DNA of 64,000 nucleotides, taken from NCBI GenBank assembly GCA_028692715.1, contig JAQUWU010000016.1, positions 23,271-87,270 on the forward strand, given 5' to 3'. Shown here piece after piece: positions 1 to 64,000 of the stretch. Source of the DNA: Paludibacter sp. (lineage in GTDB: Bacteria; Bacteroidota; Bacteroidia; Bacteroidales; Paludibacteraceae). The translations under genes were made by a program, and so were the position numbers. The notes under the pieces were generated by a model. The model saw nothing but the letters and a program-made list of their open reading frames with translations, ran no database searches and had not been told where the DNA came from. The number at the start of each line of letters is the position of its first letter. Positions within the stretch are counted from its first letter, which is position 1.

Positions 1-4
1 AATC

Positions 5-22
5 ATATCGGTTTACCGATAT
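5..22. other. short hairpin at the left edge
   Basis: The inverted repeat ATATCGGT/ACCGATAT has a 2-nt centre, followed on the plus strand by a short T-rich run. It lies past the end of the GH2 gene and could be a weak terminator, but it has no proper T-tract for the minus strand. The following bases, about 38-66, resemble the degenerate 'ATCCGT...TGCGTAAATCAGCGTT' intergenic repeat seen in many Bacteroidota genomes (recalled from memory). Confidence 0.3.
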
Positions 23-90
23 TTTAATCTGTTTTAAATCCGTCTATTCTGCGTAAATCAGCGTTCTATTCTTGTCTATATTTTTCATCT

Positions 91-2994
91 TTATTTCACC
101 CCCTTCTTCAATTCATCCGGACTGCTTCGGGTGTATAATTGGATGGGTTCAGCTGTTTTTGTAAACAAATCCTGTATAGTCTGAAGTTCTACTGTGGTTT
201 CAGGTCTGAACTTATCTGATTTCATATAATTAATCATCGAACGATAAAGTTGTTCGGCTACCGGTCTTTCTTCCAGATTTTCTGATAAATCCATTGATGT
301 CATTATCAATTTACCCTTGCCAACATTCACTTCTATAAGCATTCCCAATTTGCGGTTTAAAAACCATGTATCGATAGGTTGTACAATTGGTTGATATCCT
401 TTTGGAAAATCGGTAAGCAACATTGTTTGAGCACGGTTTATTAATTCCCACCACTGCAAATCGCCCCAGTTGTCGGTAACAAAATCCTTGAAAACAGGAT
501 GATAATTATTTATAAAAACGCCTGTTGTATGTGGCGGACGCATCTTAAACCACGATGTATTCCAAAAGGCCGGCTGATAATATTGAACAACATCTTTGCC
601 GTATTCAATTTTGTTGGCAGCAAGAATCAATACTTTTCCTCCCGAATTCAAAATTGTTTGTGCTTTTTCATTTAAAGAATCACAAACATAAATTCCGTTA
701 GTTTCGGGGGCTGAAGTTTGTACCGGATATACCCAGAAATCCCAATTGTTTGAGAATCCGGTTTCACCAATCAGAATTTCAAGGTTTAATTTTGTGGGAT
801 CTTTAAACTCTGATAAATCAAGCTTTAATTCTCCCAACGAGAAGTTATTTCCTAATGGAATATCTTTTTCAGACAGAATACCTTTTTTCAAAGTCAAACC
901 ATAAGCGTCTCGAATTTTCCAAATCGTTTTCATGTTTTTAAGGGTTTCCTTCCCAAAATGAGCTATTTCAACTTGTGCGTCTAAGGTTTCATTATTTCTG
1001 AATACGAATTTTTCCATGCGCACCAACGGAACGGTGGAATTACAAAAACGACTGAATTTTTCTGCATTCATATAGCCTTTTTCATCAAAGAAAACATCCA
1101 AAACACCTACCAATGCAGTTCCCTGACCCGAATAATCGTTCAGACTCAAAAGCTGAAAACCTGCGTAATCCGGTGTTCTCAGGGTTCGTTCAATTTCATG
1201 TTTGTAGCACAATGCCTGTAACTTTCCGGATGCCATCAAAAATTCATGGCTCATCTTCGTTAAATCTTTGTCTGAAAAATCTTCCTGAAAAAGTTCGAAA
1301 TTTTTTGCCCGCGTAACACCCGTATATTTTTTTATCTCATCAAAATTTGGGAAAGCACACCATTGACCTGTTTCGTGCGATACATAAGGCTCTTTTATCG
1401 AATCAATTCGATTGCGATAATCTAACATGGTTTCGGGTTTTGCACTTTTCCAATCCAAACCACGTGCTCCTGCTTTTACATGATACTGACTTTTAGGTTG
1501 CCATGCCCAACTTCGTCCTACCGATGCTCCCGTATACAATCGACGTGTATCGGTAGCTTTCCAGTAATCAACAAATTTACTTACCCAACTTACCCAGTTA
1601 CCACGAGGTTCGTTGCCACAGGCTAAAAAAGTAAAGGACGCATAGTTGCCATATTCTTTGGTCATACGTATAGTTTCGTCCATCAAATATTTGTCGATAG
1701 GCAAGCCACGTCCTAATTGCGTACTATGATTTGGCCAACTTGGACCTTCGGGTTGCAGGTAAAATCCGATGCGGTCGGCAGCTTTAAAAGCAGCTTCGGG
1801 TGGACAGTAGGAGTGAAAACGCATATGATTCAACCCATAAGTTTTACAAATTCTGAAAACCCTTTCCCACGATGCTTCGTCCATTGGTGCATATCCTGTA
1901 AGCGGAAAATCGCAATTTTCCACTGTTCCTCTCAGCATTGTTTTATTCCCGTTTACATAAAAATATTTTCCCTGAATCGTCATTTCACGCATGCCAAATT
2001 CAACTTCTTTGTGGTCTTTTATGGTGCATGAACTGATGCTTGCGTCTAAATTATAAAGTGCCGGATCAAATTCGTCCCATGTTAACATTCCTTCGCCCAA
2101 AGGAAGTGTAAGCTCAAATGCTACATCATTCGCAGGTACTTTTAGGTTGAATTCGACAGGCGAAACTGTATGGGATTTTGTACTGTTGAAACTTTGTGCC
2201 GAAAGAGTTATTTTCGCATTTTTCTCTTTTCCGGTAAGGTTGCTAACTTTTATTTTTATTTTCGCATTTTTAGATTTTAGATCCGGAAAAACCTGAATGT
2301 CGGTGAAATACAACTTGGGTTTCAATTGTAACTCCATTTTGCCGACAATCCCGTTCCAATTTCCTTGCGTTTGATCTGTTACACTGTGCGAATTTGTACC
2401 AACATCCATAGTCTCCAATCTGTTGTCAATACGAATGGTGATTAGGTGCTTGCCTTTTTTTAAATTTTCGGGCAATGTAAAAACATGAGGGACGGTTAAC
2501 GAATTTTGCGTTCCTATTTCAGTGCTATCAATCCAAACCGTTGTTACAAAATGTGGCCTTTCCAGAAAAAGCTGAATTTCCTTTCCCTTCCACGACGAAG
2601 GGATTACCACTTCTTTTTGATACCATGCAAGACCTACATAATGTTTTAGTTGAGTTAGCCAAAAAGGCATTTTAATATTGCCGGGGACGCGGTATTTTGC
2701 CATATAGGGGTTGAAGAACCACGAACTATCATAAATACTGGCTGTAAATTTGGTGTCTAAAGTAATATCGTCGCCTTTTAGATTCTCTACCATCGAGCCG
2801 GGCAACAGAATGGAATCATTTAACAAGGTTGAATACCATTTTTTTTCCATCCCCTGATCATTCCTGTCCAGAGCAAAATTCCATTTGCCTTTTAATTCTA
2901 TTGTATTTTCAGCTGAAAATAATTGGAGGGTTAAACCGAAAAGAACGGTTAGAATAAACGATGTTTTTCTTATGGTATATGTTGATTTTTTCAT
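91..2994 (-). CDS. Secreted glycoside hydrolase family 2 protein
   Basis: This is a 967-residue exo-glycosidase-type protein with an N-terminal signal peptide (about 1-28), so it acts in the periplasm or at the cell surface. Domain order follows GH2: a sugar-binding jelly roll (about 33-225), an immunoglobulin-like sandwich (about 228-335, with the WDEFDPALY motif near 306-314), then a TIM barrel entered by FGMREMTIQGKYFYVNG. The likely acid/base is Glu462 in CGNEPRGNW. Glu541 in VSHETGQW is the likely nucleophile. About 300 further residues follow the barrel. GH2 covers beta-galactosidases, beta-glucuronidases, beta-mannosidases and alpha-L-arabinopyranosidases. The SHETGQW signature is not the E. 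coli LacZ type, so specificity is open. The gene is divergent from the HTCS regulator 238 bp away, which suggests joint control. In this pectin-rich neighbourhood a rhamnogalacturonan side-chain substrate is plausible (inference). Confidence 0.85.
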   Translation of the reverse strand: MKKSTYTIRKTSFILTVLFGLTLQLFSAENTIELKGKWNFALDRNDQGMEKKWYSTLLNDSILLPGSMVENLKGDDITLDTKFTASIYDSSWFFNPYMAKYRVPGNIKMPFWLTQLKHYVGLAWYQKEVVIPSSWKGKEIQLFLERPHFVTTVWIDSTEIGTQNSLTVPHVFTLPENLKKGKHLITIRIDNRLETMDVGTNSHSVTDQTQGNWNGIVGKMELQLKPKLYFTDIQVFPDLKSKNAKIKIKVSNLTGKEKNAKITLSAQSFNSTKSHTVSPVEFNLKVPANDVAFELTLPLGEGMLTWDEFDPALYNLDASISSCTIKDHKEVEFGMREMTIQGKYFYVNGNKTMLRGTVENCDFPLTGYAPMDEASWERVFRICKTYGLNHMRFHSYCPPEAAFKAADRIGFYLQPEGPSWPNHSTQLGRGLPIDKYLMDETIRMTKEYGNYASFTFLACGNEPRGNWVSWVSKFVDYWKATDTRRLYTGASVGRSWAWQPKSQYHVKAGARGLDWKSAKPETMLDYRNRIDSIKEPYVSHETGQWCAFPNFDEIKKYTGVTRAKNFELFQEDFSDKDLTKMSHEFLMASGKLQALCYKHEIERTLRTPDYAGFQLLSLNDYSGQGTALVGVLDVFFDEKGYMNAEKFSRFCNSTVPLVRMEKFVFRNNETLDAQVEIAHFGKETLKNMKTIWKIRDAYGLTLKKGILSEKDIPLGNNFSLGELKLDLSEFKDPTKLNLEILIGETGFSNNWDFWVYPVQTSAPETNGIYVCDSLNEKAQTILNSGGKVLILAANKIEYGKDVVQYYQPAFWNTSWFKMRPPHTTGVFINNYHPVFKDFVTDNWGDLQWWELINRAQTMLLTDFPKGYQPIVQPIDTWFLNRKLGMLIEVNVGKGKLIMTSMDLSENLEERPVAEQLYRSMINYMKSDKFRPETTVELQTIQDLFTKTAEPIQLYTRSSPDELKKGVK

Positions 2995-3032
2995 TCTATG
3001 AATTTTAATTATAAGAAGGGTGTTTTATGCAA

Positions 3033-3052
3033 TTTTGTATAATACAAAAATA
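3033..3052 (-). promoter_or_regulatory. Palindrome overlapping a -7 element upstream of GH2
   Basis: Positions 3033-3049 read TTTTGTAT-A-ATACAAAA, an 8-bp-arm palindrome. On the minus strand TATTTTTG (3052-3045) matches the Bacteroidota -7 consensus TAnnTTTG and would place the GH2 transcript start about 45 nt before its ATG. No -33 TTTG was found at the usual spacing. The palindrome is a possible operator. Confidence 0.4.
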
Positions 3053-3157
3053 GAAACAATACTTTTGTCTTAAAATAGAAAAATGTACACAAAACTAAAA
3101 TCTCATTCAAAATAGTAGATTATAAATATTGATATAATATCCTTGATAATTGATAAT

Positions 3158-3192
3158 TTTGTTGGTGTAGTAGATTTTTCGGTATATCTTTA
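3158..3192 (+). promoter_or_regulatory. Candidate promoter of the HTCS gene
   Basis: TTTGTTG (3158-3164) followed by TATCTTTA (3185-3192) resembles the Bacteroidota -33/-7 pair (TTTG / TAnnTTTG), with one mismatch in the -7 box and about 20-23 bp between the boxes. The start codon is 41 nt downstream. Confidence 0.35.
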
Positions 3193-3232
3193 CATTCAAA
3201 TACTGTTTAAAAATCAATCACATAGTTAATAT

Positions 3233-6200
3233 ATGCGTTTTAATTTACATGCTAGCATATCTATTTTACTGCTTCTGATCATTGGCTCAGTCCATGCTGA
3301 AAATCAACCTATTATAGAATTACTAAATTCGGATAATGGGTTGTCGCATAATACAATTCGTTGTATGGCTCAGGATAAAACGGGATTTCTATGGTTTGGA
3401 TCCTTGAATGGACTAAATCGTTACGATGGAATGAAAGTGAAAATTCTGAAGCCGGAACAACTTAATCCGACGTCCATATCAAGTGGAAAAATAAAAGAAC
3501 TTCATCTCGATACTTTTGGGCATATTTGGGTTAGAACTTATAGCGATAATTATGATTGTTATGATCCTAACACCGAGAAATTTCTTTCTATTTTCGACAA
3601 TAATAAAAACAATTCAGTTAAGTATAAAATTTACTATCAGGATAAACAAAAAAATATCTGGCTGGGTAGTGCCACCTCCGGTTGTGCCAAAATTTCTTTT
3701 AAAAACGATAAATTTACGAAAGTAATATTTAACTCTACTCAAATATCTAATCGGTTAACTTCCAATACAGTACTTGATATTTTTCAAGACTCATCTTTAA
3801 ATACCTGGATATTAACCTCAGCAGGAATTGCTTTGTACAAAAACAATAAACTTGTAAACATTGAAAATCTAGTAAACGATAAGTCATCCTTTTTAAAAGC
3901 CTGGGAATTAAACAAAAAGGTGTATTTGTTCTCTGAAGATGGTAAAATTGTAATTTATAATTTAACCACTCTTAAATTCGAAAATTCACTAAAAATCAAC
4001 TCAAAATCCATTTTACAAACTATTGTGTTTGGGAACGATAGAATATTGATTTCCACAAATGATAATGGTATTTTTGTATTCAACACCAAGTTGGGTCAAA
4101 TTACATCTGCAGATAAGTTGTACGATGAAAAAATTACCGGATTAGCCAGTTTTCAATCCGATGCTTTTGGAAATATATGGACATATAATTTTTCAGGAAA
4201 TTTATGGAGAATCAGTCCTAAAGGTGGCAAAATCAGTAAAATTAATGTAATTCCTCCCACCATTCTTTCGCTCATTGATATTGAACGTTATGAGTTTGCT
4301 GGCGATAAATACGGAAATGTTTGGATTGCTACCTATGGTAACGGATTGTTTTGTTATAATACGAACAATGCTAGTATTGAACATTATAGGTCCGAAAAAA
4401 ACACCAAAGGTATAGCTTCTAATTATTTATTATCCATTTTGTTTGATAAGAATGAACATTTATGGGTGGCAACTGAAAATATGGGTATAAATAAGTTGTC
4501 GTTTGCTAACAGAAACGTAAGGATTATTTATCCCGACCCAGTCAAAAATATTATCAATGGAAATTTTATCAGGGCATTTCTCGAAGATAAAAATCATAAT
4601 ATATGGGTTTCCACCAAAGCCGGAAATTTATATGAGTACGATTCGACATTAACGATAAAGAAAACCATTCTGCAAAACGACTTTAATGTTTATAATATGT
4701 ACGAAGATAAGTCGGGTTCTGTTTGGTTATCAACCAAACGAAATGGCATTGTTGAACTTAAAAATGGACTTTTGAAAAATGCAGTTCATTATAAAAATAC
4801 AGCTGACCCCACCTCACTGAGCGAAAACACGATATTCTCGTTGATAAAAGACAGGAAAGATCGCCTTTGGGTGGCTACTTTTGGAGGAGGTGTTTGTGTG
4901 AAACAATCTCCTCAAGGAACATTAGGATTCAAAACCTATTTTAATCAGGATGATTGGGTGCGGTTTGCCCGATATATTTTTATGGATAATAAAGGGGAAA
5001 TTTGGGTTGCCACTACAAATGGTATCATACATTTTAATCCTGATTTGTTATTAGCCAATAGAAACAATTACAAGTATTATACTTATAATGTTGAAAATCA
5101 ACAATCTCTTAGTAACGCGGATGTTCGCTATATTTTTCAGGACTCAAAAAATAATCTATGGTTTGCAACGGTTGGAGGTGGATTGAATAAATATATTGGA
5201 GAAAGTCCCGACGGTAATGGACTTTTTCAGGTTTACCGAAATAAACAAGGCATGGTGAATGACAATATTATGGCCATTCAGGAAGATAAGAATGGATATC
5301 TTTGGGTAAGCACCGAAAGTGGTTTGAATAAATTCAATTCGGAAACATCTGTATTTCAGTATTTTAAATTTACTGATGATTTCTCGTCAAATTCGTATTC
5401 CGAAACAGCCTGTTTGACTACTCACGATGGAAAAATGTTTTGGGGCAGTCAAAATGGTTTTTTTATTTTTAATCCTGAGAAATTATTATCAAAGCAAACC
5501 GAAGTTAACAAAGTGTATTTAACAGGGTTTTATATTTTCGATCAGGAAGCTAAAATCGGTTCCGAAAAGGCTCCTTTGAAAGAGTCGGTTACTTTTACGG
5601 ATATTGTTAAGCTGAAAGCTAACGATAAGGTATTCAGCATTGAATTCTCAAAATTGAATTTTCGCGACCCGCATGTTAATCAATACATGTATATGCTTGA
5701 AAACTATGAAAAACGCTGGAATTTATCAGGTCCGATAAATGTTGCAACCTATAAAAATGTACCACACGGAAGTTATGTCTTTTTGGTGAAAGGGATGAAC
5801 AACGAGGGGGCTTGGGATACAGAACCAACTCGTTTGGAAATTGTTATTTCACCTCCATATTATCTTTCGCCACTGGCCTATATTATTTATTTATTGCTAT
5901 TTGTTAGTATTTCATATTTGGCTTTTAGATTAATTTTTAAATTTAATAACCTGAATAATGCAGTGAAAATGGAGCACCAGTTGACAGATTATAAACTCCG
6001 TTTTTTTACCAATATTAGTCATGAATTTCGCACACCACTAACTTTAATAAAAGGGAATGTGGATACATTAAGCGAACTTAAAAACAAAATGACTGTACCA
6101 TTGCAGCATTTGGTGAACGATTTGGGAAAAAATACTTCTCATATGCTGCGGCTAATTGATCAGTTGATGGAATTCCGTAAGTTTCAGAACAACAAACAGA

Positions 6201-7582
6201 AATTAAATTTAGAACAGACTGATGCTGTTGTGTTTGTAAATGAGATTTTTGGTAGTTTTCAAAATATGGCCGACAGATTAAATATCCATTATGAATATTT
6301 ACATGCTTTACCTTCAATTTCAGCTTATCTGGATAAAAATAAGGTAGATAAAATCTTGTTCAATTTACTCTCGAATGCATTTAAATTCACCAAACGAGGT
6401 GGAAAAATTACGTTGATAACTTCAGTGGACGAAGTAAAGGAAAAATTGTATATTAAAGTTATTGATAATGGCATTGGTATTCCTAAAGAGAAACAGAATC
6501 TCCTTTTCAGTCGGTTTATGCAAATAAATTTTTCATCCAATGGTACCGGAGTGGGATTGTCATTGGTTAACGAATTTACCTTACTACATAAAGGAACGGT
6601 GAAGTTTGAAGAAAACGAAGACAGAGGATCGGTGTTTATCGTTGAACTCCCTATGAATAAAAATGTGTACGAAGAGGATGATTTTGTAAAAGAACAGTTT
6701 GTAGTTACTAAAGATAATGAAAGTCATGTTTATTCGCTCTCAGAATTTTTTGAACCGGGGACAGACGATGTGGAACTTAATTTATTGCCAAATGAACAAC
6801 ATGCCGGTGTAAAATACAAAATTCTGGTGATTGATGACAATGATGATATCCGTGACTTTTTATATGAGAAATTAAGTCCTCATTTTGAGGTGATTACTGC
6901 TGAAGATGGGACTGTAGGCTTTAAAAAAGGTACTGAAGAGGATCCGGATCTGATAATTTGTGATGTAATGATGCCCGGTATGAATGGTTTTGAGTTGACG
7001 AAAAAACTAAAAGATGATTTTAATACTTGCCATATTCCCGTGATTTTGCTGACAGCTTATATCTCGGACGAACACAATATCGAAGGGATACAAGCCGGTG
7101 CAGATGCTTATATTAGTAAACCATTTAGTTTGTCGCATTTATTGTTGCAGATAAATAAACTGATTGAAAAAAGGGAAAAAATGCATAAACATTATGCAAA
7201 TACAAATACATTGGATGAAGAAATCTCTGAAGAAGAGGAAAGTCCAACTGTAACCGACAGAGATGCGCAGTTTATTAAACTGGTGGAACAAATTCTTGAA
7301 AAGCATCTTACCGATCCAGACTTTTCGGTGGATGATTTTGCGCAATTAGCTTTGACAGGCAGGACATTATTTTTCAAAAAAATCAAATACCTTACAGGAT
7401 ATTCACCCAGTGAGCTTATCCGTTTCCGAAGAATGAAAAAAGCTGCCGAGCTACTTAAAACCTACAAATACAATGTCTCGGAAGTGTCTTATATGGTGGG
7501 TATTAACGATCCGTTCTATTTCAGTAAATGCTTTAAAACCCAATATGGTTGCTCTCCTTCTAAATATATAAATTCGCTTTAA
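3233..7582 (+). CDS. Hybrid two-component system sensor/regulator (HTCS), AraC-type output
   Basis: This 1449-residue one-protein signalling system senses a glycan fragment in the periplasm and activates polysaccharide-utilisation genes. A signal peptide (about 1-22) is followed by repeated two-component propeller blades (pattern D..G..W.a....GL......, about 30-770) and a Y_Y_Y domain (about 785-880). One membrane helix follows (about 882-903). The histidine kinase core has His930 in NISHEFRTP, an N-box NLLSNAFKFT, and DNGIGIP/GTGVGLSL ATP-lid motifs. The receiver domain has phospho-acceptor Asp1244 in CDVMMPGMNGF. An AraC-type helix-turn-helix domain occupies about 1345-1449. Length and order are standard for HTCS proteins. 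It is the only transcription regulator in the window and sits head-to-head with the GH2 gene, so it probably controls that gene and possibly the other pectin genes. A terminator follows directly. Confidence 0.95.
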   Translation: MRFNLHASISILLLLIIGSVHAENQPIIELLNSDNGLSHNTIRCMAQDKTGFLWFGSLNGLNRYDGMKVKILKPEQLNPTSISSGKIKELHLDTFGHIWVRTYSDNYDCYDPNTEKFLSIFDNNKNNSVKYKIYYQDKQKNIWLGSATSGCAKISFKNDKFTKVIFNSTQISNRLTSNTVLDIFQDSSLNTWILTSAGIALYKNNKLVNIENLVNDKSSFLKAWELNKKVYLFSEDGKIVIYNLTTLKFENSLKINSKSILQTIVFGNDRILISTNDNGIFVFNTKLGQITSADKLYDEKITGLASFQSDAFGNIWTYNFSGNLWRISPKGGKISKINVIPPTILSLIDIERYEFAGDKYGNVWIATYGNGLFCYNTNNASIEHYRSEKNTKGIASNYLLSILFDKNEHLWVATENMGINKLSFANRNVRIIYPDPVKNIINGNFIRAFLEDKNHNIWVSTKAGNLYEYDSTLTIKKTILQNDFNVYNMYEDKSGSVWLSTKRNGIVELKNGLLKNAVHYKNTADPTSLSENTIFSLIKDRKDRLWVATFGGGVCVKQSPQGTLGFKTYFNQDDWVRFARYIFMDNKGEIWVATTNGIIHFNPDLLLANRNNYKYYTYNVENQQSLSNADVRYIFQDSKNNLWFATVGGGLNKYIGESPDGNGLFQVYRNKQGMVNDNIMAIQEDKNGYLWVSTESGLNKFNSETSVFQYFKFTDDFSSNSYSETACLTTHDGKMFWGSQNGFFIFNPEKLLSKQTEVNKVYLTGFYIFDQEAKIGSEKAPLKESVTFTDIVKLKANDKVFSIEFSKLNFRDPHVNQYMYMLENYEKRWNLSGPINVATYKNVPHGSYVFLVKGMNNEGAWDTEPTRLEIVISPPYYLSPLAYIIYLLLFVSISYLAFRLIFKFNNLNNAVKMEHQLTDYKLRFFTNISHEFRTPLTLIKGNVDTLSELKNKMTVPLQHLVNDLGKNTSHMLRLIDQLMEFRKFQNNKQKLNLEQTDAVVFVNEIFGSFQNMADRLNIHYEYLHALPSISAYLDKNKVDKILFNLLSNAFKFTKRGGKITLITSVDEVKEKLYIKVIDNGIGIPKEKQNLLFSRFMQINFSSNGTGVGLSLVNEFTLLHKGTVKFEENEDRGSVFIVELPMNKNVYEEDDFVKEQFVVTKDNESHVYSLSEFFEPGTDDVELNLLPNEQHAGVKYKILVIDDNDDIRDFLYEKLSPHFEVITAEDGTVGFKKGTEEDPDLIICDVMMPGMNGFELTKKLKDDFNTCHIPVILLTAYISDEHNIEGIQAGADAYISKPFSLSHLLLQINKLIEKREKMHKHYANTNTLDEEISEEEESPTVTDRDAQFIKLVEQILEKHLTDPDFSVDDFAQLALTGRTLFFKKIKYLTGYSPSELIRFRRMKKAAELLKTYKYNVSEVSYMVGINDPFYFSKCFKTQYGCSPSKYINSL

Positions 7583-7609
7583 AATATACGACCAAACGAT
7601 ATATACGGT

Positions 7610-7645
7610 TCAAATCCTTTTTAATAGGATTTGAGCTGTTTTTTT
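7610..7645 (+). terminator. Rho-independent terminator after the HTCS gene
   Basis: The 9-bp perfect stem TCAAATCCT (7610-7618) / AGGATTTGA (7626-7634) is followed by GCTG and a seven-T run (7639-7645), 28 bp after the stop codon. Confidence 0.85.
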
Positions 7646-8075
7646 ATTTGGTTATTCGCATAAGCTCCAAAAAATATTAAACTCAATAATTTTGTTTAAA
7701 AAAACAAATAATTCATTTTCAACCACGGATTTTACGAATTTACACTAAAAATTCAGATATATAATTCGTGATAACTCGTGAAATTAGTAGTTGTATTTTT
7801 TTATTTATAGTAACCATCTGTTTTAGAATCAAAAATCAATATTAATTTTTGTTCCTTCTGTAAATTAGGACAGCTTGCAGATAATCATATTTTTTTGTTA
7901 ATACAGACATTCGGCAGGCTTTATTGAATTGTGTTATTATTTAGCTTTATAGTTGATTGAATTATATTCTAGGTTATCGAATAAATTTCCATTGTATGAA
8001 AATTTTAAAATAAGTTATTTTGTAATATAAAAAAATAATCATTTATTAATATTAATCAAATTAAATCTATTTTTT
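7646..8075. other. Gene-free stretch between HTCS and the T9SS protein
   Basis: Very AT-rich, with no credible reading frame. Positions 7719-7790 (from AACCACGG through AATTCGTG..AACTCGTGAAATT) look like a decayed copy of the 'AACCACGGAT...ATTCGTGAT..TTCGTGAA' intergenic repeat common in Bacteroidota genomes (recalled from memory, not searched). The promoter of the next gene must lie in the final ~150 bp, but no clean TAnnTTTG box was found there. Confidence 0.4.
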
Positions 8076-10517
8076 ATGAAAAAAATTACTTTATTACTGG
8101 CCTTATTACTGGCCACATTTAGTTTAACTTTTGCTGGAATAAACATGGCAACTGCATGGTGGAATGCTGAAACTTTCGATTCCTATACTTTAGGACAACC
8201 AATTACTTATGAAACTGGATATGATTGGACGGGTACTATACCGGTTATTCACACAAATGCTAAAACAAGCGTTACAACAGCGGGGAATGTACTTGGATTT
8301 TCTCCAAGCACTGCGACAGATTTAACTGAAGGTAGCAGTTCTCAACACATCAATACTACTAAAGTTTTTCCTAATGCTTTAAGCGGTATTATTTACGCAA
8401 AAATGTCTGCTTTCCATTGTATACGTGGTACCGGCTATGTGTTTAAAAATACTGAAGGAAAAACCGTTTTTGGATTTGGGAGTAAAGATAGTAATTCTTC
8501 CAGTAAAAGTAATTTAAGATATACACTTGACGGATTTATTTATGGTTCAGGTTATCTTAATGGCGATCCAACTCTTGTTGAAGTTACATCATTAAATTGG
8601 TTACGTTCACAATGGTACGATTGGGAAATGGTAATAGATTTGGATACAAAAAAACTCATTAAATTAATTGCAACAAATACTGATGGTGAAACTGTAACAT
8701 TATCTGACATAAGTTTAACCAACGGAGGAAGTGTTGATAAATTGAATATTGCAACCGGAGCATATACAGCAGCGGGTTTAGATAATGTAACAATAGGCCA
8801 ACTTAAAGCAGATAATATTAAAACACTTGATGGCGTAACAAGCTTACAAACATTATCAAGTGGAAATGTAACTTCTGATTTTAATGTGACAGCATTTACT
8901 ACTGCAATGGGACTTGACTTAAGTATGGCTCAACCAGATTTAGATGTTACATGGAGTATTTTAGACTATGGCACATTAAGTGTGGCTGATCAGGCTTTGG
9001 TTTCGTTAACTAGAAATAGCTCAGATTTTACAAAGGCTACTTTATCTGCCGGTAATATTTCTGCTGATGGTACAGTAACACTGAAAGCTGTTTATGGTAC
9101 TACAGAATTAACACAACAAGTGTTATTGAAATCTCTTACTATTGAAGGATTGAAATCAGGTTTAGCTGACGAAATTGTTATTGCAAATGCATTGATGACT
9201 GCTGTTACTGACGATAATCCATATATTGCCGGATTAAAAAGTGCTCTAACTAGTAGTGTAAATGCTGCGCAAGCTGTAATTGATAATGGTTCTGCAACCA
9301 TTGAGAATGCAACAACAGCTATGAGCAATTTACAAACTGCTGAAGCTTCGTTTACAACTTCAATGACTCCATACAATGATTTTGTAACTTATATTGGCAA
9401 TGTTCAAACTGCTTATGATGCAGAAACCCGTACGGCTACTTTTATTACAACTGTAAAAGGAACTTTAAATACTGCATTAACTGCTGCTGCCACCGCCAGA
9501 ACAACAATTTCTGTCTCAGGAGATATTACAGCTGCAAAAACAACATTAGAAACAGCATATAACCAGTTTGTTGCTGATATACCAACTTATGCAAGTTTGG
9601 AGACTCAAATAGCTACAGTTGATGCACGTTTAACAGTAGCAACTCCTCGTACTGGTGAAGGTACATTCTTAATGTTCACAACAGCTTCTGTAAGTACATT
9701 AAATGCAGCTAAAGATGATGCAGTTGATGTTTTAACTAATGGGACGACTGCTACATCTCTTTCAACAGCTCAAACAGATTTAGCTACTGCATTGACAACT
9801 TTTAATGAAACACCACGTGTTGCTCCAAGTACTACTGACTATTACAGAATTTATACTTATGGCGTAGATGCTGGTGATGGTGATGGCGTTAAGAAAGTTC
9901 TATATATTGATGGAGCAGTAGACGGTTTGGGTGGAACATTGAAATATACTGAAGAAGGAAATACAACTGAATTTACTGATAAATTCTGGAAAATTACTGA
10001 AGTTAGTACCGGTAAATTTAACTTGAAAAGTAAACTCTCATCGACGTATTTAAGTGATAGAACGTTGGCTGATGTTGCTGCCGAATTTAGTTTGCTAGAA
10101 AATGCGAGTCAAGGTGGTAGTGTTAGTGTTGATGAAGGCTTTTTCTTATACAGCATGTTAAATAAAAGTGCTAACAAATATTTAGAGGTTGATACTTATG
10201 ATGGGACTGCTCTAAATGGTGTTTTCTATAATAACTCTGCTACTGCTACTCGTCTTCGTTTCTGTTATCAGTTTGAATCAATATCATTAGGTACAGGTTT
10301 AAATAATGCTGCTAATTCAAATATTAAAGTTTATATGGCTAATAACAAAGCAGTAATTGATGGTATTAATGCCGGTGAAACATATACAGTTTACAATGCG
10401 TTGGGAGCTGTAGTACTAAGTGCAAAAGCTACTTCCAGCAAAGTATCAGTTAATTTGCCTTCAGCAGGTTTATATATGATTAAAACCTTAGATGGCACAT
10501 TTAAATTGATTAAGTAA
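8076..10517 (+). CDS. Large T9SS-secreted modular protein, function unknown
   Basis: An 813-residue protein with a signal peptide (about 1-20). Residues about 25-245 look like a jelly-roll lectin/laminin-G type domain (FDSYTLGQPI..., WYDWEMVIDLDTKKLIKL). A beta-rich Ig-like stretch covers about 255-350. About 355-585 is an Ala/Thr/Ser-rich region of three helical-bundle-like units resembling FIVAR modules. About 590-740 looks like a ricin-type beta-trefoil (DYYRIYTYG, KFWKITEVSTGKFNLKSK). The last ~70 residues (VYNALGAVVLSAKATSS..., GLYMIKTLDG) are a T9SS type A sorting domain. No catalytic motif was recognised. It forms a single-gene unit bounded by terminators on both sides, between the regulator and the GH127 pair. 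It could be a glycan-binding adhesin or scaffold (inference). Confidence 0.8.
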   Translation: MKKITLLLALLLATFSLTFAGINMATAWWNAETFDSYTLGQPITYETGYDWTGTIPVIHTNAKTSVTTAGNVLGFSPSTATDLTEGSSSQHINTTKVFPNALSGIIYAKMSAFHCIRGTGYVFKNTEGKTVFGFGSKDSNSSSKSNLRYTLDGFIYGSGYLNGDPTLVEVTSLNWLRSQWYDWEMVIDLDTKKLIKLIATNTDGETVTLSDISLTNGGSVDKLNIATGAYTAAGLDNVTIGQLKADNIKTLDGVTSLQTLSSGNVTSDFNVTAFTTAMGLDLSMAQPDLDVTWSILDYGTLSVADQALVSLTRNSSDFTKATLSAGNISADGTVTLKAVYGTTELTQQVLLKSLTIEGLKSGLADEIVIANALMTAVTDDNPYIAGLKSALTSSVNAAQAVIDNGSATIENATTAMSNLQTAEASFTTSMTPYNDFVTYIGNVQTAYDAETRTATFITTVKGTLNTALTAAATARTTISVSGDITAAKTTLETAYNQFVADIPTYASLETQIATVDARLTVATPRTGEGTFLMFTTASVSTLNAAKDDAVDVLTNGTTATSLSTAQTDLATALTTFNETPRVAPSTTDYYRIYTYGVDAGDGDGVKKVLYIDGAVDGLGGTLKYTEEGNTTEFTDKFWKITEVSTGKFNLKSKLSSTYLSDRTLADVAAEFSLLENASQGGSVSVDEGFFLYSMLNKSANKYLEVDTYDGTALNGVFYNNSATATRLRFCYQFESISLGTGLNNAANSNIKVYMANNKAVIDGINAGETYTVYNALGAVVLSAKATSSKVSVNLPSAGLYMIKTLDGTFKLIK

Positions 10518-10557
10518 TTTTTTTAAGTTGATAATTAATTTATATTGGTTTGTAAAA

Positions 10558-10598
10558 GACAGGTGTTTCGGTGACGAAACGCCTGTCTTGTTTTTTTT
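10558..10598 (+). terminator. Strong rho-independent terminator
   Basis: A 13-bp stem GACAGGTGTTTCG / CGAAACGCCTGTC with one G-U pair and a GTGA loop is followed by an eight-T run (10591-10598), 41 bp after the stop of the preceding gene. The 318-bp gap between the two genes holds only this terminator and the promoter of the next gene. Confidence 0.92.
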
Positions 10599-10804
10599 AT
10601 AAGGGTGCTGATAAGGTATAGCGATTCTAATTGATAATCTTAAACCACGATCTTCGGATTGGGGCTTTCCATTCGATAGGCAAGGTAAATAGTACGAGCC
10701 GATATAAACACTATCATCGAACATCTTATCTCCATTTGCTGTTTTTTGACCTCTTTTTCTGCTTTTAATACACAATTGTCCTACTTCCTTGTAGTAAGAA
10801 GTGT

Positions 10805-10812
10805 TATCTTTG
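10805..10812 (+). promoter_or_regulatory. -7 promoter element of the GH127 operon
   Basis: TATCTTTG matches the Bacteroidota -7 consensus TAnnTTTG exactly and lies 24 nt before the ATG at 10836. No TTTG is found at the standard -33 spacing, so the assignment rests on one box. Confidence 0.4.
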
Positions 10813-10835
10813 TTTGACTTTAAACTCCATTAAGA

Positions 10836-13298
10836 ATGAAAAAAACAACATATCTTCTTTCTTTTCTGTTGTTACTGATTTTTCTGGTTACGAATGTCAA
10901 TCCAAGCCAGGCACAGATAAAACAAATAGCGAAAGTACCTTTTACGGACGTACATTTTACTGATAATTTCTGGTTGCCTCGCATGGAAATCAATCGAACT
11001 GTTTCCATACCATCTGCTTTTAAACAATCTGAAATTAATGGAAGGTTTGATAATTTTGCTTTGGCCGCTGGTTTAATTAAAGGGGAACATAAAGGTGATT
11101 TTCCGTTTGACGACACCGATCCTTATAAAATAATTGAAGGTGCTTCTTATTCGCTGGCTGTGAAATATGATGCAAAACTGGATGCTTATCTCGATAGCGT
11201 TATCACACTTATTGCCGCTGCACAGGAAAAAGATGGGTATCTTACTACCTGTGTTACCAATAATTGTACCCGACTGAACCGTTGGTGGGGAAGCTCGCAT
11301 TGGGAAAAACTGAATAGCCACGAACTCTACAATTCCGGGCATTTATACGAAGCAGCTGTTGCACATTTTACATCCACTGGTAAAAAATCATTATTGAATG
11401 TGGCCATAAAAAATGCGGATTTGGTATGTGCCGTTTTTGGACCAAATGAAGGTCAGAAACATGTACCATCGGGGCATCCAATTGTAGAAATGGCTCTGGT
11501 TAAATTGTATAAAATAACACACAATAAAAATTACCTTGAAACTGCCCGTTATTTTATTGATGAAGCCGGACGCGGAACTGACGGACATAAATTAAGTCCC
11601 TACAGTCAGGATCATAAACCCATTTTACAACAAGATGAAATTGTAGGTCATGCTGTTCGCGCAGGATATTTATTTTCAGGCGTGACTGATGTGGCAGCTA
11701 TTCAACAGGACGAACAACTGTTTGCTGCTGTAAGTCGCATTTGGGAGAATATGGCAGGCAAAAAACTTTATATTACAGGTGGTATTGGATCACGCGCTCA
11801 GGGAGAAGGATTCGGACCAAATTACGAACTGAATAACTTCAATAATTATTGCGAAACCTGTGCTTCTATTGCCAATGTGTATTGGAATGAGCGAATGTTT
11901 CTGGCTACCGGTGACGCTAAATATATTGATGTGTTGGAAAGAGTGCTTTACAATGGCGTTATATCGGGCGTGTCGCTGAGTGGTGACAAGTATTTTTATG
12001 ATAATCCGTTGGCATCGGATGGTAGTCATGGTCGTGCTCCCTGGTTTGGTTGTGCTTGCTGTCCCGGAAACATAACGCGATTTATGGCTTCAGTTCCCGA
12101 CTATGTTTATGCGGTGGATAAAAACTCAGCTTTCGTAAATCTGTATGTGGCAAGTAATAGCAAATTGAAAATTGCAGATAATGTAGTAGAATTGATACAA
12201 AAAACCGATTACCCATGGAATGGACAAATTGAAATTACCGTTAAACCACAAAAAACGGGAGTATTCACCTTAAATTTACGCATTCCAGGATGGGCAAAAA
12301 ACAAACCAGTACCAACTGATTTATACACTTATGCTGATGATCTTAGTCCAAAAATTAAAATCCTTGTCAACAAGAAAGAACAGACTAATTATTCAACATC
12401 AGGTTATTGTGTTATAAATCGTAAGTGGAAATCGGGGGATAAAATCTCTGTTCAGTTAGAAATGCCGGTTCGAAGGGTACAGGCAAATGCTCAGGTCAAT
12501 TATGACAAAGGTTATTTAGCTCTTGAACGTGGACCAATTGTGTTTGGTATTGAAGGCATTGATCAGAAAAATCCATTCGTTTTTAATATTTCAATTCCAA
12601 AAAATGCTCAGATTCAAGCACATTTTGAAAAGGAGTTGTTGAACGGTGTGGAAGTATTGGATGGTAACTGTTTAGTCACCGAAAAAGATGTATCAAACAA
12701 TGCAACAAAGAATATTCAATCAACTTTTAGAGCTATACCCTACGCAACATGGAATAATCGTAGGAATAGTCAATGGGTAGTCTGGATGCCAGAGAGTTCT
12801 AAAAAAGCCGTTGTAAAACCTGAGCCAACCATTGCTTCCCGCGCAAAACAAGTGGGCGGTTGGGGGCTGAATGACCAATTTGAGCCAACTTCGTCAGCCG
12901 ACCTAAATACACCATATCATTATTGGTGGCTAAAGGCTGGAACGGACGAAGAGGTGACGTATTTGTTCGATAAAGAAGAACAAGTGTCGGGCGTGGAAGT
13001 GTACTGGCTGGCATTCGATCATTATGACGTTTCTTACAGAGCTCCTGAAAGTTGGAAATTGCTGTACAAATCCGGTGATGAGTGGACGGAAGTTGAAGCT
13101 GAAACCCCATATGGAACTGAACTTGACAAATATAACAAACTAACTTTTAAAACCATTAAAACAACGGGATTGAAGATTATCGCTTCGTTGCAGAAAGGCA
13201 AATCCACAACTAAATCATCAGAAAATGGTCCGCAATTGGTAGAAATGCGCGAGAAAGCTTATTCCGGTGGTATTTTAGAATGGAAAGTAAATCCTTAA
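10836..13298 (+). CDS. GH127 beta-L-arabinofuranosidase (DUF1680), first of a tandem pair
   Basis: An 820-residue secreted retaining beta-L-arabinofuranosidase of family GH127, which releases L-arabinofuranose from arabinose-containing side chains. A signal peptide covers about 1-26. The alpha/alpha-barrel carries HELYNSGHLYEAAVAHF, the GEGFGP acid/base (Glu324), CETC (Glu340, Cys342) and GCACCPGN (Cys406, Cys408, Cys409). By comparison with the characterised HypBA1 (Glu322, Glu338, Cys340, Cys417, Cys418), Cys408 is the nucleophile and Glu340/Cys342/Cys408/Cys409 bind zinc. Every catalytic position is present. After the barrel comes a C-terminal extension (about 640-820) with a carbohydrate-binding, discoidin-like look (VEVYWLAFDHYD). 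It is the first gene of a two-gene operon. In pectin-type clusters GH127 acts on rhamnogalacturonan-II or arabinan decorations, so the exact target is inference. Confidence 0.93.
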   Translation: MKKTTYLLSFLLLLIFLVTNVNPSQAQIKQIAKVPFTDVHFTDNFWLPRMEINRTVSIPSAFKQSEINGRFDNFALAAGLIKGEHKGDFPFDDTDPYKIIEGASYSLAVKYDAKLDAYLDSVITLIAAAQEKDGYLTTCVTNNCTRLNRWWGSSHWEKLNSHELYNSGHLYEAAVAHFTSTGKKSLLNVAIKNADLVCAVFGPNEGQKHVPSGHPIVEMALVKLYKITHNKNYLETARYFIDEAGRGTDGHKLSPYSQDHKPILQQDEIVGHAVRAGYLFSGVTDVAAIQQDEQLFAAVSRIWENMAGKKLYITGGIGSRAQGEGFGPNYELNNFNNYCETCASIANVYWNERMFLATGDAKYIDVLERVLYNGVISGVSLSGDKYFYDNPLASDGSHGRAPWFGCACCPGNITRFMASVPDYVYAVDKNSAFVNLYVASNSKLKIADNVVELIQKTDYPWNGQIEITVKPQKTGVFTLNLRIPGWAKNKPVPTDLYTYADDLSPKIKILVNKKEQTNYSTSGYCVINRKWKSGDKISVQLEMPVRRVQANAQVNYDKGYLALERGPIVFGIEGIDQKNPFVFNISIPKNAQIQAHFEKELLNGVEVLDGNCLVTEKDVSNNATKNIQSTFRAIPYATWNNRRNSQWVVWMPESSKKAVVKPEPTIASRAKQVGGWGLNDQFEPTSSADLNTPYHYWWLKAGTDEEVTYLFDKEEQVSGVEVYWLAFDHYDVSYRAPESWKLLYKSGDEWTEVEAETPYGTELDKYNKLTFKTIKTTGLKIIASLQKGKSTTKSSENGPQLVEMREKAYSGGILEWKVNP

Positions 13299-13317
13299 AA
13301 AATAATTCAAAAACGAT

Positions 13318-15732
13318 ATGAAAAAGTACATATTAGCTGTTTTTTTGATTTTTATTTGGGCAACAACGGTTTTTGGAAGTGGACTGAAAAAGTCCATTGT
13401 GAAAAATGATTATCCAATCCAACCTGTTTCGTTTAATGCCGTAAAAGTAACCGATTCCTTTTGGTATCCTCGAATGAAACTAAATCAGGATGTTACTATA
13501 CCCATTGCGTTGGAACAATGTTACATTACCGGGCGTGTAGATAATTTCAAAAAAGCCGGACATTTAATGCCGGGTTATTTTAATACTCAATTTCCATTTG
13601 ACGATACAGATATTTACAAAATTATCGAAGGTGCATCTTATTCCATTCAAATAAATCCAAACAAAGAATTGGAAGCAAAAATGGACACCTTGATTTATTA
13701 TATTGGAAAAGCTCAGGAGCCCGACGGATATTTATATACTGCCAGAACTGCTGCAAACCCCGATAAAATGCATGCTTGGGTTGGAAAAAAACGCTGGGAA
13801 AAAGATCCTGAATTAAGTCATGAATTGTATAATTGCGGACATTTGTACGAATCTGCTGTGGCACATTATCTGGCTACAGGAAAAAGAACCTTTCTGGACA
13901 TTGCCATAAAAAATGCAGATTTGTTGGTCAGGGATTTTGGACCCGGGAAATTGGCTTACGAACCCGGCCATCAGATTGTGGAAATGGGGTTAGCCAAAAT
14001 GTATCGTGTAACCGGAAAAACTGAATACCTGAATTTAGCAAAATACTTTCTCGATTTGAGAGGGAAAGATAAAAATGGGCAGTACTCTCAAAATCATAAA
14101 CCTGTCATCGAACAGGAAGAAGCTGTGGGACATGCCGTACGAGCCGGTTATATGTACTCGGGTATGGCCGATGTGGCTGCACTTACCGGAAACGATGATT
14201 ACATTCGCGCCATTGATAAAATATGGGAAAATGTAGTAGGCAAGAAGCTATATATCACCGGTGGAATTGGTTCAACAGGTCATGGAGAAGCATTCGGACC
14301 TAATTATGAATTACCAAACATGTCAGCCTATTGCGAAACCTGTGCTGCCATTGCCAACGTGTATTGGAATTACCGTTTATTTCTGTTACATGGAGACTCG
14401 AAGTATTACGATGTTTTGGAACGCACGCTTTATAACGGTGTAATTTCAGGAGTCAGCCTGTCGGGCGATCACTTCTTTTATCCTAATCCGTTGGAATCGG
14501 TTGGTCAACATTTGCGCAGTAAATGGTTTGGTTGTGCTTGTTGTCCCAGCAATATCTGTCGATTTATTCCCTCTGTGCCGGGCTATATTTATGCACATAA
14601 GGACGATAAAATTTACATTAATCTTTTTATGGAAAGTGAAACTCAAATTTTATTGAACAAGAATAAAGTTGGCATTAAACAGAAAACGGAATATCCGTGG
14701 AAGGGAGATGTTAGCATTGAATTAAATCCATCTAAAAAACAAAAATTCACCCTGTTGATTCGTGTTCCGAGTTGGGCTGTTAATCGTCCCGTACCGAGCA
14801 ATTTATACAACTATACATCAATGGGGAATACAGCTGTGAAATTGAAAGTAAACGGAAAGGAAACTACTTTCACTATTAATTCCAATGGTTATATTGAGTT
14901 GACCGATAAATGGATAAAAGGAACTAAGATTGAGATTCTGTTTCCTATGGAAGTAAAACGTGTTTTTGCCAATGAAAATGTAAAGGAAGACAAAGACAAG
15001 GTATCATTAGAGCGAGGTCCGATTGTGTATTGTCTGGAATGGGCAGATAATCAGGATAAAGTATTAAGTTCTGTTTTGAATGATGATGTGGCAATCACTT
15101 TCAAATTTGAGTCTTTGAAGTTGAACGGTATTGTGACGCTGGAAGCCAACGGGAAAAGTGCTGAATACAATGAAAATGGCGAGGTCGTTGAAAAAAACAA
15201 AGTGCTCACCGCCATTCCTTATTATGCTTGGGCTAATCGTGGAGTAGGAGAGATGGCTGTTTGGATACCTCGAGTGACTACATCGGCACGAATTCCGACT
15301 GTTCCTACTATTAGCAATAAAGCAAAAGTAAGTTCTTCGATTATAAATAAAACACTCAAATGTGTGAATGATGGATATGAACCCGAAAACTCCAACGATG
15401 GTAAATGTCCGTTTTACTCTATTTGGCCTAAAAAGAATACACTTGAATGGATTGCATACGAGTTTGAAAAACCTGAAACAGTTTCAGCGGCAAAAGTTTA
15501 TTGGTACGATGATGGTCCCTGGGGAGGTTGTCGTATTCCGAATGCCTGGAAGGTTCAATACTTTGATAATAATGGCAACTGGCAGGATGTGAAAACCAAA
15601 ACAGAATATAAACCGCAAAAAGATGCCTATAACGAAGTGAAATTTGAAATAGTAACCACCAAAAGTATCAGATTGCAATATCAACTCAGCGAAAAAAACT
15701 CGGTAGGGATTTATGAATTTGTGGTTTTTTGA
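13318..15732 (+). CDS. GH127 beta-L-arabinofuranosidase, second of a tandem pair
   Basis: This 804-residue paralogue starts 20 bp after the previous GH127, so the two are probably cotranscribed. It has a signal peptide (about 1-20). All key GH127 residues are conserved at the same numbers as in its neighbour: Glu324 (HGEAFGP), Glu340 and Cys342 (CETC), and Cys406/408/409 (GCACCPSN). It also has the same type of C-terminal extension (about 640-804, AKVYWYDDGPWGG...). The sequences differ clearly in loops and in the C-terminal domain, so this is an old duplication, probably with different linkage or acceptor preference (inference). After the stop there is no classical T-tailed terminator, but a multi-copy inverted repeat follows at once and may end transcription. 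Confidence 0.93.
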   Translation: MKKYILAVFLIFIWATTVFGSGLKKSIVKNDYPIQPVSFNAVKVTDSFWYPRMKLNQDVTIPIALEQCYITGRVDNFKKAGHLMPGYFNTQFPFDDTDIYKIIEGASYSIQINPNKELEAKMDTLIYYIGKAQEPDGYLYTARTAANPDKMHAWVGKKRWEKDPELSHELYNCGHLYESAVAHYLATGKRTFLDIAIKNADLLVRDFGPGKLAYEPGHQIVEMGLAKMYRVTGKTEYLNLAKYFLDLRGKDKNGQYSQNHKPVIEQEEAVGHAVRAGYMYSGMADVAALTGNDDYIRAIDKIWENVVGKKLYITGGIGSTGHGEAFGPNYELPNMSAYCETCAAIANVYWNYRLFLLHGDSKYYDVLERTLYNGVISGVSLSGDHFFYPNPLESVGQHLRSKWFGCACCPSNICRFIPSVPGYIYAHKDDKIYINLFMESETQILLNKNKVGIKQKTEYPWKGDVSIELNPSKKQKFTLLIRVPSWAVNRPVPSNLYNYTSMGNTAVKLKVNGKETTFTINSNGYIELTDKWIKGTKIEILFPMEVKRVFANENVKEDKDKVSLERGPIVYCLEWADNQDKVLSSVLNDDVAITFKFESLKLNGIVTLEANGKSAEYNENGEVVEKNKVLTAIPYYAWANRGVGEMAVWIPRVTTSARIPTVPTISNKAKVSSSIINKTLKCVNDGYEPENSNDGKCPFYSIWPKKNTLEWIAYEFEKPETVSAAKVYWYDDGPWGGCRIPNAWKVQYFDNNGNWQDVKTKTEYKPQKDAYNEVKFEIVTTKSIRLQYQLSEKNSVGIYEFVVF

Positions 15733-15737
15733 TGTTC

Positions 15738-15876
15738 GGGTTGGCTGAGTTCTGACTTTGGGTTGGTAGAGCTCCGACTCTGCCTTTCTTCTGACAGGTT
15801 TAGAAATCTGTCATGATAGACGATAGTGTCGGAACTCTGTCAACTCAATAAGGAAGAATCAGAATTTTGTCAACTC
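15738..15876. repeat. Four copies of a 19-bp element in two inverted pairs
   Basis: Copies on the minus strand at 15738-15756 and 15760-15778 (GTCAGAACTCAGCCAACCC and GTCGGAGCTCTACCAACCC) face copies on the plus strand at 15828-15846 and 15858-15876 (GTCGGAACTCTGTCAACTC and ATCAGAATTTTGTCAACTC). TGACAG...CTGTCA (15792-15813) sits in the middle. The whole can fold into a long imperfect hairpin between the GH127 operon and the minus-strand block. Confidence 0.65.
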
Positions 15877-15901
15877 AACATCGACCCGATTATTATTATC
15901 A

Positions 15902-16183
15902 TTATTTCACTATTTTTGAAGTAGAAATGAGGTTGTTGTCAGTTTTAATCTTAATCAGATAAAGACCTTTAGGCAATGAAGATAAATCAAGTTTCAATTT
16001 GTTTTGGCCTGAATACACATTGGTTTTCAAGGAACTTCCACTTAAAGATTCCACGCTTACAGCAATATTTTCATAGGTCCTATCCAACAAAATCTCTGCT
16101 TTGTCAATAATATGATTTGGATAAATTTTTACATTAACTATTTGCGAATGATTTTCAAAACAATTGGCATAATCAAAATTGAT
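15902..16183 (-). pseudogene. Orphan T9SS C-terminal sorting domain (gene remnant)
   Basis: An open frame of 93 codons, closed upstream by an in-frame TGA (16184-16186), encodes only a linker (...KIYPNHIIDKAEILLDRTYEN) and a T9SS type A sorting domain ending DNNLISTSKIVK. There is no start codon, signal peptide or cargo domain before the sorting domain; the first ATG (16090) lies inside it. The translated piece differs from the last ~62 residues of the pectate lyase at 18613-22188 at only about eight positions. It is best read as the 3' end of a lost or truncated T9SS cargo gene. Expression as a stand-alone peptide is unlikely because it cannot be exported. Confidence 0.75.
15933..16130 (-). 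repeat. Direct repeat, copy A (T9SS sorting-domain DNA)
   Basis: About 198 bp align without gaps, at roughly 90% identity by eye, to 18647-18844 (offset 2714). Both copies are in the same orientation and they bracket the TlpA-like gene. Confidence 0.8.
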
Positions 16184-16218
16184 TCAGTTAATTGCTTTGA
16201 AATAAAAGTTACAACTAA

Positions 16219-18528
16219 TTAAAGTAATTTTTCAATAGCATTTTTCAGTTCTGTTTCGTTACTGGGTCGGGGAGCTTTATCATTCACTATCTTTCCTTTT
16301 TTATCAAAAATCAAGTAGTGTGGAATACCGGTTACATTGTATTGGTCACAAATACTTTTCCATTGTGCTTTAGTCAATTTAAAATGTTCGCCAGAGATAT
16401 CGGTAATCATTTTTTTCCAAACTAAATCGGGTGAACTATCACCGGTAATGTATACAAAAACGACATCTTTTCCGTTAAAATCTTCTTTTCGTTTTTCAGA
16501 ATATGGCATTTCAGCTTTACAAGGTCCACACCAGGTAGCCCAGAAATCTACATATATAACTTTTCCTTTGTATTTTTCGGTAATTGCCTTGGTAAGATCT
16601 TTGGTCGTTTCGTCTAAAAAATATGTATTTACACCTATGGGAAGTTTTGCATTTTTCAAAATCTCAATTTTAGCTTTCAGTTCATTGTTTTTCTGTAAAA
16701 TCAGATTAACCAACTCTTCATTTTTACAATCTGATTTTAATATTGTAACTTGTTCCTCTGACAAAGACTCTGTCTCTTTAGCTAAAAAATCACCAAATAC
16801 ACGAGCAGTGGAAAAATCAGTTGCAATACCTTTAGGCAAAGAGTATTTCATTTTTGCTTCTTCCGCTTTATTATTTTTCAGTTCTACAATCAATAATTGA
16901 TTTTTCTTAAAGATACTATCCAGTTGATTTTTATTTTCTGTTATAAAATTCTTATATGTATCATAATCTTCTTTAGTTTCAAAAATCCGGGGTATCTGTA
17001 GGAACCTTTCCAAAATATTTTTTTCAGATTCTGTCGGAAAACCATTTTTCATAATAATATTACATATATCAAATCCATCAAAACTGGCTGCTCTTTTTTG
17101 AAAATTGGTCATCCCTTTCAACACGTTTTGATACTCTTCGCAATACATTGCTTTTGGATTGTTGTAAAAAGCACTATCTGAAGAAGGTACTATGAATTCG
17201 TCAAAATTCCGATTTTCTCTTGAATATGTTGATGCTTTCAATACATCTGCGATCAAAGCATATTTCAACTTATTTTGAATTACATCTTGAAATTTTGTAC
17301 TCGTTGTATTGATATTCACCCATTCAGTATAAGATTTTTCTAACTTTTCATTGAGATCTTTCCTCCATGGAATAAATTCGTCAATTTTTGCTCTTACTTT
17401 ATCTGATAACATTCTATCTGTAGGGAAATATGGATTTGCATTTGAAAAAGTTGTAAACTCATTATTTACGCGTTGATTATCACCTCCAAAAACAACAGCC
17501 TTTTCATTCTCGTTCCGATAAGTCAAAATAATATGATTACCCGGTTCAGCATAAAAAGTTACTTCGCTTAAAGGTGATCGAGGTCCAAGTTGATTTGAAA
17601 ATGTCACTTTAGACGTGAAACTATAAGGGATTTTAATTTGGAATGTACCATCATCTAACACTTTAACGGGATAAATTATCGGTTTATCAGAAAGTAAATC
17701 GGACACTATCAGTGCATTTTTCTTCGTAAAAAGAGGATTGGCAACTTGGTAATAGCCAGTCACAGTAAGACTGTCATTCGCCGATAGCTTGTTATTAAAT
17801 TCTGATTTATCAACCAGCTTAATAGTTGGTTTTTTAGTAAGAAGTAATTGTTTCCCTTTGGAATTCACTTTAAGAATAGAGTCTAAACTCATGGTCAATA
17901 CGAGTGAGTTTTTTAATCCTTTGTTATTGAACAGTTCGATTGTAGCAGAATTATCAGTGCATTTTAAGACTTTAAAGTTCCAAAATTGATTATTCCAGAA
18001 AATTTTATGTTCGTAAAACCCTGCTTTCCAGTCACCTGTATCGTTATATGCATACCAATTCCCTTCAATTGTTGAAAGTTTTGAAAGTTGTTCTGTAAAG
18101 ACAGTTATTCTGGGAACAAGCCAAACACCATACCAGGCTGCTCCTCTACCATCAAAATCATTATTAGTAATATTTATACACTTTGTTGCCGGATCGATAG
18201 GTGGGAAAATATATTCGAAATGAATATGTTGACCTATACCAATTATTTTTTCCGGAGCAAAGGGTAATCCTTTTAACCCTGTTTGTTTAAAATGTTTTCC
18301 TGTAACCGGAATTTCAATATAACTATCCAAATCACCACTTGAAGTTGAGCCTCTGCCTAATCCAAACTGTCCGTAAACAATAGTCGCCGTATCGTTCATT
18401 CGAATGGAATCTATTACCCAACCCTTCATTCCTTTACCCTCAACATAAGGCTTTAAAATAAGTTTATTGATAGCTTGAGAAGACAAAAACATACTTAATA
18501 AAAAACAGGATAATAAAAGTTTTTTCAT
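16219..18528 (-). CDS. Secreted TlpA-like thioredoxin-domain protein with large N-terminal region
   Basis: A protein of about 769 residues. An in-frame ATG exists 30 bp upstream at 18558, but the start at 18528 gives a clean signal peptide (MKKLLLSCFLLSMFLSSQA) and is preferred. The C-terminal ~140 residues are a TlpA/AhpC-type thioredoxin fold with the redox motif FWATWCGPCKAE, a membrane-facing periplasmic thiol-disulfide oxidoreductase. The long N-terminal part (about 20-620) is mixed beta and helical and matches the general style of Bacteroidota TlpA-like proteins, with no domain firmly recognised. Its gene lies 84 bp downstream of the pectate lyase and is bracketed by a 198-bp direct repeat. 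The role in a pectin region is unclear. It may help fold Cys-containing secreted enzymes such as the GH127 pair (speculation). Confidence 0.82.
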   Translation of the reverse strand: MKKLLLSCFLLSMFLSSQAINKLILKPYVEGKGMKGWVIDSIRMNDTATIVYGQFGLGRGSTSSGDLDSYIEIPVTGKHFKQTGLKGLPFAPEKIIGIGQHIHFEYIFPPIDPATKCINITNNDFDGRGAAWYGVWLVPRITVFTEQLSKLSTIEGNWYAYNDTGDWKAGFYEHKIFWNNQFWNFKVLKCTDNSATIELFNNKGLKNSLVLTMSLDSILKVNSKGKQLLLTKKPTIKLVDKSEFNNKLSANDSLTVTGYYQVANPLFTKKNALIVSDLLSDKPIIYPVKVLDDGTFQIKIPYSFTSKVTFSNQLGPRSPLSEVTFYAEPGNHIILTYRNENEKAVVFGGDNQRVNNEFTTFSNANPYFPTDRMLSDKVRAKIDEFIPWRKDLNEKLEKSYTEWVNINTTSTKFQDVIQNKLKYALIADVLKASTYSRENRNFDEFIVPSSDSAFYNNPKAMYCEEYQNVLKGMTNFQKRAASFDGFDICNIIMKNGFPTESEKNILERFLQIPRIFETKEDYDTYKNFITENKNQLDSIFKKNQLLIVELKNNKAEEAKMKYSLPKGIATDFSTARVFGDFLAKETESLSEEQVTILKSDCKNEELVNLILQKNNELKAKIEILKNAKLPIGVNTYFLDETTKDLTKAITEKYKGKVIYVDFWATWCGPCKAEMPYSEKRKEDFNGKDVVFVYITGDSSPDLVWKKMITDISGEHFKLTKAQWKSICDQYNVTGIPHYLIFDKKGKIVNDKAPRPSNETELKNAIEKLL

Positions 18529-18612
18529 GATGATAAATTTTGAATTTAAGTTTAACAATTAAATTCTAAACTCCAGAATTGGAATTTTATTTCATGTTAA
18601 CGTAAAAATATC

Positions 18613-21600
18613 TTATTTCTTAATGGCTTTTGAGGTGAAAATCAGTTTGTTGTCAGTTTTAATCTTAATAAGATAAAACCCTTTGGGTAAAGAAGATAAA
18701 TCAAGTTTCAATTTGTTTTGACCTGAATATACATTGGTTCTCAAGGTACTTCCACTTAAAGATTCCACGCTTACAGCAATATTCTCATAGGTTCTATCCA
18801 ACAAAATCTCTGCTTTGTCAATAATAGGATTTGGATAAATTTTCAGGTTGGAATTCTCTGTTTTCTTAACTCCGTTTGCGTCACTTTCCACTTTTAGTAC
18901 GCCATTTGAAAAATTCCATTTTAAACCTTCGCCCGGAGTTGCAGGAATAATTTCGCTAAATGATCCAGAAAATGATGTTGCGCTAAATAAGGTGAACTGG
19001 TTATCTAACTGTGGAGTTCCTGTTATTGTCAAATTTAATGAGCCACCAAAAACAACTGCTCCGGTAACAATGATTTTATCGTTTACTCCATACGTTTTAT
19101 TTATCTCCATATTTGTTTGACTTCCAGAGGAAAGAGTCAATGACCCAACAGTGAAGTTGCCAAAATCTGATCCCGGAACTAATGTTGGGTCTCCAGGCTG
19201 AATTGCTCCACCTGAAAGAACTTCAACTTGTGAAGGAATATTGCCTTTGCCAGCCAAAATACCACCCTCGTTCACCGTAAATTTCGCAGTTCCGGTGTGA
19301 TTCCCATCTACAATCAGCATTCCGTCTTTTACGGTAGTTGTGCCCGAATAGATATTTGATCCGGTCAGTTTCCAGTAGCCTGAACCTTCCTTTACAATGG
19401 AGGTAATGCCCTTATAACTTTTGTTGGAACATTCGTTATTGATAATTCCATTGAATGTTTCATCTGTCCCCGCCCCACCCACAATCCATGTCATAGTCGC
19501 AGCATTATTTTGTTTATCCGCTCCTGAAAGATAGGTGCCACCGGGGCCTGACAATCCTCCAAGATACATCGTACTTGCATTTTTCCAACAAATAATTTTT
19601 GTATTACCGGATGTTACAATTCGTGCATTTGCTATTCCGGTAGTATTGTTCAGCATGAATTGATTTCCATCAGTACTTGTGCCAATACCGTTTGCGTAGA
19701 CTGTGCCGCTAAATTGTGACCAGTCGCCCTGAATGTATTCACGAACGTATGTTACATTAAAATTTAAAGTGCCGTTTCCACTTACTTTGCTGTATATATA
19801 GCAGTTTCTGTATGGTTCAAATGAAGAAACAGTACTATCAGCAACAACAATATTTCCATAATAATTTTCATATACAGTAGTTGAACCACCACTTGTTTTC
19901 AGGTATCCACCATTGAGTATATTGGTCTTATTGGCACTAAATGCATTTTCAATAGCAGTTCCACCATTTATTTCCAGCTTTCCATCGCTTATGGTAGTAG
20001 TTCCCTCGTAAGTGTTCATTCCTTTTAACAACAAACTCCCTGCACCCGTTTTAGTAATTCCTCCTTCGCCATTAATAATTCCGGTAACAGTAAGTACAGA
20101 TGAGGCTGAAGAAACTCCGATACCTGCATTCCCTTCGAGTTTAATGTTACGGTCGGTTGAAACGGTTGCTCCTGTATAATTTAAATTTCCACCTTTAAAC
20201 AATAAATTGAAATCGTAGTTTTGTGAAGCACCAATTGAACTGGCAACACCACCATTTGCCAGTTTATTTGCCTCCAATGTCCCTTTATAAATGACTGTAG
20301 CCCCTTTGTAATTGTTATTCGTTTGCAACGAAAGTGTACCATTCCCAGTTTTATTTAATGAGCCTTTTCCGCTTATATAGCCGGATCCAATCAATGAGAA
20401 ACTACTGTCGGCGTTTACCACCATATCTTTTATTCCTACAGCTTCGTTGATGGTAATATTTTTATCTAAAGTATTTCCAAAAAGCACTTTTGCACTATCG
20501 GTAAACACTATCATTGCATTATTGTTAGCCCAACTGGCCGTGTTTTTATCCCAAATAGCACCATTTGCACCCGACCAGGTAAGATCTGGAGTAAAAGTTG
20601 ATAAATTGAGAACAGCCACTGGCATTGGTTTTGTTTTTATGGTCAATTCGTTGGAATAATCAGAATACCCACTTGCGTTGAAAGCACGAACTCTGATTGT
20701 ATTTGTTTCTTCTGGACTTAAGCCATTGATTTGGTAGCTATTGCCATTTATTTGAGTCCGCGAAATTTCCGTATAAACGCCATTCTCCTTCTTTTCTACA
20801 CAATATCCCTGTTCTTTTTCTGTGAAATCGAACCATGAAAGATAAATTGAGTTTTGAGTAGTAGAATCGGCAACTAAACATAACGGAGCGCGCAAGAAAT
20901 CCTGAGAATATGATTTGTCGATGCTATTGATGTAATTTTCAATATTTAAATAGCCATTTGTTGAAACCAACAGAGCATCAGAGGCTAAATTTGAATTTAA
21001 ACCATGAGTATTTTCCCATGCATCAGGCATGCCATCTTTATCGGAATCAGTTCTACTTGTTCCAGCCCACATGCTCCATTGAGATGGTGTACCAACCGAA
21101 TTTTCTGTTTCGTTAGTGATGATGACACCTTTTTTGCCAAATGATTTAACCTGATCAATAACATAATAATCAATTAAATCGCGATAGGGTAGTGATGCGC
21201 CAACTCCGGGTAAAACAGAATCAATTAAAGAAATAGCTGTCCAGGTAGGTAAAACAGGATAATTGTAAGGAGTAGTTTGAAAATCGGGTCCACCACTATA
21301 TTCACTTTGAGGAACCAAATATCCATTGTAAATTCCATCACGGTTTTTATCCCACCAATTATCATCAGCATAAATATGATACCTTTCATTGGCACCACTC
21401 AGAGCATTTACAGATTTCATTGGCCCGTTTATAAAATAATTACTCACGCAGTTAGCAAAAGATTCACCTTCGGAATCACCGCCCATAATGTATGCTCCCG
21501 ATGACCAGTTGTATACTACATTGTTTACGTATTGATTTACCCCTTTTATTTTATTGTTGCGAGTGTCGTTATCTACATATAAATTCCGGTAAAGAGTAAC

Positions 21601-22188
21601 TCCACCGTCAGTTTGAATAAGTCCACCGGCTGAGTGACTTAATAAACCTTGTGAAATCAATGAATTTTGAATGGTAATGTTTATGCAATCTGTACCACTT
21701 ATTGAGAAAGTTTCGTCGCGCCCCCAGGATACTGAAACATGATCGAAAATCATATTGCTCCCGTTGGCAATACCACAGGCATCTTTCCCACTATCACCTA
21801 TTGCTCCCATGCGCATGCGGAGGTAACGACAGATAACATTATTTGCACCGGAATAAGAAAATCCGTTTCCATAAACTGTAACTCCTTCGCCCGGAGCTGT
21901 TTGTCCGGCAATGTAAATGTTGGATGATACGACAATACGACTGGTAATTTTTATTACTCCCGCAACATCAAACACCACAATACGATTGGATGAACTAACA
22001 GCATCACGAAATGAACCTGAACCTGTATCGTTCAAATTTGTGACATGATAAATAGTAGGAGAGGAGGAAGCACGTGCTCCTTTTGCATATTTTCCGAAAC
22101 CTTCAGCGCCGGGAAAGGCAATAAGTTGAGAGAAAGAAAACCCGATAGACAGAAAAATAGCTGCCGCGAAAAGAAGTGATTTTTTCAT
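18613..22188 (-). CDS. T9SS-secreted pectate lyase (PL1-like) with FN3 and autotransporter-type repeat stalk
   Basis: A 1191-residue extracellular enzyme that should cleave polygalacturonate by beta-elimination. A signal peptide (1-20) is followed by a right-handed beta-helix catalytic domain starting IAFPGAEGFGKYAKGAR (about 23-37), with HVTNLNDTGSGSFRDAV, FDHVSVSWGRDE and NVVYNWSSGAYIMGGD, typical of the pectate lyase-like group in Bacteroidota. Residues about 375-400 contain a calcium-type motif (DSDKDGMPDAWE). An FN3-like domain covers about 430-515. About 535-1090 holds three autotransporter-associated beta-strand repeats (L.KTGNGTLSL..NNYKGATVIYKGTLE, and two more). A T9SS sorting domain (about 1110-1191) ends the protein. 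The PL subfamily cannot be fixed by eye. It heads a minus-strand unit that continues into the TlpA-like gene. Confidence 0.88.
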   Translation of the reverse strand: MKKSLLFAAAIFLSIGFSFSQLIAFPGAEGFGKYAKGARASSSPTIYHVTNLNDTGSGSFRDAVSSSNRIVVFDVAGVIKITSRIVVSSNIYIAGQTAPGEGVTVYGNGFSYSGANNVICRYLRMRMGAIGDSGKDACGIANGSNMIFDHVSVSWGRDETFSISGTDCINITIQNSLISQGLLSHSAGGLIQTDGGVTLYRNLYVDNDTRNNKIKGVNQYVNNVVYNWSSGAYIMGGDSEGESFANCVSNYFINGPMKSVNALSGANERYHIYADDNWWDKNRDGIYNGYLVPQSEYSGGPDFQTTPYNYPVLPTWTAISLIDSVLPGVGASLPYRDLIDYYVIDQVKSFGKKGVIITNETENSVGTPSQWSMWAGTSRTDSDKDGMPDAWENTHGLNSNLASDALLVSTNGYLNIENYINSIDKSYSQDFLRAPLCLVADSTTQNSIYLSWFDFTEKEQGYCVEKKENGVYTEISRTQINGNSYQINGLSPEETNTIRVRAFNASGYSDYSNELTIKTKPMPVAVLNLSTFTPDLTWSGANGAIWDKNTASWANNNAMIVFTDSAKVLFGNTLDKNITINEAVGIKDMVVNADSSFSLIGSGYISGKGSLNKTGNGTLSLQTNNNYKGATVIYKGTLEANKLANGGVASSIGASQNYDFNLLFKGGNLNYTGATVSTDRNIKLEGNAGIGVSSASSVLTVTGIINGEGGITKTGAGSLLLKGMNTYEGTTTISDGKLEINGGTAIENAFSANKTNILNGGYLKTSGGSTTVYENYYGNIVVADSTVSSFEPYRNCYIYSKVSGNGTLNFNVTYVREYIQGDWSQFSGTVYANGIGTSTDGNQFMLNNTTGIANARIVTSGNTKIICWKNASTMYLGGLSGPGGTYLSGADKQNNAATMTWIVGGAGTDETFNGIINNECSNKSYKGITSIVKEGSGYWKLTGSNIYSGTTTVKDGMLIVDGNHTGTAKFTVNEGGILAGKGNIPSQVEVLSGGAIQPGDPTLVPGSDFGNFTVGSLTLSSGSQTNMEINKTYGVNDKIIVTGAVVFGGSLNLTITGTPQLDNQFTLFSATSFSGSFSEIIPATPGEGLKWNFSNGVLKVESDANGVKKTENSNLKIYPNPIIDKAEILLDRTYENIAVSVESLSGSTLRTNVYSGQNKLKLDLSSLPKGFYLIKIKTDNKLIFTSKAIKK
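18647..18844 (-). repeat. Direct repeat, copy B (inside the pectate lyase sorting domain)
   Basis: This is the partner of 15933-16130. It lies within the intact pectate lyase gene and encodes its T9SS sorting domain. Confidence 0.8.
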
Positions 22189-22213
22189 TAAAATATTTTA
22201 TTAGATTCGGCAA

Positions 22214-22221
22214 CAAATGTA
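22214..22221 (-). promoter_or_regulatory. -7 promoter element of the pectate lyase gene
   Basis: On the minus strand TACATTTG matches TAnnTTTG exactly, 25 nt before the ATG at 22188. No clear -33 box was seen. Confidence 0.4.
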
Positions 22222-22688
22222 AGTTGCATTTATCAGATTTACAGTGTGTAAACTGATTGATATTATAGATTATTTGATTTAAATGAAGCAATAATCTTTA
22301 TATAATACCGTTTACACAAACAATATAGTCCAATTTCGACCCTGCCTGCTGCAGGCAAGTACGTCTTATTGATACTATTTGTTTGAAGCAACGGCATTAA
22401 CAACAGTAGACATAAAAATGACTTTGGGTCATTTTATATGTACAGTTGGTATTATTAGGTTGTGTTCTAAGTATTTTACAAAGTTTTCATAATAATTAAA
22501 CAATACTTTTACCGTAGTAAAAAAAACAGGTAACACCAAGCCATATTCCCTTATTTATAAGCAACATAACTGCTAACAAAAAGATAGGTTCTTATTCTTA
22601 ATTCATGTTAAATCAATATTGTTTATTCAAATTTATTGATAATATTCAAACTTATATAATCTCTAATAAGTAAAATAGAAAAATAATA
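22222..22688. other. Gene-free stretch upstream of the pectate lyase
   Basis: AT-rich, with no convincing coding frame. The only structure is a small palindrome TGCCTGC-T-GCAGGCA near 22343-22360, related in style to CCTGC/GCAGG palindromes near 61690 and 63925. No terminator was recognised for the esterase gene that ends at 22689. Confidence 0.4.
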
Positions 22689-23852
22689 TCAGATTATTTT
22701 CAATAATTTACTATAAAAAACAAAATCGTTGGTGTAAATTTTCAAAAGATAGTTGCCTGGAGCCAATCCGCTAACATTCAATTTTTCGAATGATTTTAAA
22801 ACTTTGTTTTGCAAGCAGGTTTTCCCGGATAAATCATAAATTGAAATCAGAAAATTATCACTACTGGGTATTTCTATTTGGAAATTGCCATCATTAGTGG
22901 GGTTAGGAAAAACGTTGATATCCCTATAGTATTGGTTCTTAACACCCAACGAAAGTTCTGATATTTCCAACTCTTCCGAAACGATTCGAGTTTCATTCGT
23001 TTCATTCAATTTTATCGAAACTTTATATTTTCCTATTTTTAACGGAACAAGTTCAGCATTTTTTCCTCCTTCATATTCTGCAATAGGTATATCATTGTAA
23101 TACCACTGATAATCATAAGCATTGGGTGCTGATATTTTTGAATTTGTATATTCCAACTCCGGACTCGGTATTGTCATTAATTCTTTTACTTTTTGAGCAA
23201 TTATTGCAGCCCCTGCAGTCTTTGGATGAATACCATCTGATTGAAATAAGGTTGAATTAAACCAGTTACTGCTATTTCCATTTAAGCCATCAAATATATC
23301 AATCAGATTTACACCTGACTCAAGAGCTACTTGTTTGATATGAGTATTAACAGAGTCTTTGATATAATTGAATGAAATTGTCCAAACTACATTTTCTCCC
23401 GGTGGAATTAAACCAATGTAAATTTCAGGTTTTGATGATAAGTTCCGGAAAACATCTATCATCTCTTTATAATTGCTCACAAACTCTTTACCATAAGGGT
23501 TCCAATTAGTGTTTTTAGCATCGTTTGTTCCTAACAGAATCATAACTTTGTTGGGTAAAAAAGTTTTTGCATTTGTGTATGCTGATTCATTCCAGTAGGG
23601 TTTGTCTCCTCTTTTCAACAAAGTTCGAGAACTTACGCCAAAATTCCCAACTTGCCAGTTTGTAGTTCCAAACAAAACCTGAAGTTGAGTAGGATAACAC
23701 TGAGTTGAAGGTGATGAAAGTCCGTAACCATAAGTAATACTGTTTCCGACGCAGGCTATTTTCTGAACAGATGTTTTTTCTGCCCTGCTATTGACAGAAA
23801 ATGAAAAAATGAGAAGGAGGATGACGAATTTTATTTCAATAGTATTTTTCAT
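22689..23852 (-). CDS. T9SS-secreted SGNH/GDSL hydrolase, probable carbohydrate esterase
   Basis: A 387-residue protein when started at the ATG at 23852. A longer frame reaching 24026 would overlap the preceding gene and bury the signal peptide, so it was rejected. After the signal peptide (about 1-24), the SGNH blocks are clear: nucleophile Ser38 in VGNSITYGYG, Asn110 in LLGTNDAKN, and the Asp206/His209 pair in QSDGIHPKTAGA. An Ig-like domain (about 215-300) and a T9SS sorting domain (about 312-387, NVFPNPTNDGNFQIEI) follow. In pectin clusters such enzymes remove acetyl (or other acyl) groups from the polysaccharide backbone, so deacetylation of galacturonan or rhamnogalacturonan is the likely role (inference). 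The gene starts 7 bp after the repeat lipoprotein gene, so the two are surely cotranscribed. Confidence 0.87.
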   Translation of the reverse strand: MKNTIEIKFVILLLIFSFSVNSRAEKTSVQKIACVGNSITYGYGLSSPSTQCYPTQLQVLFGTTNWQVGNFGVSSRTLLKRGDKPYWNESAYTNAKTFLPNKVMILLGTNDAKNTNWNPYGKEFVSNYKEMIDVFRNLSSKPEIYIGLIPPGENVVWTISFNYIKDSVNTHIKQVALESGVNLIDIFDGLNGNSSNWFNSTLFQSDGIHPKTAGAAIIAQKVKELMTIPSPELEYTNSKISAPNAYDYQWYYNDIPIAEYEGGKNAELVPLKIGKYKVSIKLNETNETRIVSEELEISELSLGVKNQYYRDINVFPNPTNDGNFQIEIPSSDNFLISIYDLSGKTCLQNKVLKSFEKLNVSGLAPGNYLLKIYTNDFVFYSKLLKII

Positions 23853-23859
23853 TATTAGT

Positions 23860-24915
23860 TTATTCTTTTGCGATAAATATTGCGTTGAACCAGTTGGTGG
23901 TAATTCCTTTAAGAATGACAGGATTCCCGTTTTTCCAGTATTTTGCAACTCCATCATCTGAGCCTGAAACATAAACATCGGTTCCGTCAACGAAAATTGA
24001 ATTGGCATAAGCATTATTCGAACCATCAGTCAGATTTACCGAAACATTGTCATTCCAGTATTTGGCTACTGAATTTGTAGTAGAATATTCTTTTCCGGCA
24101 ACATATACTATACTATCTGAAACAAAAATAGAATTGGCTTCAGCAAAATTATTATCTTCGTTTAATTTTACGACTGTATTGTTTTTCCAGTATTTCGTTT
24201 CGAAGAAGTTAAGACTGGTATTTGTTTCGCTCCCTGCAACATATACATCGGAATCACTAACAAAAATTGAACTTAATCTTGTTGCATTCGTACCACTCGT
24301 AAGGTATGTGGGGTTGCCATTCACCCAAAGCACACCCTTACTTTTTACTCCAAATTCAGTATAAAGGTCAACATTCTCTGTTCCTATTACATAAATATTG
24401 TTGTTGGCAACAAAAATTCCTTCTGCTGAAGATGGTGTGTTTCCTATAGTCAAATTATGCGGTTCGGCATTTACCCAGTATTTGGCAATTCCGTGTTTTA
24501 CACCTTCGTAACCAGCAGTATACACAGTAGAATCGGAAACAAAAATGGAACTTGCATAAGCATCATATTTTCCATCTGTAAGACTAACCGCTGTGCCGTT
24601 TTTCCAATATATGGCCATTTTATTATGTGTTGTTGGGTTTACTTCATAACCACAAACATAAACATCTGTTCCAACAACATACATTGAATAGGCAACCGCT
24701 TCACTGTATCCATCCGAAAGTTCAACCGCAACACCATCCTTCCAGTATTTTGCAATATAGGTTCCATAGTTTTCATCTGCTCCTGCCAGATAAACAACCG
24801 TTTTTTTTGGTATTATCACATCAATTTCATCTTCATTATCGGTTGTTTTTTCGCAACTTAAAAGTGAAATGATTATCAGGCAAAATATTGCTGAAATTTT
24901 AAATGTCTTTTTCAT
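23860..24915 (-). CDS. Lipoprotein with about seven 45-residue repeats, possible beta-propeller
   Basis: A 351-residue protein with a lipoprotein signal (lipobox ISLLSC, Cys about 21) and an acidic linker (KTTDNEDEIDV). The rest is a string of repeats of about 45 residues, each with the pattern 'xKYWKNGxxVxLTDGxxxAxAxSIFVSDSxVYVAGxE'. The regular spacing, YW and VYVAG strands suggest a beta-propeller-like fold. No known family was recognised and no catalytic residues stand out. It is directly upstream of, and coupled to, the SGNH esterase gene. It may be a surface-exposed binding lipoprotein that works with the esterase (inference). Confidence 0.78.
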   Translation of the reverse strand: MKKTFKISAIFCLIIISLLSCEKTTDNEDEIDVIIPKKTVVYLAGADENYGTYIAKYWKDGVAVELSDGYSEAVAYSMYVVGTDVYVCGYEVNPTTHNKMAIYWKNGTAVSLTDGKYDAYASSIFVSDSTVYTAGYEGVKHGIAKYWVNAEPHNLTIGNTPSSAEGIFVANNNIYVIGTENVDLYTEFGVKSKGVLWVNGNPTYLTSGTNATRLSSIFVSDSDVYVAGSETNTSLNFFETKYWKNNTVVKLNEDNNFAEANSIFVSDSIVYVAGKEYSTTNSVAKYWNDNVSVNLTDGSNNAYANSIFVDGTDVYVSGSDDGVAKYWKNGNPVILKGITTNWFNAIFIAKE

Positions 24916-24968
24916 AGTTGTTTTTTATTATTGAGTTCATCTTGACTTATTAGTTATTGAATAATGTT

Positions 24969-25123
24969 GCTCCTACGGAGCTTTAAAATTGACTATATAT
25001 TTATATCCTACTAGCTTCCGATAGTTATTGTGAATTGCACCTAATGGAGCATCTTCAGAGTTTCAGAGAGGCGAAAGTGTGGTAGAAATATTTATTTCAA
25101 TGAAACAAAAGCTCTGTAAGAGC
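24969..25123. repeat. Palindromic intergenic repeat cluster
   Basis: Three related elements are present: GCTCCTACGGAGC (24969-24981, nearly self-complementary), GCACCTAATGGAGC (25037-25050) and GCTCTGTAAGAGC (25111-25123). The arrangement recalls the 'GCTCCTACGGAGC...AGAGCGATATTA' repeat found between genes in many Bacteroidota genomes (recalled from memory). It separates the repeat lipoprotein from the acetylesterase gene. Confidence 0.55.
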
Positions 25124-25151
25124 GATATTATAAAAAGTCAAGAAGACTTCA

Positions 25152-26588
25152 TTATTTCCAATTGTCTGTTCGGAAAGGCGAAGCAGGCAGTTTTTCTTTG
25201 TTACTAAAATTTGGCATAGCCGATTCGTCCCACGCAAAACGAACTGCTACGGGCTGTTCAATTTCATTTGATGAAATAATGAGCTTATTTCCTTTTATTT
25301 CTGCTTTTGCAGGTACAAAATTTTTATCCGAACCAGCAATTGTAAACCAATTAAGTCCCTCATCATCGGAACTTATCAACCCACCTCCGGTATTTGTAAA
25401 AGCGATTTCAATTGTATTCTTTTTAATTCTCATTTTTTTATACAGCGGACCGGAATACACTATTTTCTTTTTATAATCTTTTGCCAAAGCCCACAATGAC
25501 AACCTTCTTCCCACTTCCCATTTATATCCGGGATGAATATTGGATAAATTGTCAACTAAATCAGTAGTAACCACCATTCCTGTTTTATTGAATTGCAGAC
25601 AGTTGGCTTGCGCCTCCCAATAATATGGCAACAAATCAGTACCATGTGCCAGTTTATCTTTACGCTTACTGTAATAATAGGGTGCTATTTGTACAAAGTA
25701 AAATGGAAGATCATTATCATCCCACAAATTGCGCCATGTATCGAGCATAAGTTTTGTTTTTGCAGCAAAAGTAGTGGTATCATGAACCATTAGATTCGAC
25801 TCTCCCTGATACCAGATAATTCCTTTAAGGGTGTAAGGAATTATCGGCTGTATCATGCCTGCAAACATTTTACCGGGAACGATGCCGTCAATTTTGAAAT
25901 TTGTTTTGCCAGTCAGACTATCCCCGAACAAAGGCGAATTCTGATAAGATGTTGGAGGAGTCCATTCTTCAACGCGTGTTCCTCCCCAGGAACTGGAAAT
26001 GATTCCGATAGGGACATTCAGTTTTTCTGCCAATTCTTTAGCAAAGAAATATCCGGCAGCTGTTACAAAACGAATAGTTGAATCTTGACAGTCTTTCCAT
26101 CCTTCTGTTGCTAGTGTGCCAGACAGATTTTTTTCCACATAAAGGAATCTGATGAGTGGATTTTTTTCCCCTTTAAGTTCTTTCTCAGCAAGATCTTCTC
26201 CTTTTTCTGAAGCGGCATAGCGATGCAGACTTCTATCCAATGGATATTCCATGTTTGACTGACCGGAGCAAAGCCATACTTCACCTACTAAAATATTATG
26301 AAGTTCAATAGTGTTTGATCCCGAAATGGTCATTGTTCGTGGTTCTGCCGATGCTTTCATCGGGTTGAGTTTCACTTGCCAGTTTCCATTTTTATTAGCA
26401 ACGGTTTTTTTAGTTTGATGTGCAAATGTTACGGTTATGTTGTCGTTGACATTAGCCGTTCCCCATATTGCAACCGTTTTACCTTGCTGTAAAACCATAT
26501 TGTTGGTAATTACACGGGGTAATAATACTTGAGCTGATAATGTGCAATATGCAAAAATAGCGATTGTTAAAAGGAAAATATTCTTCAT
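25152..26588 (-). CDS. Sialate O-acetylesterase-type (SASA) carbohydrate acetylesterase
   Basis: A 478-residue secreted esterase with a signal peptide (about 1-19). The SASA/SGNH features are WLCSGQSNMEYPL (nucleophile Ser111), GTRVEEW (about 203-209), KGIIWYQGESN (about 255-265) and a downstream His352 in NLSNIHPGYKWEVGRRL. Family members of this length remove O-acetyl groups from sugars. Despite the family name, sialic acid is not implied. In this cluster of rhamnogalacturonan and uronate genes, deacetylation of pectin oligosaccharides is more likely (inference). It ends the apparent SDR-uxuA unit, 46 bp downstream of the SDR gene. Confidence 0.9.
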   Translation of the reverse strand: MKNIFLLTIAIFAYCTLSAQVLLPRVITNNMVLQQGKTVAIWGTANVNDNITVTFAHQTKKTVANKNGNWQVKLNPMKASAEPRTMTISGSNTIELHNILVGEVWLCSGQSNMEYPLDRSLHRYAASEKGEDLAEKELKGEKNPLIRFLYVEKNLSGTLATEGWKDCQDSTIRFVTAAGYFFAKELAEKLNVPIGIISSSWGGTRVEEWTPPTSYQNSPLFGDSLTGKTNFKIDGIVPGKMFAGMIQPIIPYTLKGIIWYQGESNLMVHDTTTFAAKTKLMLDTWRNLWDDNDLPFYFVQIAPYYYSKRKDKLAHGTDLLPYYWEAQANCLQFNKTGMVVTTDLVDNLSNIHPGYKWEVGRRLSLWALAKDYKKKIVYSGPLYKKMRIKKNTIEIAFTNTGGGLISSDDEGLNWFTIAGSDKNFVPAKAEIKGNKLIISSNEIEQPVAVRFAWDESAMPNFSNKEKLPASPFRTDNWK

Positions 26589-26634
26589 AATATGTTTGTT
26601 TTGAGCAAGTTGTGTTTTTTTTTATAATGTAAAA

Positions 26635-27450
26635 TTATACACCACTAAAAGCACTAAAACCTCCATCGATTGGCAATACAACTCCGGTAATAAAACTGGC
26701 TGCATCAGAACACAAAAACTGTATAGCTCCATTTAATTCATCGATATCGCCAAAGCGGCCCATAGGTGTCTTTGCAATTACTTTTTTGCTTCTATCGGTA
26801 AGCGACCCATCGGGGTTAATTAAAACAGAACGATTTTGATCGCCAATGAAAAAGCCTGGAGCAACTGCATTTACACGTATTCCATCACCAAATTTCAAAG
26901 CCATATCTGAAGCCAGCCATTGTGTGAAATTACTTACAGCTGTTTTTGCTGCCGAATAACCCGGAACGCGTGTAATAGCAGAGTAAGCTGCCATCGAAGA
27001 AATATTGATAATACTTCCCGACTTTTGTTCAGCCATAATTTTCCCGAAAACATAACTAGGATAAACTGTTCCGTTCATATTCAGATTGACTACTTTTTCC
27101 CATTCCGGAATTTGCATGTCAATAAAACTCTGATCGGGAGAGAGTGTAGCACCCGGCGTATTTCCTCCTGCAATATTCAATAAAATATCAATTCTTCCCC
27201 ATTTTGCAATTACTCCTTTCGCCACATTTTCTAAACTGGCAATATCAAGTACATTTCCTACTATTCCAATCGCTTCGCCACCCAAATCATTGAGTTCTTT
27301 CACCCGTGTATTCAGATTCTCCTGACGAATATCAATGGCTACTACTTTTGCTCCTGTTTTTACAAAACTGGCAGCTATACTGCCTCCTAAAACACCACCT
27401 GCACCGGTGATAATGGCAACTTTGCCTTTAATACTAAATTGTTCGTTCAT
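26635..27450 (-). CDS. SDR-family oxidoreductase, probable D-mannonate oxidoreductase (fructuronate reductase)
   Basis: A 271-residue cytoplasmic NAD(P)-dependent short-chain dehydrogenase. The nucleotide-binding motif is TGAGGVLGGSIA (about 15-26), the NAG-equivalent is NIAGG (92-96), and the catalytic set is Ser151/Ser152, Tyr165 and Lys169 (YSAAK). It lies 14 bp downstream of uxuA, which needs D-mannonate as substrate. Bacteroidota often use an SDR enzyme for D-fructuronate to D-mannonate reduction instead of the E. coli UxuB family, so the assignment is strongly suggested by context. Another sugar-acid dehydrogenase role cannot be excluded by sequence alone. Confidence 0.85.
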   Translation of the reverse strand: MNEQFSIKGKVAIITGAGGVLGGSIAASFVKTGAKVVAIDIRQENLNTRVKELNDLGGEAIGIVGNVLDIASLENVAKGVIAKWGRIDILLNIAGGNTPGATLSPDQSFIDMQIPEWEKVVNLNMNGTVYPSYVFGKIMAEQKSGSIINISSMAAYSAITRVPGYSAAKTAVSNFTQWLASDMALKFGDGIRVNAVAPGFFIGDQNRSVLINPDGSLTDRSKKVIAKTPMGRFGDIDELNGAIQFLCSDAASFITGVVLPIDGGFSAFSGV

Positions 27451-27464
27451 ATATTTTTAAAATG

Positions 27465-28631
27465 TTATAATCCTTTATTTACTGCTGCCATAATACCTGA
27501 AACCTGTGCCAAAGCGTACATTCGTCCATAAAATGAATATCCCGGATTATGTTTGGTGTTGGCATCATCCAACATTAATTTGCCATGATCGACACGCATG
27601 GGCAAATTTTGGTTTTCTTTTGTAAAAATTCTGACCAGTTCTACTAAATCAGCATTTCCCGACAAATGGGAAGCTTCTCTGAAATTTCCGTTATCTAATA
27701 ATTCTGTACTTCGAAGATGTACAAAATGAGTTCTTGATGCAAATTTTAATGCCAAATCGGTTACGTTATTATGCGTTCCTGCACTGAGCGATCCTGCACA
27801 GAAAGTCAATCCATTATTTGGACTGTCTACAGCATTCAGAAACCAACTAATATCTTCTTCACCGGTTACTATTCGGGGTAATCCCAAAACGGAAAAGGGA
27901 GGATCGTCAGGATGAATGCATAAATTTACACCCCACTTTTCGGCTACTGGAATCACTTGCTCCAGAAAATATTTCAGATTTGCACGCAACTGATTTTTAT
28001 CAATTCCATCATATAGAGCTAATAGTTTTCTGAATAATTCTACCGGCTCATTGGCATTATTTTTAAAGTTTTCGTTTACAAAGCCCTGTGTTTTTACAAT
28101 AATGGTCTGAATCAATTCGTTTTTTTCTTCAGCCGTAATTGTTTTATCCAATTCAAGGACTTGCTGCATTTCTTCCGGGCTGTAGTCCTTTTCGGCACCT
28201 AAGCGTTTTAAAATAAAACAATCGAAATAAGCAAAGCGAATTTTGTCGAAAAACAATGTTATTGTTCCGTCGGGCAGTTTATAGTTTAAGTCTGTTCGTA
28301 TCCAATCGATTACGGGCATGAAATTATAACAAACTGTCTTAATCCCGGCTTTAGAAAGATTCTCCAAACTGGTTTTGTAATTTTCAATCAGAATATCCCT
28401 GTCTGTTCCACCGTATTTTATACTTTCCGAAACCGGCAAACTTTCTACTACCGACCAACGAAGTCCGTGACTTTCAATATAGTTTTTTATCTCAAGAATA
28501 TTTTCGGACGACCAACTGTCTCCATTTTTAATGTCATGTAATGATGTAACTATGCCTTCTACACCAATTTGCCTAAGCATATCGAGTGTAATCACATCGT
28601 TTTTTCCAAACCATCTCCATGTTTTTTCCAT
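27465..28631 (-). CDS. uxuA: Mannonate dehydratase
   Basis: A 388-residue cytoplasmic enzyme, close to the 394 residues of E. coli UxuA. It dehydrates D-mannonate to 2-keto-3-deoxy-D-gluconate in the glucuronate branch of uronate catabolism. The family start MEKTWRWFGKNDVITLDMLRQ, the central VNLCIHPDDPPFSVLGLPR and the late THFVHLRS and PMRVDHGK segments are all typical, and no truncation is seen. It is the first gene of the unit uxuA - SDR - acetylesterase. Other genes of the pathway (uxaC, kdgK, kdgA) are not in the window. Confidence 0.95.
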   Translation of the reverse strand: MEKTWRWFGKNDVITLDMLRQIGVEGIVTSLHDIKNGDSWSSENILEIKNYIESHGLRWSVVESLPVSESIKYGGTDRDILIENYKTSLENLSKAGIKTVCYNFMPVIDWIRTDLNYKLPDGTITLFFDKIRFAYFDCFILKRLGAEKDYSPEEMQQVLELDKTITAEEKNELIQTIIVKTQGFVNENFKNNANEPVELFRKLLALYDGIDKNQLRANLKYFLEQVIPVAEKWGVNLCIHPDDPPFSVLGLPRIVTGEEDISWFLNAVDSPNNGLTFCAGSLSAGTHNNVTDLALKFASRTHFVHLRSTELLDNGNFREASHLSGNADLVELVRIFTKENQNLPMRVDHGKLMLDDANTKHNPGYSFYGRMYALAQVSGIMAAVNKGL

Positions 28632-28727
28632 AAATACTTATTGATTTTTTTAATAGTCAGGTGAAAATTTAGAAAGCATCCTTTATGTAGATATGGAATC
28701 TTAAATTTCAAATAACAAAATTAATCT

Positions 28728-31700
28728 TTATTTTATTTTGTACACCTTAAAATCTGAAAATGCTGAAATCCTTGATCCCATTAGTCTTAGACCGATTCTA
28801 CCAGATGTAAGTTCTGGGAATTGTGATAAATCCCAATGACAAAGTTTTTCTTTTCCATCGCCGGTAATTTTCATATAAATATCATTGTCGTTTCGAATTA
28901 CCGAAATGTGGTACTTTACCCCATTTTTAAACATGCCGGTTCGCAAATAATCGGGTTCCAGAGACGTTCCATTTAGTCCTTTTTTACGTTCAGGCATATA
29001 TCTTCGGGCTCGGATATAATCTTCGCTCTCAATAGTATTTTTATTTTCGAATGCCGCAAAGCTTACATGAAATGCATTCATATGTTCGAAATAAAGTTTC
29101 ATGGAAGGGACTTTGCGTAACTCTGACCATTTGCTAATGTCCTTGTCGTATGGTTGTTGTCCACTTCCTTCAGCAAATAGATACAATATATTTACTGATA
29201 TGGTAGATTTATCCATTTTGATAACATCGAAATCTACTTTTATATTTCCGTCGAAGGATTGTTTTGTCCAAAGCACTGAATGGTCGGCGTCCGATTTTGC
29301 AATCGCTCCTGCTTTAAATATCAGACCCTTTGAGGTGTTTTTTAATTCTGCTTTTTCGCCATCCAGAAACCATTTATCGGTATAGGAATTTTTAAAATTA
29401 TCTTCGAATACATTATTCCAGGATTGTTTTTCCTGTTTTTCAAAATTGCTTTTTATTTCAACTTCTTTTTTATCCGGTATTTTATCGCCTATTAATTCTA
29501 ACATCATAATGGCGTTTAGTCCCCATTGTGCTGTGCTGTTTGTGCTAATTCGGGGATTTTCATGAATTGGATTCAACACTTCAGGTGTTTCTATTAAGTC
29601 GGAACCATAAATGTTTCGCAAGTCACCTGATTCCTGACTGCGACGGCTCCAACCACCCATAAATTCTGACCATGCACGTGCTGCTAATTTATCATCGTTC
29701 AATTCATGAGCAGCAAAGGCAGTCAGACGTGGAGTTCGGAAGTTGAAATTCCCCCAGTTTTTAGTTTTTTCGGTTCGAATCGGGTCATCATCGGGCATAC
29801 CATAGTATTTACAATATTCAGTAAACACTTTTCTGAACGAAGGTTCATCAATCATATCGAACATTTCCATTAATATTTCGTAACCACCCATTATGGTTGC
29901 TAAATGATTGTGATTTAGAACGCCGGGTTTACCATCGTACCAGAGTTTTCCAGTCTCAGGATCGTAACTCAATCCGTTGGGTCCGCTAAATAAATTGTCG
30001 GGTAACTTTGATAAACTATTTAATCCGGCTATTATTTTATCTCGGTATTTTGTATCGCCCGTACGTTCCCAAGCCGTCATCCAATTTCCTGCCAACGAGA
30101 GCCAGTCTGGTCCCCAACGCAACCGCATCGGACCTCCATATGGGAATTTCTCTTTCGGTTGTGCAATCCGTAATGGCTCAAATTTTACCAACGATTTTTC
30201 AACATCCAATGATTCCTGCATCAAATCACCACAACGTTCATCTGTTGTCAGATAGTAATAATAGCGTTTCCATGCTGCCTGACCAATACGCGCTTCTTTT
30301 GAACCACATCCCCAGTGCGAGACATTGTGTCGACTTCCGAGCCCTTTCATTTCACCATCGTGGTAAGTGTCTACTTCGGAAGTGTGACGTGTCATGGCTT
30401 CGGCCATTCGGTAAATGTCAGCACGACCCGAACGTAGAAATGAATACCATAACCAGTTGTTTGGAGCAAGTTCGGTATTGTCCCAAGCGTAACCACCAAT
30501 ATCATATCGCCAAACATGGCGTACCGCATCATAAGTATGCATTATATCACCAAAATTCCAGAAACCATACCAATGGCGTTCGTCAACGGCACGTTTATAA
30601 AATAAGAAGGCGCTATCCAGTTGGTTTTCGATCCACGCTTTTGTGTCATTTGATTTGTCGGGCAAACTCCACATTCCGAAAGCACGAACCTGATGTAAAT
30701 ATTCGGGCGAACATACAAGCTGAGGAGCAGCTTTACCAAATTGAACCATGATAATTGTTTCCGATTTTGTTGGTAAACTCACGAATGGGAAAAGGGTGAT
30801 TTCGGATGTGCGTGCAATACCGTAAGGTGTACTTAGTCCGTTTTGCACATCTTCATAAGTGGCGTCAAGATCGTGTGCTATTGTATCGTAATGTCTCAGA
30901 TCCATTGCTTCAGCTTCTTTCGACCACAGCCAGATGGTGAGCTTTGCGTTATCACTTCGGGCTCCTTTTATTTCAAAAGCAGCGGGATAAGATTGCCAGA
31001 AATCTTTGACAGAAACGGCTAAACCTCCCGAAACATCTCCTACTAAAGCTAAACCTGAAGCTCTGTTCCCATCGTCGGCATGTAACCATGATGAGTTGGA
31101 GTTTGTCCGTTTTGAAATGGAGAATCCATTAGCGTTTAATTGAGTCAGTTTATAATCGTCCCAAGCAGCAAAATGATTGTAGAATGTGTAAGCTAACGAA
31201 TCATCTGGAGTAATTTCGGGCAGGCGTTCGCCGGCAAATTGTTTGTCAGGCAGACTTCTATCTCCTTTAAACCGAAACGGATCACGTCCAGTTAGCGGTT
31301 TTACTGCCTCCGACCAAAGTCCTTCAGCATCGCCACTAAAACAAACATGCCTATTGTGTAAAGACTCACGCATGGGAACATCAAATGAGATTCCCATTGA
31401 TTTTATAAAATCGTGATCTTGGTCACCATTGTACTCAAAGCTATGAACCAGTTTTATTTCTTTTTGTCCTGCATAAAAATAAAGTCGTACGGTAAAAGGG
31501 AAAAGTCTTTTTTCAGAAGTTGATGATTTGTGTTCACCCGTAATTTTTATTACAGCACGTACAGGTCCGTTTTGTTCAACAATAACTGAATTTATCTGAC
31601 TTACAAGATTGTCATAACTGATTATTTGATCTTCAATTTTATCCCTGTTTTCGAGCGAACTTACTAAATGTCCGTTTTGACCTACGACTTTCCCATTAAC

Positions 31701-32138
31701 TGAAACAGTCTTAATAAAATCAGTTCCCGCTTTGTTTATTGTGCATTGAAGAATACCCGTATTAATTTGAATGTTGTTCTTATTTTCTTCTACAACTACT
31801 CCATTATTGATATTTGATTTGTCTGTTGTTTCAAGAAAAAAAATATTTGAATTGTCTGCTACAGCAGCGCATCCCAACCATTTTATAGTACCATCTGGCC
31901 AATATGCCATAGGCCATGATTGAAGTGGAATTGATTTTCCGGCTTTATTTTTTAGTGAAAAATTTTGTGATTTTTTTATTTCCCCTTTTGCAAAAGGAAC
32001 ACCCCAACTAACTCCGGCGTTTTGTTTGGGTTGAGTGTCTACCCAATGAAGCTGTACAGGAACTTTTGCATTCACAAAATTCAGTGAAATTGCAAGTGTT
32101 AATGTCGCGAGAAATTTCATATATCTTTTTGATTTCAT
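28728..32138 (-). CDS. PL26-like exo-rhamnogalacturonan lyase with C-terminal DUF6250/DUF1961-type domain
   Basis: A 1136-residue secreted protein with a signal peptide (about 1-24). The N-terminal beta domain (VSWGVPFAKGEI, WPMAYWPDGTIKWLG) and the large alpha-helical barrel that follows (about 380-900, with YAWDNTELAPNNWLWYSFLRSG and HNVSHWGCGSKEARIG) fit the PcRGLX/YetA-like exo-rhamnogalacturonan lyase family assigned to PL26. PL26 enzymes release unsaturated galacturonyl-rhamnose from chain ends. Residues about 915-1136 form a separate concanavalin-like domain (NVFEDNFKNSYTDKWFLDGEKA, ..SAFSDFKVYKI) of the DUF6250/DUF1961 type. Assignment rests on recalled family features, not a search. 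It lies between the PL11 lyase and uxuA, so its products would feed uronate catabolism. Confidence 0.75.
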   Translation of the reverse strand: MKSKRYMKFLATLTLAISLNFVNAKVPVQLHWVDTQPKQNAGVSWGVPFAKGEIKKSQNFSLKNKAGKSIPLQSWPMAYWPDGTIKWLGCAAVADNSNIFFLETTDKSNINNGVVVEENKNNIQINTGILQCTINKAGTDFIKTVSVNGKVVGQNGHLVSSLENRDKIEDQIISYDNLVSQINSVIVEQNGPVRAVIKITGEHKSSTSEKRLFPFTVRLYFYAGQKEIKLVHSFEYNGDQDHDFIKSMGISFDVPMRESLHNRHVCFSGDAEGLWSEAVKPLTGRDPFRFKGDRSLPDKQFAGERLPEITPDDSLAYTFYNHFAAWDDYKLTQLNANGFSISKRTNSNSSWLHADDGNRASGLALVGDVSGGLAVSVKDFWQSYPAAFEIKGARSDNAKLTIWLWSKEAEAMDLRHYDTIAHDLDATYEDVQNGLSTPYGIARTSEITLFPFVSLPTKSETIIMVQFGKAAPQLVCSPEYLHQVRAFGMWSLPDKSNDTKAWIENQLDSAFLFYKRAVDERHWYGFWNFGDIMHTYDAVRHVWRYDIGGYAWDNTELAPNNWLWYSFLRSGRADIYRMAEAMTRHTSEVDTYHDGEMKGLGSRHNVSHWGCGSKEARIGQAAWKRYYYYLTTDERCGDLMQESLDVEKSLVKFEPLRIAQPKEKFPYGGPMRLRWGPDWLSLAGNWMTAWERTGDTKYRDKIIAGLNSLSKLPDNLFSGPNGLSYDPETGKLWYDGKPGVLNHNHLATIMGGYEILMEMFDMIDEPSFRKVFTEYCKYYGMPDDDPIRTEKTKNWGNFNFRTPRLTAFAAHELNDDKLAARAWSEFMGGWSRRSQESGDLRNIYGSDLIETPEVLNPIHENPRISTNSTAQWGLNAIMMLELIGDKIPDKKEVEIKSNFEKQEKQSWNNVFEDNFKNSYTDKWFLDGEKAELKNTSKGLIFKAGAIAKSDADHSVLWTKQSFDGNIKVDFDVIKMDKSTISVNILYLFAEGSGQQPYDKDISKWSELRKVPSMKLYFEHMNAFHVSFAAFENKNTIESEDYIRARRYMPERKKGLNGTSLEPDYLRTGMFKNGVKYHISVIRNDNDIYMKITGDGKEKLCHWDLSQFPELTSGRIGLRLMGSRISAFSDFKVYKIK

Positions 32139-32190
32139 CTTCTTCTCAGTATTATCGTTTTTCTCATTAGTATTTAGGTGATTTCCAATT

Positions 32191-32239
32191 AAAAAAGCAG
32201 AAACGCAAAATGTTGAGAAAACTTCAACACCTTGCGTTA
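32191..32239 (-). terminator. Rho-independent terminator after the PL11 gene
   Basis: On the minus strand an interrupted stem AACGCAAGGTGTTGA / TCAACATTTTGCGTT (bulged in the middle) is followed by CTGC and a six-T run (plus-strand A run 32191-32196), about 32 bp after the PL11 stop codon. Confidence 0.8.
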
Positions 32240-32270
32240 CTTAACAATCAAACTATTGCTTAACAATCAA

Positions 32271-35200
32271 TCATTCTTTAATAATTTTATGTGTTGATAC
32301 TTTTGTACCGGACTGCAATTTAAGCATATAAATACCCCTTGTCAAATCAGCTATATTCAGCTTAATATATTCTTGTTGACCATATTTTTGTGAGTAGACT
32401 TCTGTTCCCAGCAGATTGTAAACCGAAACGGTCAGTTCTTCTGAAGGATCGAAAGGTTGAATAGTTAAATAATCTTTAAATGGATTGGGATAAATGTCAG
32501 AACCAATTTCAGGTTGTTGTATGCCGGTTGATATTTTTACTTTCAATTTACCCGCTGAAACAAATTCCGATAAATCCCATGCAAGTCCTTCGCCCGGAAT
32601 TGCGGGAGAAATAGCCGTTGGAGTTCCTGTTACAGTTCCATCAATGATCTTGAATTCATCGCCAACAGCAAACTCAGTCCCTTCTGCAATAATCACTTCC
32701 AGGATTCCGGCCATATTAAATGTGCCGGTTGTAACAAGTAAATCATTTTTCGCGTTTACTTTGTCGATATCCACTGTAAAAGTTCCGTCGGCAAGAATCG
32801 AAACATTGTTATTTACGGTAAAAGTACCAATGCCATCTCCCGGAGAAAGTGAACCACGCATATCTACCGAGACTGCTCCTGAAACACTTCCTGAACCAGC
32901 TAATGTCCCCGTTGGAAATACCATTACATCTCCTGTCCCCAGACCGCTTCCGACTGTATTATCCACCATTATTGTTCCTTCGTTAATGAAAGTTCCTCCA
33001 CTATAGGTGTTTTCGTTTGTCAATGTCCAGGTTCCAACGCCTACTTTTGTAACGGAAGCTTTTGCTTCGGTTCCACTGTATTGCGTGTTTGTAATTTTTC
33101 CACTGAATTTAGAATCTTCATTTCTATTTCCAATTTCCCAGTTTATTGTACAAGCACCGGCTCCTCCTGCTCCTAACTCAGAGTTGGAATACCCAGTCAG
33201 ATCGCCAATAGGAATGGTAATATCTGTTGTTGCTCTATAAATCATCGTAACTTTATTGTACAAGTTAAATTTGACATTTGCATAGCCTTTTGTACTATAA
33301 AGGATCATTCTGCCGCCATCTCCGTCAGTAGTTACATTTATTTTCCCTGAAAATGCAGTTGCATCCGATGCAAGAATGTTTTGAGTATCACCAGCAAAAT
33401 AGTTTAATGTACCACCACCCGAAAGTGAACCTGCAATAACTGAATTTCCATCAGTATTAAGAATACCGGTTGATCCTGTTGGGACTTTCAGATTCCAGGT
33501 TGATGTGTTGCTTGTTGTTGTACTGTTGTACATTATCAGTGAACCGCCCTGTAGAGTTATTGTATCGCCAATTCCCAATGCTGCGGTGTTTGCTACGTCG
33601 CTAGTCAAAATAATTGAACCTCTTTTAACAAGTGTACCACCTCTATAGTCATTTGCTGTGCTTAATGCAATTTTTCCGGAACCATCTTTTGTGAATTTAC
33701 CAACACCTGTGATTTTACCCGACATGGTTAATGTTGAAGATGAGTTACCAATTGTCAAAGTTCCGCCGTTGGTATTTAATGTCATACCACGGTTTGTCGA
33801 TTGAGAAACTCCGGTAATACTCATCTCACCACCGTTGAAAATAATATTAGTTGAAGAATTTGTAGCTGCGCCTATTGGCGATGCTAAACCACCATCAGAA
33901 AGTGTTGCAAATTCGAGAGTCCCTTCGTTTAAAAATGTTTTCCCGGTGTAGGTATTGCTGTTGCCTAAAATTGCTTTTGCACTACCATTCTTGGTTAATT
34001 TTCCAATTCCTGTAATAGATCCGGTTCCACCAAATGAATAGGTTTCTGACGATTCGATTAAAATTGAAGCCGGTGATACATTCTCGTTTAAAACGACTGT
34101 TTTTTGTAAAGACTCATCATTGAAAAGTACTGAATCATTCGAACTAAAAGCTCTGGTTTGATCTGTTAATTTCCAGTTCAGTGTTTTTCCATTATCCCAT
34201 TTATTATCAACATTACCTTCCCAAACCAGGAACGCCGGAGCTGTAACACGAAGTTCAATATTATTTCCGTTCTTAACGACTGAATATCCCAGATATGATG
34301 GAATACCGGATATTTTAAGTTTTGAAATATCTCCCGAAATAGTTCCGTTACAAATAAATATCGTGTAATTTCCAGGTGAAATATTCCCATTAGTAGATGT
34401 GATAACAATCGATTCGCCTCCGCTCATATTCCAGTCACCGTTAATTAAAATAGTATCGTTCGAAACAACTGCATTGTTATTTATGATAAAATCATATTTC
34501 ATTGTAATTTGACCATTATCAGTCAATGAACCTCCAAAAGTCAATTTTGACGTTTCTCCGGCAATTTCTCCGGGACTTATTGAAGTTAAAGATTGCAGCG
34601 TAACATCTTTATTGAATGTGCCTTTACCTCCAATATTTACAAAAGGTTGTATAAATACTTTACTATTCGAAAGCGTTCCGTTGTTGAAGAAATCACCTCC
34701 CCAAATAGTCGTATTTCCCGAATAGTCATTATTGTTGTTTAAGGTCAGACTTCCAGAACAATTCTTTTTTAAATCGGTATTGCCAATAATTTTTCCTGAA
34801 CCTGAAATTATTACATCATAAGGAGAGTTTACTTTAAATCGTTTTGGAGATAAATTTCCATTTATTGTGATAGAAGCATTTGTTCCTGCAGAAATATCAA
34901 AAAGTACTTTTTGTCCACTTTTAAATTTAGCGTTGTTTCCTACACTGTCTGTCCACGAAGAAGTAATATCTTCGTCCCAAACAGAACCGGAATTCCAACA
35001 TAATTCATTGTCATATACAGCCGAAACTGGTGCAGTGTTCATGTCATTACCTATATAAAAACCTGCGTGTGGAGGTTGATTATATCCTGTGTTTTGCCAT
35101 GCAACAGCATTACGATAAGTTGCATCGTGCATTAGCGTGTACAATTTATACGAAGTAGGAATATTGGTGGAGAAAATTCTAAGTTTTGTGTTGTCGTTTG

Positions 35201-36827
35201 TGCGTAAAATAAGTTCTTCGCGCCAGTCACCAAGTATGTCAGCCGATAAATTCGGAGTAGCTTTTGTGCTATTGTTTGATGAGCAACCTTCTGCTGTAAA
35301 CAAAGTTCCCTCTTGATATTTTGAAATGGTTACATTGTCCAATAGTTCATCTTCTAAATCGCCATCCCAGTAAATACGGAAGTTCATGGATGGTTTTGAA
35401 GTAGAAACGACATTTCCTTCTCTATTACTAACACCAGGTCCGTGCGCACTCCACATTTCAAAACTATTATTATCGGCAATTACATTTGCGGAGCATCCTC
35501 TTCCATTGTCATCACCGGTATAGGTACCAAATAAAATTTCACCTGTCTTTGCATCGTGCATTTCTTCTCCGTATGCTGCGCCACTACTTTCATGTATTTC
35601 CCATACTTCCAATCCTTTGCGATCAGGTTTTAAGTCAGACATGTGTAATGCATCGCCATGACCAAGTCCGGTAGAATACAAACACGTTCCATCGTCGTCA
35701 AATGCAGCTGAACCCCAAACGACTTCATCTTTTCCATCGTCGTCGATATCCCCAACTGTTAAATTATGATTTCCTTGTCCGTATGCATTTGCACCTTTGG
35801 GAGAGTTAGAATCATAAACCCATCGCGAAGTCAATTGTCCGTTCCTAAAATCCCAAGCAGCTAAAACGGCTCTGGTATAATAACCTCTACACATCACAGC
35901 ACTTGGATGCATGCCATCTAGGTAAGGCGAACAAGCCAAAAATCTGTCCACACGATTGCCATAACTGTCGCCCCACGAAGAGACGGTGCCTCTAGCCGGT
36001 ATATAATTCACTGTCGACAACTCCTCTCCTGTGAGAGCGCTGAAACAGGTCAAATATTCCGGTCCTGAAAGAATGTAACCGTTTGATTGTCTGTAATCAG
36101 CTGCATCATTATCTGTTGCAGCAGGTCCATTACTTAAAAAATTTCCTTTCCCATCTATTGTTCCGGGTGCTGTTTTACAAATAATTTCAGCCTTCCCATC
36201 ACCATCAAAATCTTCCACTTCGAAATCGGTGTAATGTGCACCTGCACGGATATTTTTACCTAAATCAATTCGACTAAGTAGTGTACCATCCAATTTATAT
36301 GTATCAATAAAAACATCTCCAGTATAACCGGAAAATGAATTATCCTTTGAGTTGGAAGGATCCCATTTTACAATAATTTCGAGTTGTCCATCTCCATCTG
36401 CATCTCCCACGCTACAATCGTTGGGCGAAAACGAACAAGTCGAACCATCAGGCATTGTCATGTTTGCAGGAACAGAAAGAGGTAAATCATAATAATTTGA
36501 AGACCAAACCGATGCTGAATTTTCTTCGCCGGTTTCAATACCATCGATTACCGTTTTTACAGTATATGTAAGAGCAGTAGAAGAATTATCAGTATAATTA
36601 GACAAGGTCAAAGGCGAATCGGTAATTTTAATGCCATCGCGATAAAGATTAAAACTAACATTATCGGGATCTGGACCTAATACTCTCCATGAGAGAAAAA
36701 TCTGATTCGTTGGTGTATGCATAGCAACTAATCCCCGGTCTAATTTTTCAATATGACGTTGAGCAACTAAGTTACTTGAAAATGTGATAAGTAATACAAG
36801 AAAAAGTAAATGCGTAATTTTTTTCAT
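32271..36827 (-). CDS. T9SS-secreted rhamnogalacturonan lyase (PL11) with beta-helical repeat stalk
   Basis: A 1518-residue extracellular enzyme that should cleave the rhamnogalacturonan-I backbone by beta-elimination. A signal peptide (1-22) precedes a YesW-like PL11 domain (about 23-620): RHIEKLDRGLVA, then repeated acidic calcium-binding loops such as GDADGDGQLEIIVKWD and DFDGDGKAEIICKTAPGT, typical of the eight-bladed propeller. About 625-1420 is a stalk with at least four autotransporter-associated repeats (L.KNGSAKAIL.NSNTYTGKTFLNEG, F.KDGSGKIALSTANDYRGG, and others). About 1440-1518 is a T9SS sorting domain (DIYPNPFKDYLTIQPF). The PL11 part alone would be a complete enzyme, so the ~900-residue tail is the unusual part. 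Transcription ends at the hairpin just downstream. Confidence 0.93.
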   Translation of the reverse strand: MKKITHLLFLVLLITFSSNLVAQRHIEKLDRGLVAMHTPTNQIFLSWRVLGPDPDNVSFNLYRDGIKITDSPLTLSNYTDNSSTALTYTVKTVIDGIETGEENSASVWSSNYYDLPLSVPANMTMPDGSTCSFSPNDCSVGDADGDGQLEIIVKWDPSNSKDNSFSGYTGDVFIDTYKLDGTLLSRIDLGKNIRAGAHYTDFEVEDFDGDGKAEIICKTAPGTIDGKGNFLSNGPAATDNDAADYRQSNGYILSGPEYLTCFSALTGEELSTVNYIPARGTVSSWGDSYGNRVDRFLACSPYLDGMHPSAVMCRGYYTRAVLAAWDFRNGQLTSRWVYDSNSPKGANAYGQGNHNLTVGDIDDDGKDEVVWGSAAFDDDGTCLYSTGLGHGDALHMSDLKPDRKGLEVWEIHESSGAAYGEEMHDAKTGEILFGTYTGDDNGRGCSANVIADNNSFEMWSAHGPGVSNREGNVVSTSKPSMNFRIYWDGDLEDELLDNVTISKYQEGTLFTAEGCSSNNSTKATPNLSADILGDWREELILRTNDNTKLRIFSTNIPTSYKLYTLMHDATYRNAVAWQNTGYNQPPHAGFYIGNDMNTAPVSAVYDNELCWNSGSVWDEDITSSWTDSVGNNAKFKSGQKVLFDISAGTNASITINGNLSPKRFKVNSPYDVIISGSGKIIGNTDLKKNCSGSLTLNNNNDYSGNTTIWGGDFFNNGTLSNSKVFIQPFVNIGGKGTFNKDVTLQSLTSISPGEIAGETSKLTFGGSLTDNGQITMKYDFIINNNAVVSNDTILINGDWNMSGGESIVITSTNGNISPGNYTIFICNGTISGDISKLKISGIPSYLGYSVVKNGNNIELRVTAPAFLVWEGNVDNKWDNGKTLNWKLTDQTRAFSSNDSVLFNDESLQKTVVLNENVSPASILIESSETYSFGGTGSITGIGKLTKNGSAKAILGNSNTYTGKTFLNEGTLEFATLSDGGLASPIGAATNSSTNIIFNGGEMSITGVSQSTNRGMTLNTNGGTLTIGNSSSTLTMSGKITGVGKFTKDGSGKIALSTANDYRGGTLVKRGSIILTSDVANTAALGIGDTITLQGGSLIMYNSTTTSNTSTWNLKVPTGSTGILNTDGNSVIAGSLSGGGTLNYFAGDTQNILASDATAFSGKINVTTDGDGGRMILYSTKGYANVKFNLYNKVTMIYRATTDITIPIGDLTGYSNSELGAGGAGACTINWEIGNRNEDSKFSGKITNTQYSGTEAKASVTKVGVGTWTLTNENTYSGGTFINEGTIMVDNTVGSGLGTGDVMVFPTGTLAGSGSVSGAVSVDMRGSLSPGDGIGTFTVNNNVSILADGTFTVDIDKVNAKNDLLVTTGTFNMAGILEVIIAEGTEFAVGDEFKIIDGTVTGTPTAISPAIPGEGLAWDLSEFVSAGKLKVKISTGIQQPEIGSDIYPNPFKDYLTIQPFDPSEELTVSVYNLLGTEVYSQKYGQQEYIKLNIADLTRGIYMLKLQSGTKVSTHKIIKE

Positions 36828-36937
36828 TTTATGTGAAATTTAGTGCCTGATGTTTTTTTGTGTTGAGTATGCAAAGAAAGAATAATTAAAGAAAAACTAA
36901 AATAGAAAATCATTCAATCTAATGTGTGCGAGTACAC

Positions 36938-37477
36938 TTATTCATTCGTAAACTCATATTCAGGACAATTTTTATTAAGCGTGATAATTCCATGCGAAGG
37001 ATTCTCTGAGTTGTTTAAATATACATTTATCAGATGTTTTTGATTGCTAATACTATATAATAATACAGTATCCCTGATTTTTATTACTGAACCTTTTTTG
37101 ATTTTTGCTGATGTTTTCATTTCTACTACAAAAATATAGGCATCTACATCGTGTTGTTCAAATTTAAAGCTATAGTTTTTAAAATGAAGCGGCACATTAT
37201 CTATCCAGATTTGGATATTGGTTTTAAAATATTTGATTAAATCTTTTTTGTCTTTTTTGTCAAAGCCCTCTTTTAAATAATTTTTATTCTTAACCGACGA
37301 GTTCTCCTGGAATTCGTAATAAAAATCGCCGTAAAACATTCGGGTAGAAATGGATAACTCGCCCTTAGAGAATTTTAAATTCGAAAAAGTGAGACCCAGT
37401 GGGTGTGCATTTGCAGATTGTATGATTGATAGAAATATAAAAAGAAACAGAAGTTGAATATGTTTAAATTTCTTCAT
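36938..37477 (-). CDS. DUF6702-type secreted protein
   Basis: A 179-residue protein with a signal peptide (about 1-24) immediately followed by HPLGLTFSNLKFSKGELSISTRMF, the usual mature start of DUF6702 proteins in Bacteroidota. No enzyme motif is present. It begins 10 bp after the HupE-like gene, so the two form an operon. Function is unknown. The pairing with a HupE/UreJ membrane protein is recurrent in the phylum (recalled) and suggests a metal or envelope role, not pectin use. Confidence 0.75.
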   Translation of the reverse strand: MKKFKHIQLLFLFIFLSIIQSANAHPLGLTFSNLKFSKGELSISTRMFYGDFYYEFQENSSVKNKNYLKEGFDKKDKKDLIKYFKTNIQIWIDNVPLHFKNYSFKFEQHDVDAYIFVVEMKTSAKIKKGSVIKIRDTVLLYSISNQKHLINVYLNNSENPSHGIITLNKNCPEYEFTNE

Positions 37478-37487
37478 TGCAATTGGT

Positions 37488-38069
37488 TTAAATCCTGTTG
37501 TAAATTAAAAATATTGACACAAAAATAGCTAAAGTAGAGAAAAACCATGCTATATTTTGTTGTGATATTTTTAGCATTTTTATAGTAAAATAGACAAGCA
37601 AATAATAAATGAAAATGATAAATAATTGGCCAAATTCAATACCTACATTAAATGAAAACAATGGATAAACAATGTTGACTGCATCACCCATCAGGTTTAT
37701 AAAAAAGTTTGAAAACCCCATTCCGTGTATCAGGCCAAAAAAAAGAGCCAAAAAGTATTTTATATATAATTTGACATTGTTTAATTTAATTTTGAGCGAA
37801 ACGATATTGAAAACTCCGCTAATAAGTATTGTGACAGGAATTAAAATCTCAACTAGATATCGGTTGGGAACAATTATTTTCTGTGCTGCCAGAGCTAGTG
37901 TAACTGAGTGCCCAACTGTAAATGCAGTAATTACGATGGCAATTTTACGCCACTCGGTAAATTGATAAACTGCGCACAAAGTAATAACAAACAAAAGATG
38001 ATCAAAGCCATTTACATCTACAATATGTTCGAAACCTAATTTGAGATATGAAATGAAAATGTCTGACAT
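37488..38069 (-). CDS. HupE/UreJ-family membrane protein
   Basis: A 193-residue integral membrane protein with about six hydrophobic segments. The N-terminal KLGFEHIVDVNGFDHLLFVI and the internal FTVGHSVTLALA and LIHGMGFSNF carry the conserved His/Asp residues of the HupE/UreJ family, which includes nickel/cobalt permease-like proteins. Substrate cannot be told from sequence. It is first in a two-gene unit with the DUF6702 gene and lies between two pectin enzymes (GH95 and PL11) without an obvious functional tie. Confidence 0.82.
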   Translation of the reverse strand: MSDIFISYLKLGFEHIVDVNGFDHLLFVITLCAVYQFTEWRKIAIVITAFTVGHSVTLALAAQKIIVPNRYLVEILIPVTILISGVFNIVSLKIKLNNVKLYIKYFLALFFGLIHGMGFSNFFINLMGDAVNIVYPLFSFNVGIEFGQLFIIFIYYLLVYFTIKMLKISQQNIAWFFSTLAIFVSIFLIYNRI

Positions 38070-38213
38070 TAAAATAAAGTATTTTATATTTTAGTGTAAT
38101 CAACAACTAAAGTTTAAGGATATAGAAGTATGAACAAGTTATCCCCACAAATGTTTATGTGTTTTTTTTTCTTAAGAATTGAAAAATGGAAAATTAATTT
38201 TATCAGGATGAAA

Positions 38214-41200
38214 TTATTTCATGTTTAATAAATCGTTAAATATCTGTTCGTTGACTTTTATTACGGAACCATGTCGAATTCCTTTTGGTAATGATATTTT
38301 ATCCGAAATATCAGTCCAGTTTTCTAAATTTTCCGAAGTAATGGCACCAAATTTATGTTCACGATATTTATCAAAATAAACGATCCATTTGTCCTTTACT
38401 TGTAACGATGTTGGTCCTTCAGCCCAATAATTACCAGTTATAGGTTTTTTTGCCTGCGAGTAGGGTCCGGTTAAATGGTCGGCAAAGGCAATTTTGATAT
38501 TTTTTTGAACTGGTTCGGGAGTCTCATCTTTAATAAACATTAGGCAACGACCATTAAACGGTACAATTGTAGCATCAATACAGTTAAAGCCAGGTTCGTA
38601 AAGGAGTTTTGTGTCGCTAAAGGTTTTAAAATCGATTGTTGTACAATAATAGATACGATGGTTATAACCGTTTTCGGATGATGGTTTTGTTTCATCAAAT
38701 TGTCCGAATACAGTAGAAGCCCAGTAAATCAAATAGATACCATTTTCTTTGTCGAGAGTAATTTCTGGAGCCCATGTGTTACGCGTTCCCTCTGTTTTTT
38801 TCATTACCGGTAAGAATTCTTGCTCCGACCAGTGAATCAAATCAGGTGACGAAGCATAACCAATGCCCTTGTCAGCCCAACTCACTGTCCAGACCATATG
38901 AAATAAGCCATCAACTCCTTTAATAATACAAGGATCGCGCATTAAACGGTCTTTGGCAACAGTTGGTTCCAACATGGAAGAGTCATTATTGAATGCTTTC
39001 CAGTGTAATCCATCTGTGCTTCCGGCAAGGTGTAGCCCATCTATGCTGCTATTTTTAAAATATGCAAAAACAAAATAATTGTCGGGTTCTAAAGCCTTTA
39101 GGTAATATTTTTGTCCGGTCTCGGTTTTAAATGTGGTTTCATAAAAACCTTTTTCAGTTTCAACTGATTTAGCTTCAGTATGCTCAATTTCTACAGGTAC
39201 TTTCGTAATCAGACAACATGAATTCCCCGAACCAGAAAAGATTGTAGCCGAAAATAGTTTATTTTCTTTCCATTGAATGTCTAATGCAAAATTTCCGCGA
39301 GCTCTGAGTCCATTCACTTCCCCTTCTTCCCATTCGTGTGGTAAGGCCGGTAATAATCTGATTTCAGGTGTCGAAGACTGAACTAACATTTCTGCAAAAG
39401 CGGCCGTTCCTCCAAAATTTCCGTCAATTTGAAAAGGAGGATGTGCATCTAAAAGATTTGGGTACGTTCCACCTCCCTTTCGTTTGTCTTTTCCCTTATA
39501 ACCATCAGGATCAACATAGCTCAATAATTCACGAATCATTTTGTATGCATGATCACCATCCCAAAGTCGTGCCCAGAGATTTATTCTCCATCCTTTGGAC
39601 CATCCGGTAGTTTCATCCCCTTTTATCTCTAGTGTTCGCCGGCAGGCATTTGCTAAAGCAGGTGTTTTTTCAGGTGTAATGTGGTTCCCTGGAAAAAGTC
39701 CAAACAGGTGAGATTGATGTCTATGTTTAGGATCGGCATCTTCCCAGTCGTAATACCATTCCTGTAAATTCCCTTTTTTACCTATTTGATAAGGATATAG
39801 TTTTTCGAGCGCTTTTTCCATTTTTACACGAAATTCATTGTCGATATTCAGCTTTTTAGCAGCTTCTATCGTTTGTAAAAGACATTCACGAATCATTGCC
39901 AAATCGGCCGTACCCCCAAACATAGTAGCTCCTTTATAACCCTTGGGTGTAATGTATTTATTCTCGGGAGAAGTTGAGGGCGAAGTAATCAGATATCCCA
40001 AACTGTCTTTAACTAACCAATCGAGGCAAAATTGTGCTGCACCTTTCATAAGAGGATAAGCCTTATTGCGTAAAAACTCAATGTCATTTGAAAATTGGTA
40101 ATGTTCCCACAGATGTGTGCTTAACCATGCACCTCCCATATTCCAGCAAGCCCACGCCGGGTCACCTTCTTTGTCTCCCACGGGATTACTCATGGCCCAA
40201 ATGTCAGAATTTTGACCAACTGACCAACCATTACAACCATAATACGTTTGGGCGCTGATAGCACCTGTTTTTGCCAGATTTCCGATAAATGATAAAAGTG
40301 GCAGATGCATTTCAGGCAAATTCGTAATCTCTGCCGGCCAGTAATTTTCTTCTAGATTGATATTGGTTGTGTAATTACTGCTCCATGGTGGACGCATAAT
40401 AGGGTTCCAAATTCCTTGTAAATTTGCAGGAACTCCATCAGTTCGCGATGACGATATTAGAAGATAACGTCCATAATTAAAATATAATTCTTCGAGTTTC
40501 TTATCTTCTTTTCCTTCGGCATATCTTTTTAATCGCTCATCGGTTGGAAGATTGGGAGCTATTGTTTTACCGAGCTGTAGTTTTACTCGGTTAAAATAAG
40601 TTTGATAATCTTCAGTATGATTTGCTAGCAATGTTTCATATGACAAAGTCATAGCCTTTTTTAGTTGATTCTTTGAAATTGCCTTATAGTCGAGTTCTTC
40701 GATCGAAGGATTTTTATTGTATCCATCGAAACTGTTTGCCGTACTTATATAAATAATTGCTTCAGAGGCTTTACAAATTACAATAGTTGAATCAGTATAG
40801 GTTTTTTTTCCGCCTTTTAGTTTAACATCGCAAAGTGTACTGAATTTAGTGCCACGATTATTGTCGTATCTTATGGGGTTTTCAACCCGTCGGTAACTAG
40901 GAGCACAAAAATATGGTGCTGAGCCCTGCATAGATATACCGCAATTATTTACTGTGAGTTTATTTCGCAACTGGCTACTAAGACCAATCTCAACATTTAT
41001 TTTCTCCTTTCTATCTGCACACAGTTTTATTACCATCACTTTCTCCGGATTGGAGACAAAACAAGTTCGAGAGTAATTAGTGCCATTCATTGAGTATCGT
41101 ATAGTTGATACAGCAGTCTCAATATTTAATTCACGATAGTATTTGTCTATGTTCTTGGTTTTGTTAAAGTGCAACTGTAATGTACCTAATGGAGCAAATG

Positions 41201-41543
41201 ACTGAGAAAATGGTCCTTCAATATTTCTATTCAGTTTTTCGGCCAGTTTGTAATTGCCGGCTCTTAATGCTTCCCGTATTTCGGGAATATATTTATAAGT
41301 ATCCGGATTATCTGAAAGATTGTTGGGTTCACCCGACCAAAGGGTGGCATCGTTAAGGTAAATAATTTCTTTGTCCACTTTTCCAAAAACAGTAGCCCCT
41401 ATTTTCCCATTACCCTGTACAAATGTTTGTTCAAAAAACTCAGCCGGTTTATCGAACCAAAGTTTGATAGGTGATTGAGCAGACAGAAAGTTAATCGATA
41501 AAAGTGATACCAAAACCACGATGAAATTATATTTTCGATTCAT
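38214..41543 (-). CDS. GH95 alpha-L-fucosidase/alpha-L-galactosidase fused to a GH43-like domain
   Basis: A 1109-residue secreted two-enzyme fusion. A signal peptide (about 1-22) is followed by a full GH95 module (about 24-800) with start [24 protein letters not shown]. Predicted catalytic residues, by analogy with AfcA, are Asn394/Asn396 ([12 protein letters not shown]), Glu527 (STSPENKY) and Asp707 ([12 protein letters not shown]). GH95 removes terminal alpha-L-fucose or alpha-L-galactose, both of which occur on pectic side chains. Residues about 823-1109 form a five-bladed propeller of GH43 type with the expected acid triad: Asp870 (LMRDPCII), Asp990 (CIDATIVPF) and Glu1042 (WAEGPTS). GH43 members cut alpha-L-arabinofuranosyl, beta-xylosyl or galactosyl bonds. 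Both active sites look intact, and the fusion suggests that two sugars are removed from one side chain (inference). Confidence 0.9.
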
Positions 41544-41909
41544 AATATTTATATGTTAATTGTAAAAAATTAAAACAATTGATTTGTGATGTTGATTGAA
41601 ATATTAAAAGCTTAAAAAGATGATGTTATCATTGAACAAAAATACAATAATTGATTAAAGTAAATATACCTTATCAGTTTACGAAATGGTTCTAATTTGA
41701 TGAAAATGCATGTTTACATGTATATATTGACAGTTATTATTCAGTAATAAGAGCTGTATTTGTTTTAATTATGTCAGTCATATTAAAAGTAAAGTGTCTG
41801 ATAATTAATAAGATTATTCCTCGAAATTTGTACTGTTTTGATAAAATAAACAATTCGATATAAACTTACTAAATTAATGTCCCTAATTGTTATTGTTTTT
41901 TTAGTTTTT

Positions 41910-41945
41910 ATACAATTGTATAGATTTCTATGCATTTGTACAATT
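41910..41945. promoter_or_regulatory. Candidate operator upstream of the FAS1-SusCD operon
   Basis: A perfect 12-bp palindrome ATACAATTGTAT (41910-41921) and an 8-bp palindrome TTGTACAA (41936-41943) create two direct TACAATT copies 28 bp apart. They lie about 100-140 bp before the first gene in a 504-bp divergent gap that otherwise shows no gene. The core TTGTAnnnTACAA resembles the palindrome at 3033-3049. Confidence 0.35.
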
Positions 41946-41973
41946 AGACATTATAAGCGAAAATGTGAATATG

Positions 41974-41981
41974 TATTTTTG
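41974..41981 (+). promoter_or_regulatory. -7 promoter element of the FAS1-SusCD operon
   Basis: TATTTTTG matches TAnnTTTG exactly, 66 nt before the ATG at 42048. The nearest TTTG (41935-41938) is too far upstream for a standard -33 box, so an activator may be required. Confidence 0.4.
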
Positions 41982-42047
41982 CATAAATATTATTGACGTT
42001 TAAAAGACGTATAAAAAAAGGAACATTTACCTTAAAATTATTATTTC

Positions 42048-44462
42048 ATGAAAAAATCGATGAAGATTACTCTTCTTTTATCGCTCGTCTTGTTGTTTGT
42101 AACAAGTTGTTCGAATGAAAAAGATGTATATTTCGCTCGTCCCACCTGGTTAGAACCTCCAATTTATCAGGTTTTACAAGAAAAAGGCAGATTCACAAAT
42201 TACCTCAAATGTGTTGATCGCACATTGTATGCATCATCGTTAAACGCTAGTGGATTGTACACTGTATTTGCACCAAACGACGATGCTTTTGCTACTTACC
42301 TTGCCGGTAAAGGTTATGCTACTGTAGCTGATATGCCCGATACACTGGTAAATCAAATTGTTAGTTATTCTATAGTGTATAATAGCTATTTGTTTGATCA
42401 TTTAACTGACGTATTAAGCAGTGGATGGGATACATTGACAAGTATAAAAAAGAAAACTACTTATTACGAATTAATTCATCAAGATATTTATAAAGGAAAA
42501 ACTGTTTGGGTTTATGATTTACCCTCTTTTAGTAGTGGTGATCAAAACTATAAATACGTTCCGTTTTATTTAAAGAGAGTCTTTGAAAGTTTGCGTTCAT
42601 CCTCTGTAGCAGCCGAAGATTATGGTATGTTTTATCCAGCACCGTCTCAATACACGGGTGAAAATATACAGAACGCCTCGATTTTGACAAAAGATATGAT
42701 TGCAGAAAATGGGGTCGTATATGAAATAAATCAAGTACTTGAGCCATTACAAAATTTCGAAAATCTTTTAAATAATTCCGATTATTCTGATTTTAAGGAT
42801 TTAATTAACACAACCGGATCTACCGGTGAACCTTATTTTATTACCTACCAATATGACAAAAGTTTGACAGACTATTTTATAGCTGCTGAACCCGATAAGA
42901 ATATAAATGAAGTATATATAAAGTATTATAGCGGGCTACAAGTAAATCTTAATGGTGAACGTTATGGTGAATCAATAAAAGAAGCTGAACAGGGAGGTTA
43001 TACTGTTTTTGCGCCCAATAATAGTGCTGTTCAGAAATTTTATAATGAAAAACTGAAAGATTATTATCCTAACGGAATAAAAACAGCATCGAAAGATGTG
43101 CTGAATTATTTTATTAATGCACAATTATGTCCGGATATGGTTTGGCCGGGCGATTTTAAGGGTAGTACGAATGTCTGGGGCGAATATTTAAATGGGATGG
43201 GAAGTCGTGGAGATGCATTCGATAAAACAAAATACACTAAAATTTCTCCCGCTAGCAATGGACTGTTCTACGGATCAAGTGATTACATAAAGAGTCGTTA
43301 TTTTGAAACTGTATTTACCGAAATACTTTTAAACTCGAAATATAGTTTATTGAATACAGCATTTCTTGAATTTTTTGAAACAACCTTAAAAGAAGAGTTG
43401 CTTCAATGTTCGTTAAACGGTTATACACAGGAAAATTACACAGTTCTGTTGCCATCTGACGAACTATTAAAGGCCGATGGTTTTGGTTGGCAATGGATAT
43501 CTGGTTCAAATGCTTATGGTTTTGTAAATTCGAACTCCGGATCAAGCCTTGGAAATTTTGATGTGAATACCCGTATACAACGTTTAGTAAAATCGCATAT
43601 TTTCAAGAGATTGAAAAATGATGATGTAAACTGTGCTATTACTGATTTTAAAACTGATCCGGCTTTTGAAACGGCTTATAATGGTTATTCGTATGCTGTA
43701 AACGAGTATGGTGATATGATTCGTTACAAAGATGGTCAAATAGAAATGTTGGGTAATAATGATGATAGTGAAGTTGTCACTGCAAAACTTTACAAAACAT
43801 TTACGAATGGTCAGGTCTTTACTATCGATAAAATGCTTCAATATTCACCCCGAAATACGTATCCATCGGCACCCGAAGGTTATGAAACAAATGATTTATA
43901 TCCTTATATTCTAAAAATGTCTTCAGGAACTCAAAACAGAAATGTTGCCTTGTTCAAAAACTATTTTGCCGCCTGTTTGAAAGGGGATGAAAGTAATGAA
44001 CTTGCCGGTTTATCTGCCGATATGGTGTTGACTATTTTTATGCCAACCAATACTGCTATAACCAAAGCAATTGCTAACGGTGACTTACCTACCATAACTC
44101 AGGTAAATGCAAGCGCCGCAGACCGTATTAAAGCAACAGCGTTTGTGCTTTACCACATAGTAAAAGGAAAGGTTTTTGTTGATGATGGATTGCCCTATAT
44201 AATGCCGAACGATGAAGTGAAGACAGAAGAAGTATGGCCTACAGCATTAAAAGATGTTGTAGATAATACTTATTTGGCTTTAAGAAAAAATGCAAATGGA
44301 AATTTGTTAGTATCTACAGTAGCTGAAAGTACTGGAAAACATTTTTCTTCAATGGAAAAAACGGCAACAGTAACAAGAGGAATTAAACGGAGTAACTATT
44401 TTGGAGCTAAAGCTGTATTACATGAAATAGATGATTATTTTGTATATCAAAAAGCACAGTAA
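42048..44462 (+). CDS. Multi-FAS1 (fasciclin) surface lipoprotein
   Basis: An 804-residue lipoprotein (lipobox LFVTSC, Cys about 21). It carries about four fasciclin-like units at roughly 35-230, 240-430, 430-610 and 625-804. Each has the H1/YTVFAPND-type core: YTVFAPNDDAFATY, YTVFAPNNSAVQKF, YTVLLPSDELL and LTIFMPTNTAIT. FAS1 domains mediate adhesion and ligand binding; none is catalytic. It is the first gene of a seven-gene operon and sits 25 bp before a SusC gene, the place where surface glycan-binding proteins are usually encoded. The role of a glycan-binding or scaffold partner of the SusCD complex is inference. Confidence 0.85.
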   Translation: MKKSMKITLLLSLVLLFVTSCSNEKDVYFARPTWLEPPIYQVLQEKGRFTNYLKCVDRTLYASSLNASGLYTVFAPNDDAFATYLAGKGYATVADMPDTLVNQIVSYSIVYNSYLFDHLTDVLSSGWDTLTSIKKKTTYYELIHQDIYKGKTVWVYDLPSFSSGDQNYKYVPFYLKRVFESLRSSSVAAEDYGMFYPAPSQYTGENIQNASILTKDMIAENGVVYEINQVLEPLQNFENLLNNSDYSDFKDLINTTGSTGEPYFITYQYDKSLTDYFIAAEPDKNINEVYIKYYSGLQVNLNGERYGESIKEAEQGGYTVFAPNNSAVQKFYNEKLKDYYPNGIKTASKDVLNYFINAQLCPDMVWPGDFKGSTNVWGEYLNGMGSRGDAFDKTKYTKISPASNGLFYGSSDYIKSRYFETVFTEILLNSKYSLLNTAFLEFFETTLKEELLQCSLNGYTQENYTVLLPSDELLKADGFGWQWISGSNAYGFVNSNSGSSLGNFDVNTRIQRLVKSHIFKRLKNDDVNCAITDFKTDPAFETAYNGYSYAVNEYGDMIRYKDGQIEMLGNNDDSEVVTAKLYKTFTNGQVFTIDKMLQYSPRNTYPSAPEGYETNDLYPYILKMSSGTQNRNVALFKNYFAACLKGDESNELAGLSADMVLTIFMPTNTAITKAIANGDLPTITQVNASAADRIKATAFVLYHIVKGKVFVDDGLPYIMPNDEVKTEEVWPTALKDVVDNTYLALRKNANGNLLVSTVAESTGKHFSSMEKTATVTRGIKRSNYFGAKAVLHEIDDYFVYQKAQ

Positions 44463-44487
44463 CGATAAATGAATTAATAAGAAAGAT

Positions 44488-47400
44488 ATGAAACATTATA
44501 TTAAAAAATTTATACCGGTCATTGTATCGCTGCTACTAAGTGTGAATGTACAGGCTCAACAGCCCAAAGTTGTAATTCACGGAAATATAACGGCAAAATC
44601 GGATAAGCAACCTTTGATAGGAGTATCTGTTGTAGAATTTGATGCAAATAATCGTATTTTGAATGGAACCACAACTGATTTCGATGGAAATTATGCCCTC
44701 AAACTTTCAGGTTCTAATGATGCCAAAGTTGCTTTTTCCTATATCGGATTCAAACAAATTGTTAAAACTGTAAATGCGTCAGGAACATTGAATATAGAAA
44801 TGGATGATGCAACACAAAAAATAAAAGAAGTAAACGTAACAGCCCGTAAACAGGTAAGCGCAGGTGTCGTTAATATTAATGAAAGGGATCTTACCTTTGC
44901 AATGAGTAAAATTGACTCTAAAGATTTGGAAGGGTTGCAGGTTGCCTCTATCGACGAAGCACTTCAGGGACGTATGTCGGGTGTGGATATTGTTGCAAAT
45001 GGTGGTGAGCCGGGTGCGGGAATGTCTATCCGAATTCGTGGTACAACTTCTATTAATAATGGTTCCGACCCTCTTATTGTAGTTGATGGAATACCTTATG
45101 ATACCAGTATTGGTGCCGATTTTGACTTTGCTACCGCTGATGAACAGAGTTACGCACAATTGCTGAATATATCACCGGCAGATATTGATGAAATCTCTGT
45201 TCTGAAAGATGCTGCTGCTACTGCCATGTATGGTAACCGTGGTGCAAACGGGGTTCTCTTAATTAAGACCAAACGTGGTACAATTAGCAAGCCAAGGGTA
45301 AATTACACCTTTAAAGGTTCTTTGAATACACCGGCTGAACCGATCAGTGTTCTTTCGGGTGACCAGTATACAACACTTATACTTGAAGCGGCACAAAATG
45401 CTGGGTCACCACTTAATACATCTAATTATCCTCAGTTTACATACGATCCGAACATACCTTATTATTTTAACAACTATGGACAAAATACAGATTGGTATAG
45501 TGCATTAACACAAGATGGTTATACACAAGATCATTCAATTTCACTTTCAGGTGGCGGCGAAAAAGCAATGTATAGAGCTTCTGTAGGATATTATAATCAA
45601 ACCGGTACTGTTATCGGTCAAAATTATAAGCGTTTGACATCTTCGTTGAACCTAGATTACAACGTGTCGGATTATTTGAAGTTTCAGGTTAGTTTATCTT
45701 ATACTCACGGTGATCAGGATAAAAACTATGCCACCGATTTACTAAACTCGGCATACACAAAAATGCCAAATATGTCCATTTATGAATATCTGTCAAACGG
45801 TGAGCTAACGCCAAATTATTTTTCGCCGGTGACCACACCACAGGGTTCGTTCACTTCGTTTAATTACGATAAGTCAACGGGGGGTGTTTACAATCCGGTT
45901 TCTATGGCATATAATGGTTATTGGAAGGTTAAGAGTGAACGTATTATTCCTAAATTCAATTTGCAATATTGGGCTATTCCTGAAGTCTTGAAATTTCAAG
46001 TCGACCTTGCTTTCGACATCAATACTTCAAAGGATAATCGGTTTCTTCCTCAGATTGCAACAGGTAGACTCTGGCCGGAATCAAGTGTAAATCGATCGAC
46101 CGATGGATATTCTGAATCGTTTACGGTTCAAACATTCGGTAAAGTATATTATACACCCAAATTGCCAGAAAATCATGATTTAATTGGATTATTTCAGGTC
46201 AGTACTTATGATGGAAAATACTCATCCTATAAGGAAGTAAGTGCATTAAGTGCCTCTACTTTTCTTCAGGATCCATCAATCCCTTCAGATATCATTGGTA
46301 CAGATTTAGGATTGAATTCAGGAAGTTCTCAGGCTCGAACAGCTTCGTTACTTGGAATGGTTCAATATAAATTTCTAGACAGATATATTATAAACGGAAC
46401 GGTTCGTCGTGATGGCGACTCAAAATACAGTATCGAAAATAGATTTGGATATTTTCCAAGTTTATCCGTTCGATATAGAGTTTCAGGTGAACCATTCATG
46501 AAGGATATTAAGTCTATTGATGATTTGAGTTTGCGTGCTTCTACCGGTCAAAGTGGTAATCCTGTAACTAAAAATTATTTATACTATAATACTTATAAAT
46601 CTTACGATTGGACTTACCTTGATCAACAAGGAGTTTATTCAAGTAATTTGCAACTTTCAAATTTGAAATGGGAAAAAGTAACTGATTATAATTTTGGTGG
46701 AAACCTGATTATGTTCAACTACCGCTTTAATATGGATTTTAATGTCTATAAAAAACGTACAAATGATTTATATTTTGAAGATGTTGCAATTTCCAGTGCT
46801 ACCGGGTTTAGTACTACTAACCAAAATGTTGGTACAATGGAAAACCGTGGTTGGGAATTAAGCATTATAACTCAACCAATACGAACGAAAGACTGGCAGG
46901 TAGACTTCAATTTATCATTTGCCCGCTCCGAAAATGAAATTACTTCATTATCAGACAATATCCCTTTGATTTCAACTCCAACAGCAGTTAATGGTAAATA
47001 TCTTACCAAACTACAAGAAGGTAATCCCTTAGGCTCATTCTATGGATATGTTTACGAAGGTGTTTATTTAAATGAAGAACAGACTATTGCCCGTGATGTA
47101 AATGACAATCCTATTTATACATACGATGAAAACGGTGTAAAAGAGGCAGTAAAAATGAGATTCTGGTATCCTTCCGTTGGTTATGAATTCCAACCCGGTG
47201 ATGCCAAATACAAAGATATTAATCATGATGGTAATATCAATTCTCAGGATATTGTGTACATTGGGAACTATAATCCTTTGTTGACTGGTGGTTTTGGACC
47301 AACTATTCGATACAAGAAATCGCTTAGCTTAACTGCTTATTTTTATTTCCGTTATGGTTTTGATGTAATTAATCAAACCCGTATGGAAACGGAAAGTATG

Positions 47401-47790
47401 TATGGATTCAGCAACCAGAGTACTGCCGTATTACGCCGTTGGAAACATGAATATACCGATCTGACAACTGCACCATCCGATATTTTACCAAGGGCTCTGT
47501 ATAGTAGTGGATACAACTGCTTAGGTTCCAGTCGATTTGTAGAAGATGGCTCATTTTTGCGTTTTAAATCGATGACATTAAATTATTATTTCGATCAAGC
47601 TCTTGTAAATAAAATAGGTGTTAGCGATGCAAAACTATGGCTTACAGTTCAAAATATTTACCTGTGGACAAAATATACTGGTATGGATCCGGAAGTGTCA
47701 GTAAAAAGTGGAATAACAAGTTTAGGTTATGATATTTCCCGCTCGGGTCGACCAATGGAATTTTCATTGGGGTTAAGCGTTTCATTTTAA
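44488..47790 (+). CDS. SusC-like TonB-dependent outer-membrane transporter (first pair)
   Basis: An 1100-residue outer-membrane importer with a signal peptide (about 1-24). A carboxypeptidase-regulatory-like domain (about 29-112) is followed by a TonB-box-like stretch (EVNVTARKQ), the plug domain (about 130-265, with RIRGTTSINNGSDPLIVVDGIPY and AAATAMYGNRGANGVLLIKTKRG) and a 22-strand barrel ending in a terminal FSLGLSVSF. No N-terminal STN domain, so no anti-sigma signalling is expected. It imports oligosaccharides with the adjacent SusD. The gene is in the usual SusC-then-SusD order, 21 bp apart. Confidence 0.95.
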   Translation: MKHYIKKFIPVIVSLLLSVNVQAQQPKVVIHGNITAKSDKQPLIGVSVVEFDANNRILNGTTTDFDGNYALKLSGSNDAKVAFSYIGFKQIVKTVNASGTLNIEMDDATQKIKEVNVTARKQVSAGVVNINERDLTFAMSKIDSKDLEGLQVASIDEALQGRMSGVDIVANGGEPGAGMSIRIRGTTSINNGSDPLIVVDGIPYDTSIGADFDFATADEQSYAQLLNISPADIDEISVLKDAAATAMYGNRGANGVLLIKTKRGTISKPRVNYTFKGSLNTPAEPISVLSGDQYTTLILEAAQNAGSPLNTSNYPQFTYDPNIPYYFNNYGQNTDWYSALTQDGYTQDHSISLSGGGEKAMYRASVGYYNQTGTVIGQNYKRLTSSLNLDYNVSDYLKFQVSLSYTHGDQDKNYATDLLNSAYTKMPNMSIYEYLSNGELTPNYFSPVTTPQGSFTSFNYDKSTGGVYNPVSMAYNGYWKVKSERIIPKFNLQYWAIPEVLKFQVDLAFDINTSKDNRFLPQIATGRLWPESSVNRSTDGYSESFTVQTFGKVYYTPKLPENHDLIGLFQVSTYDGKYSSYKEVSALSASTFLQDPSIPSDIIGTDLGLNSGSSQARTASLLGMVQYKFLDRYIINGTVRRDGDSKYSIENRFGYFPSLSVRYRVSGEPFMKDIKSIDDLSLRASTGQSGNPVTKNYLYYNTYKSYDWTYLDQQGVYSSNLQLSNLKWEKVTDYNFGGNLIMFNYRFNMDFNVYKKRTNDLYFEDVAISSATGFSTTNQNVGTMENRGWELSIITQPIRTKDWQVDFNLSFARSENEITSLSDNIPLISTPTAVNGKYLTKLQEGNPLGSFYGYVYEGVYLNEEQTIARDVNDNPIYTYDENGVKEAVKMRFWYPSVGYEFQPGDAKYKDINHDGNINSQDIVYIGNYNPLLTGGFGPTIRYKKSLSLTAYFYFRYGFDVINQTRMETESMYGFSNQSTAVLRRWKHEYTDLTTAPSDILPRALYSSGYNCLGSSRFVEDGSFLRFKSMTLNYYFDQALVNKIGVSDAKLWLTVQNIYLWTKYTGMDPEVSVKSGITSLGYDISRSGRPMEFSLGLSVSF

Positions 47791-47811
47791 TAATAGTAAA
47801 TCAGATAAAAT

Positions 47812-49410
47812 ATGAAAAGTTACAAAATTATATTAACCGTTATATTCGCCTTTTTGATGGTTTCCTGCACCAATTGGTTGACACTGGAACCCGAAGATGG
47901 AGTAACACTGGATGAATTCTGGAAAACCAAGGAACATGTTTATTCAGCGGTAACCGGTTGTTATTGTTCTTTGCAAAATGGTCCTGTCGAAAAGATGTTT
48001 TTATGGGGTGAAATACGCGGAGATATGGTTGAAAACGGTATTTATACCAATAGCAACTATTCAAATATAATTGATGGTGAAATTTCTGCAGAAAACAGTG
48101 TTGTAAATTGGTCATCATTATATACTGTTATCAATAACTGCAATATAGTATTGAAATTTGCTCCTGGAGTACGAGAAATTGACGGTACTTTTACCGAAAA
48201 GCAATTAAAAGCATACGAAGCCGAAGCTCTTACTATAAGAGCAATGATGTATTTTCAGTTGGTTCGGTCATTTAAAGATGTTCCACTAAGTCTTGAAGCA
48301 TTTGTAAGTGATGATCAGAATTTATATTTACCAAAAGTGTCGGGGGAGGCTATTCTTGATACTTTGGTTCGTGATTTGAAAATTGCTTCAGTCAATGCAC
48401 CTGTTACGTATGGATCTACTTCCGAAAATAAAAACAGAGTAACAGCATGGACAGCAAAAACTTTGTTGGCCGATATTTACTTGTGGCAGGAAAAATATAG
48501 CGAATGTTATACGCTATGTCAGGAAGTTATTGGATCCGGAAGATTTAGTATGATAACGGTTGATAAATCTGAGTATCCGGTGGAAGATGGTGGTGTAATT
48601 ATAGATACCGTATATGTTCCAAACGAATCCGATGCCGAACAGATGTTTATCAACTCCTATGTAATCGGTAACAGTGTTGAATCAATTTTTGAAATACCGT
48701 TTACAACTTTGAAAACAAATCCTTTTTACAGTATCTTAGGTCCGGATATTAATTTTCTGAAACCAAAATTGGAAGTAATTGACGGAACTATTTTTCCTGA
48801 GCCATTGTATTTGACTGCAAGTCAGGCTACTGATATCCGAGGCTCCGGTTGTACGTATAGAGCTGGTGTTGTATGGAAATACGTAGGTACCAGCCGAACC
48901 GGAGCAGTAAGAACATACTCAAACTATACAGCTCCTTGGATTGTTTATAAATATTCCGACATTTTATTGATGAAAGCTGAAGCAATGTGTGAGATAGGAT
49001 TAAATACACACGATGAGTCAGGACAGGATTATTATGAACAAGCTATTGCCAGTATGAATGAAGTACGTACTGCACGTAATGCAATAGAAACGGAGGATTA
49101 TAAATTTGTAGTAAACGATGTAGATGGAAAGTCGCTCGAAAAAACTATTTTAGCAGAAAGAGCCCGTGAATTTACTTTTGAAGGGAAACGATGGTACGAT
49201 GTTTTACGCTTTGCCAAAAGAAACGATTATGAAGGGACAAATATTCAATACCTTGTTAATCTCGCAATAAATAGTGCATCTCCTCAGAAACAACAAAGTC
49301 TTATAGCAAAATATAAAGACCCGAAACATAACAGTCATTATTGGCCAATCTATTACCGCGAAATTGAAACGAATAAAAATCTTATACAGAACGAATTTTA
49401 CGTAAAATAA
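47812..49410 (+). CDS. SusD/RagB-family lipoprotein (first pair)
   Basis: A 532-residue outer-membrane lipoprotein (lipobox FLMVSC) that forms the lid of the SusC transporter and binds the incoming glycan. The N-terminal SusD-like part (LTLEPEDGVTLDEFWKTKEHVY) and the C-terminal signature ERAREFTFEGKRWYDVLRFAKR are typical. TPR-like helices include YEAEALTIRAMMYFQLVR. The length is normal for the family. A 100-bp gap follows before the next FAS1 gene, without a visible terminator, so the operon likely continues. Confidence 0.95.
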   Translation: MKSYKIILTVIFAFLMVSCTNWLTLEPEDGVTLDEFWKTKEHVYSAVTGCYCSLQNGPVEKMFLWGEIRGDMVENGIYTNSNYSNIIDGEISAENSVVNWSSLYTVINNCNIVLKFAPGVREIDGTFTEKQLKAYEAEALTIRAMMYFQLVRSFKDVPLSLEAFVSDDQNLYLPKVSGEAILDTLVRDLKIASVNAPVTYGSTSENKNRVTAWTAKTLLADIYLWQEKYSECYTLCQEVIGSGRFSMITVDKSEYPVEDGGVIIDTVYVPNESDAEQMFINSYVIGNSVESIFEIPFTTLKTNPFYSILGPDINFLKPKLEVIDGTIFPEPLYLTASQATDIRGSGCTYRAGVVWKYVGTSRTGAVRTYSNYTAPWIVYKYSDILLMKAEAMCEIGLNTHDESGQDYYEQAIASMNEVRTARNAIETEDYKFVVNDVDGKSLEKTILAERAREFTFEGKRWYDVLRFAKRNDYEGTNIQYLVNLAINSASPQKQQSLIAKYKDPKHNSHYWPIYYREIETNKNLIQNEFYVK

Positions 49411-49510
49411 TCCATACTGTCGTGAAACAAACATTAACGAAGAAAATCTATATTGTTGTGGGATATCTGAAATGTGAGTTACATGTGACCTTAAAAAACA
49501 ATTTATTACA

Positions 49511-51295
49511 ATGAAAACTATTTATAATAAAATCGCCTACGGGATATTGGTAGTTGGAGCATTGCTTACTACATCAATTATTTTAAACTCATGCGCCGAC
49601 TATCTGGAAGGAAAGACATTTCTTACTTCAGATGATATAATGATAGATGAATACATCGAACAAAAGGACACGACCATGAGTGAGTTTCTGAAATTAGCTG
49701 ATAAAGCAGGATTTAGGGGAATGATACATGCTTATGGCACAAACACTTGTTTTGTTCCTACAAATCAGGCAATTAAAACCTATTGCGTGGATCATGGAAT
49801 CAGTACAATGGAGGATTTATCAGTGGAAGATTTGGAGAAATTTATGAAATTCCATATTGTAAGAGACACTATTAAGTCCAGCGAATTTGTTGATGGACGT
49901 TTTCCACAAGCAACAATGCTCGGTAAATTTCTTACTACCAAGACGATACAGGAGGGAGAAGATGACCCTGTTATCAGAGTGAATCGTCAAGCTAACATTC
50001 TTCAAAAAGATATTCGTGTAGCCAATGGCATCATTCATAAAATAGATTATGTGTTAACTCCAAATCAATTTACAGTAGGTGAAATGATTGAAATGTTGCC
50101 CGAAAACTATTCTCTTTTCAAATCGATAATGGAAGAAGCCGGTTTGATTGATACGTTAACGTTAAATAAAGCGGATGGACAATGGTATACCGCATTTTTA
50201 CAAAGTAATGAAGCTTTTGCAACAGTAGGTGTTACCAATAGGGAAACGCTTATTGAAAAAATGAAGAAAGCCCAACCTGATTATGAAGATAATGAAGCTG
50301 AATTGATTGATATTTATGCCCGTTATCATATTGTTAATCGCTTGGCTTATGTTACCGATTTATCTTTGTCAAGTTCTGAAATTACATTAGCTACCAATCA
50401 GGTGCTTACTTTTAAAAATAGCAAAGATACATTGCTCATAAATGAATACGAATCGCTTACTGAATTCGAAAAGGGTATTCCTATGAATAAAACATCGGAC
50501 TGGACTGACTACAGTTGTTACAATGGTGTGTTAGTAGATGTCGACGGATATGTTGAACCTGTAAAGAGGGGAGCGGAAGCTATATATTGGGAGTTAACCG
50601 ATCAGCCTGAAATCAAAAAACTCAAGGAATATCGTAAACCGGGACAATATGTTGTTTTCAAGCCGGGTGAACTTTCTGAACTTCAATTTGGGGGGAAAAA
50701 TAGCCCGACCATCACTTACTCGGTTGTTTCTGCATGGGACGAGAAAGCACAATATGTTCACGGTGATTTCTTTGAGATTCCAATGCGTCCAACTGTAATA
50801 CAGTGGATGGAAATAAAAACGCCTGTACTCACAGAGGGTGTTTATAATGTGTGGATTTGCTGGCGACGTGGTGGAGATAACAATAAATTTAAAACTACAT
50901 TTATGCAGGAAGGCAGAGAAGATCAAGCATTGCCAAATGTGTTCGATTTAGGTGAGTATTTTAGTACATCAAATACACCTGAAGTAAACCTGAACAATGG
51001 AATGAAACAATACAATGCAAAACAAAAAATCAGTGTGTTCTGTAGTCGTAACTGCGGTGCAATTAAAGTTGAATATACAGGCCGTCATACTTTACGTATG
51101 GATGCATTGAGTGGTAGTAGCCAAGCAGCATGGTGGGATATGATTCAGTTCATACCTGTTGATCAAGATCAACTTTGGCCTCGATTCGATAGTGCCGGAA
51201 ATGCAATTTATCCAATGGAAAACGATAGTTTAAATCTTAACTGTGCTACTATAGCACCATATGATCAACTTTGTGTTGGTGATTTAAGTAATTAA
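49511..51295 (+). CDS. FAS1 lipoprotein with a C-terminal beta-sandwich module
   Basis: A 594-residue lipoprotein (lipobox IILNSC, followed by ADYLEG). Two fasciclin-type domains cover about 45-185 (TCFVPTNQAIKTYC, VANGIIHKIDYVL) and 190-350 (YTAFLQSNEAFATV, YNGVLVDVDGYV). The C-terminal ~235 residues are a different beta-rich module: TPVLTEGVYNVWICWRRGG, then IKVEYTGRHTLRM and WWDMIQFIPVDQDQLWPRFD (the MIQFIPVDQD part at 544-553). The same module is recognisable in the T9SS protein at 58412-61306. Position next to SusD suggests a surface glycan-binding protein, with the C-terminal module as the candidate binding part (inference). Confidence 0.82.
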   Translation: MKTIYNKIAYGILVVGALLTTSIILNSCADYLEGKTFLTSDDIMIDEYIEQKDTTMSEFLKLADKAGFRGMIHAYGTNTCFVPTNQAIKTYCVDHGISTMEDLSVEDLEKFMKFHIVRDTIKSSEFVDGRFPQATMLGKFLTTKTIQEGEDDPVIRVNRQANILQKDIRVANGIIHKIDYVLTPNQFTVGEMIEMLPENYSLFKSIMEEAGLIDTLTLNKADGQWYTAFLQSNEAFATVGVTNRETLIEKMKKAQPDYEDNEAELIDIYARYHIVNRLAYVTDLSLSSSEITLATNQVLTFKNSKDTLLINEYESLTEFEKGIPMNKTSDWTDYSCYNGVLVDVDGYVEPVKRGAEAIYWELTDQPEIKKLKEYRKPGQYVVFKPGELSELQFGGKNSPTITYSVVSAWDEKAQYVHGDFFEIPMRPTVIQWMEIKTPVLTEGVYNVWICWRRGGDNNKFKTTFMQEGREDQALPNVFDLGEYFSTSNTPEVNLNNGMKQYNAKQKISVFCSRNCGAIKVEYTGRHTLRMDALSGSSQAAWWDMIQFIPVDQDQLWPRFDSAGNAIYPMENDSLNLNCATIAPYDQLCVGDLSN

Positions 51296-51315
51296 AAAAC
51301 AAAAATATATACATT

Positions 51316-53004
51316 ATGAATTGTAAATATATATCTAAACGTATCTTATCATTACCATTGTTTGCATTAATATTGCTGTTTGGTGGATGTTACGAATCAG
51401 CATGGGAAAATCATATTGGAAACGATGAGTTTGTTGGGAAAAATCTTTTTGAGGCCATTTCAACCAAACCTCAACTCTCGATATTTTATTCGGTTCTTAA
51501 AAAAACGGGGTATGATGAACTTATTCAAAATGCAAATAGCTATACTGTTTTTGCGCCCGAAAATGATGCTTGGGCAGCTGTAGATACCAGCGATGTTGAA
51601 GTGCTGACTAAAATTGTGGGGATGTTAATCGTTTACCAATCCTATTTTACCGATAATGAGCAATTTTATAAATCGATAAAAGCGGTGAATCAGAAAAATA
51701 TTTTTTATGATATAAATACGAAGACATTCAATGGTGCCAAAATAGTAGATGGTGATTATCGTACTTCAAATGGCGTTTTACACATAACAGATAAGCTCAT
51801 TGAACGTAAAGAAAATATATGGAATTTCTTGTCTACTAAAACAACCTATAAGCAATTTCTATTTATAAATAAGCTGAATACAAGTATAATGGATCTGGAC
51901 AAAAGTATTGCAACCGGTGTCTATCCTGATGGGAAAACAAAATATGATACTATTTGGAAAAATATAAACAATTTTTTGAATGTATTTCCTCTCGAAAATG
52001 AAGATTCAGTTTATACTTATGTAATAGTTGAAAACTCCGGATTCGACTTATTATATAATAAATATAAAAAATATTTCACTATGTCCACAACCCAAAAAAC
52101 GGATTCTGCAACCAATTTTAATGTCTGTCAGGATTTTGTATTTAAAGGTATTGTTGATATAACTTCTGTAGACACACTCGAAAATGTCGATGGTGTTAAA
52201 GTGCCTATGACAAATGTTCAGATTTCAGAAACTTACAATGCATCAAACGGTAGAGTATATGTTATTAATCAAAGTAACATCAGGCTAAGAGATAAAATCA
52301 AACCTATCAAAATTGAAGGTGAAAATTTTTACACAGCATACGATGCAAATTATGTGTTTACCCGCTACAAACTTGATGCCAGCGGGGAACGTGACATTGT
52401 CCTATCCTGTCAGGAATCACAATCTGATACACTATGGAGAAAAGTTCCTATTGCTCCCGATACAATTGGACGTAGAGATAGTATTGCGTCGAAAACGTAT
52501 TATGTAAATAATAATTTGGTGGCAAATAAGGCAAATTTCTATATTGAATATAAAGCGCAAGTGAATTCAACAGAATACGATGTTTATTATGTTGCGTATG
52601 ACGATATTGCTACTCATTTTGATCCAACATATACTTCGTTTGGTGTGTATAAAATAATACAGAAACTATTTGTATCAATGCCGGGTGCTTCTACTCTTAA
52701 ATATGGAATAACAGATAATACCAGTGGAATTGCCAATAATTATCTTGGAGAATCAACCTGTTTTGTGGGTGAAGGTCTCGCTGGAGTCAAAGAGCTGACA
52801 AAACTCAAAAAATGGAGTTTAATACCAACAACTCAATTAATAGATGCACCACTTACAACCACAGATTCAGATGTAATGACTGTCCCAAAAAGTGGTACCA
52901 TGACTATGTGGCTATGTAATTCGGCCAGAAGTATAACTGCCAAATATCAGGGTATGTTATTCCTCGATTATATATTATTAGTTCCCAAAATTACTGAAGA
53001 TTAA
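51316..53004 (+). CDS. FAS1 lipoprotein, third of the operon
   Basis: A 562-residue lipoprotein (lipobox LLFGGC). The first FAS1 domain covers about 38-165 (NSYTVFAPENDAWAAVD, SNGVLHITDKLIE). A second, more diverged one covers about 168-320 (YTYVIVENSGFDLLYNKY, NGRVYVINQSNI). The C-terminal ~240 residues are beta-rich, beginning IKIEGENFYTAYDANYVF and ending TMTMWLCNSARS...MLFLDYILLVPKI, similar in layout to the module of the preceding FAS1 protein but more distant. It lies 20 bp after that gene and just before the second SusC gene. Confidence 0.8.
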   Translation: MNCKYISKRILSLPLFALILLFGGCYESAWENHIGNDEFVGKNLFEAISTKPQLSIFYSVLKKTGYDELIQNANSYTVFAPENDAWAAVDTSDVEVLTKIVGMLIVYQSYFTDNEQFYKSIKAVNQKNIFYDINTKTFNGAKIVDGDYRTSNGVLHITDKLIERKENIWNFLSTKTTYKQFLFINKLNTSIMDLDKSIATGVYPDGKTKYDTIWKNINNFLNVFPLENEDSVYTYVIVENSGFDLLYNKYKKYFTMSTTQKTDSATNFNVCQDFVFKGIVDITSVDTLENVDGVKVPMTNVQISETYNASNGRVYVINQSNIRLRDKIKPIKIEGENFYTAYDANYVFTRYKLDASGERDIVLSCQESQSDTLWRKVPIAPDTIGRRDSIASKTYYVNNNLVANKANFYIEYKAQVNSTEYDVYYVAYDDIATHFDPTYTSFGVYKIIQKLFVSMPGASTLKYGITDNTSGIANNYLGESTCFVGEGLAGVKELTKLKKWSLIPTTQLIDAPLTTTDSDVMTVPKSGTMTMWLCNSARSITAKYQGMLFLDYILLVPKITED

Positions 53005-53024
53005 TACTTTTTTTGAAAAGACTT

Positions 53025-56000
53025 ATGAAACATTTAAAATATTTTATAGTACTTATTGCCCTCGTTGCAGGTATCAATATTACGGCTTTTGCTCAGAAAA
53101 GTGTTGTTGATTGTGTAATAAAAGGAACTGTAGTTGAAACAGCAACCGGTAAACCCATTTCCGGTGCGTCAATCACTATTCCCGGAGTAACTTCGGTACT
53201 ATCCAACGATAATGGGGAGTTTATAATAAAGAAAACGATTGACGGGGCTCAAATTAATGTTGTAGCTCTCGGATATGCACCTAAAAGATTGACACTAAAT
53301 GGCAAATCCGAAATCAAGATTTTTATGATTGATGAATCATTTAAAGGAAATTACGAGGATGTTTTGCTTCCTTTTGGTACATCCAATGCCCTCGAAAATG
53401 CATTAACAGTCTCGACACACGAAAACAGAAATGATTATTTGACCGGGGCATCTAGCGTAGAAACAATTTTGCAAACATCCGTTAATGGGTTGAATGTAGT
53501 TTCGCGAAGCGGTTCTCCAAATGCAGGAGCAAATATTAGTTTGAACGGGATTAATAGTTTGAACATAAATTCGCAACCTTTAATAGTCGTTGATGGAATA
53601 ATTTATGACAATCAACCAATTTATTCTCTTATAAGCGGAAATAATATTTCGGCTCTATCCGACATTGATATTAAAGACATTGAAAATATAACCGTTTTGA
53701 AGGATGGAGCATCAATTTATGGTTCGAAAGGTGCAAATGGCGTTATTCTAATAAACACTATTCAGGCAAAAAGCTCGGCTACACGTATTAATTTTTATAC
53801 TTATGCCGGCGTTAATTTTGAACCTACAACAAATTATAAAATGATGGGTGCTACTGACTATAAAAATTATATTTCCGACATGGCCGCTAATTACGGACTT
53901 AGTACCAATCAAATTAATTCATTACCTTATATTAACACCGATAAGCCGGTTGTTGAAGATTGGGGTGTTTCCGGAAATGAAGATTATTATCGATATAATC
54001 AGTACACTGACTGGCAAAACGAAGTTTTTCAGAGCTCATTAAATCAGAATTATCATTTAAATATTACGGGTGGTAACGAAACTACTTTACTTGCTATTTC
54101 TGTTGGTTATCTCGGACAGGGCGGTAATGTGAAAAATACCGATTATAGTCGTTATTCAACGCGTGTAAATGCACAAATTAAAATGAATGACTGGTTTAAA
54201 CTGAATGCGAATATCAGTTTTATTTATTCAGAAAGAAATTTATCTTTTGAAGGATTGAACCGAAATTTTAGTCCGGTATATTCTTCGCTGATTAAAGCTC
54301 CTTTTACTTCTCCTTATGTTTATAATGTGTTGGGCGAGCAGACTCCAAATTACGAAGGGGTCGATGTTTTCAATGTTTCGAATCCGGTAGTTCTAAACCA
54401 ATACACCTCATCAAATAACCGTTTCCGTTTCGTTGGAATCATGAACGGTCAGTTTACTTTTTCTGAATACCTCAAAGGTGATATCATTTTTGGGTTAACG
54501 TCGGATAAGGTAACGAAAGAAAGAGTCTTTTTACCCAATGAAGGTGTTGCCCACGATGTATTGGCAAGCGGTTACATTACTAACGAGTCACAACAATTAC
54601 GTAACAGCTTAAGTCAGGTAAACACTAACTCCTTCTTTAGTTACGATCGTATTTTCGATTATGTTCATAATTTCTCAGCACATTTGGGCTTTCGATTTCA
54701 ATCAGGAACTAACGAGTTGGATTATGGAATGGCATACAATACTTCCAGTGATGAAATGCAAACACTTGGTGATGGTCTGAATTCACTTGCGCAAGTAGGA
54801 GGTAGCCTTGGTTCATGGAATTATATATCCGATTATTTGAATGTGAATTATGGATATATGAATAAATACTTTGTGTCGGTTAATACTGCTCTTGATGGTT
54901 CATCCCGATTTGGAGCCGATGCAGAAGGCTTGAAAATGTTTAATCATGTTTATGGATTTTTCCCTTCGGTAAATGCTGCATGGATCATTACATCAGAAGA
55001 ATTTATGAAAAATCAGCAAGTACTAGATGTGTTGAAATTGAGAGCCGGATATTCAGTTACCGGTAATGATGATATTGGAAATTATGCAGCGACTTCTTAT
55101 TATATCCCTCAGGGATTGCTTGGAGCTTATGGCTTGGTTCGTGGAAACATTCCCAATAGTTCATTAAAATGGGAAACGAACAATAAAGCCAGTTTTGGAG
55201 TTGATGCCTCTTTTTTGAAAGAAAGATTAAATCTAAGTCTAGATCTTTACAGTAGTAGGACTGATAACCTGATTAATATTAAACAACTGAATACTGTTTC
55301 CGGATTCTCAGTGGTATTGCTGAATGATGGAGCTCTTTCAAATCAGGGTATTGACTTAAATGTAAATGGACGTATTATTGATCATTCAAATTTAAAATGG
55401 GATATGGGATTAAACATCTCAACCTATAAAAATACGTTGACATCATCATCCAACGACGAACTCCTTACACCAATTGCAGGTGGAACTATTCGTTCTAAAG
55501 TAGGTGCTCCTGTTGCACAGTTTTACGGTTATCAAACTGATGGAATTTTATCTTCAACCGCCATTGCAACTTCAGAAAATTTGAATATTGAAAATTCAGA
55601 TGGTTCACTAACACCCTTCACAGCTGGGGATGTAAGATTTGTTGATCAAGATGGAAATCATACTATTGATAGTGAAGACATGGTAGTAATAGGTGATCCA
55701 AATCCGGATTTCTTTGGTTCAATAAACAGCCGGATTCAATGGAAGAATTTTAGTTTGAATGCTTTAATTGCATATTCTTATGGGAATGATGTATATAACG
55801 CTATGCGTGCAAGTCTTGAATCAATGTCAGGAACTGATAATCAGACACAAGCTGCTATTTATCGTTGGAGAACGGACGGGCAAGAAACAAGTATGCCAAA
55901 AGCTGTTTGGAGTGATCCAATGGGTAACTCTCGTTTCTCAGATCGATGGATTGAGGATGGTTCCTATATTCGATTGAAATCGATTTCTTTGGCTTACGAT

Positions 56001-56192
56001 TTTAATATTAAATCAAATATCTTTAAAAATGCACAAGTTTATCTTACTGCTAATAATCTGCTGACTTTCACCAAATATCTTGGATACGATCCGGAATTCA
56101 GTATAGGTCAGAGTGCTTTGTATTCTGGAATTGACAGTGGAGTTTCACCACAACCAAAAACAGTTTTAATTGGTGTTAAAATAGGATTATAA
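53025..56192 (+). CDS. SusC-like TonB-dependent outer-membrane transporter (second pair)
   Basis: An outer-membrane importer of about 1055 residues. The frame can be opened by a TTG at 53013, but the ATG at 53025 (MKHLKYFIVLIALVAG) gives a standard signal peptide and is preferred. A carboxypeptidase-regulatory-like domain (about 33-110, IKGTVVETATGKPISGASITIPG) is followed by a plug (about 125-250, LNGINSLNINSQPLIVVDGIIY and DGASIYGSKGANGVILINT) and a barrel ending in KTVLIGVKIGL. It is clearly different from the first SusC in the operon, so the two probably accept different oligosaccharides (inference). Confidence 0.94.
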   Translation: MKHLKYFIVLIALVAGINITAFAQKSVVDCVIKGTVVETATGKPISGASITIPGVTSVLSNDNGEFIIKKTIDGAQINVVALGYAPKRLTLNGKSEIKIFMIDESFKGNYEDVLLPFGTSNALENALTVSTHENRNDYLTGASSVETILQTSVNGLNVVSRSGSPNAGANISLNGINSLNINSQPLIVVDGIIYDNQPIYSLISGNNISALSDIDIKDIENITVLKDGASIYGSKGANGVILINTIQAKSSATRINFYTYAGVNFEPTTNYKMMGATDYKNYISDMAANYGLSTNQINSLPYINTDKPVVEDWGVSGNEDYYRYNQYTDWQNEVFQSSLNQNYHLNITGGNETTLLAISVGYLGQGGNVKNTDYSRYSTRVNAQIKMNDWFKLNANISFIYSERNLSFEGLNRNFSPVYSSLIKAPFTSPYVYNVLGEQTPNYEGVDVFNVSNPVVLNQYTSSNNRFRFVGIMNGQFTFSEYLKGDIIFGLTSDKVTKERVFLPNEGVAHDVLASGYITNESQQLRNSLSQVNTNSFFSYDRIFDYVHNFSAHLGFRFQSGTNELDYGMAYNTSSDEMQTLGDGLNSLAQVGGSLGSWNYISDYLNVNYGYMNKYFVSVNTALDGSSRFGADAEGLKMFNHVYGFFPSVNAAWIITSEEFMKNQQVLDVLKLRAGYSVTGNDDIGNYAATSYYIPQGLLGAYGLVRGNIPNSSLKWETNNKASFGVDASFLKERLNLSLDLYSSRTDNLINIKQLNTVSGFSVVLLNDGALSNQGIDLNVNGRIIDHSNLKWDMGLNISTYKNTLTSSSNDELLTPIAGGTIRSKVGAPVAQFYGYQTDGILSSTAIATSENLNIENSDGSLTPFTAGDVRFVDQDGNHTIDSEDMVVIGDPNPDFFGSINSRIQWKNFSLNALIAYSYGNDVYNAMRASLESMSGTDNQTQAAIYRWRTDGQETSMPKAVWSDPMGNSRFSDRWIEDGSYIRLKSISLAYDFNIKSNIFKNAQVYLTANNLLTFTKYLGYDPEFSIGQSALYSGIDSGVSPQPKTVLIGVKIGL

Positions 56193-56228
56193 GAAATGAA
56201 AATTGCAAATAACATAAAACAAAGAAAT

Positions 56229-58106
56229 ATGAAATTCAAAAATATAATTGCAGTTTCGGTTATGTCAGTAATCTGTATTTTCGGACTTAGTTCGTGCGAC
56301 GATATGCTGAATTCTAATGCAGAGGAAGTAGTTGATACAACTGAAAATTTTCAGAATGTTTACGATGCTGACAATGCCATTTGGGGATTGTACGGAAAGT
56401 TCTCGCTGCTTGCCGAGAATGTTGTAGTAATGAATGAGTTACGGGCTGACTTAATGGACGTTACTCCAAATGCTACACCTGATGAGGTTGCTATTAACAG
56501 CAATACTGCTACCGCCGACAATAAATATTGTGATCCTACTCCGTTTTACGAGGTGATTCTAAATGCTAACGATATACTTACTAATTACGACAAGATGCTG
56601 GCCGAAAATAAAATATCAAAAGAAGATTATGACCCTCGATATTCTGATGTAATGGCTATACGTAGCTGGACTTATTTGCAATTGGGCATTCAGTTTGGCG
56701 AAGTACCTTATATTACTGACCCATTGAATAGTATTGATGAGATAAACAATGAATCCCTTTTTCCAAAATTGTCACTTGATCAATTGATTATTCAGCTTAT
56801 CGAAGATATGGAAGGTGTCCCAACGCTTGAAATAAATACTTTATCGACCTACTACAATAAAACAATTCAGGACAACGGAAAATCTTTTTATCTGAATATG
56901 CAGTTTATTAATAAGCATCTTCTTTTGGGCGATTTATATCTATGGAACGACCAGTATGTTCAAGCTGCAACACAATACAAGGCTTATATGGATGCCGATG
57001 ATGAAGGTTCTTCTAAACCACAAATCAATAATAAAGTGAGTGGTTGGGTTTGGGCAGGGACCAATGAACCACGCTTCCAGATTTGTTATCAGCGTTACAA
57101 AGATCAGGATGTTACGTCATTCCGTAATATGTGGAAAGAAATGTTTTTTCGTAATAGTACCGATGTTACAAGTTCTGGAACAATGAGTTTGCAGGATGAG
57201 ATGATTTGGATGATTAGTTTCAGCGGAACATCTGAATCCTCTAGTCCTTTCGTGACATTATTTGCGAATACTTATGAGGGTAAATATCAACTTAAACCCT
57301 CGGCTTATGCTATTGATAGCTTGTGGGAGATTCAAGTGCAACAATCAAATGGATTCGTTTTCGACGGTCGTGGTAGGGAGTCATCATTTGATTATGTAAA
57401 CGGCGAGCCAGTTGTTCTTAAATATCTATATAACTATTATGATATTTATACAACCGATGATAATAAAACCATTCACTTGAATTATAACACTATATCAAAT
57501 CCTTATTCCAAAACAGGAAAATGGTTTTTGTATAAAGCAGGATTGTTACATTTACGTTATGCTGAGGCAGCAAATCGGGCCGGATATCCAAAACTGGCTT
57601 ATGCATTGTTAAACAATGGTATAAAAACCAACTATGACTGGCCTAAAAGCGATGGAACATTGCGTGCAGATAAAGAAGGTGTACAATATACCAGTTTTCC
57701 TCCGGCAAATGATTCGGTGGCAGCTGAGCCTTATCCCGATCCATTTTATCTGGATGCTCGACAGAATGATGATCCTTACACTTACCTGCGTTCAGCATGG
57801 AGAGATAATGCCGGAATCCGTAATCGTGCTTTCCTTTTGAATATTTCAAAACCAGACTGGGTAGTGAACAAAGCTGATTCTATTGAGTGGCTGGAACAGG
57901 CTATTATCAAAGAACAAGCACTTGAGTGCGGTCTGGAAGGACATCGTTGGGCTGATTTATTGCGAATTGCCCGCAGAAACAACAAAGAAGGCAAAGGAAG
58001 TGTTTCGTCATACATGAATAAGGTTGTTCAACATAAAAATAATGCCGGAGGTTCAGGAGTGTCTGCTATTACTGACAATAATCTCTTCTTGCCAATGAAG
58101 GAGTAG
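56229..58106 (+). CDS. SusD/RagB-family lipoprotein (second pair)
   Basis: A lipoprotein of about 625 residues. An ATG at 56196 gives 11 extra residues, but the one at 56229 starts MKFKNIIAVSVMSVICIFGLSSC, a clean lipoprotein signal, and is preferred. SusD features include YDADNAIWGLYGKFSLLAEN, the helix SDVMAIRSWTYLQLGIQFGEVPY and the C-terminal signature EQALECGLEGHRWADLLRIARR. It is longer than most SusD proteins (about 500-550), with the extra length in the ligand-binding insert region. It is the last gene of the operon, followed within 25 bp by a strong terminator. Confidence 0.94.
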   Translation: MKFKNIIAVSVMSVICIFGLSSCDDMLNSNAEEVVDTTENFQNVYDADNAIWGLYGKFSLLAENVVVMNELRADLMDVTPNATPDEVAINSNTATADNKYCDPTPFYEVILNANDILTNYDKMLAENKISKEDYDPRYSDVMAIRSWTYLQLGIQFGEVPYITDPLNSIDEINNESLFPKLSLDQLIIQLIEDMEGVPTLEINTLSTYYNKTIQDNGKSFYLNMQFINKHLLLGDLYLWNDQYVQAATQYKAYMDADDEGSSKPQINNKVSGWVWAGTNEPRFQICYQRYKDQDVTSFRNMWKEMFFRNSTDVTSSGTMSLQDEMIWMISFSGTSESSSPFVTLFANTYEGKYQLKPSAYAIDSLWEIQVQQSNGFVFDGRGRESSFDYVNGEPVVLKYLYNYYDIYTTDDNKTIHLNYNTISNPYSKTGKWFLYKAGLLHLRYAEAANRAGYPKLAYALLNNGIKTNYDWPKSDGTLRADKEGVQYTSFPPANDSVAAEPYPDPFYLDARQNDDPYTYLRSAWRDNAGIRNRAFLLNISKPDWVVNKADSIEWLEQAIIKEQALECGLEGHRWADLLRIARRNNKEGKGSVSSYMNKVVQHKNNAGGSGVSAITDNNLFLPMKE

Positions 58107-58130
58107 TATTATATACTATTTACATAAAGA

Positions 58131-58175
58131 AATACCTTAGCATTTTAAGTGAACAAATGCTAAGGTATTTTTTTT
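58131..58175 (+). terminator. Strong rho-independent terminator closing the SusCD operon
   Basis: A perfect stem of about 14 bp, ATACCTTAGCATTT / AAATGCTAAGGTAT, is followed by an eight-T run ending at 58175. The remaining ~235 bp up to the next gene hold no recognisable gene. Confidence 0.92.
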
Positions 58176-58411
58176 AAAATTAAAAATTCAAATTTTTCAA
58201 TAATCCGAAACCTCATGTGATTTGTAAATAGCTAATTATTAGTAGATATGTATGAAATTACATGTCAAAACACAATTTTCCATTGATTAAAAATGAAGAA
58301 AGATGTAATTTTGAACTAACTAATTTATTTAGGTATTCTAGAAACACTATCAATATTTACGAAGTTCTACATACCTTAAATATTAATACTAATATTTTAA
58401 ATATAATAACC

Positions 58412-61306
58412 ATGAAAACAAAAAATTACTCAAAAATGGAAGAGTTAGTTCTTCCTTCAGGTGGGTTTAGAAAAACGGCTCGATCTGGTAGCGCTTTTCA
58501 AAAAAATCTGAAAAAACTTTTTACCTTGATGGCAGTAATTGCCTTAACATCCTTTTTCTCTGTGAAGGCCGATTTGGTCAAAAACGTATCCTTAGCGTAT
58601 TATGATTTTACTACTATTACAACATCTCCGTTTACATCAACGAACTCAAATCTAGCAACAAACAATGTTGCAGCACCAACAATACCACTTTTATTAGGTC
58701 AATCACTTGGTTATTTGAACTCTGCTGCAAGTGGAGGAGGAGGTCGTGGTACCAAAATCACAAACATGACCGATGTTACGGCCAGAATGGATACTGTTTA
58801 TTATGAATTTGATTGGAATCCATACCGCCTGTTAGGTCAGGAAAATTCTGACGGAACTTCGGGGGTAGAACCAGCAGCATATGGCGTTTGTATTGTTCGT
58901 GGTGCAAATGATAGTATCGTATTTGGTTTGATGTACGAACGTTGGAGTCATATCGCAACATCAAAGTATAATAGCACTACTGGTACTGATCCATTGGGTG
59001 ACATTCACTTGATGAACATTAGTACCGACGAATTTAATCCAATGCCTGCAAAAATCGTAACACGTACAGTGAATGCAGTTGAAACTTCTTATTATACCAG
59101 TACGCTTTTACCTTTTGCAATGCTAGATCCAACTTCAGCGTCGTACTATGCTGTTAAATGTGATAGTATCAATAAATCAACGAATCTTGGTGCATCTTTT
59201 AAAATGTACAAATGGTATCACATTAAGGCTGCAATTGATTTTAAAAATAAAAATATTATTTCATTCGAAATATCTGAAAAAGATGCTTCTCCCGTAAACA
59301 AAAAAAGTTTTACAAACCTACCTTTTGTTAATAATGGAGCGGCAGATGTTTCGAGACTCGAAATTGCAAGTTCACGTGGTAAAGCTGAAGGTACTCCTAA
59401 TAATGGTGCAAATTGTGACTTTGCACAACGTTTTGATAATTTTGATGTTTATACAATGCACGAAGTTGCCGAAGCTGCTTCTGTAACTGTAAGATATAAA
59501 GATGCAAATGGGGTAGAAATTAAGGACTCCAGAGTTGCATCGGATCAGGAAGTTGGCACAAAATATCATGCACTTGCTACCGATAAAGTAACCATTGAAT
59601 TAAATGATGAATTTTATCTTTATGATGAAACTACTGTTGATAGTGTAACGGTAGCTTCTGGTGGTAGTGAACTGGTTCTTAATTTTATAAAAGCGACTCC
59701 TAAAAGTACAGTTGTTCTGTTATCTGCTCCTACAACAGCAGAACTTTTTGAAAATGTAGCGTTGAATATTACGATTAAAACTCCTCAAGACGATATTGTT
59801 TCTGAAGGATATGTTAAAGTGTTTATTAATGGAAATTACAAAAATATGGTGACACCTGATGTTTTAGGTCTGGCTACCATTAATTGTCCTAATTTATTAG
59901 TTGGTACTACAGAAATTAAAGCTGTTTATATTGGTGATAGATTAGCTTACAATAGTAGTGATACTGTTGATGTGTCTGTTGATATTACTCCTTCTACATC
60001 AAGCGTAAAACCTTACCCTGTATACTTTGATTTATGTGACCAACCCGAAATAGTAGAATGGAACAGAATGAATGTTACTTCTGAAACACCTAGAGGATAT
60101 GGCCATACATTTACAAGAGATTCATTAGCCGGTATTATTATTGCTGACACTTTGGGTGGTCCATGGAATGTTACTTATTATGCAAATGGTACAACTTACG
60201 ATAAAATTGATAACTGTTATAATCATGCTGACCAAATTCAGATTCCATTTGGTACAAACAGACCTAAAGCAGTTACTTTCAAAACTCCTTGGTTAAACGA
60301 AGGTAGTTACAATGTTTATTTATCGCATCGTATCAGTAGTGGTAGCCCTATTTATATTCAGAGTGTAACTATGGATGATCAGGAGGCTTATTTCCCCGAA
60401 GGTGAAATGGTTGATCGTATTTTAAACTCTTATAATTTCAGTTCAAACCACCGTCGTCGTTGGAATGCAGCAGCTCATGGTGGAAATCTTCAAATGAATT
60501 ATTTGGGTTCTGTTAGATGTGATATGTCTGGAACGCATATGTTGAAAATTGTAGGTGACGATAGCGGAAACAACAGTCTTCTTCCATTGGATATGCTTCA
60601 GTTTATTCCGGTTGATCAGGACTCTGTTTCAATTAACGAAACTGCTGCTGTAAGTTTTGCTAAAACGTATTATCCACTATTTAGCTTGCAGGGCGTAGCT
60701 TATATGCCAGATTACGATGCGGCATCTGTAGCAACAACATTTAGTGATTTCACTAACCTTGCTGTTGCTTATCAGGTACAGGATCAAACAGATTGGGGTA
60801 AAACTTACGAAACTGTTATTGATAGCATTGGTATTATTACCAGAAATATACTTGGTGAAGATTTCGTTGCTAACTATGTAACAGTTTACAAAGCTGAAGA
60901 CAAATGGACACGCGTAGCTGAAGGTTATAGCGACGATTCATTTAATTTCACTTGTAACTTGCCAGAAGGTAATTATTATTATGAAATGATTAATTATCTT
61001 GACTTAGCTGATGGACTTGCTGATTACCGTGATTTCATTAATAGTGGTATGTTCACTGTGGCAGAGCCCAATGCTGTTATAAATACTAAAGAATCGAATA
61101 TTAGAGCATATTCAATGAATAGTGTATTGACAGTGAAAGGTATTACTGAAGGTGCCAGAATTTTGGTAACTGACCTTACAGGTAAATTGGTTCTTAATAC
61201 TACCTCTACTTCAAATGTGTTTACAAAAACACTACAACCAGCAATTTATATTGTTCGTGTTGCTTCAGGATCTGATATCTTGACAACAAAAGTGATAGTA
61301 AGATAA
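58412..61306 (+). CDS. T9SS-secreted modular protein sharing a module with the FAS1 lipoproteins
   Basis: A 964-residue protein. A longer frame opens at 58262, but the ATG at 58412 is preferred because the extra part is AT-rich, untypical coding sequence. The signal peptide is unusually long (about 53 residues): a polar, Ser/Lys/Arg-rich N-region, then LFTLMAVIALTSFFSVKA. Mature domains: a jelly-roll lectin-like domain (about 55-355), a MucBP-like strand domain (about 360-430), an Ig-like domain (about 432-530), the shared beta module (about 535-750) with TPWLNEGSYNVYLSHR and MLQFIPVDQD (728-737), and a T9SS sorting domain (about 880-964). No catalytic motif was seen. It is its own transcription unit after the SusCD operon. 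It is probably an extracellular glycan-binding protein (inference). Confidence 0.82.
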   Translation: MKTKNYSKMEELVLPSGGFRKTARSGSAFQKNLKKLFTLMAVIALTSFFSVKADLVKNVSLAYYDFTTITTSPFTSTNSNLATNNVAAPTIPLLLGQSLGYLNSAASGGGGRGTKITNMTDVTARMDTVYYEFDWNPYRLLGQENSDGTSGVEPAAYGVCIVRGANDSIVFGLMYERWSHIATSKYNSTTGTDPLGDIHLMNISTDEFNPMPAKIVTRTVNAVETSYYTSTLLPFAMLDPTSASYYAVKCDSINKSTNLGASFKMYKWYHIKAAIDFKNKNIISFEISEKDASPVNKKSFTNLPFVNNGAADVSRLEIASSRGKAEGTPNNGANCDFAQRFDNFDVYTMHEVAEAASVTVRYKDANGVEIKDSRVASDQEVGTKYHALATDKVTIELNDEFYLYDETTVDSVTVASGGSELVLNFIKATPKSTVVLLSAPTTAELFENVALNITIKTPQDDIVSEGYVKVFINGNYKNMVTPDVLGLATINCPNLLVGTTEIKAVYIGDRLAYNSSDTVDVSVDITPSTSSVKPYPVYFDLCDQPEIVEWNRMNVTSETPRGYGHTFTRDSLAGIIIADTLGGPWNVTYYANGTTYDKIDNCYNHADQIQIPFGTNRPKAVTFKTPWLNEGSYNVYLSHRISSGSPIYIQSVTMDDQEAYFPEGEMVDRILNSYNFSSNHRRRWNAAAHGGNLQMNYLGSVRCDMSGTHMLKIVGDDSGNNSLLPLDMLQFIPVDQDSVSINETAAVSFAKTYYPLFSLQGVAYMPDYDAASVATTFSDFTNLAVAYQVQDQTDWGKTYETVIDSIGIITRNILGEDFVANYVTVYKAEDKWTRVAEGYSDDSFNFTCNLPEGNYYYEMINYLDLADGLADYRDFINSGMFTVAEPNAVINTKESNIRAYSMNSVLTVKGITEGARILVTDLTGKLVLNTTSTSNVFTKTLQPAIYIVRVASGSDILTTKVIVR

Positions 61307-61333
61307 GTTTTTAGTCGACATTTTAAATTAATC

Positions 61334-61366
61334 AGGAGGCTGTCTCAATTATTGAGACAGCCTCCT
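61334..61366 (+). terminator. Long hairpin after the T9SS protein
   Basis: AGGAGGCTGTCTCAAT and its exact complement ATTGAGACAGCCTCCT meet with almost no loop, giving a 14-16 bp GC-rich stem 28 bp after the stop codon. The T-tract is weak, so it is either a terminator or a small palindromic repeat. Confidence 0.75.
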
Positions 61367-62098
61367 CCTTTATAATCCATGTATAGATGTATTTCTGTAA
61401 GTTTTAGATTCGGGATGTTTACGAGCGAATAGTTTAGAAATTTTATTTTCAATCACTGTATTAATACTTGTTGCCCTATATTATCATTTTACAAATATAT
61501 GTTTGTAATCTATATTTATTGTATTATCTCAACTTTCGCAAGTCCTCTTTTAGGGACTTCCGCCCCTAGCCCCGACTTGCTTTTTGTCTTGCCACAACAA
61601 GTAAACAAAAATACCTCACCCGTCCTTCGGACATCCTCTCTAATAGGAGAGGGAACAAAGGTATAATGTAATTGACTGCGCACGCTCTGCCTGCCGTCAG
61701 GCAGGTTCACTCGAAAAATTATCTTCGTTGGTTTTGCTTACGCTCGCTATAGCTCAAGTAAACTTGGTTCTGCTCTCGCTTAAAGCAAAATTAGCGTTCG
61801 GAAGGCTTATTTCCAATAGTAATCGGAACCAAACTCATTGAAGTTCGACCATCAGCTTGCAAGAATGTAATTTCTCTACACGAACTTCAACTTCAAACAA
61901 GGACGATTTTTAACCACCTTCCTCTCTTATTTTTCGGTTCACCGTCCGAGGTCGTGCACCAAAGATTGACGTCGGTAAAAGGATAATTGTTTTTTACTTC
62001 AAGTAAAAAGGTCACAAATATTTATTGAAAATTAATAAACGACTAGACAAAATTCTATAAACAGTTTGTTTTCAGCTTTATTAGATTGTAAAATAACT
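61367..62098. other. Gene-poor, repeat-like stretch before the IS element
   Basis: No convincing gene. The short frame at 61516-61710 (minus strand) reads like the familiar spurious product of a Bacteroidota intergenic repeat (FTCCGKTKSKSGLGAEVPKRG), and GC content locally rises above that of the neighbours. A palindrome GCCTGCCGTCAGGC lies near 61687-61702. The segment between about 61730 and 61980 is also mosaic-looking. The reference to a common repeat is from memory, not a search. Confidence 0.5.
62090..62098. repeat. Target-site duplication, left copy
   Basis: AAAATAACT directly precedes the IS left end and is repeated exactly at 63533-63541. Confidence 0.85.
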
Positions 62099-62116
62099 CA
62101 TAACTGTCCGAACAAT
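62099..62116 (+). repeat. IS left terminal inverted repeat
   Basis: CATAACTGTCCGAACAAT pairs with the right end over 18 bp with one mismatch at position 5 of the repeat. Confidence 0.88.
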
Positions 62117-62197
62117 ATTTAGCAATAAAAAATAGAAAAGTCCAAAAGTATTATATTTGTAGCTGCAAAACTCAAATAAAAACAAGAGAACTTTTCT

Positions 62198-63463
62198 ATG
62201 GCAACAAAATTAGGAAAAAAATCAGATATTCCAATTTTCAAACAGATTTTGGATTTAATACCAAACGGATTATTAAGAAAGTCAATATCAAAATACAATT
62301 CAGATAAAAGCTGTTCGAAGTATTTTACCAAGGATGAACTTATTAGTATGTTGTTCGGACAGCTGAATCGTTGTTTAACACTAAGGGAGATAGCATTTGG
62401 CATTGACCAGTCCTCAGAGTTTTTAGGCGACATTGGTCTTGCTCAAAGTCCTGCAAAATCAACCATGAGCGATGGCAATGCCAAGCGTGATTATCGTGTG
62501 TTTGAGGAGCTTTATTATCTTTTGTGCGCATATTATAAAGAACAACTTCGACAACGTGAAGATTACAAAGTGATTCAGGAAATAGAAGGCAAGCACATTA
62601 AGATCATAGATGCTACTATTATGAGCGTGTGCTTGAAGTTGTTTTCATGGGCAGAATATCGGACAGCTAAAGGCGGCATCAAAGCTCATGTATCCTTGGA
62701 TGAAGCCAGTATGATTCCTGATATGGTAAATATAACGAAAGCAAAAGTTAGCGACAGACGTGGAGTTGATAATTTTCGGTATCCAAAAGATACAATAATT
62801 GTTGATGATAGGGGTTATTACGATTCTAAGTTGTTTAAAATAAGGATTGAAGATGAAAATCACTTTGTAACTCGTATCAAAGGAAATATTCTCTATGATT
62901 CAGTACGTGAGCTTGATTTACCGGATGGCAAAGACGAACATATTATAAAAGATGAAATTATCCGACTTATAGGTAAGACAGCCATTGATAATGGAGTTGA
63001 ACAATTGGAATTTCGGCGTGTTGCGGTCTATATTGAAGAAGATGACCGAGTGATTGAACTAATCTGCAATAATTTTGAGTGGAGTGCTGCTACTATAGCT
63101 GAACTTTACAAAAGACGCTGGCTAATTGAAACATTTTTTAAACTTGTAAAACAAAACTTGCAGATTAAAACATTTTTGGGAACATCTGAAAATGCATGCA
63201 AATCTCAAATTTTTATTGCGTTAATTGGATATTTGTTGCTGGAATTAGTTAGAAGAACATTGAGCAAAACAAATCATCGCTTTGGACACTTTGTAACATT
63301 GATTAGGGTATGCTTGACACAATACAATTGGCTTTCTTATATTATAAACAACACTAAAATAGAGGTCAGAAAAGCACGCAAGAAGCAAGAGTCACCACAT
63401 AATCTATTTGGAAACTGGACTTCTGAAAAAGATTTTGAACAACTATTGATAGATTATCAATAG
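62198..63463 (+). CDS. IS4-family transposase
   Basis: A 421-residue DDE transposase. The N-terminal part (IPIFKQILDLIPNGLL, FTKDELISMLFGQL) is the DNA-binding DUF4372-type region. The catalytic acids are Asp in IKIIDATIM (about 133), Asp in TIIVDDRGYYD (about 199-200) and Glu in the YREK motif ELYKRRWLIETFFKLVKQ. Between the second Asp and the Glu is the beta-strand insertion usual for IS4. It is full length, with no stop or frameshift, so the element may be active. Its product acts only on its own ends. Confidence 0.95.
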   Translation: MATKLGKKSDIPIFKQILDLIPNGLLRKSISKYNSDKSCSKYFTKDELISMLFGQLNRCLTLREIAFGIDQSSEFLGDIGLAQSPAKSTMSDGNAKRDYRVFEELYYLLCAYYKEQLRQREDYKVIQEIEGKHIKIIDATIMSVCLKLFSWAEYRTAKGGIKAHVSLDEASMIPDMVNITKAKVSDRRGVDNFRYPKDTIIVDDRGYYDSKLFKIRIEDENHFVTRIKGNILYDSVRELDLPDGKDEHIIKDEIIRLIGKTAIDNGVEQLEFRRVAVYIEEDDRVIELICNNFEWSAATIAELYKRRWLIETFFKLVKQNLQIKTFLGTSENACKSQIFIALIGYLLLELVRRTLSKTNHRFGHFVTLIRVCLTQYNWLSYIINNTKIEVRKARKKQESPHNLFGNWTSEKDFEQLLIDYQ

Positions 63464-63514
63464 GTAATTGCCTGATAATAAATATATTTGATATTTAAAA
63501 GATTATTTTAACTA

Positions 63515-63532
63515 ATTGTTCGGACAGCTATG
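63515..63532 (-). repeat. IS right terminal inverted repeat
   Basis: ATTGTTCGGACAGCTATG is the reverse complement of the left end apart from one base. Confidence 0.88.
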
Positions 63533-63541
63533 AAAATAACT
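63533..63541. repeat. Target-site duplication, right copy
   Basis: AAAATAACT is identical to 62090-62098. Confidence 0.85.
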
Positions 63542-64000
63542 AAACAATAATCATTTGTAAATATGAGAAAGTTGAATTGTTTATTATTACCAGCTTGTTA
63601 CACAATTTTACCCAATAATAAAAATAGAATCAATTACAGACAGTTAATATAGTTGTAAGCAGACCTATACCTTTACAACAAAAAGGTTTGTCAAAAAAGA
63701 GAAAAAGTGTCAGAATCAACACGATGTGATTAATCACGCTTGAATATCTAGCTGAGTTATATTAAAAAGTTGCCTAATCTTAACTTTTGTAAAAACTAAG
63801 ACAAAATAGTATTTGATTGATAATGGTTTTTAACAGCAATATTTAACCTTATATGCATGTTTGAAATTATTGTTGTCAGGTAAACTTTGCAGTGGTAGTT
63901 TTTATGTTAGATTTCTCACTTCGTCCTGCCTTCAGCAGGTAAGTCGAAATGACAGTCAGCATTTTACATTTGTTGGAGGGGGTTGGTTGGCGGCTTAGCC
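63542..64000. other. Gene-free right edge
   Basis: AT-rich with no supported reading frame. The only structure is an imperfect palindrome CCTGCCTTCAGCAGG near 63925-63939, followed by AAGTCGAAATGAC, a combination that recalls small dispersed hairpins of Bacteroidota (from memory). Confidence 0.4.

Follow-up and report, generated by a model that had tools for sequence, protein, structure and literature searches.

SusCD systems are the main route of complex-glycan uptake in Bacteroidota. The 64,000-nucleotide stretch of Paludibacter sp. DNA analyzed here (the window) holds a predicted operon at 42048–58106 in which two SusCD pairs are interleaved with three lipoproteins carrying fasciclin (FAS1) domains. 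This arrangement raises the question of whether the seven genes encode two separate transporters or a single apparatus, and which of its parts would bind glycan.

Operon organization

All seven open reading frames lie on the forward strand in the order FASa-SusC1-SusD1-FASb-FASc-SusC2-SusD2 (Table 1), and Pfam and NCBIfam confirm the families assigned to them in a preliminary description of the locus. With the outermost start codons the intergenic gaps are 25, 21, 100, 20, 8 and 3 bp, the last two becoming 20 and 36 bp if internal ATGs are used (codon 5 of SusC2 and codon 12 of SusD2), in agreement with the compact operon described there. The single strong terminator reported at its end is likewise found: the hairpin has a minimum free energy of −21.9 kcal/mol (z −7.75), and none of 200 shuffles was equally stable. 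A stock terminator scan misses it because the scan accepts loops of 3–8 nt and the loop here is 9 nt. Shuffles gave 82.9 promoter-like and 9.4 terminator-like sites in the stock scan, where the window itself gave 93 and 9; the Bacteroidota −33/−7 promoter pattern matched four times, against 5.1 expected, with no match before FASa. As had also been stated, the seven genes include no hydrolase by Pfam.

Table 1 Features of the operon and its surroundings (positions in the window)
Feature	Position	Strand	Description and evidence
Hybrid two-component regulator	3233..7582	+	Reg_prop, Y_Y_Y, HisKA, response regulator, AraC HTH; Pfam
Rhamnogalacturonan lyase family 11 protein	32271..36827	-	T9SS tail; RGL11_C E 2e-218
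GH95 enzyme	38214..41543	-	Divergent from operon; Pfam
FASa, operon gene 1	42048..44462	+	804-aa lipoprotein, at least 3 FAS1 repeats; Pfam; orthologue first in modules
SusC1	44488..47790	+	SusC/RagA barrel, N-terminal extension (CarbopepD_reg_2) and plug; TIGR04056, Pfam
SusC1 TonB-box-like stretch	44824..44844	+	KEVNVTA, residues 113-119
SusD1	47812..49410	+	Lipoprotein; SusD_RagB E 5e-25, SusD-like_3 E 2e-17
FASb	49511..51295	+	Lipoprotein, two FAS1 domains, then C-terminal beta-sandwich; Pfam, AF2
FASb tandem FAS1 domains	49628..50560	+	Residues 40-350
FASb CBM-like beta-sandwich	50573..51160	+	C-terminal, residues 355-550
FASc	51316..53004	+	Lipoprotein, two FAS1 domains, then C-terminal beta-sandwich; Pfam, AF2
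FASc tandem FAS1 domains	51424..52281	+	Residues 37-322
FASc CBM6/35-like beta-sandwich	52300..52986	+	C-terminal, residues 329-557
SusC2	53013..56192	+	SusC/RagA barrel with plug and N-terminal extension; start codon called as TTG, with an ATG at codon 5
SusC2 linker, N-terminal extension to plug	53322..53441	+	Residues 104-143; expected place of TonB box, none recognized
SusD2	56196..58106	+	Divergent SusD lipoprotein; SusD_RagB 29.7 bits, position HMM
Intrinsic terminator at operon end	58126..58174	+	Arms 58126-58145/58155-58174

Conservation of the seven-gene module

FAS1–SusCD synteny, raised in the preliminary description, proved to be conserved across Bacteroidota. A scan for SusC2 only, blind to neighboring genes, yielded 80 named loci, four fragments (L017, L018, L061 and L063) being left out of the count. 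Wherever a locus has room for it (75 loci), FASc lies directly upstream of SusC2. All seven genes occur in order in 58 of the 80, FASa usually being clipped there by the flank limit; FASb is absent in three, and 19 are affected by contig or locus ends or by ORF calling. Because the order recurs across many genomes, it is more than a product of chance. Median gaps within the modules are 12–31 bp, the seven proteins co-diverge (pairwise-distance correlations r 0.90–0.96, 62 modules), and the nearest module is identical for all seven window genes. In the phylum sample, 8 of 395 genomes have a near-full-length FASc, and the same 8 are those with a high-scoring FASa (at least 735 bits, 375 genomes searched). 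Judged from these sequence comparisons, the seven genes are a conserved, co-inherited module.

The source genome carries four complete copies, that of the window included, and one split copy, and the carriers include genera with gut species, i.e., Bacteroides, Prevotella and Paraprevotella. Flavobacterium limi, a Pedobacter sp. and Bacteroides reticulotermitis are among the cultured ones. A SusC pair on contig C91, the spacing of which suggested a further copy, was ruled out on inspection, and weak FAS1-only matches (L064, L065, L067–L070) lie outside any module. In the titles, abstract openings and selected passages of the top-ranked literature results for broad queries, we found no description of the seven-gene module.

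FAS1 lipoproteins and their CBM-like C-termini

The FAS1 profile PF02469 matches FASa, FASb (594 aa) and FASc (562 aa) above cut-off, with E-values of 5e-31 (three stretches), 6e-25 and 1e-15, respectively; NCBIfam offers no usable name for any of them. The FAS1 stretches are the sole Pfam matches in FASa, the translation of which has a lipobox-like start (...FVTSCSNEKD). Among homologues, Pfam detects FAS1 at E 0.01 in all 57 FASb proteins scanned and in 55 of the 57 FASc proteins. A lipobox-like Cys preceding an acidic residue occurs in 42 of the 67 FASb sequences and in 64 of the 71 FASc sequences; among the controls it occurs in 4 of 73 SusC1 and 1 of 78 SusC2. DUF5108 was recorded in 13 of 57 FASb proteins (Pfam), and was absent from three FASb proteins scanned singly.

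AF2 models (mean pLDDT 91.0 and pTM 0.84 for FASb; 84.2 and 0.80 for FASc) predict that the FAS1 domains are only part of each protein, and that both end in a separate beta-sandwich. The best structural matches are animal FAS1 proteins, e.g., TGFBIp, periostin and fasciclin I (PDB codes 7asg, 5yjg and 1o70), from which the module proteins differ in being lipoproteins of bacteria that carry a CBM-like sandwich at the C-terminus. The modeled sandwiches of FASb and FASc have the CBM6/CBM35 fold and match CBM6/CBM35/CBM36 modules (2cdp, 2w47 and 1w0n) and MiXBM (7ehg). No CBM family profile matches any of 57 FASb or 57 FASc homologues (114 proteins; Pfam, E 0.01), and since the fold matches and the profile does not, we refer to these domains as CBM-like and not as members of CBM6 or CBM35. 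The analysis of this operon also reveals, on two of its proteins, a carbohydrate-binding-like domain unmarked by Pfam. PDB sequence searches (32 and 27 rows) returned no entry named as a SusCD-linked Bacteroidota protein.

The preliminary description placed a FAS1 protein at every SusD-adjacent position and proposed that these proteins bind glycan for, or cap, the transporters. The first point holds for SusD1, which has FASb after it; SusD2 has no FAS1 gene after it in the window. Synteny and co-divergence argue strongly for a role as dedicated transporter partners; the models, however, suggest that glycan binding by FASb and FASc would reside more plausibly in the C-terminal CBM6/CBM35-like domain than in FAS1, and capping found no support. 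The CBM-like C-termini, and the SusC1/SusC2 asymmetry described below, are features beyond that description.

The SusC1 and SusC2 families differ in the TonB-box region

SusC1 and SusC2 both belong to the SusC/RagA family (TIGR04056, 732 and 641 bits, the latter over residues 36–1058; cut-off 368), SusC2 having a Plug domain at E 1e-12 (Pfam), and SusD1 and SusD2 both belong to SusD/RagB (SusD_RagB, 89.3 and 29.7 bits; cut-off 23.1). Between the N-terminal extension and the plug, SusC1 carries a TonB-box signal at the family level and SusC2 does not. A strict pattern matches 60 of 95 SusC1 sequences (3.2% in shuffles) and 2 of 107 SusC2, and a loose one 84 of 95 and 22 of 107, both having been written after the SusC1 sequences were viewed; a third, unaligned pattern matches 48 of 95 and 9 of 107, and the sets include a few loci in duplicate. 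Such simple patterns are crude, the strict one finding just 10 of 17 other SusCs of the same genome. A profile was also derived from other SusCs (19 stretches, two of them wrongly picked, from L155 and L167; a later version comprises the other 17), and the 19-stretch version scores 19 of 20 other SusCs, 34 of 95 SusC1 and 2 of 110 SusC2 above the shuffled 95th percentile; the SusC2 median is 2.36, against 2.56 in shuffles. The signal belongs to the SusC1 family as a whole; the KEVNVTA stretch of the window's SusC1, scored singly, is not significant, its score being reached in 78 of 500 shuffles.

The two families are, at the level of sequence, not equivalent: the TonB-box signal is present in SusC1 and absent from most SusC2 lineages seen. 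For this reason we class SusC2, by homology, with SusC/RagA and not as a demonstrated TonB-dependent transporter.

Pectin context

The window contains a polysaccharide utilization locus (PUL), comprising susC–susD genes together with an RGL11 lyase, a PcRGLX-type protein, GH95, two GH127, GH2 and a hybrid two-component regulator, which may possibly control the operon locus. In the phylum sample, the RGL11 lyase family occurs in 7 of 8 module genomes versus 14 of 387 others. In the flanks of the modules, Pfam was run on 175 of 215 ORFs, all but one batch of 37 and three more that exceed 1,400 aa. The imported glycan is probably of the pectin type, and perhaps rhamnogalacturonan.

Proposed mechanism and alternatives

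We consider it somewhat probable that the module, inherited as a unit, specifies a single outer-membrane apparatus that takes up a pectin-type glycan. SusC1–SusD1 would be the energized importer, a role assigned because the SusC1 family keeps the TonB-box signal; deletion of the TonB box from the levan SusC BT1763 gave growth defects resembling those of SusD loss, according to passages of PMC7782687. SusC2–SusD2 would be a co-inherited partner pair, most likely a docking or capture part in a hetero-complex with SusC1–SusD1 and not an independent pump. FASb and FASc would sit at the surface, with the tandem FAS1 domains as a stalk or protein-binding scaffold presenting the CBM6/CBM35-like domain to glycan, FASa would be a scaffold or spacer, and depolymerizing enzymes would come from genes outside the operon. 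More tentative, and in our view doubtful, is an obligate heteromeric machine in which a TonB-energized SusC1–SusD1 works with a TonB-blind SusC2–SusD2 pseudo-transporter, decayed to a docking and capture partner, around the three FAS1 lipoproteins, two of them with CBM-like domains. If true, the glycan importers of Bacteroidota would comprise a second architectural class, specialized on branched pectins, beside the symmetric SusC2D2 utilisome.

SusC2 may still be TonB-driven, via a divergent box or another TonB paralogue, which we rather doubt. TonB boxes bind mostly via backbone pairing, and in part of the family the SusC2 linker has a Y....LP.G stretch, Y, P and G being the most frequent residues of their columns (0.60, 0.61 and 0.55, respectively); one small clade (L130, L141, L147 and, less clearly, L125) retains box-like stretches. 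Other lineages (L060, L143 and the Prevotella loci), however, have the Y....LP.G stretch in altered form or have lost it, and two relatives with six genes have a SusC2 without the N-terminal extension, its N-terminus scoring no better than shuffles. The module would suggest that a SusC can lose TonB coupling and yet be retained.

The seven genes could instead encode two ordinary, independent homodimeric SusC2D2 transporters that import two products of one polysaccharide, are each served by a separate FAS1 surface glycan-binding protein and sit together for co-regulation only. PMC11784079 describes a tandem SusC/SusD pair in a xylan PUL, PMC7618045 gives SusC2D2 as the composition of the levan and dextran SusCD cores, and co-divergence of the seven proteins needs no physical complex. 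We nevertheless regard this arrangement as unlikely, given that among the 80 loci kept SusC2 was never seen without FASc where room existed, that gene order is held across wide divergence, and that the TonB-box difference between the SusC families is unexpected for two independent pumps. More improbable still is that the FAS1 proteins are adhesins for attachment to plant cell walls, transport being a separate matter: their closest structural matches include fasciclin I, titled a cell adhesion molecule, and a FAS1 protein is taken as a sign of cell adhesion in a passage of PMC10199937, but the FAS1 genes are strictly interleaved with SusCD and co-diverge with both SusCs, and the CBM-like C-termini equally suit capture for uptake. 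The module would give FAS1 proteins a role in Bacteroidota, and its two unequal SusCD pairs would make the existence of SusC heterodimers directly testable.

Comparison with known systems

The module is a variant of SusCD/PUL systems with a locked gene order, in which three FAS1 lipoproteins accompany two unequal SusCD pairs. With the levan and dextran utilisomes, as portrayed in parts of PMC7618045, it shares the SusC barrel, the SusD lid and surface lipoproteins, as well as a glycan-binding domain placed C-terminally on a lipoprotein stalk, which for the module is a prediction. Compared with the utilisomes of that account, the module, known from genes and predicted folds, has two different SusCD pairs per operon instead of one, three FAS1 lipoproteins and no surface hydrolase in the operon, and one SusC family without a recognizable TonB box in most lineages seen; its FAS1 domains stand where the levan binding protein has Ig-like stalk domains. 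The rhamnogalacturonan I PUL of B. thetaiotaomicron (BT4145–4183), so labeled in PMC11784079, is likewise a SusCD-type locus and, by that label, one for the same kind of glycan.

Organization and conservation of the module

Seven genes on one strand of the window (window ORF list) encode, in the order FASa, SusC1, SusD1, FASb, FASc, SusC2 and SusD2, three fasciclin (FAS1) lipoproteins and two SusCD pairs, an order proposed in the preliminary description and borne out by Pfam and NCBIfam. The intergenic gaps measure, 5' to 3', 25, 21, 100, 20, 8 and 3 bp, and the terminator noted at the operon end is confirmed as an inverted repeat, with 20-bp arms and a loop of 9 nt, together with a T run. Pfam identifies no enzyme within the seven genes.

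HMMs built from this genome's copies and run on other genomes detected the module order in the same genus and in other families. SusC2 is present in 30 of the 31 HMM loci counted, and all seven genes are ordered in 23 of those 30; three of the 23 are this genome's own copies, and in another FASa is truncated by the edge. In a neighbour-blind test, contigs were scanned with an alignment of SusC2 alone; at least 595 stretches matched, 592 of them encoding a relative, and the best 80 named loci were retained. Carriers include Paludibacter, Prevotella, Bacteroides reticulotermitis, Paraprevotella clara, Pedobacter, Mucilaginibacter, Flavobacterium limi, Leeuwenhoekiella, Echinicola, Niabella, Sphingobacterium, Muribaculaceae and Prolixibacteraceae. 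Among these best 80 of at least 592 relatives, FASc lies immediately 5' of SusC2 in all 75 loci with room (median gap 18 bp, maximum 648), SusC2 beginning at, or too close to, a contig end in the remaining five. The full order is found in 58 of the 80, although FASa is mostly truncated at the 10-kb limit of the flank and sometimes detected through a weak score only; 19 loci are truncated or disturbed by ORF calling (e.g., L145), and FASb is absent from three (L117, L141 and L147). The two sets overlap, L049/L071, L040/L082, L041/L091 and L054/L117 being, by their equal lengths, the same contigs. The FAS1-SusCD synteny across Bacteroidota, suggested earlier as a check, is conserved.

Features and coordinates (window positions unless a locus is named)
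Feature	Position	Strand	Remarks
813-aa protein	8076-10517		between regulator and two GH127 genes; sub-threshold T9SS tail only
GDSL esterase with T9SS tail	22689-24026	minus	167-nt overlap with next ORF
351-aa ORF	23860-24915	minus	family-less
Seven-gene operon	42048-58106		FASa to SusD2
FASc residues 25-33	~51388-51414		includes W30
1014-aa T9SS protein	58262-61306		after SusD2 of the operon
Transposase	62198-63463		DDE_Tnp_1 with DUF4372; close to contig end, adjoining pectin locus
Six-gene module, locus L151	2818-15350		FASc absent
FASb-type lipoprotein and RGL11 gene, locus L017 (contig C48, this genome)	4802-6694 and 6938-9112		directly adjoining

Copies, co-inheritance and variants

Contigs C106, C15 and C94 of this genome each carry a further complete copy; another, the fifth, is apparently split between the ends of C45 and C37. 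The best match of each gene among the copies is the gene in its own position, at about 19-44% identity, and the five modules account for 11 of the 32 SusC-family matches of the genome (ten genes). Across 62 non-redundant modules, pairwise distances among the seven proteins correlate at 0.90-0.96, and 0 of 1000 permutations of FASb against SusC2 reach the observed value. This correlation is partly due to species history, against which paralogous modules inside the genus offer a partial check. One module (L044) is nearest for all seven window genes, L079 is nearest for all seven genes of L013, and L045, L050 and L052 are also unanimous; nearest neighbours are mixed in other paralogous modules, such as L048, and agreement over the entire set is 56-71%. 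In the phylum sample, near-full-length FASc occurs in 8 of 395 genomes, two more having partial FAS1 matches, and FASa of at least 735 bits occurs in 8 of 375, the identical eight.

Two genomes with weaker FASa (G002 and G269; 172 and 198 bits) carry a six-gene version without FASc, ordered FASa-SusC1-SusD1-FASb-SusC2-SusD2 (L151; L066/L152) and followed by a BNR-repeat protein; their SusC2 proteins (919 and 933 aa) lack the N-terminal extension. In genome G397, FASb-type genes lie 5' of FASa in L056, where there are several, and in L058; L054 and L058 have no gene in the customary FASb position. After SusD2, modules closely related to that of the window (L044, L049/L071) encode a 672-691-aa protein with a weak FASb match, which is absent from the close relative L047 and from the window; the window has the 1014-aa T9SS protein in its place.

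Asymmetry of the two SusC proteins

Deletion or mutation of the TonB box (VDEVVV) in the levan SusC BT1763 caused growth defects that resemble SusD loss (PMC7782687). Behind the N-terminal extension the SusC1 linker tends to E-V-x-V-T-A, which the SusC2 linker does not. A strict TonB-box pattern, drawn up after inspecting SusC1, matches 60/95 SusC1 versus 2/107 SusC2; a looser pattern gives 84/95 versus 22/107, and a third, unaligned one 48/95 versus 9/107. With a profile of 19 stretches from other SusCs (two wrongly picked; leave-one-out for those SusCs), 19/20 other SusCs, 34/95 SusC1 and 2/110 SusC2 exceed the shuffled 95th percentile, the medians being 7.21 for SusC1 (3.38 shuffled) and 2.36 for SusC2 (2.56 shuffled). 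From these sequences we infer that TonB coupling has probably decayed in most SusC2 lineages. Against such an asymmetry count a small Bacteroidaceae clade whose SusC2 has a D-D-I-V-I-T-A-like stretch (L130, L141, L147; less clearly L125), a Y....LP.G stretch common to part of the SusC2 family, and the box-like stretch of the window SusC1, which is not significant alone; those of two six-gene relatives are likewise not significant alone.

Substrate

Of the 395 sampled genomes, 21 have RGL11 (rhamnogalacturonan lyase family 11), among them 7 of the 8 module genomes (odds ratio 186, p = 3e-9), and 100 have the control xylanase family GH10, among them 6 of the 8 (odds ratio 9, p = 0.004). Within one genus of 23 genomes (g10), three carry the module, four RGL11 and three both (p = 0.002); GH10 is found in 11, three of them also with the module (p = 0.09). 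In a direct comparison, a pectin-type enzyme lies within the available stretch of 18/63 usable named loci and 2/23 others. Pfam counts for the flanks of named loci, covering 175 of 215 ORFs and tabulated for the 25 commonest families, are RGL11 7, GH28 7, rhamnogalacturonase-type at least 6 and GH88 at least 2, and the copies in this genome have GH28, GH2, apiosidase-like and GH88 neighbours. Elsewhere in the window, Pfam finds genes of pectin type, which encode RGL11, a PcRGLX-type (PL26-like) protein, GH95, two GH127, GH2, esterases of the GDSL and SASA families, UxuA and a hybrid two-component regulator. Our best guess at the substrate is pectin, probably rhamnogalacturonan; the link is partly common to a general plant-feeding lifestyle.

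The lone FASb-type lipoprotein gene beside an RGL11 gene at L017 has no SusCD in view on that short contig. The window ends with its contig (C111). The overlap of the GDSL esterase and the 351-aa ORF is possibly a frameshift or a mis-called start, and the 813-aa protein has no Pfam match at E 0.001.

Proposed mechanism and relation to known systems

The module would most likely encode a single surface machine, in which SusC1D1 would act as importer and SusC2D2 as a partner uncoupled from TonB in most lineages, while FASa would be a scaffold and glycan would be captured by the predicted C-terminal domains of FASb and FASc, with FAS1 as stalks. Levan and dextran utilisomes show that an enzyme and a glycan-binding lipoprotein can assemble with SusCD on a SusC2D2 core (PMC7618045). 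In the present system the enzyme lies outside the operon, and the core would be asymmetric. A full-text literature search, largely outside subscription journals, found no account of a FAS1-SusCD module among the papers listed, which is not proof, and for SusC without a TonB box it matched one paper, about colicin M-type toxins. A FAS1 domain protein appears in a figure legend of a cellulose/hemicellulose-like PUL (PMC4891872), and a FAS1 protein is treated as a sign of adhesion (PMC10199937). We file the module with SusCD/PUL systems, as a new variant.

FASc has a near-invariant Trp (W30) soon after the lipid cysteine, in a region that resembles the start of SusD1, C-x-x-W-L... (CTNWL); this stretch may be a SusC-docking motif.
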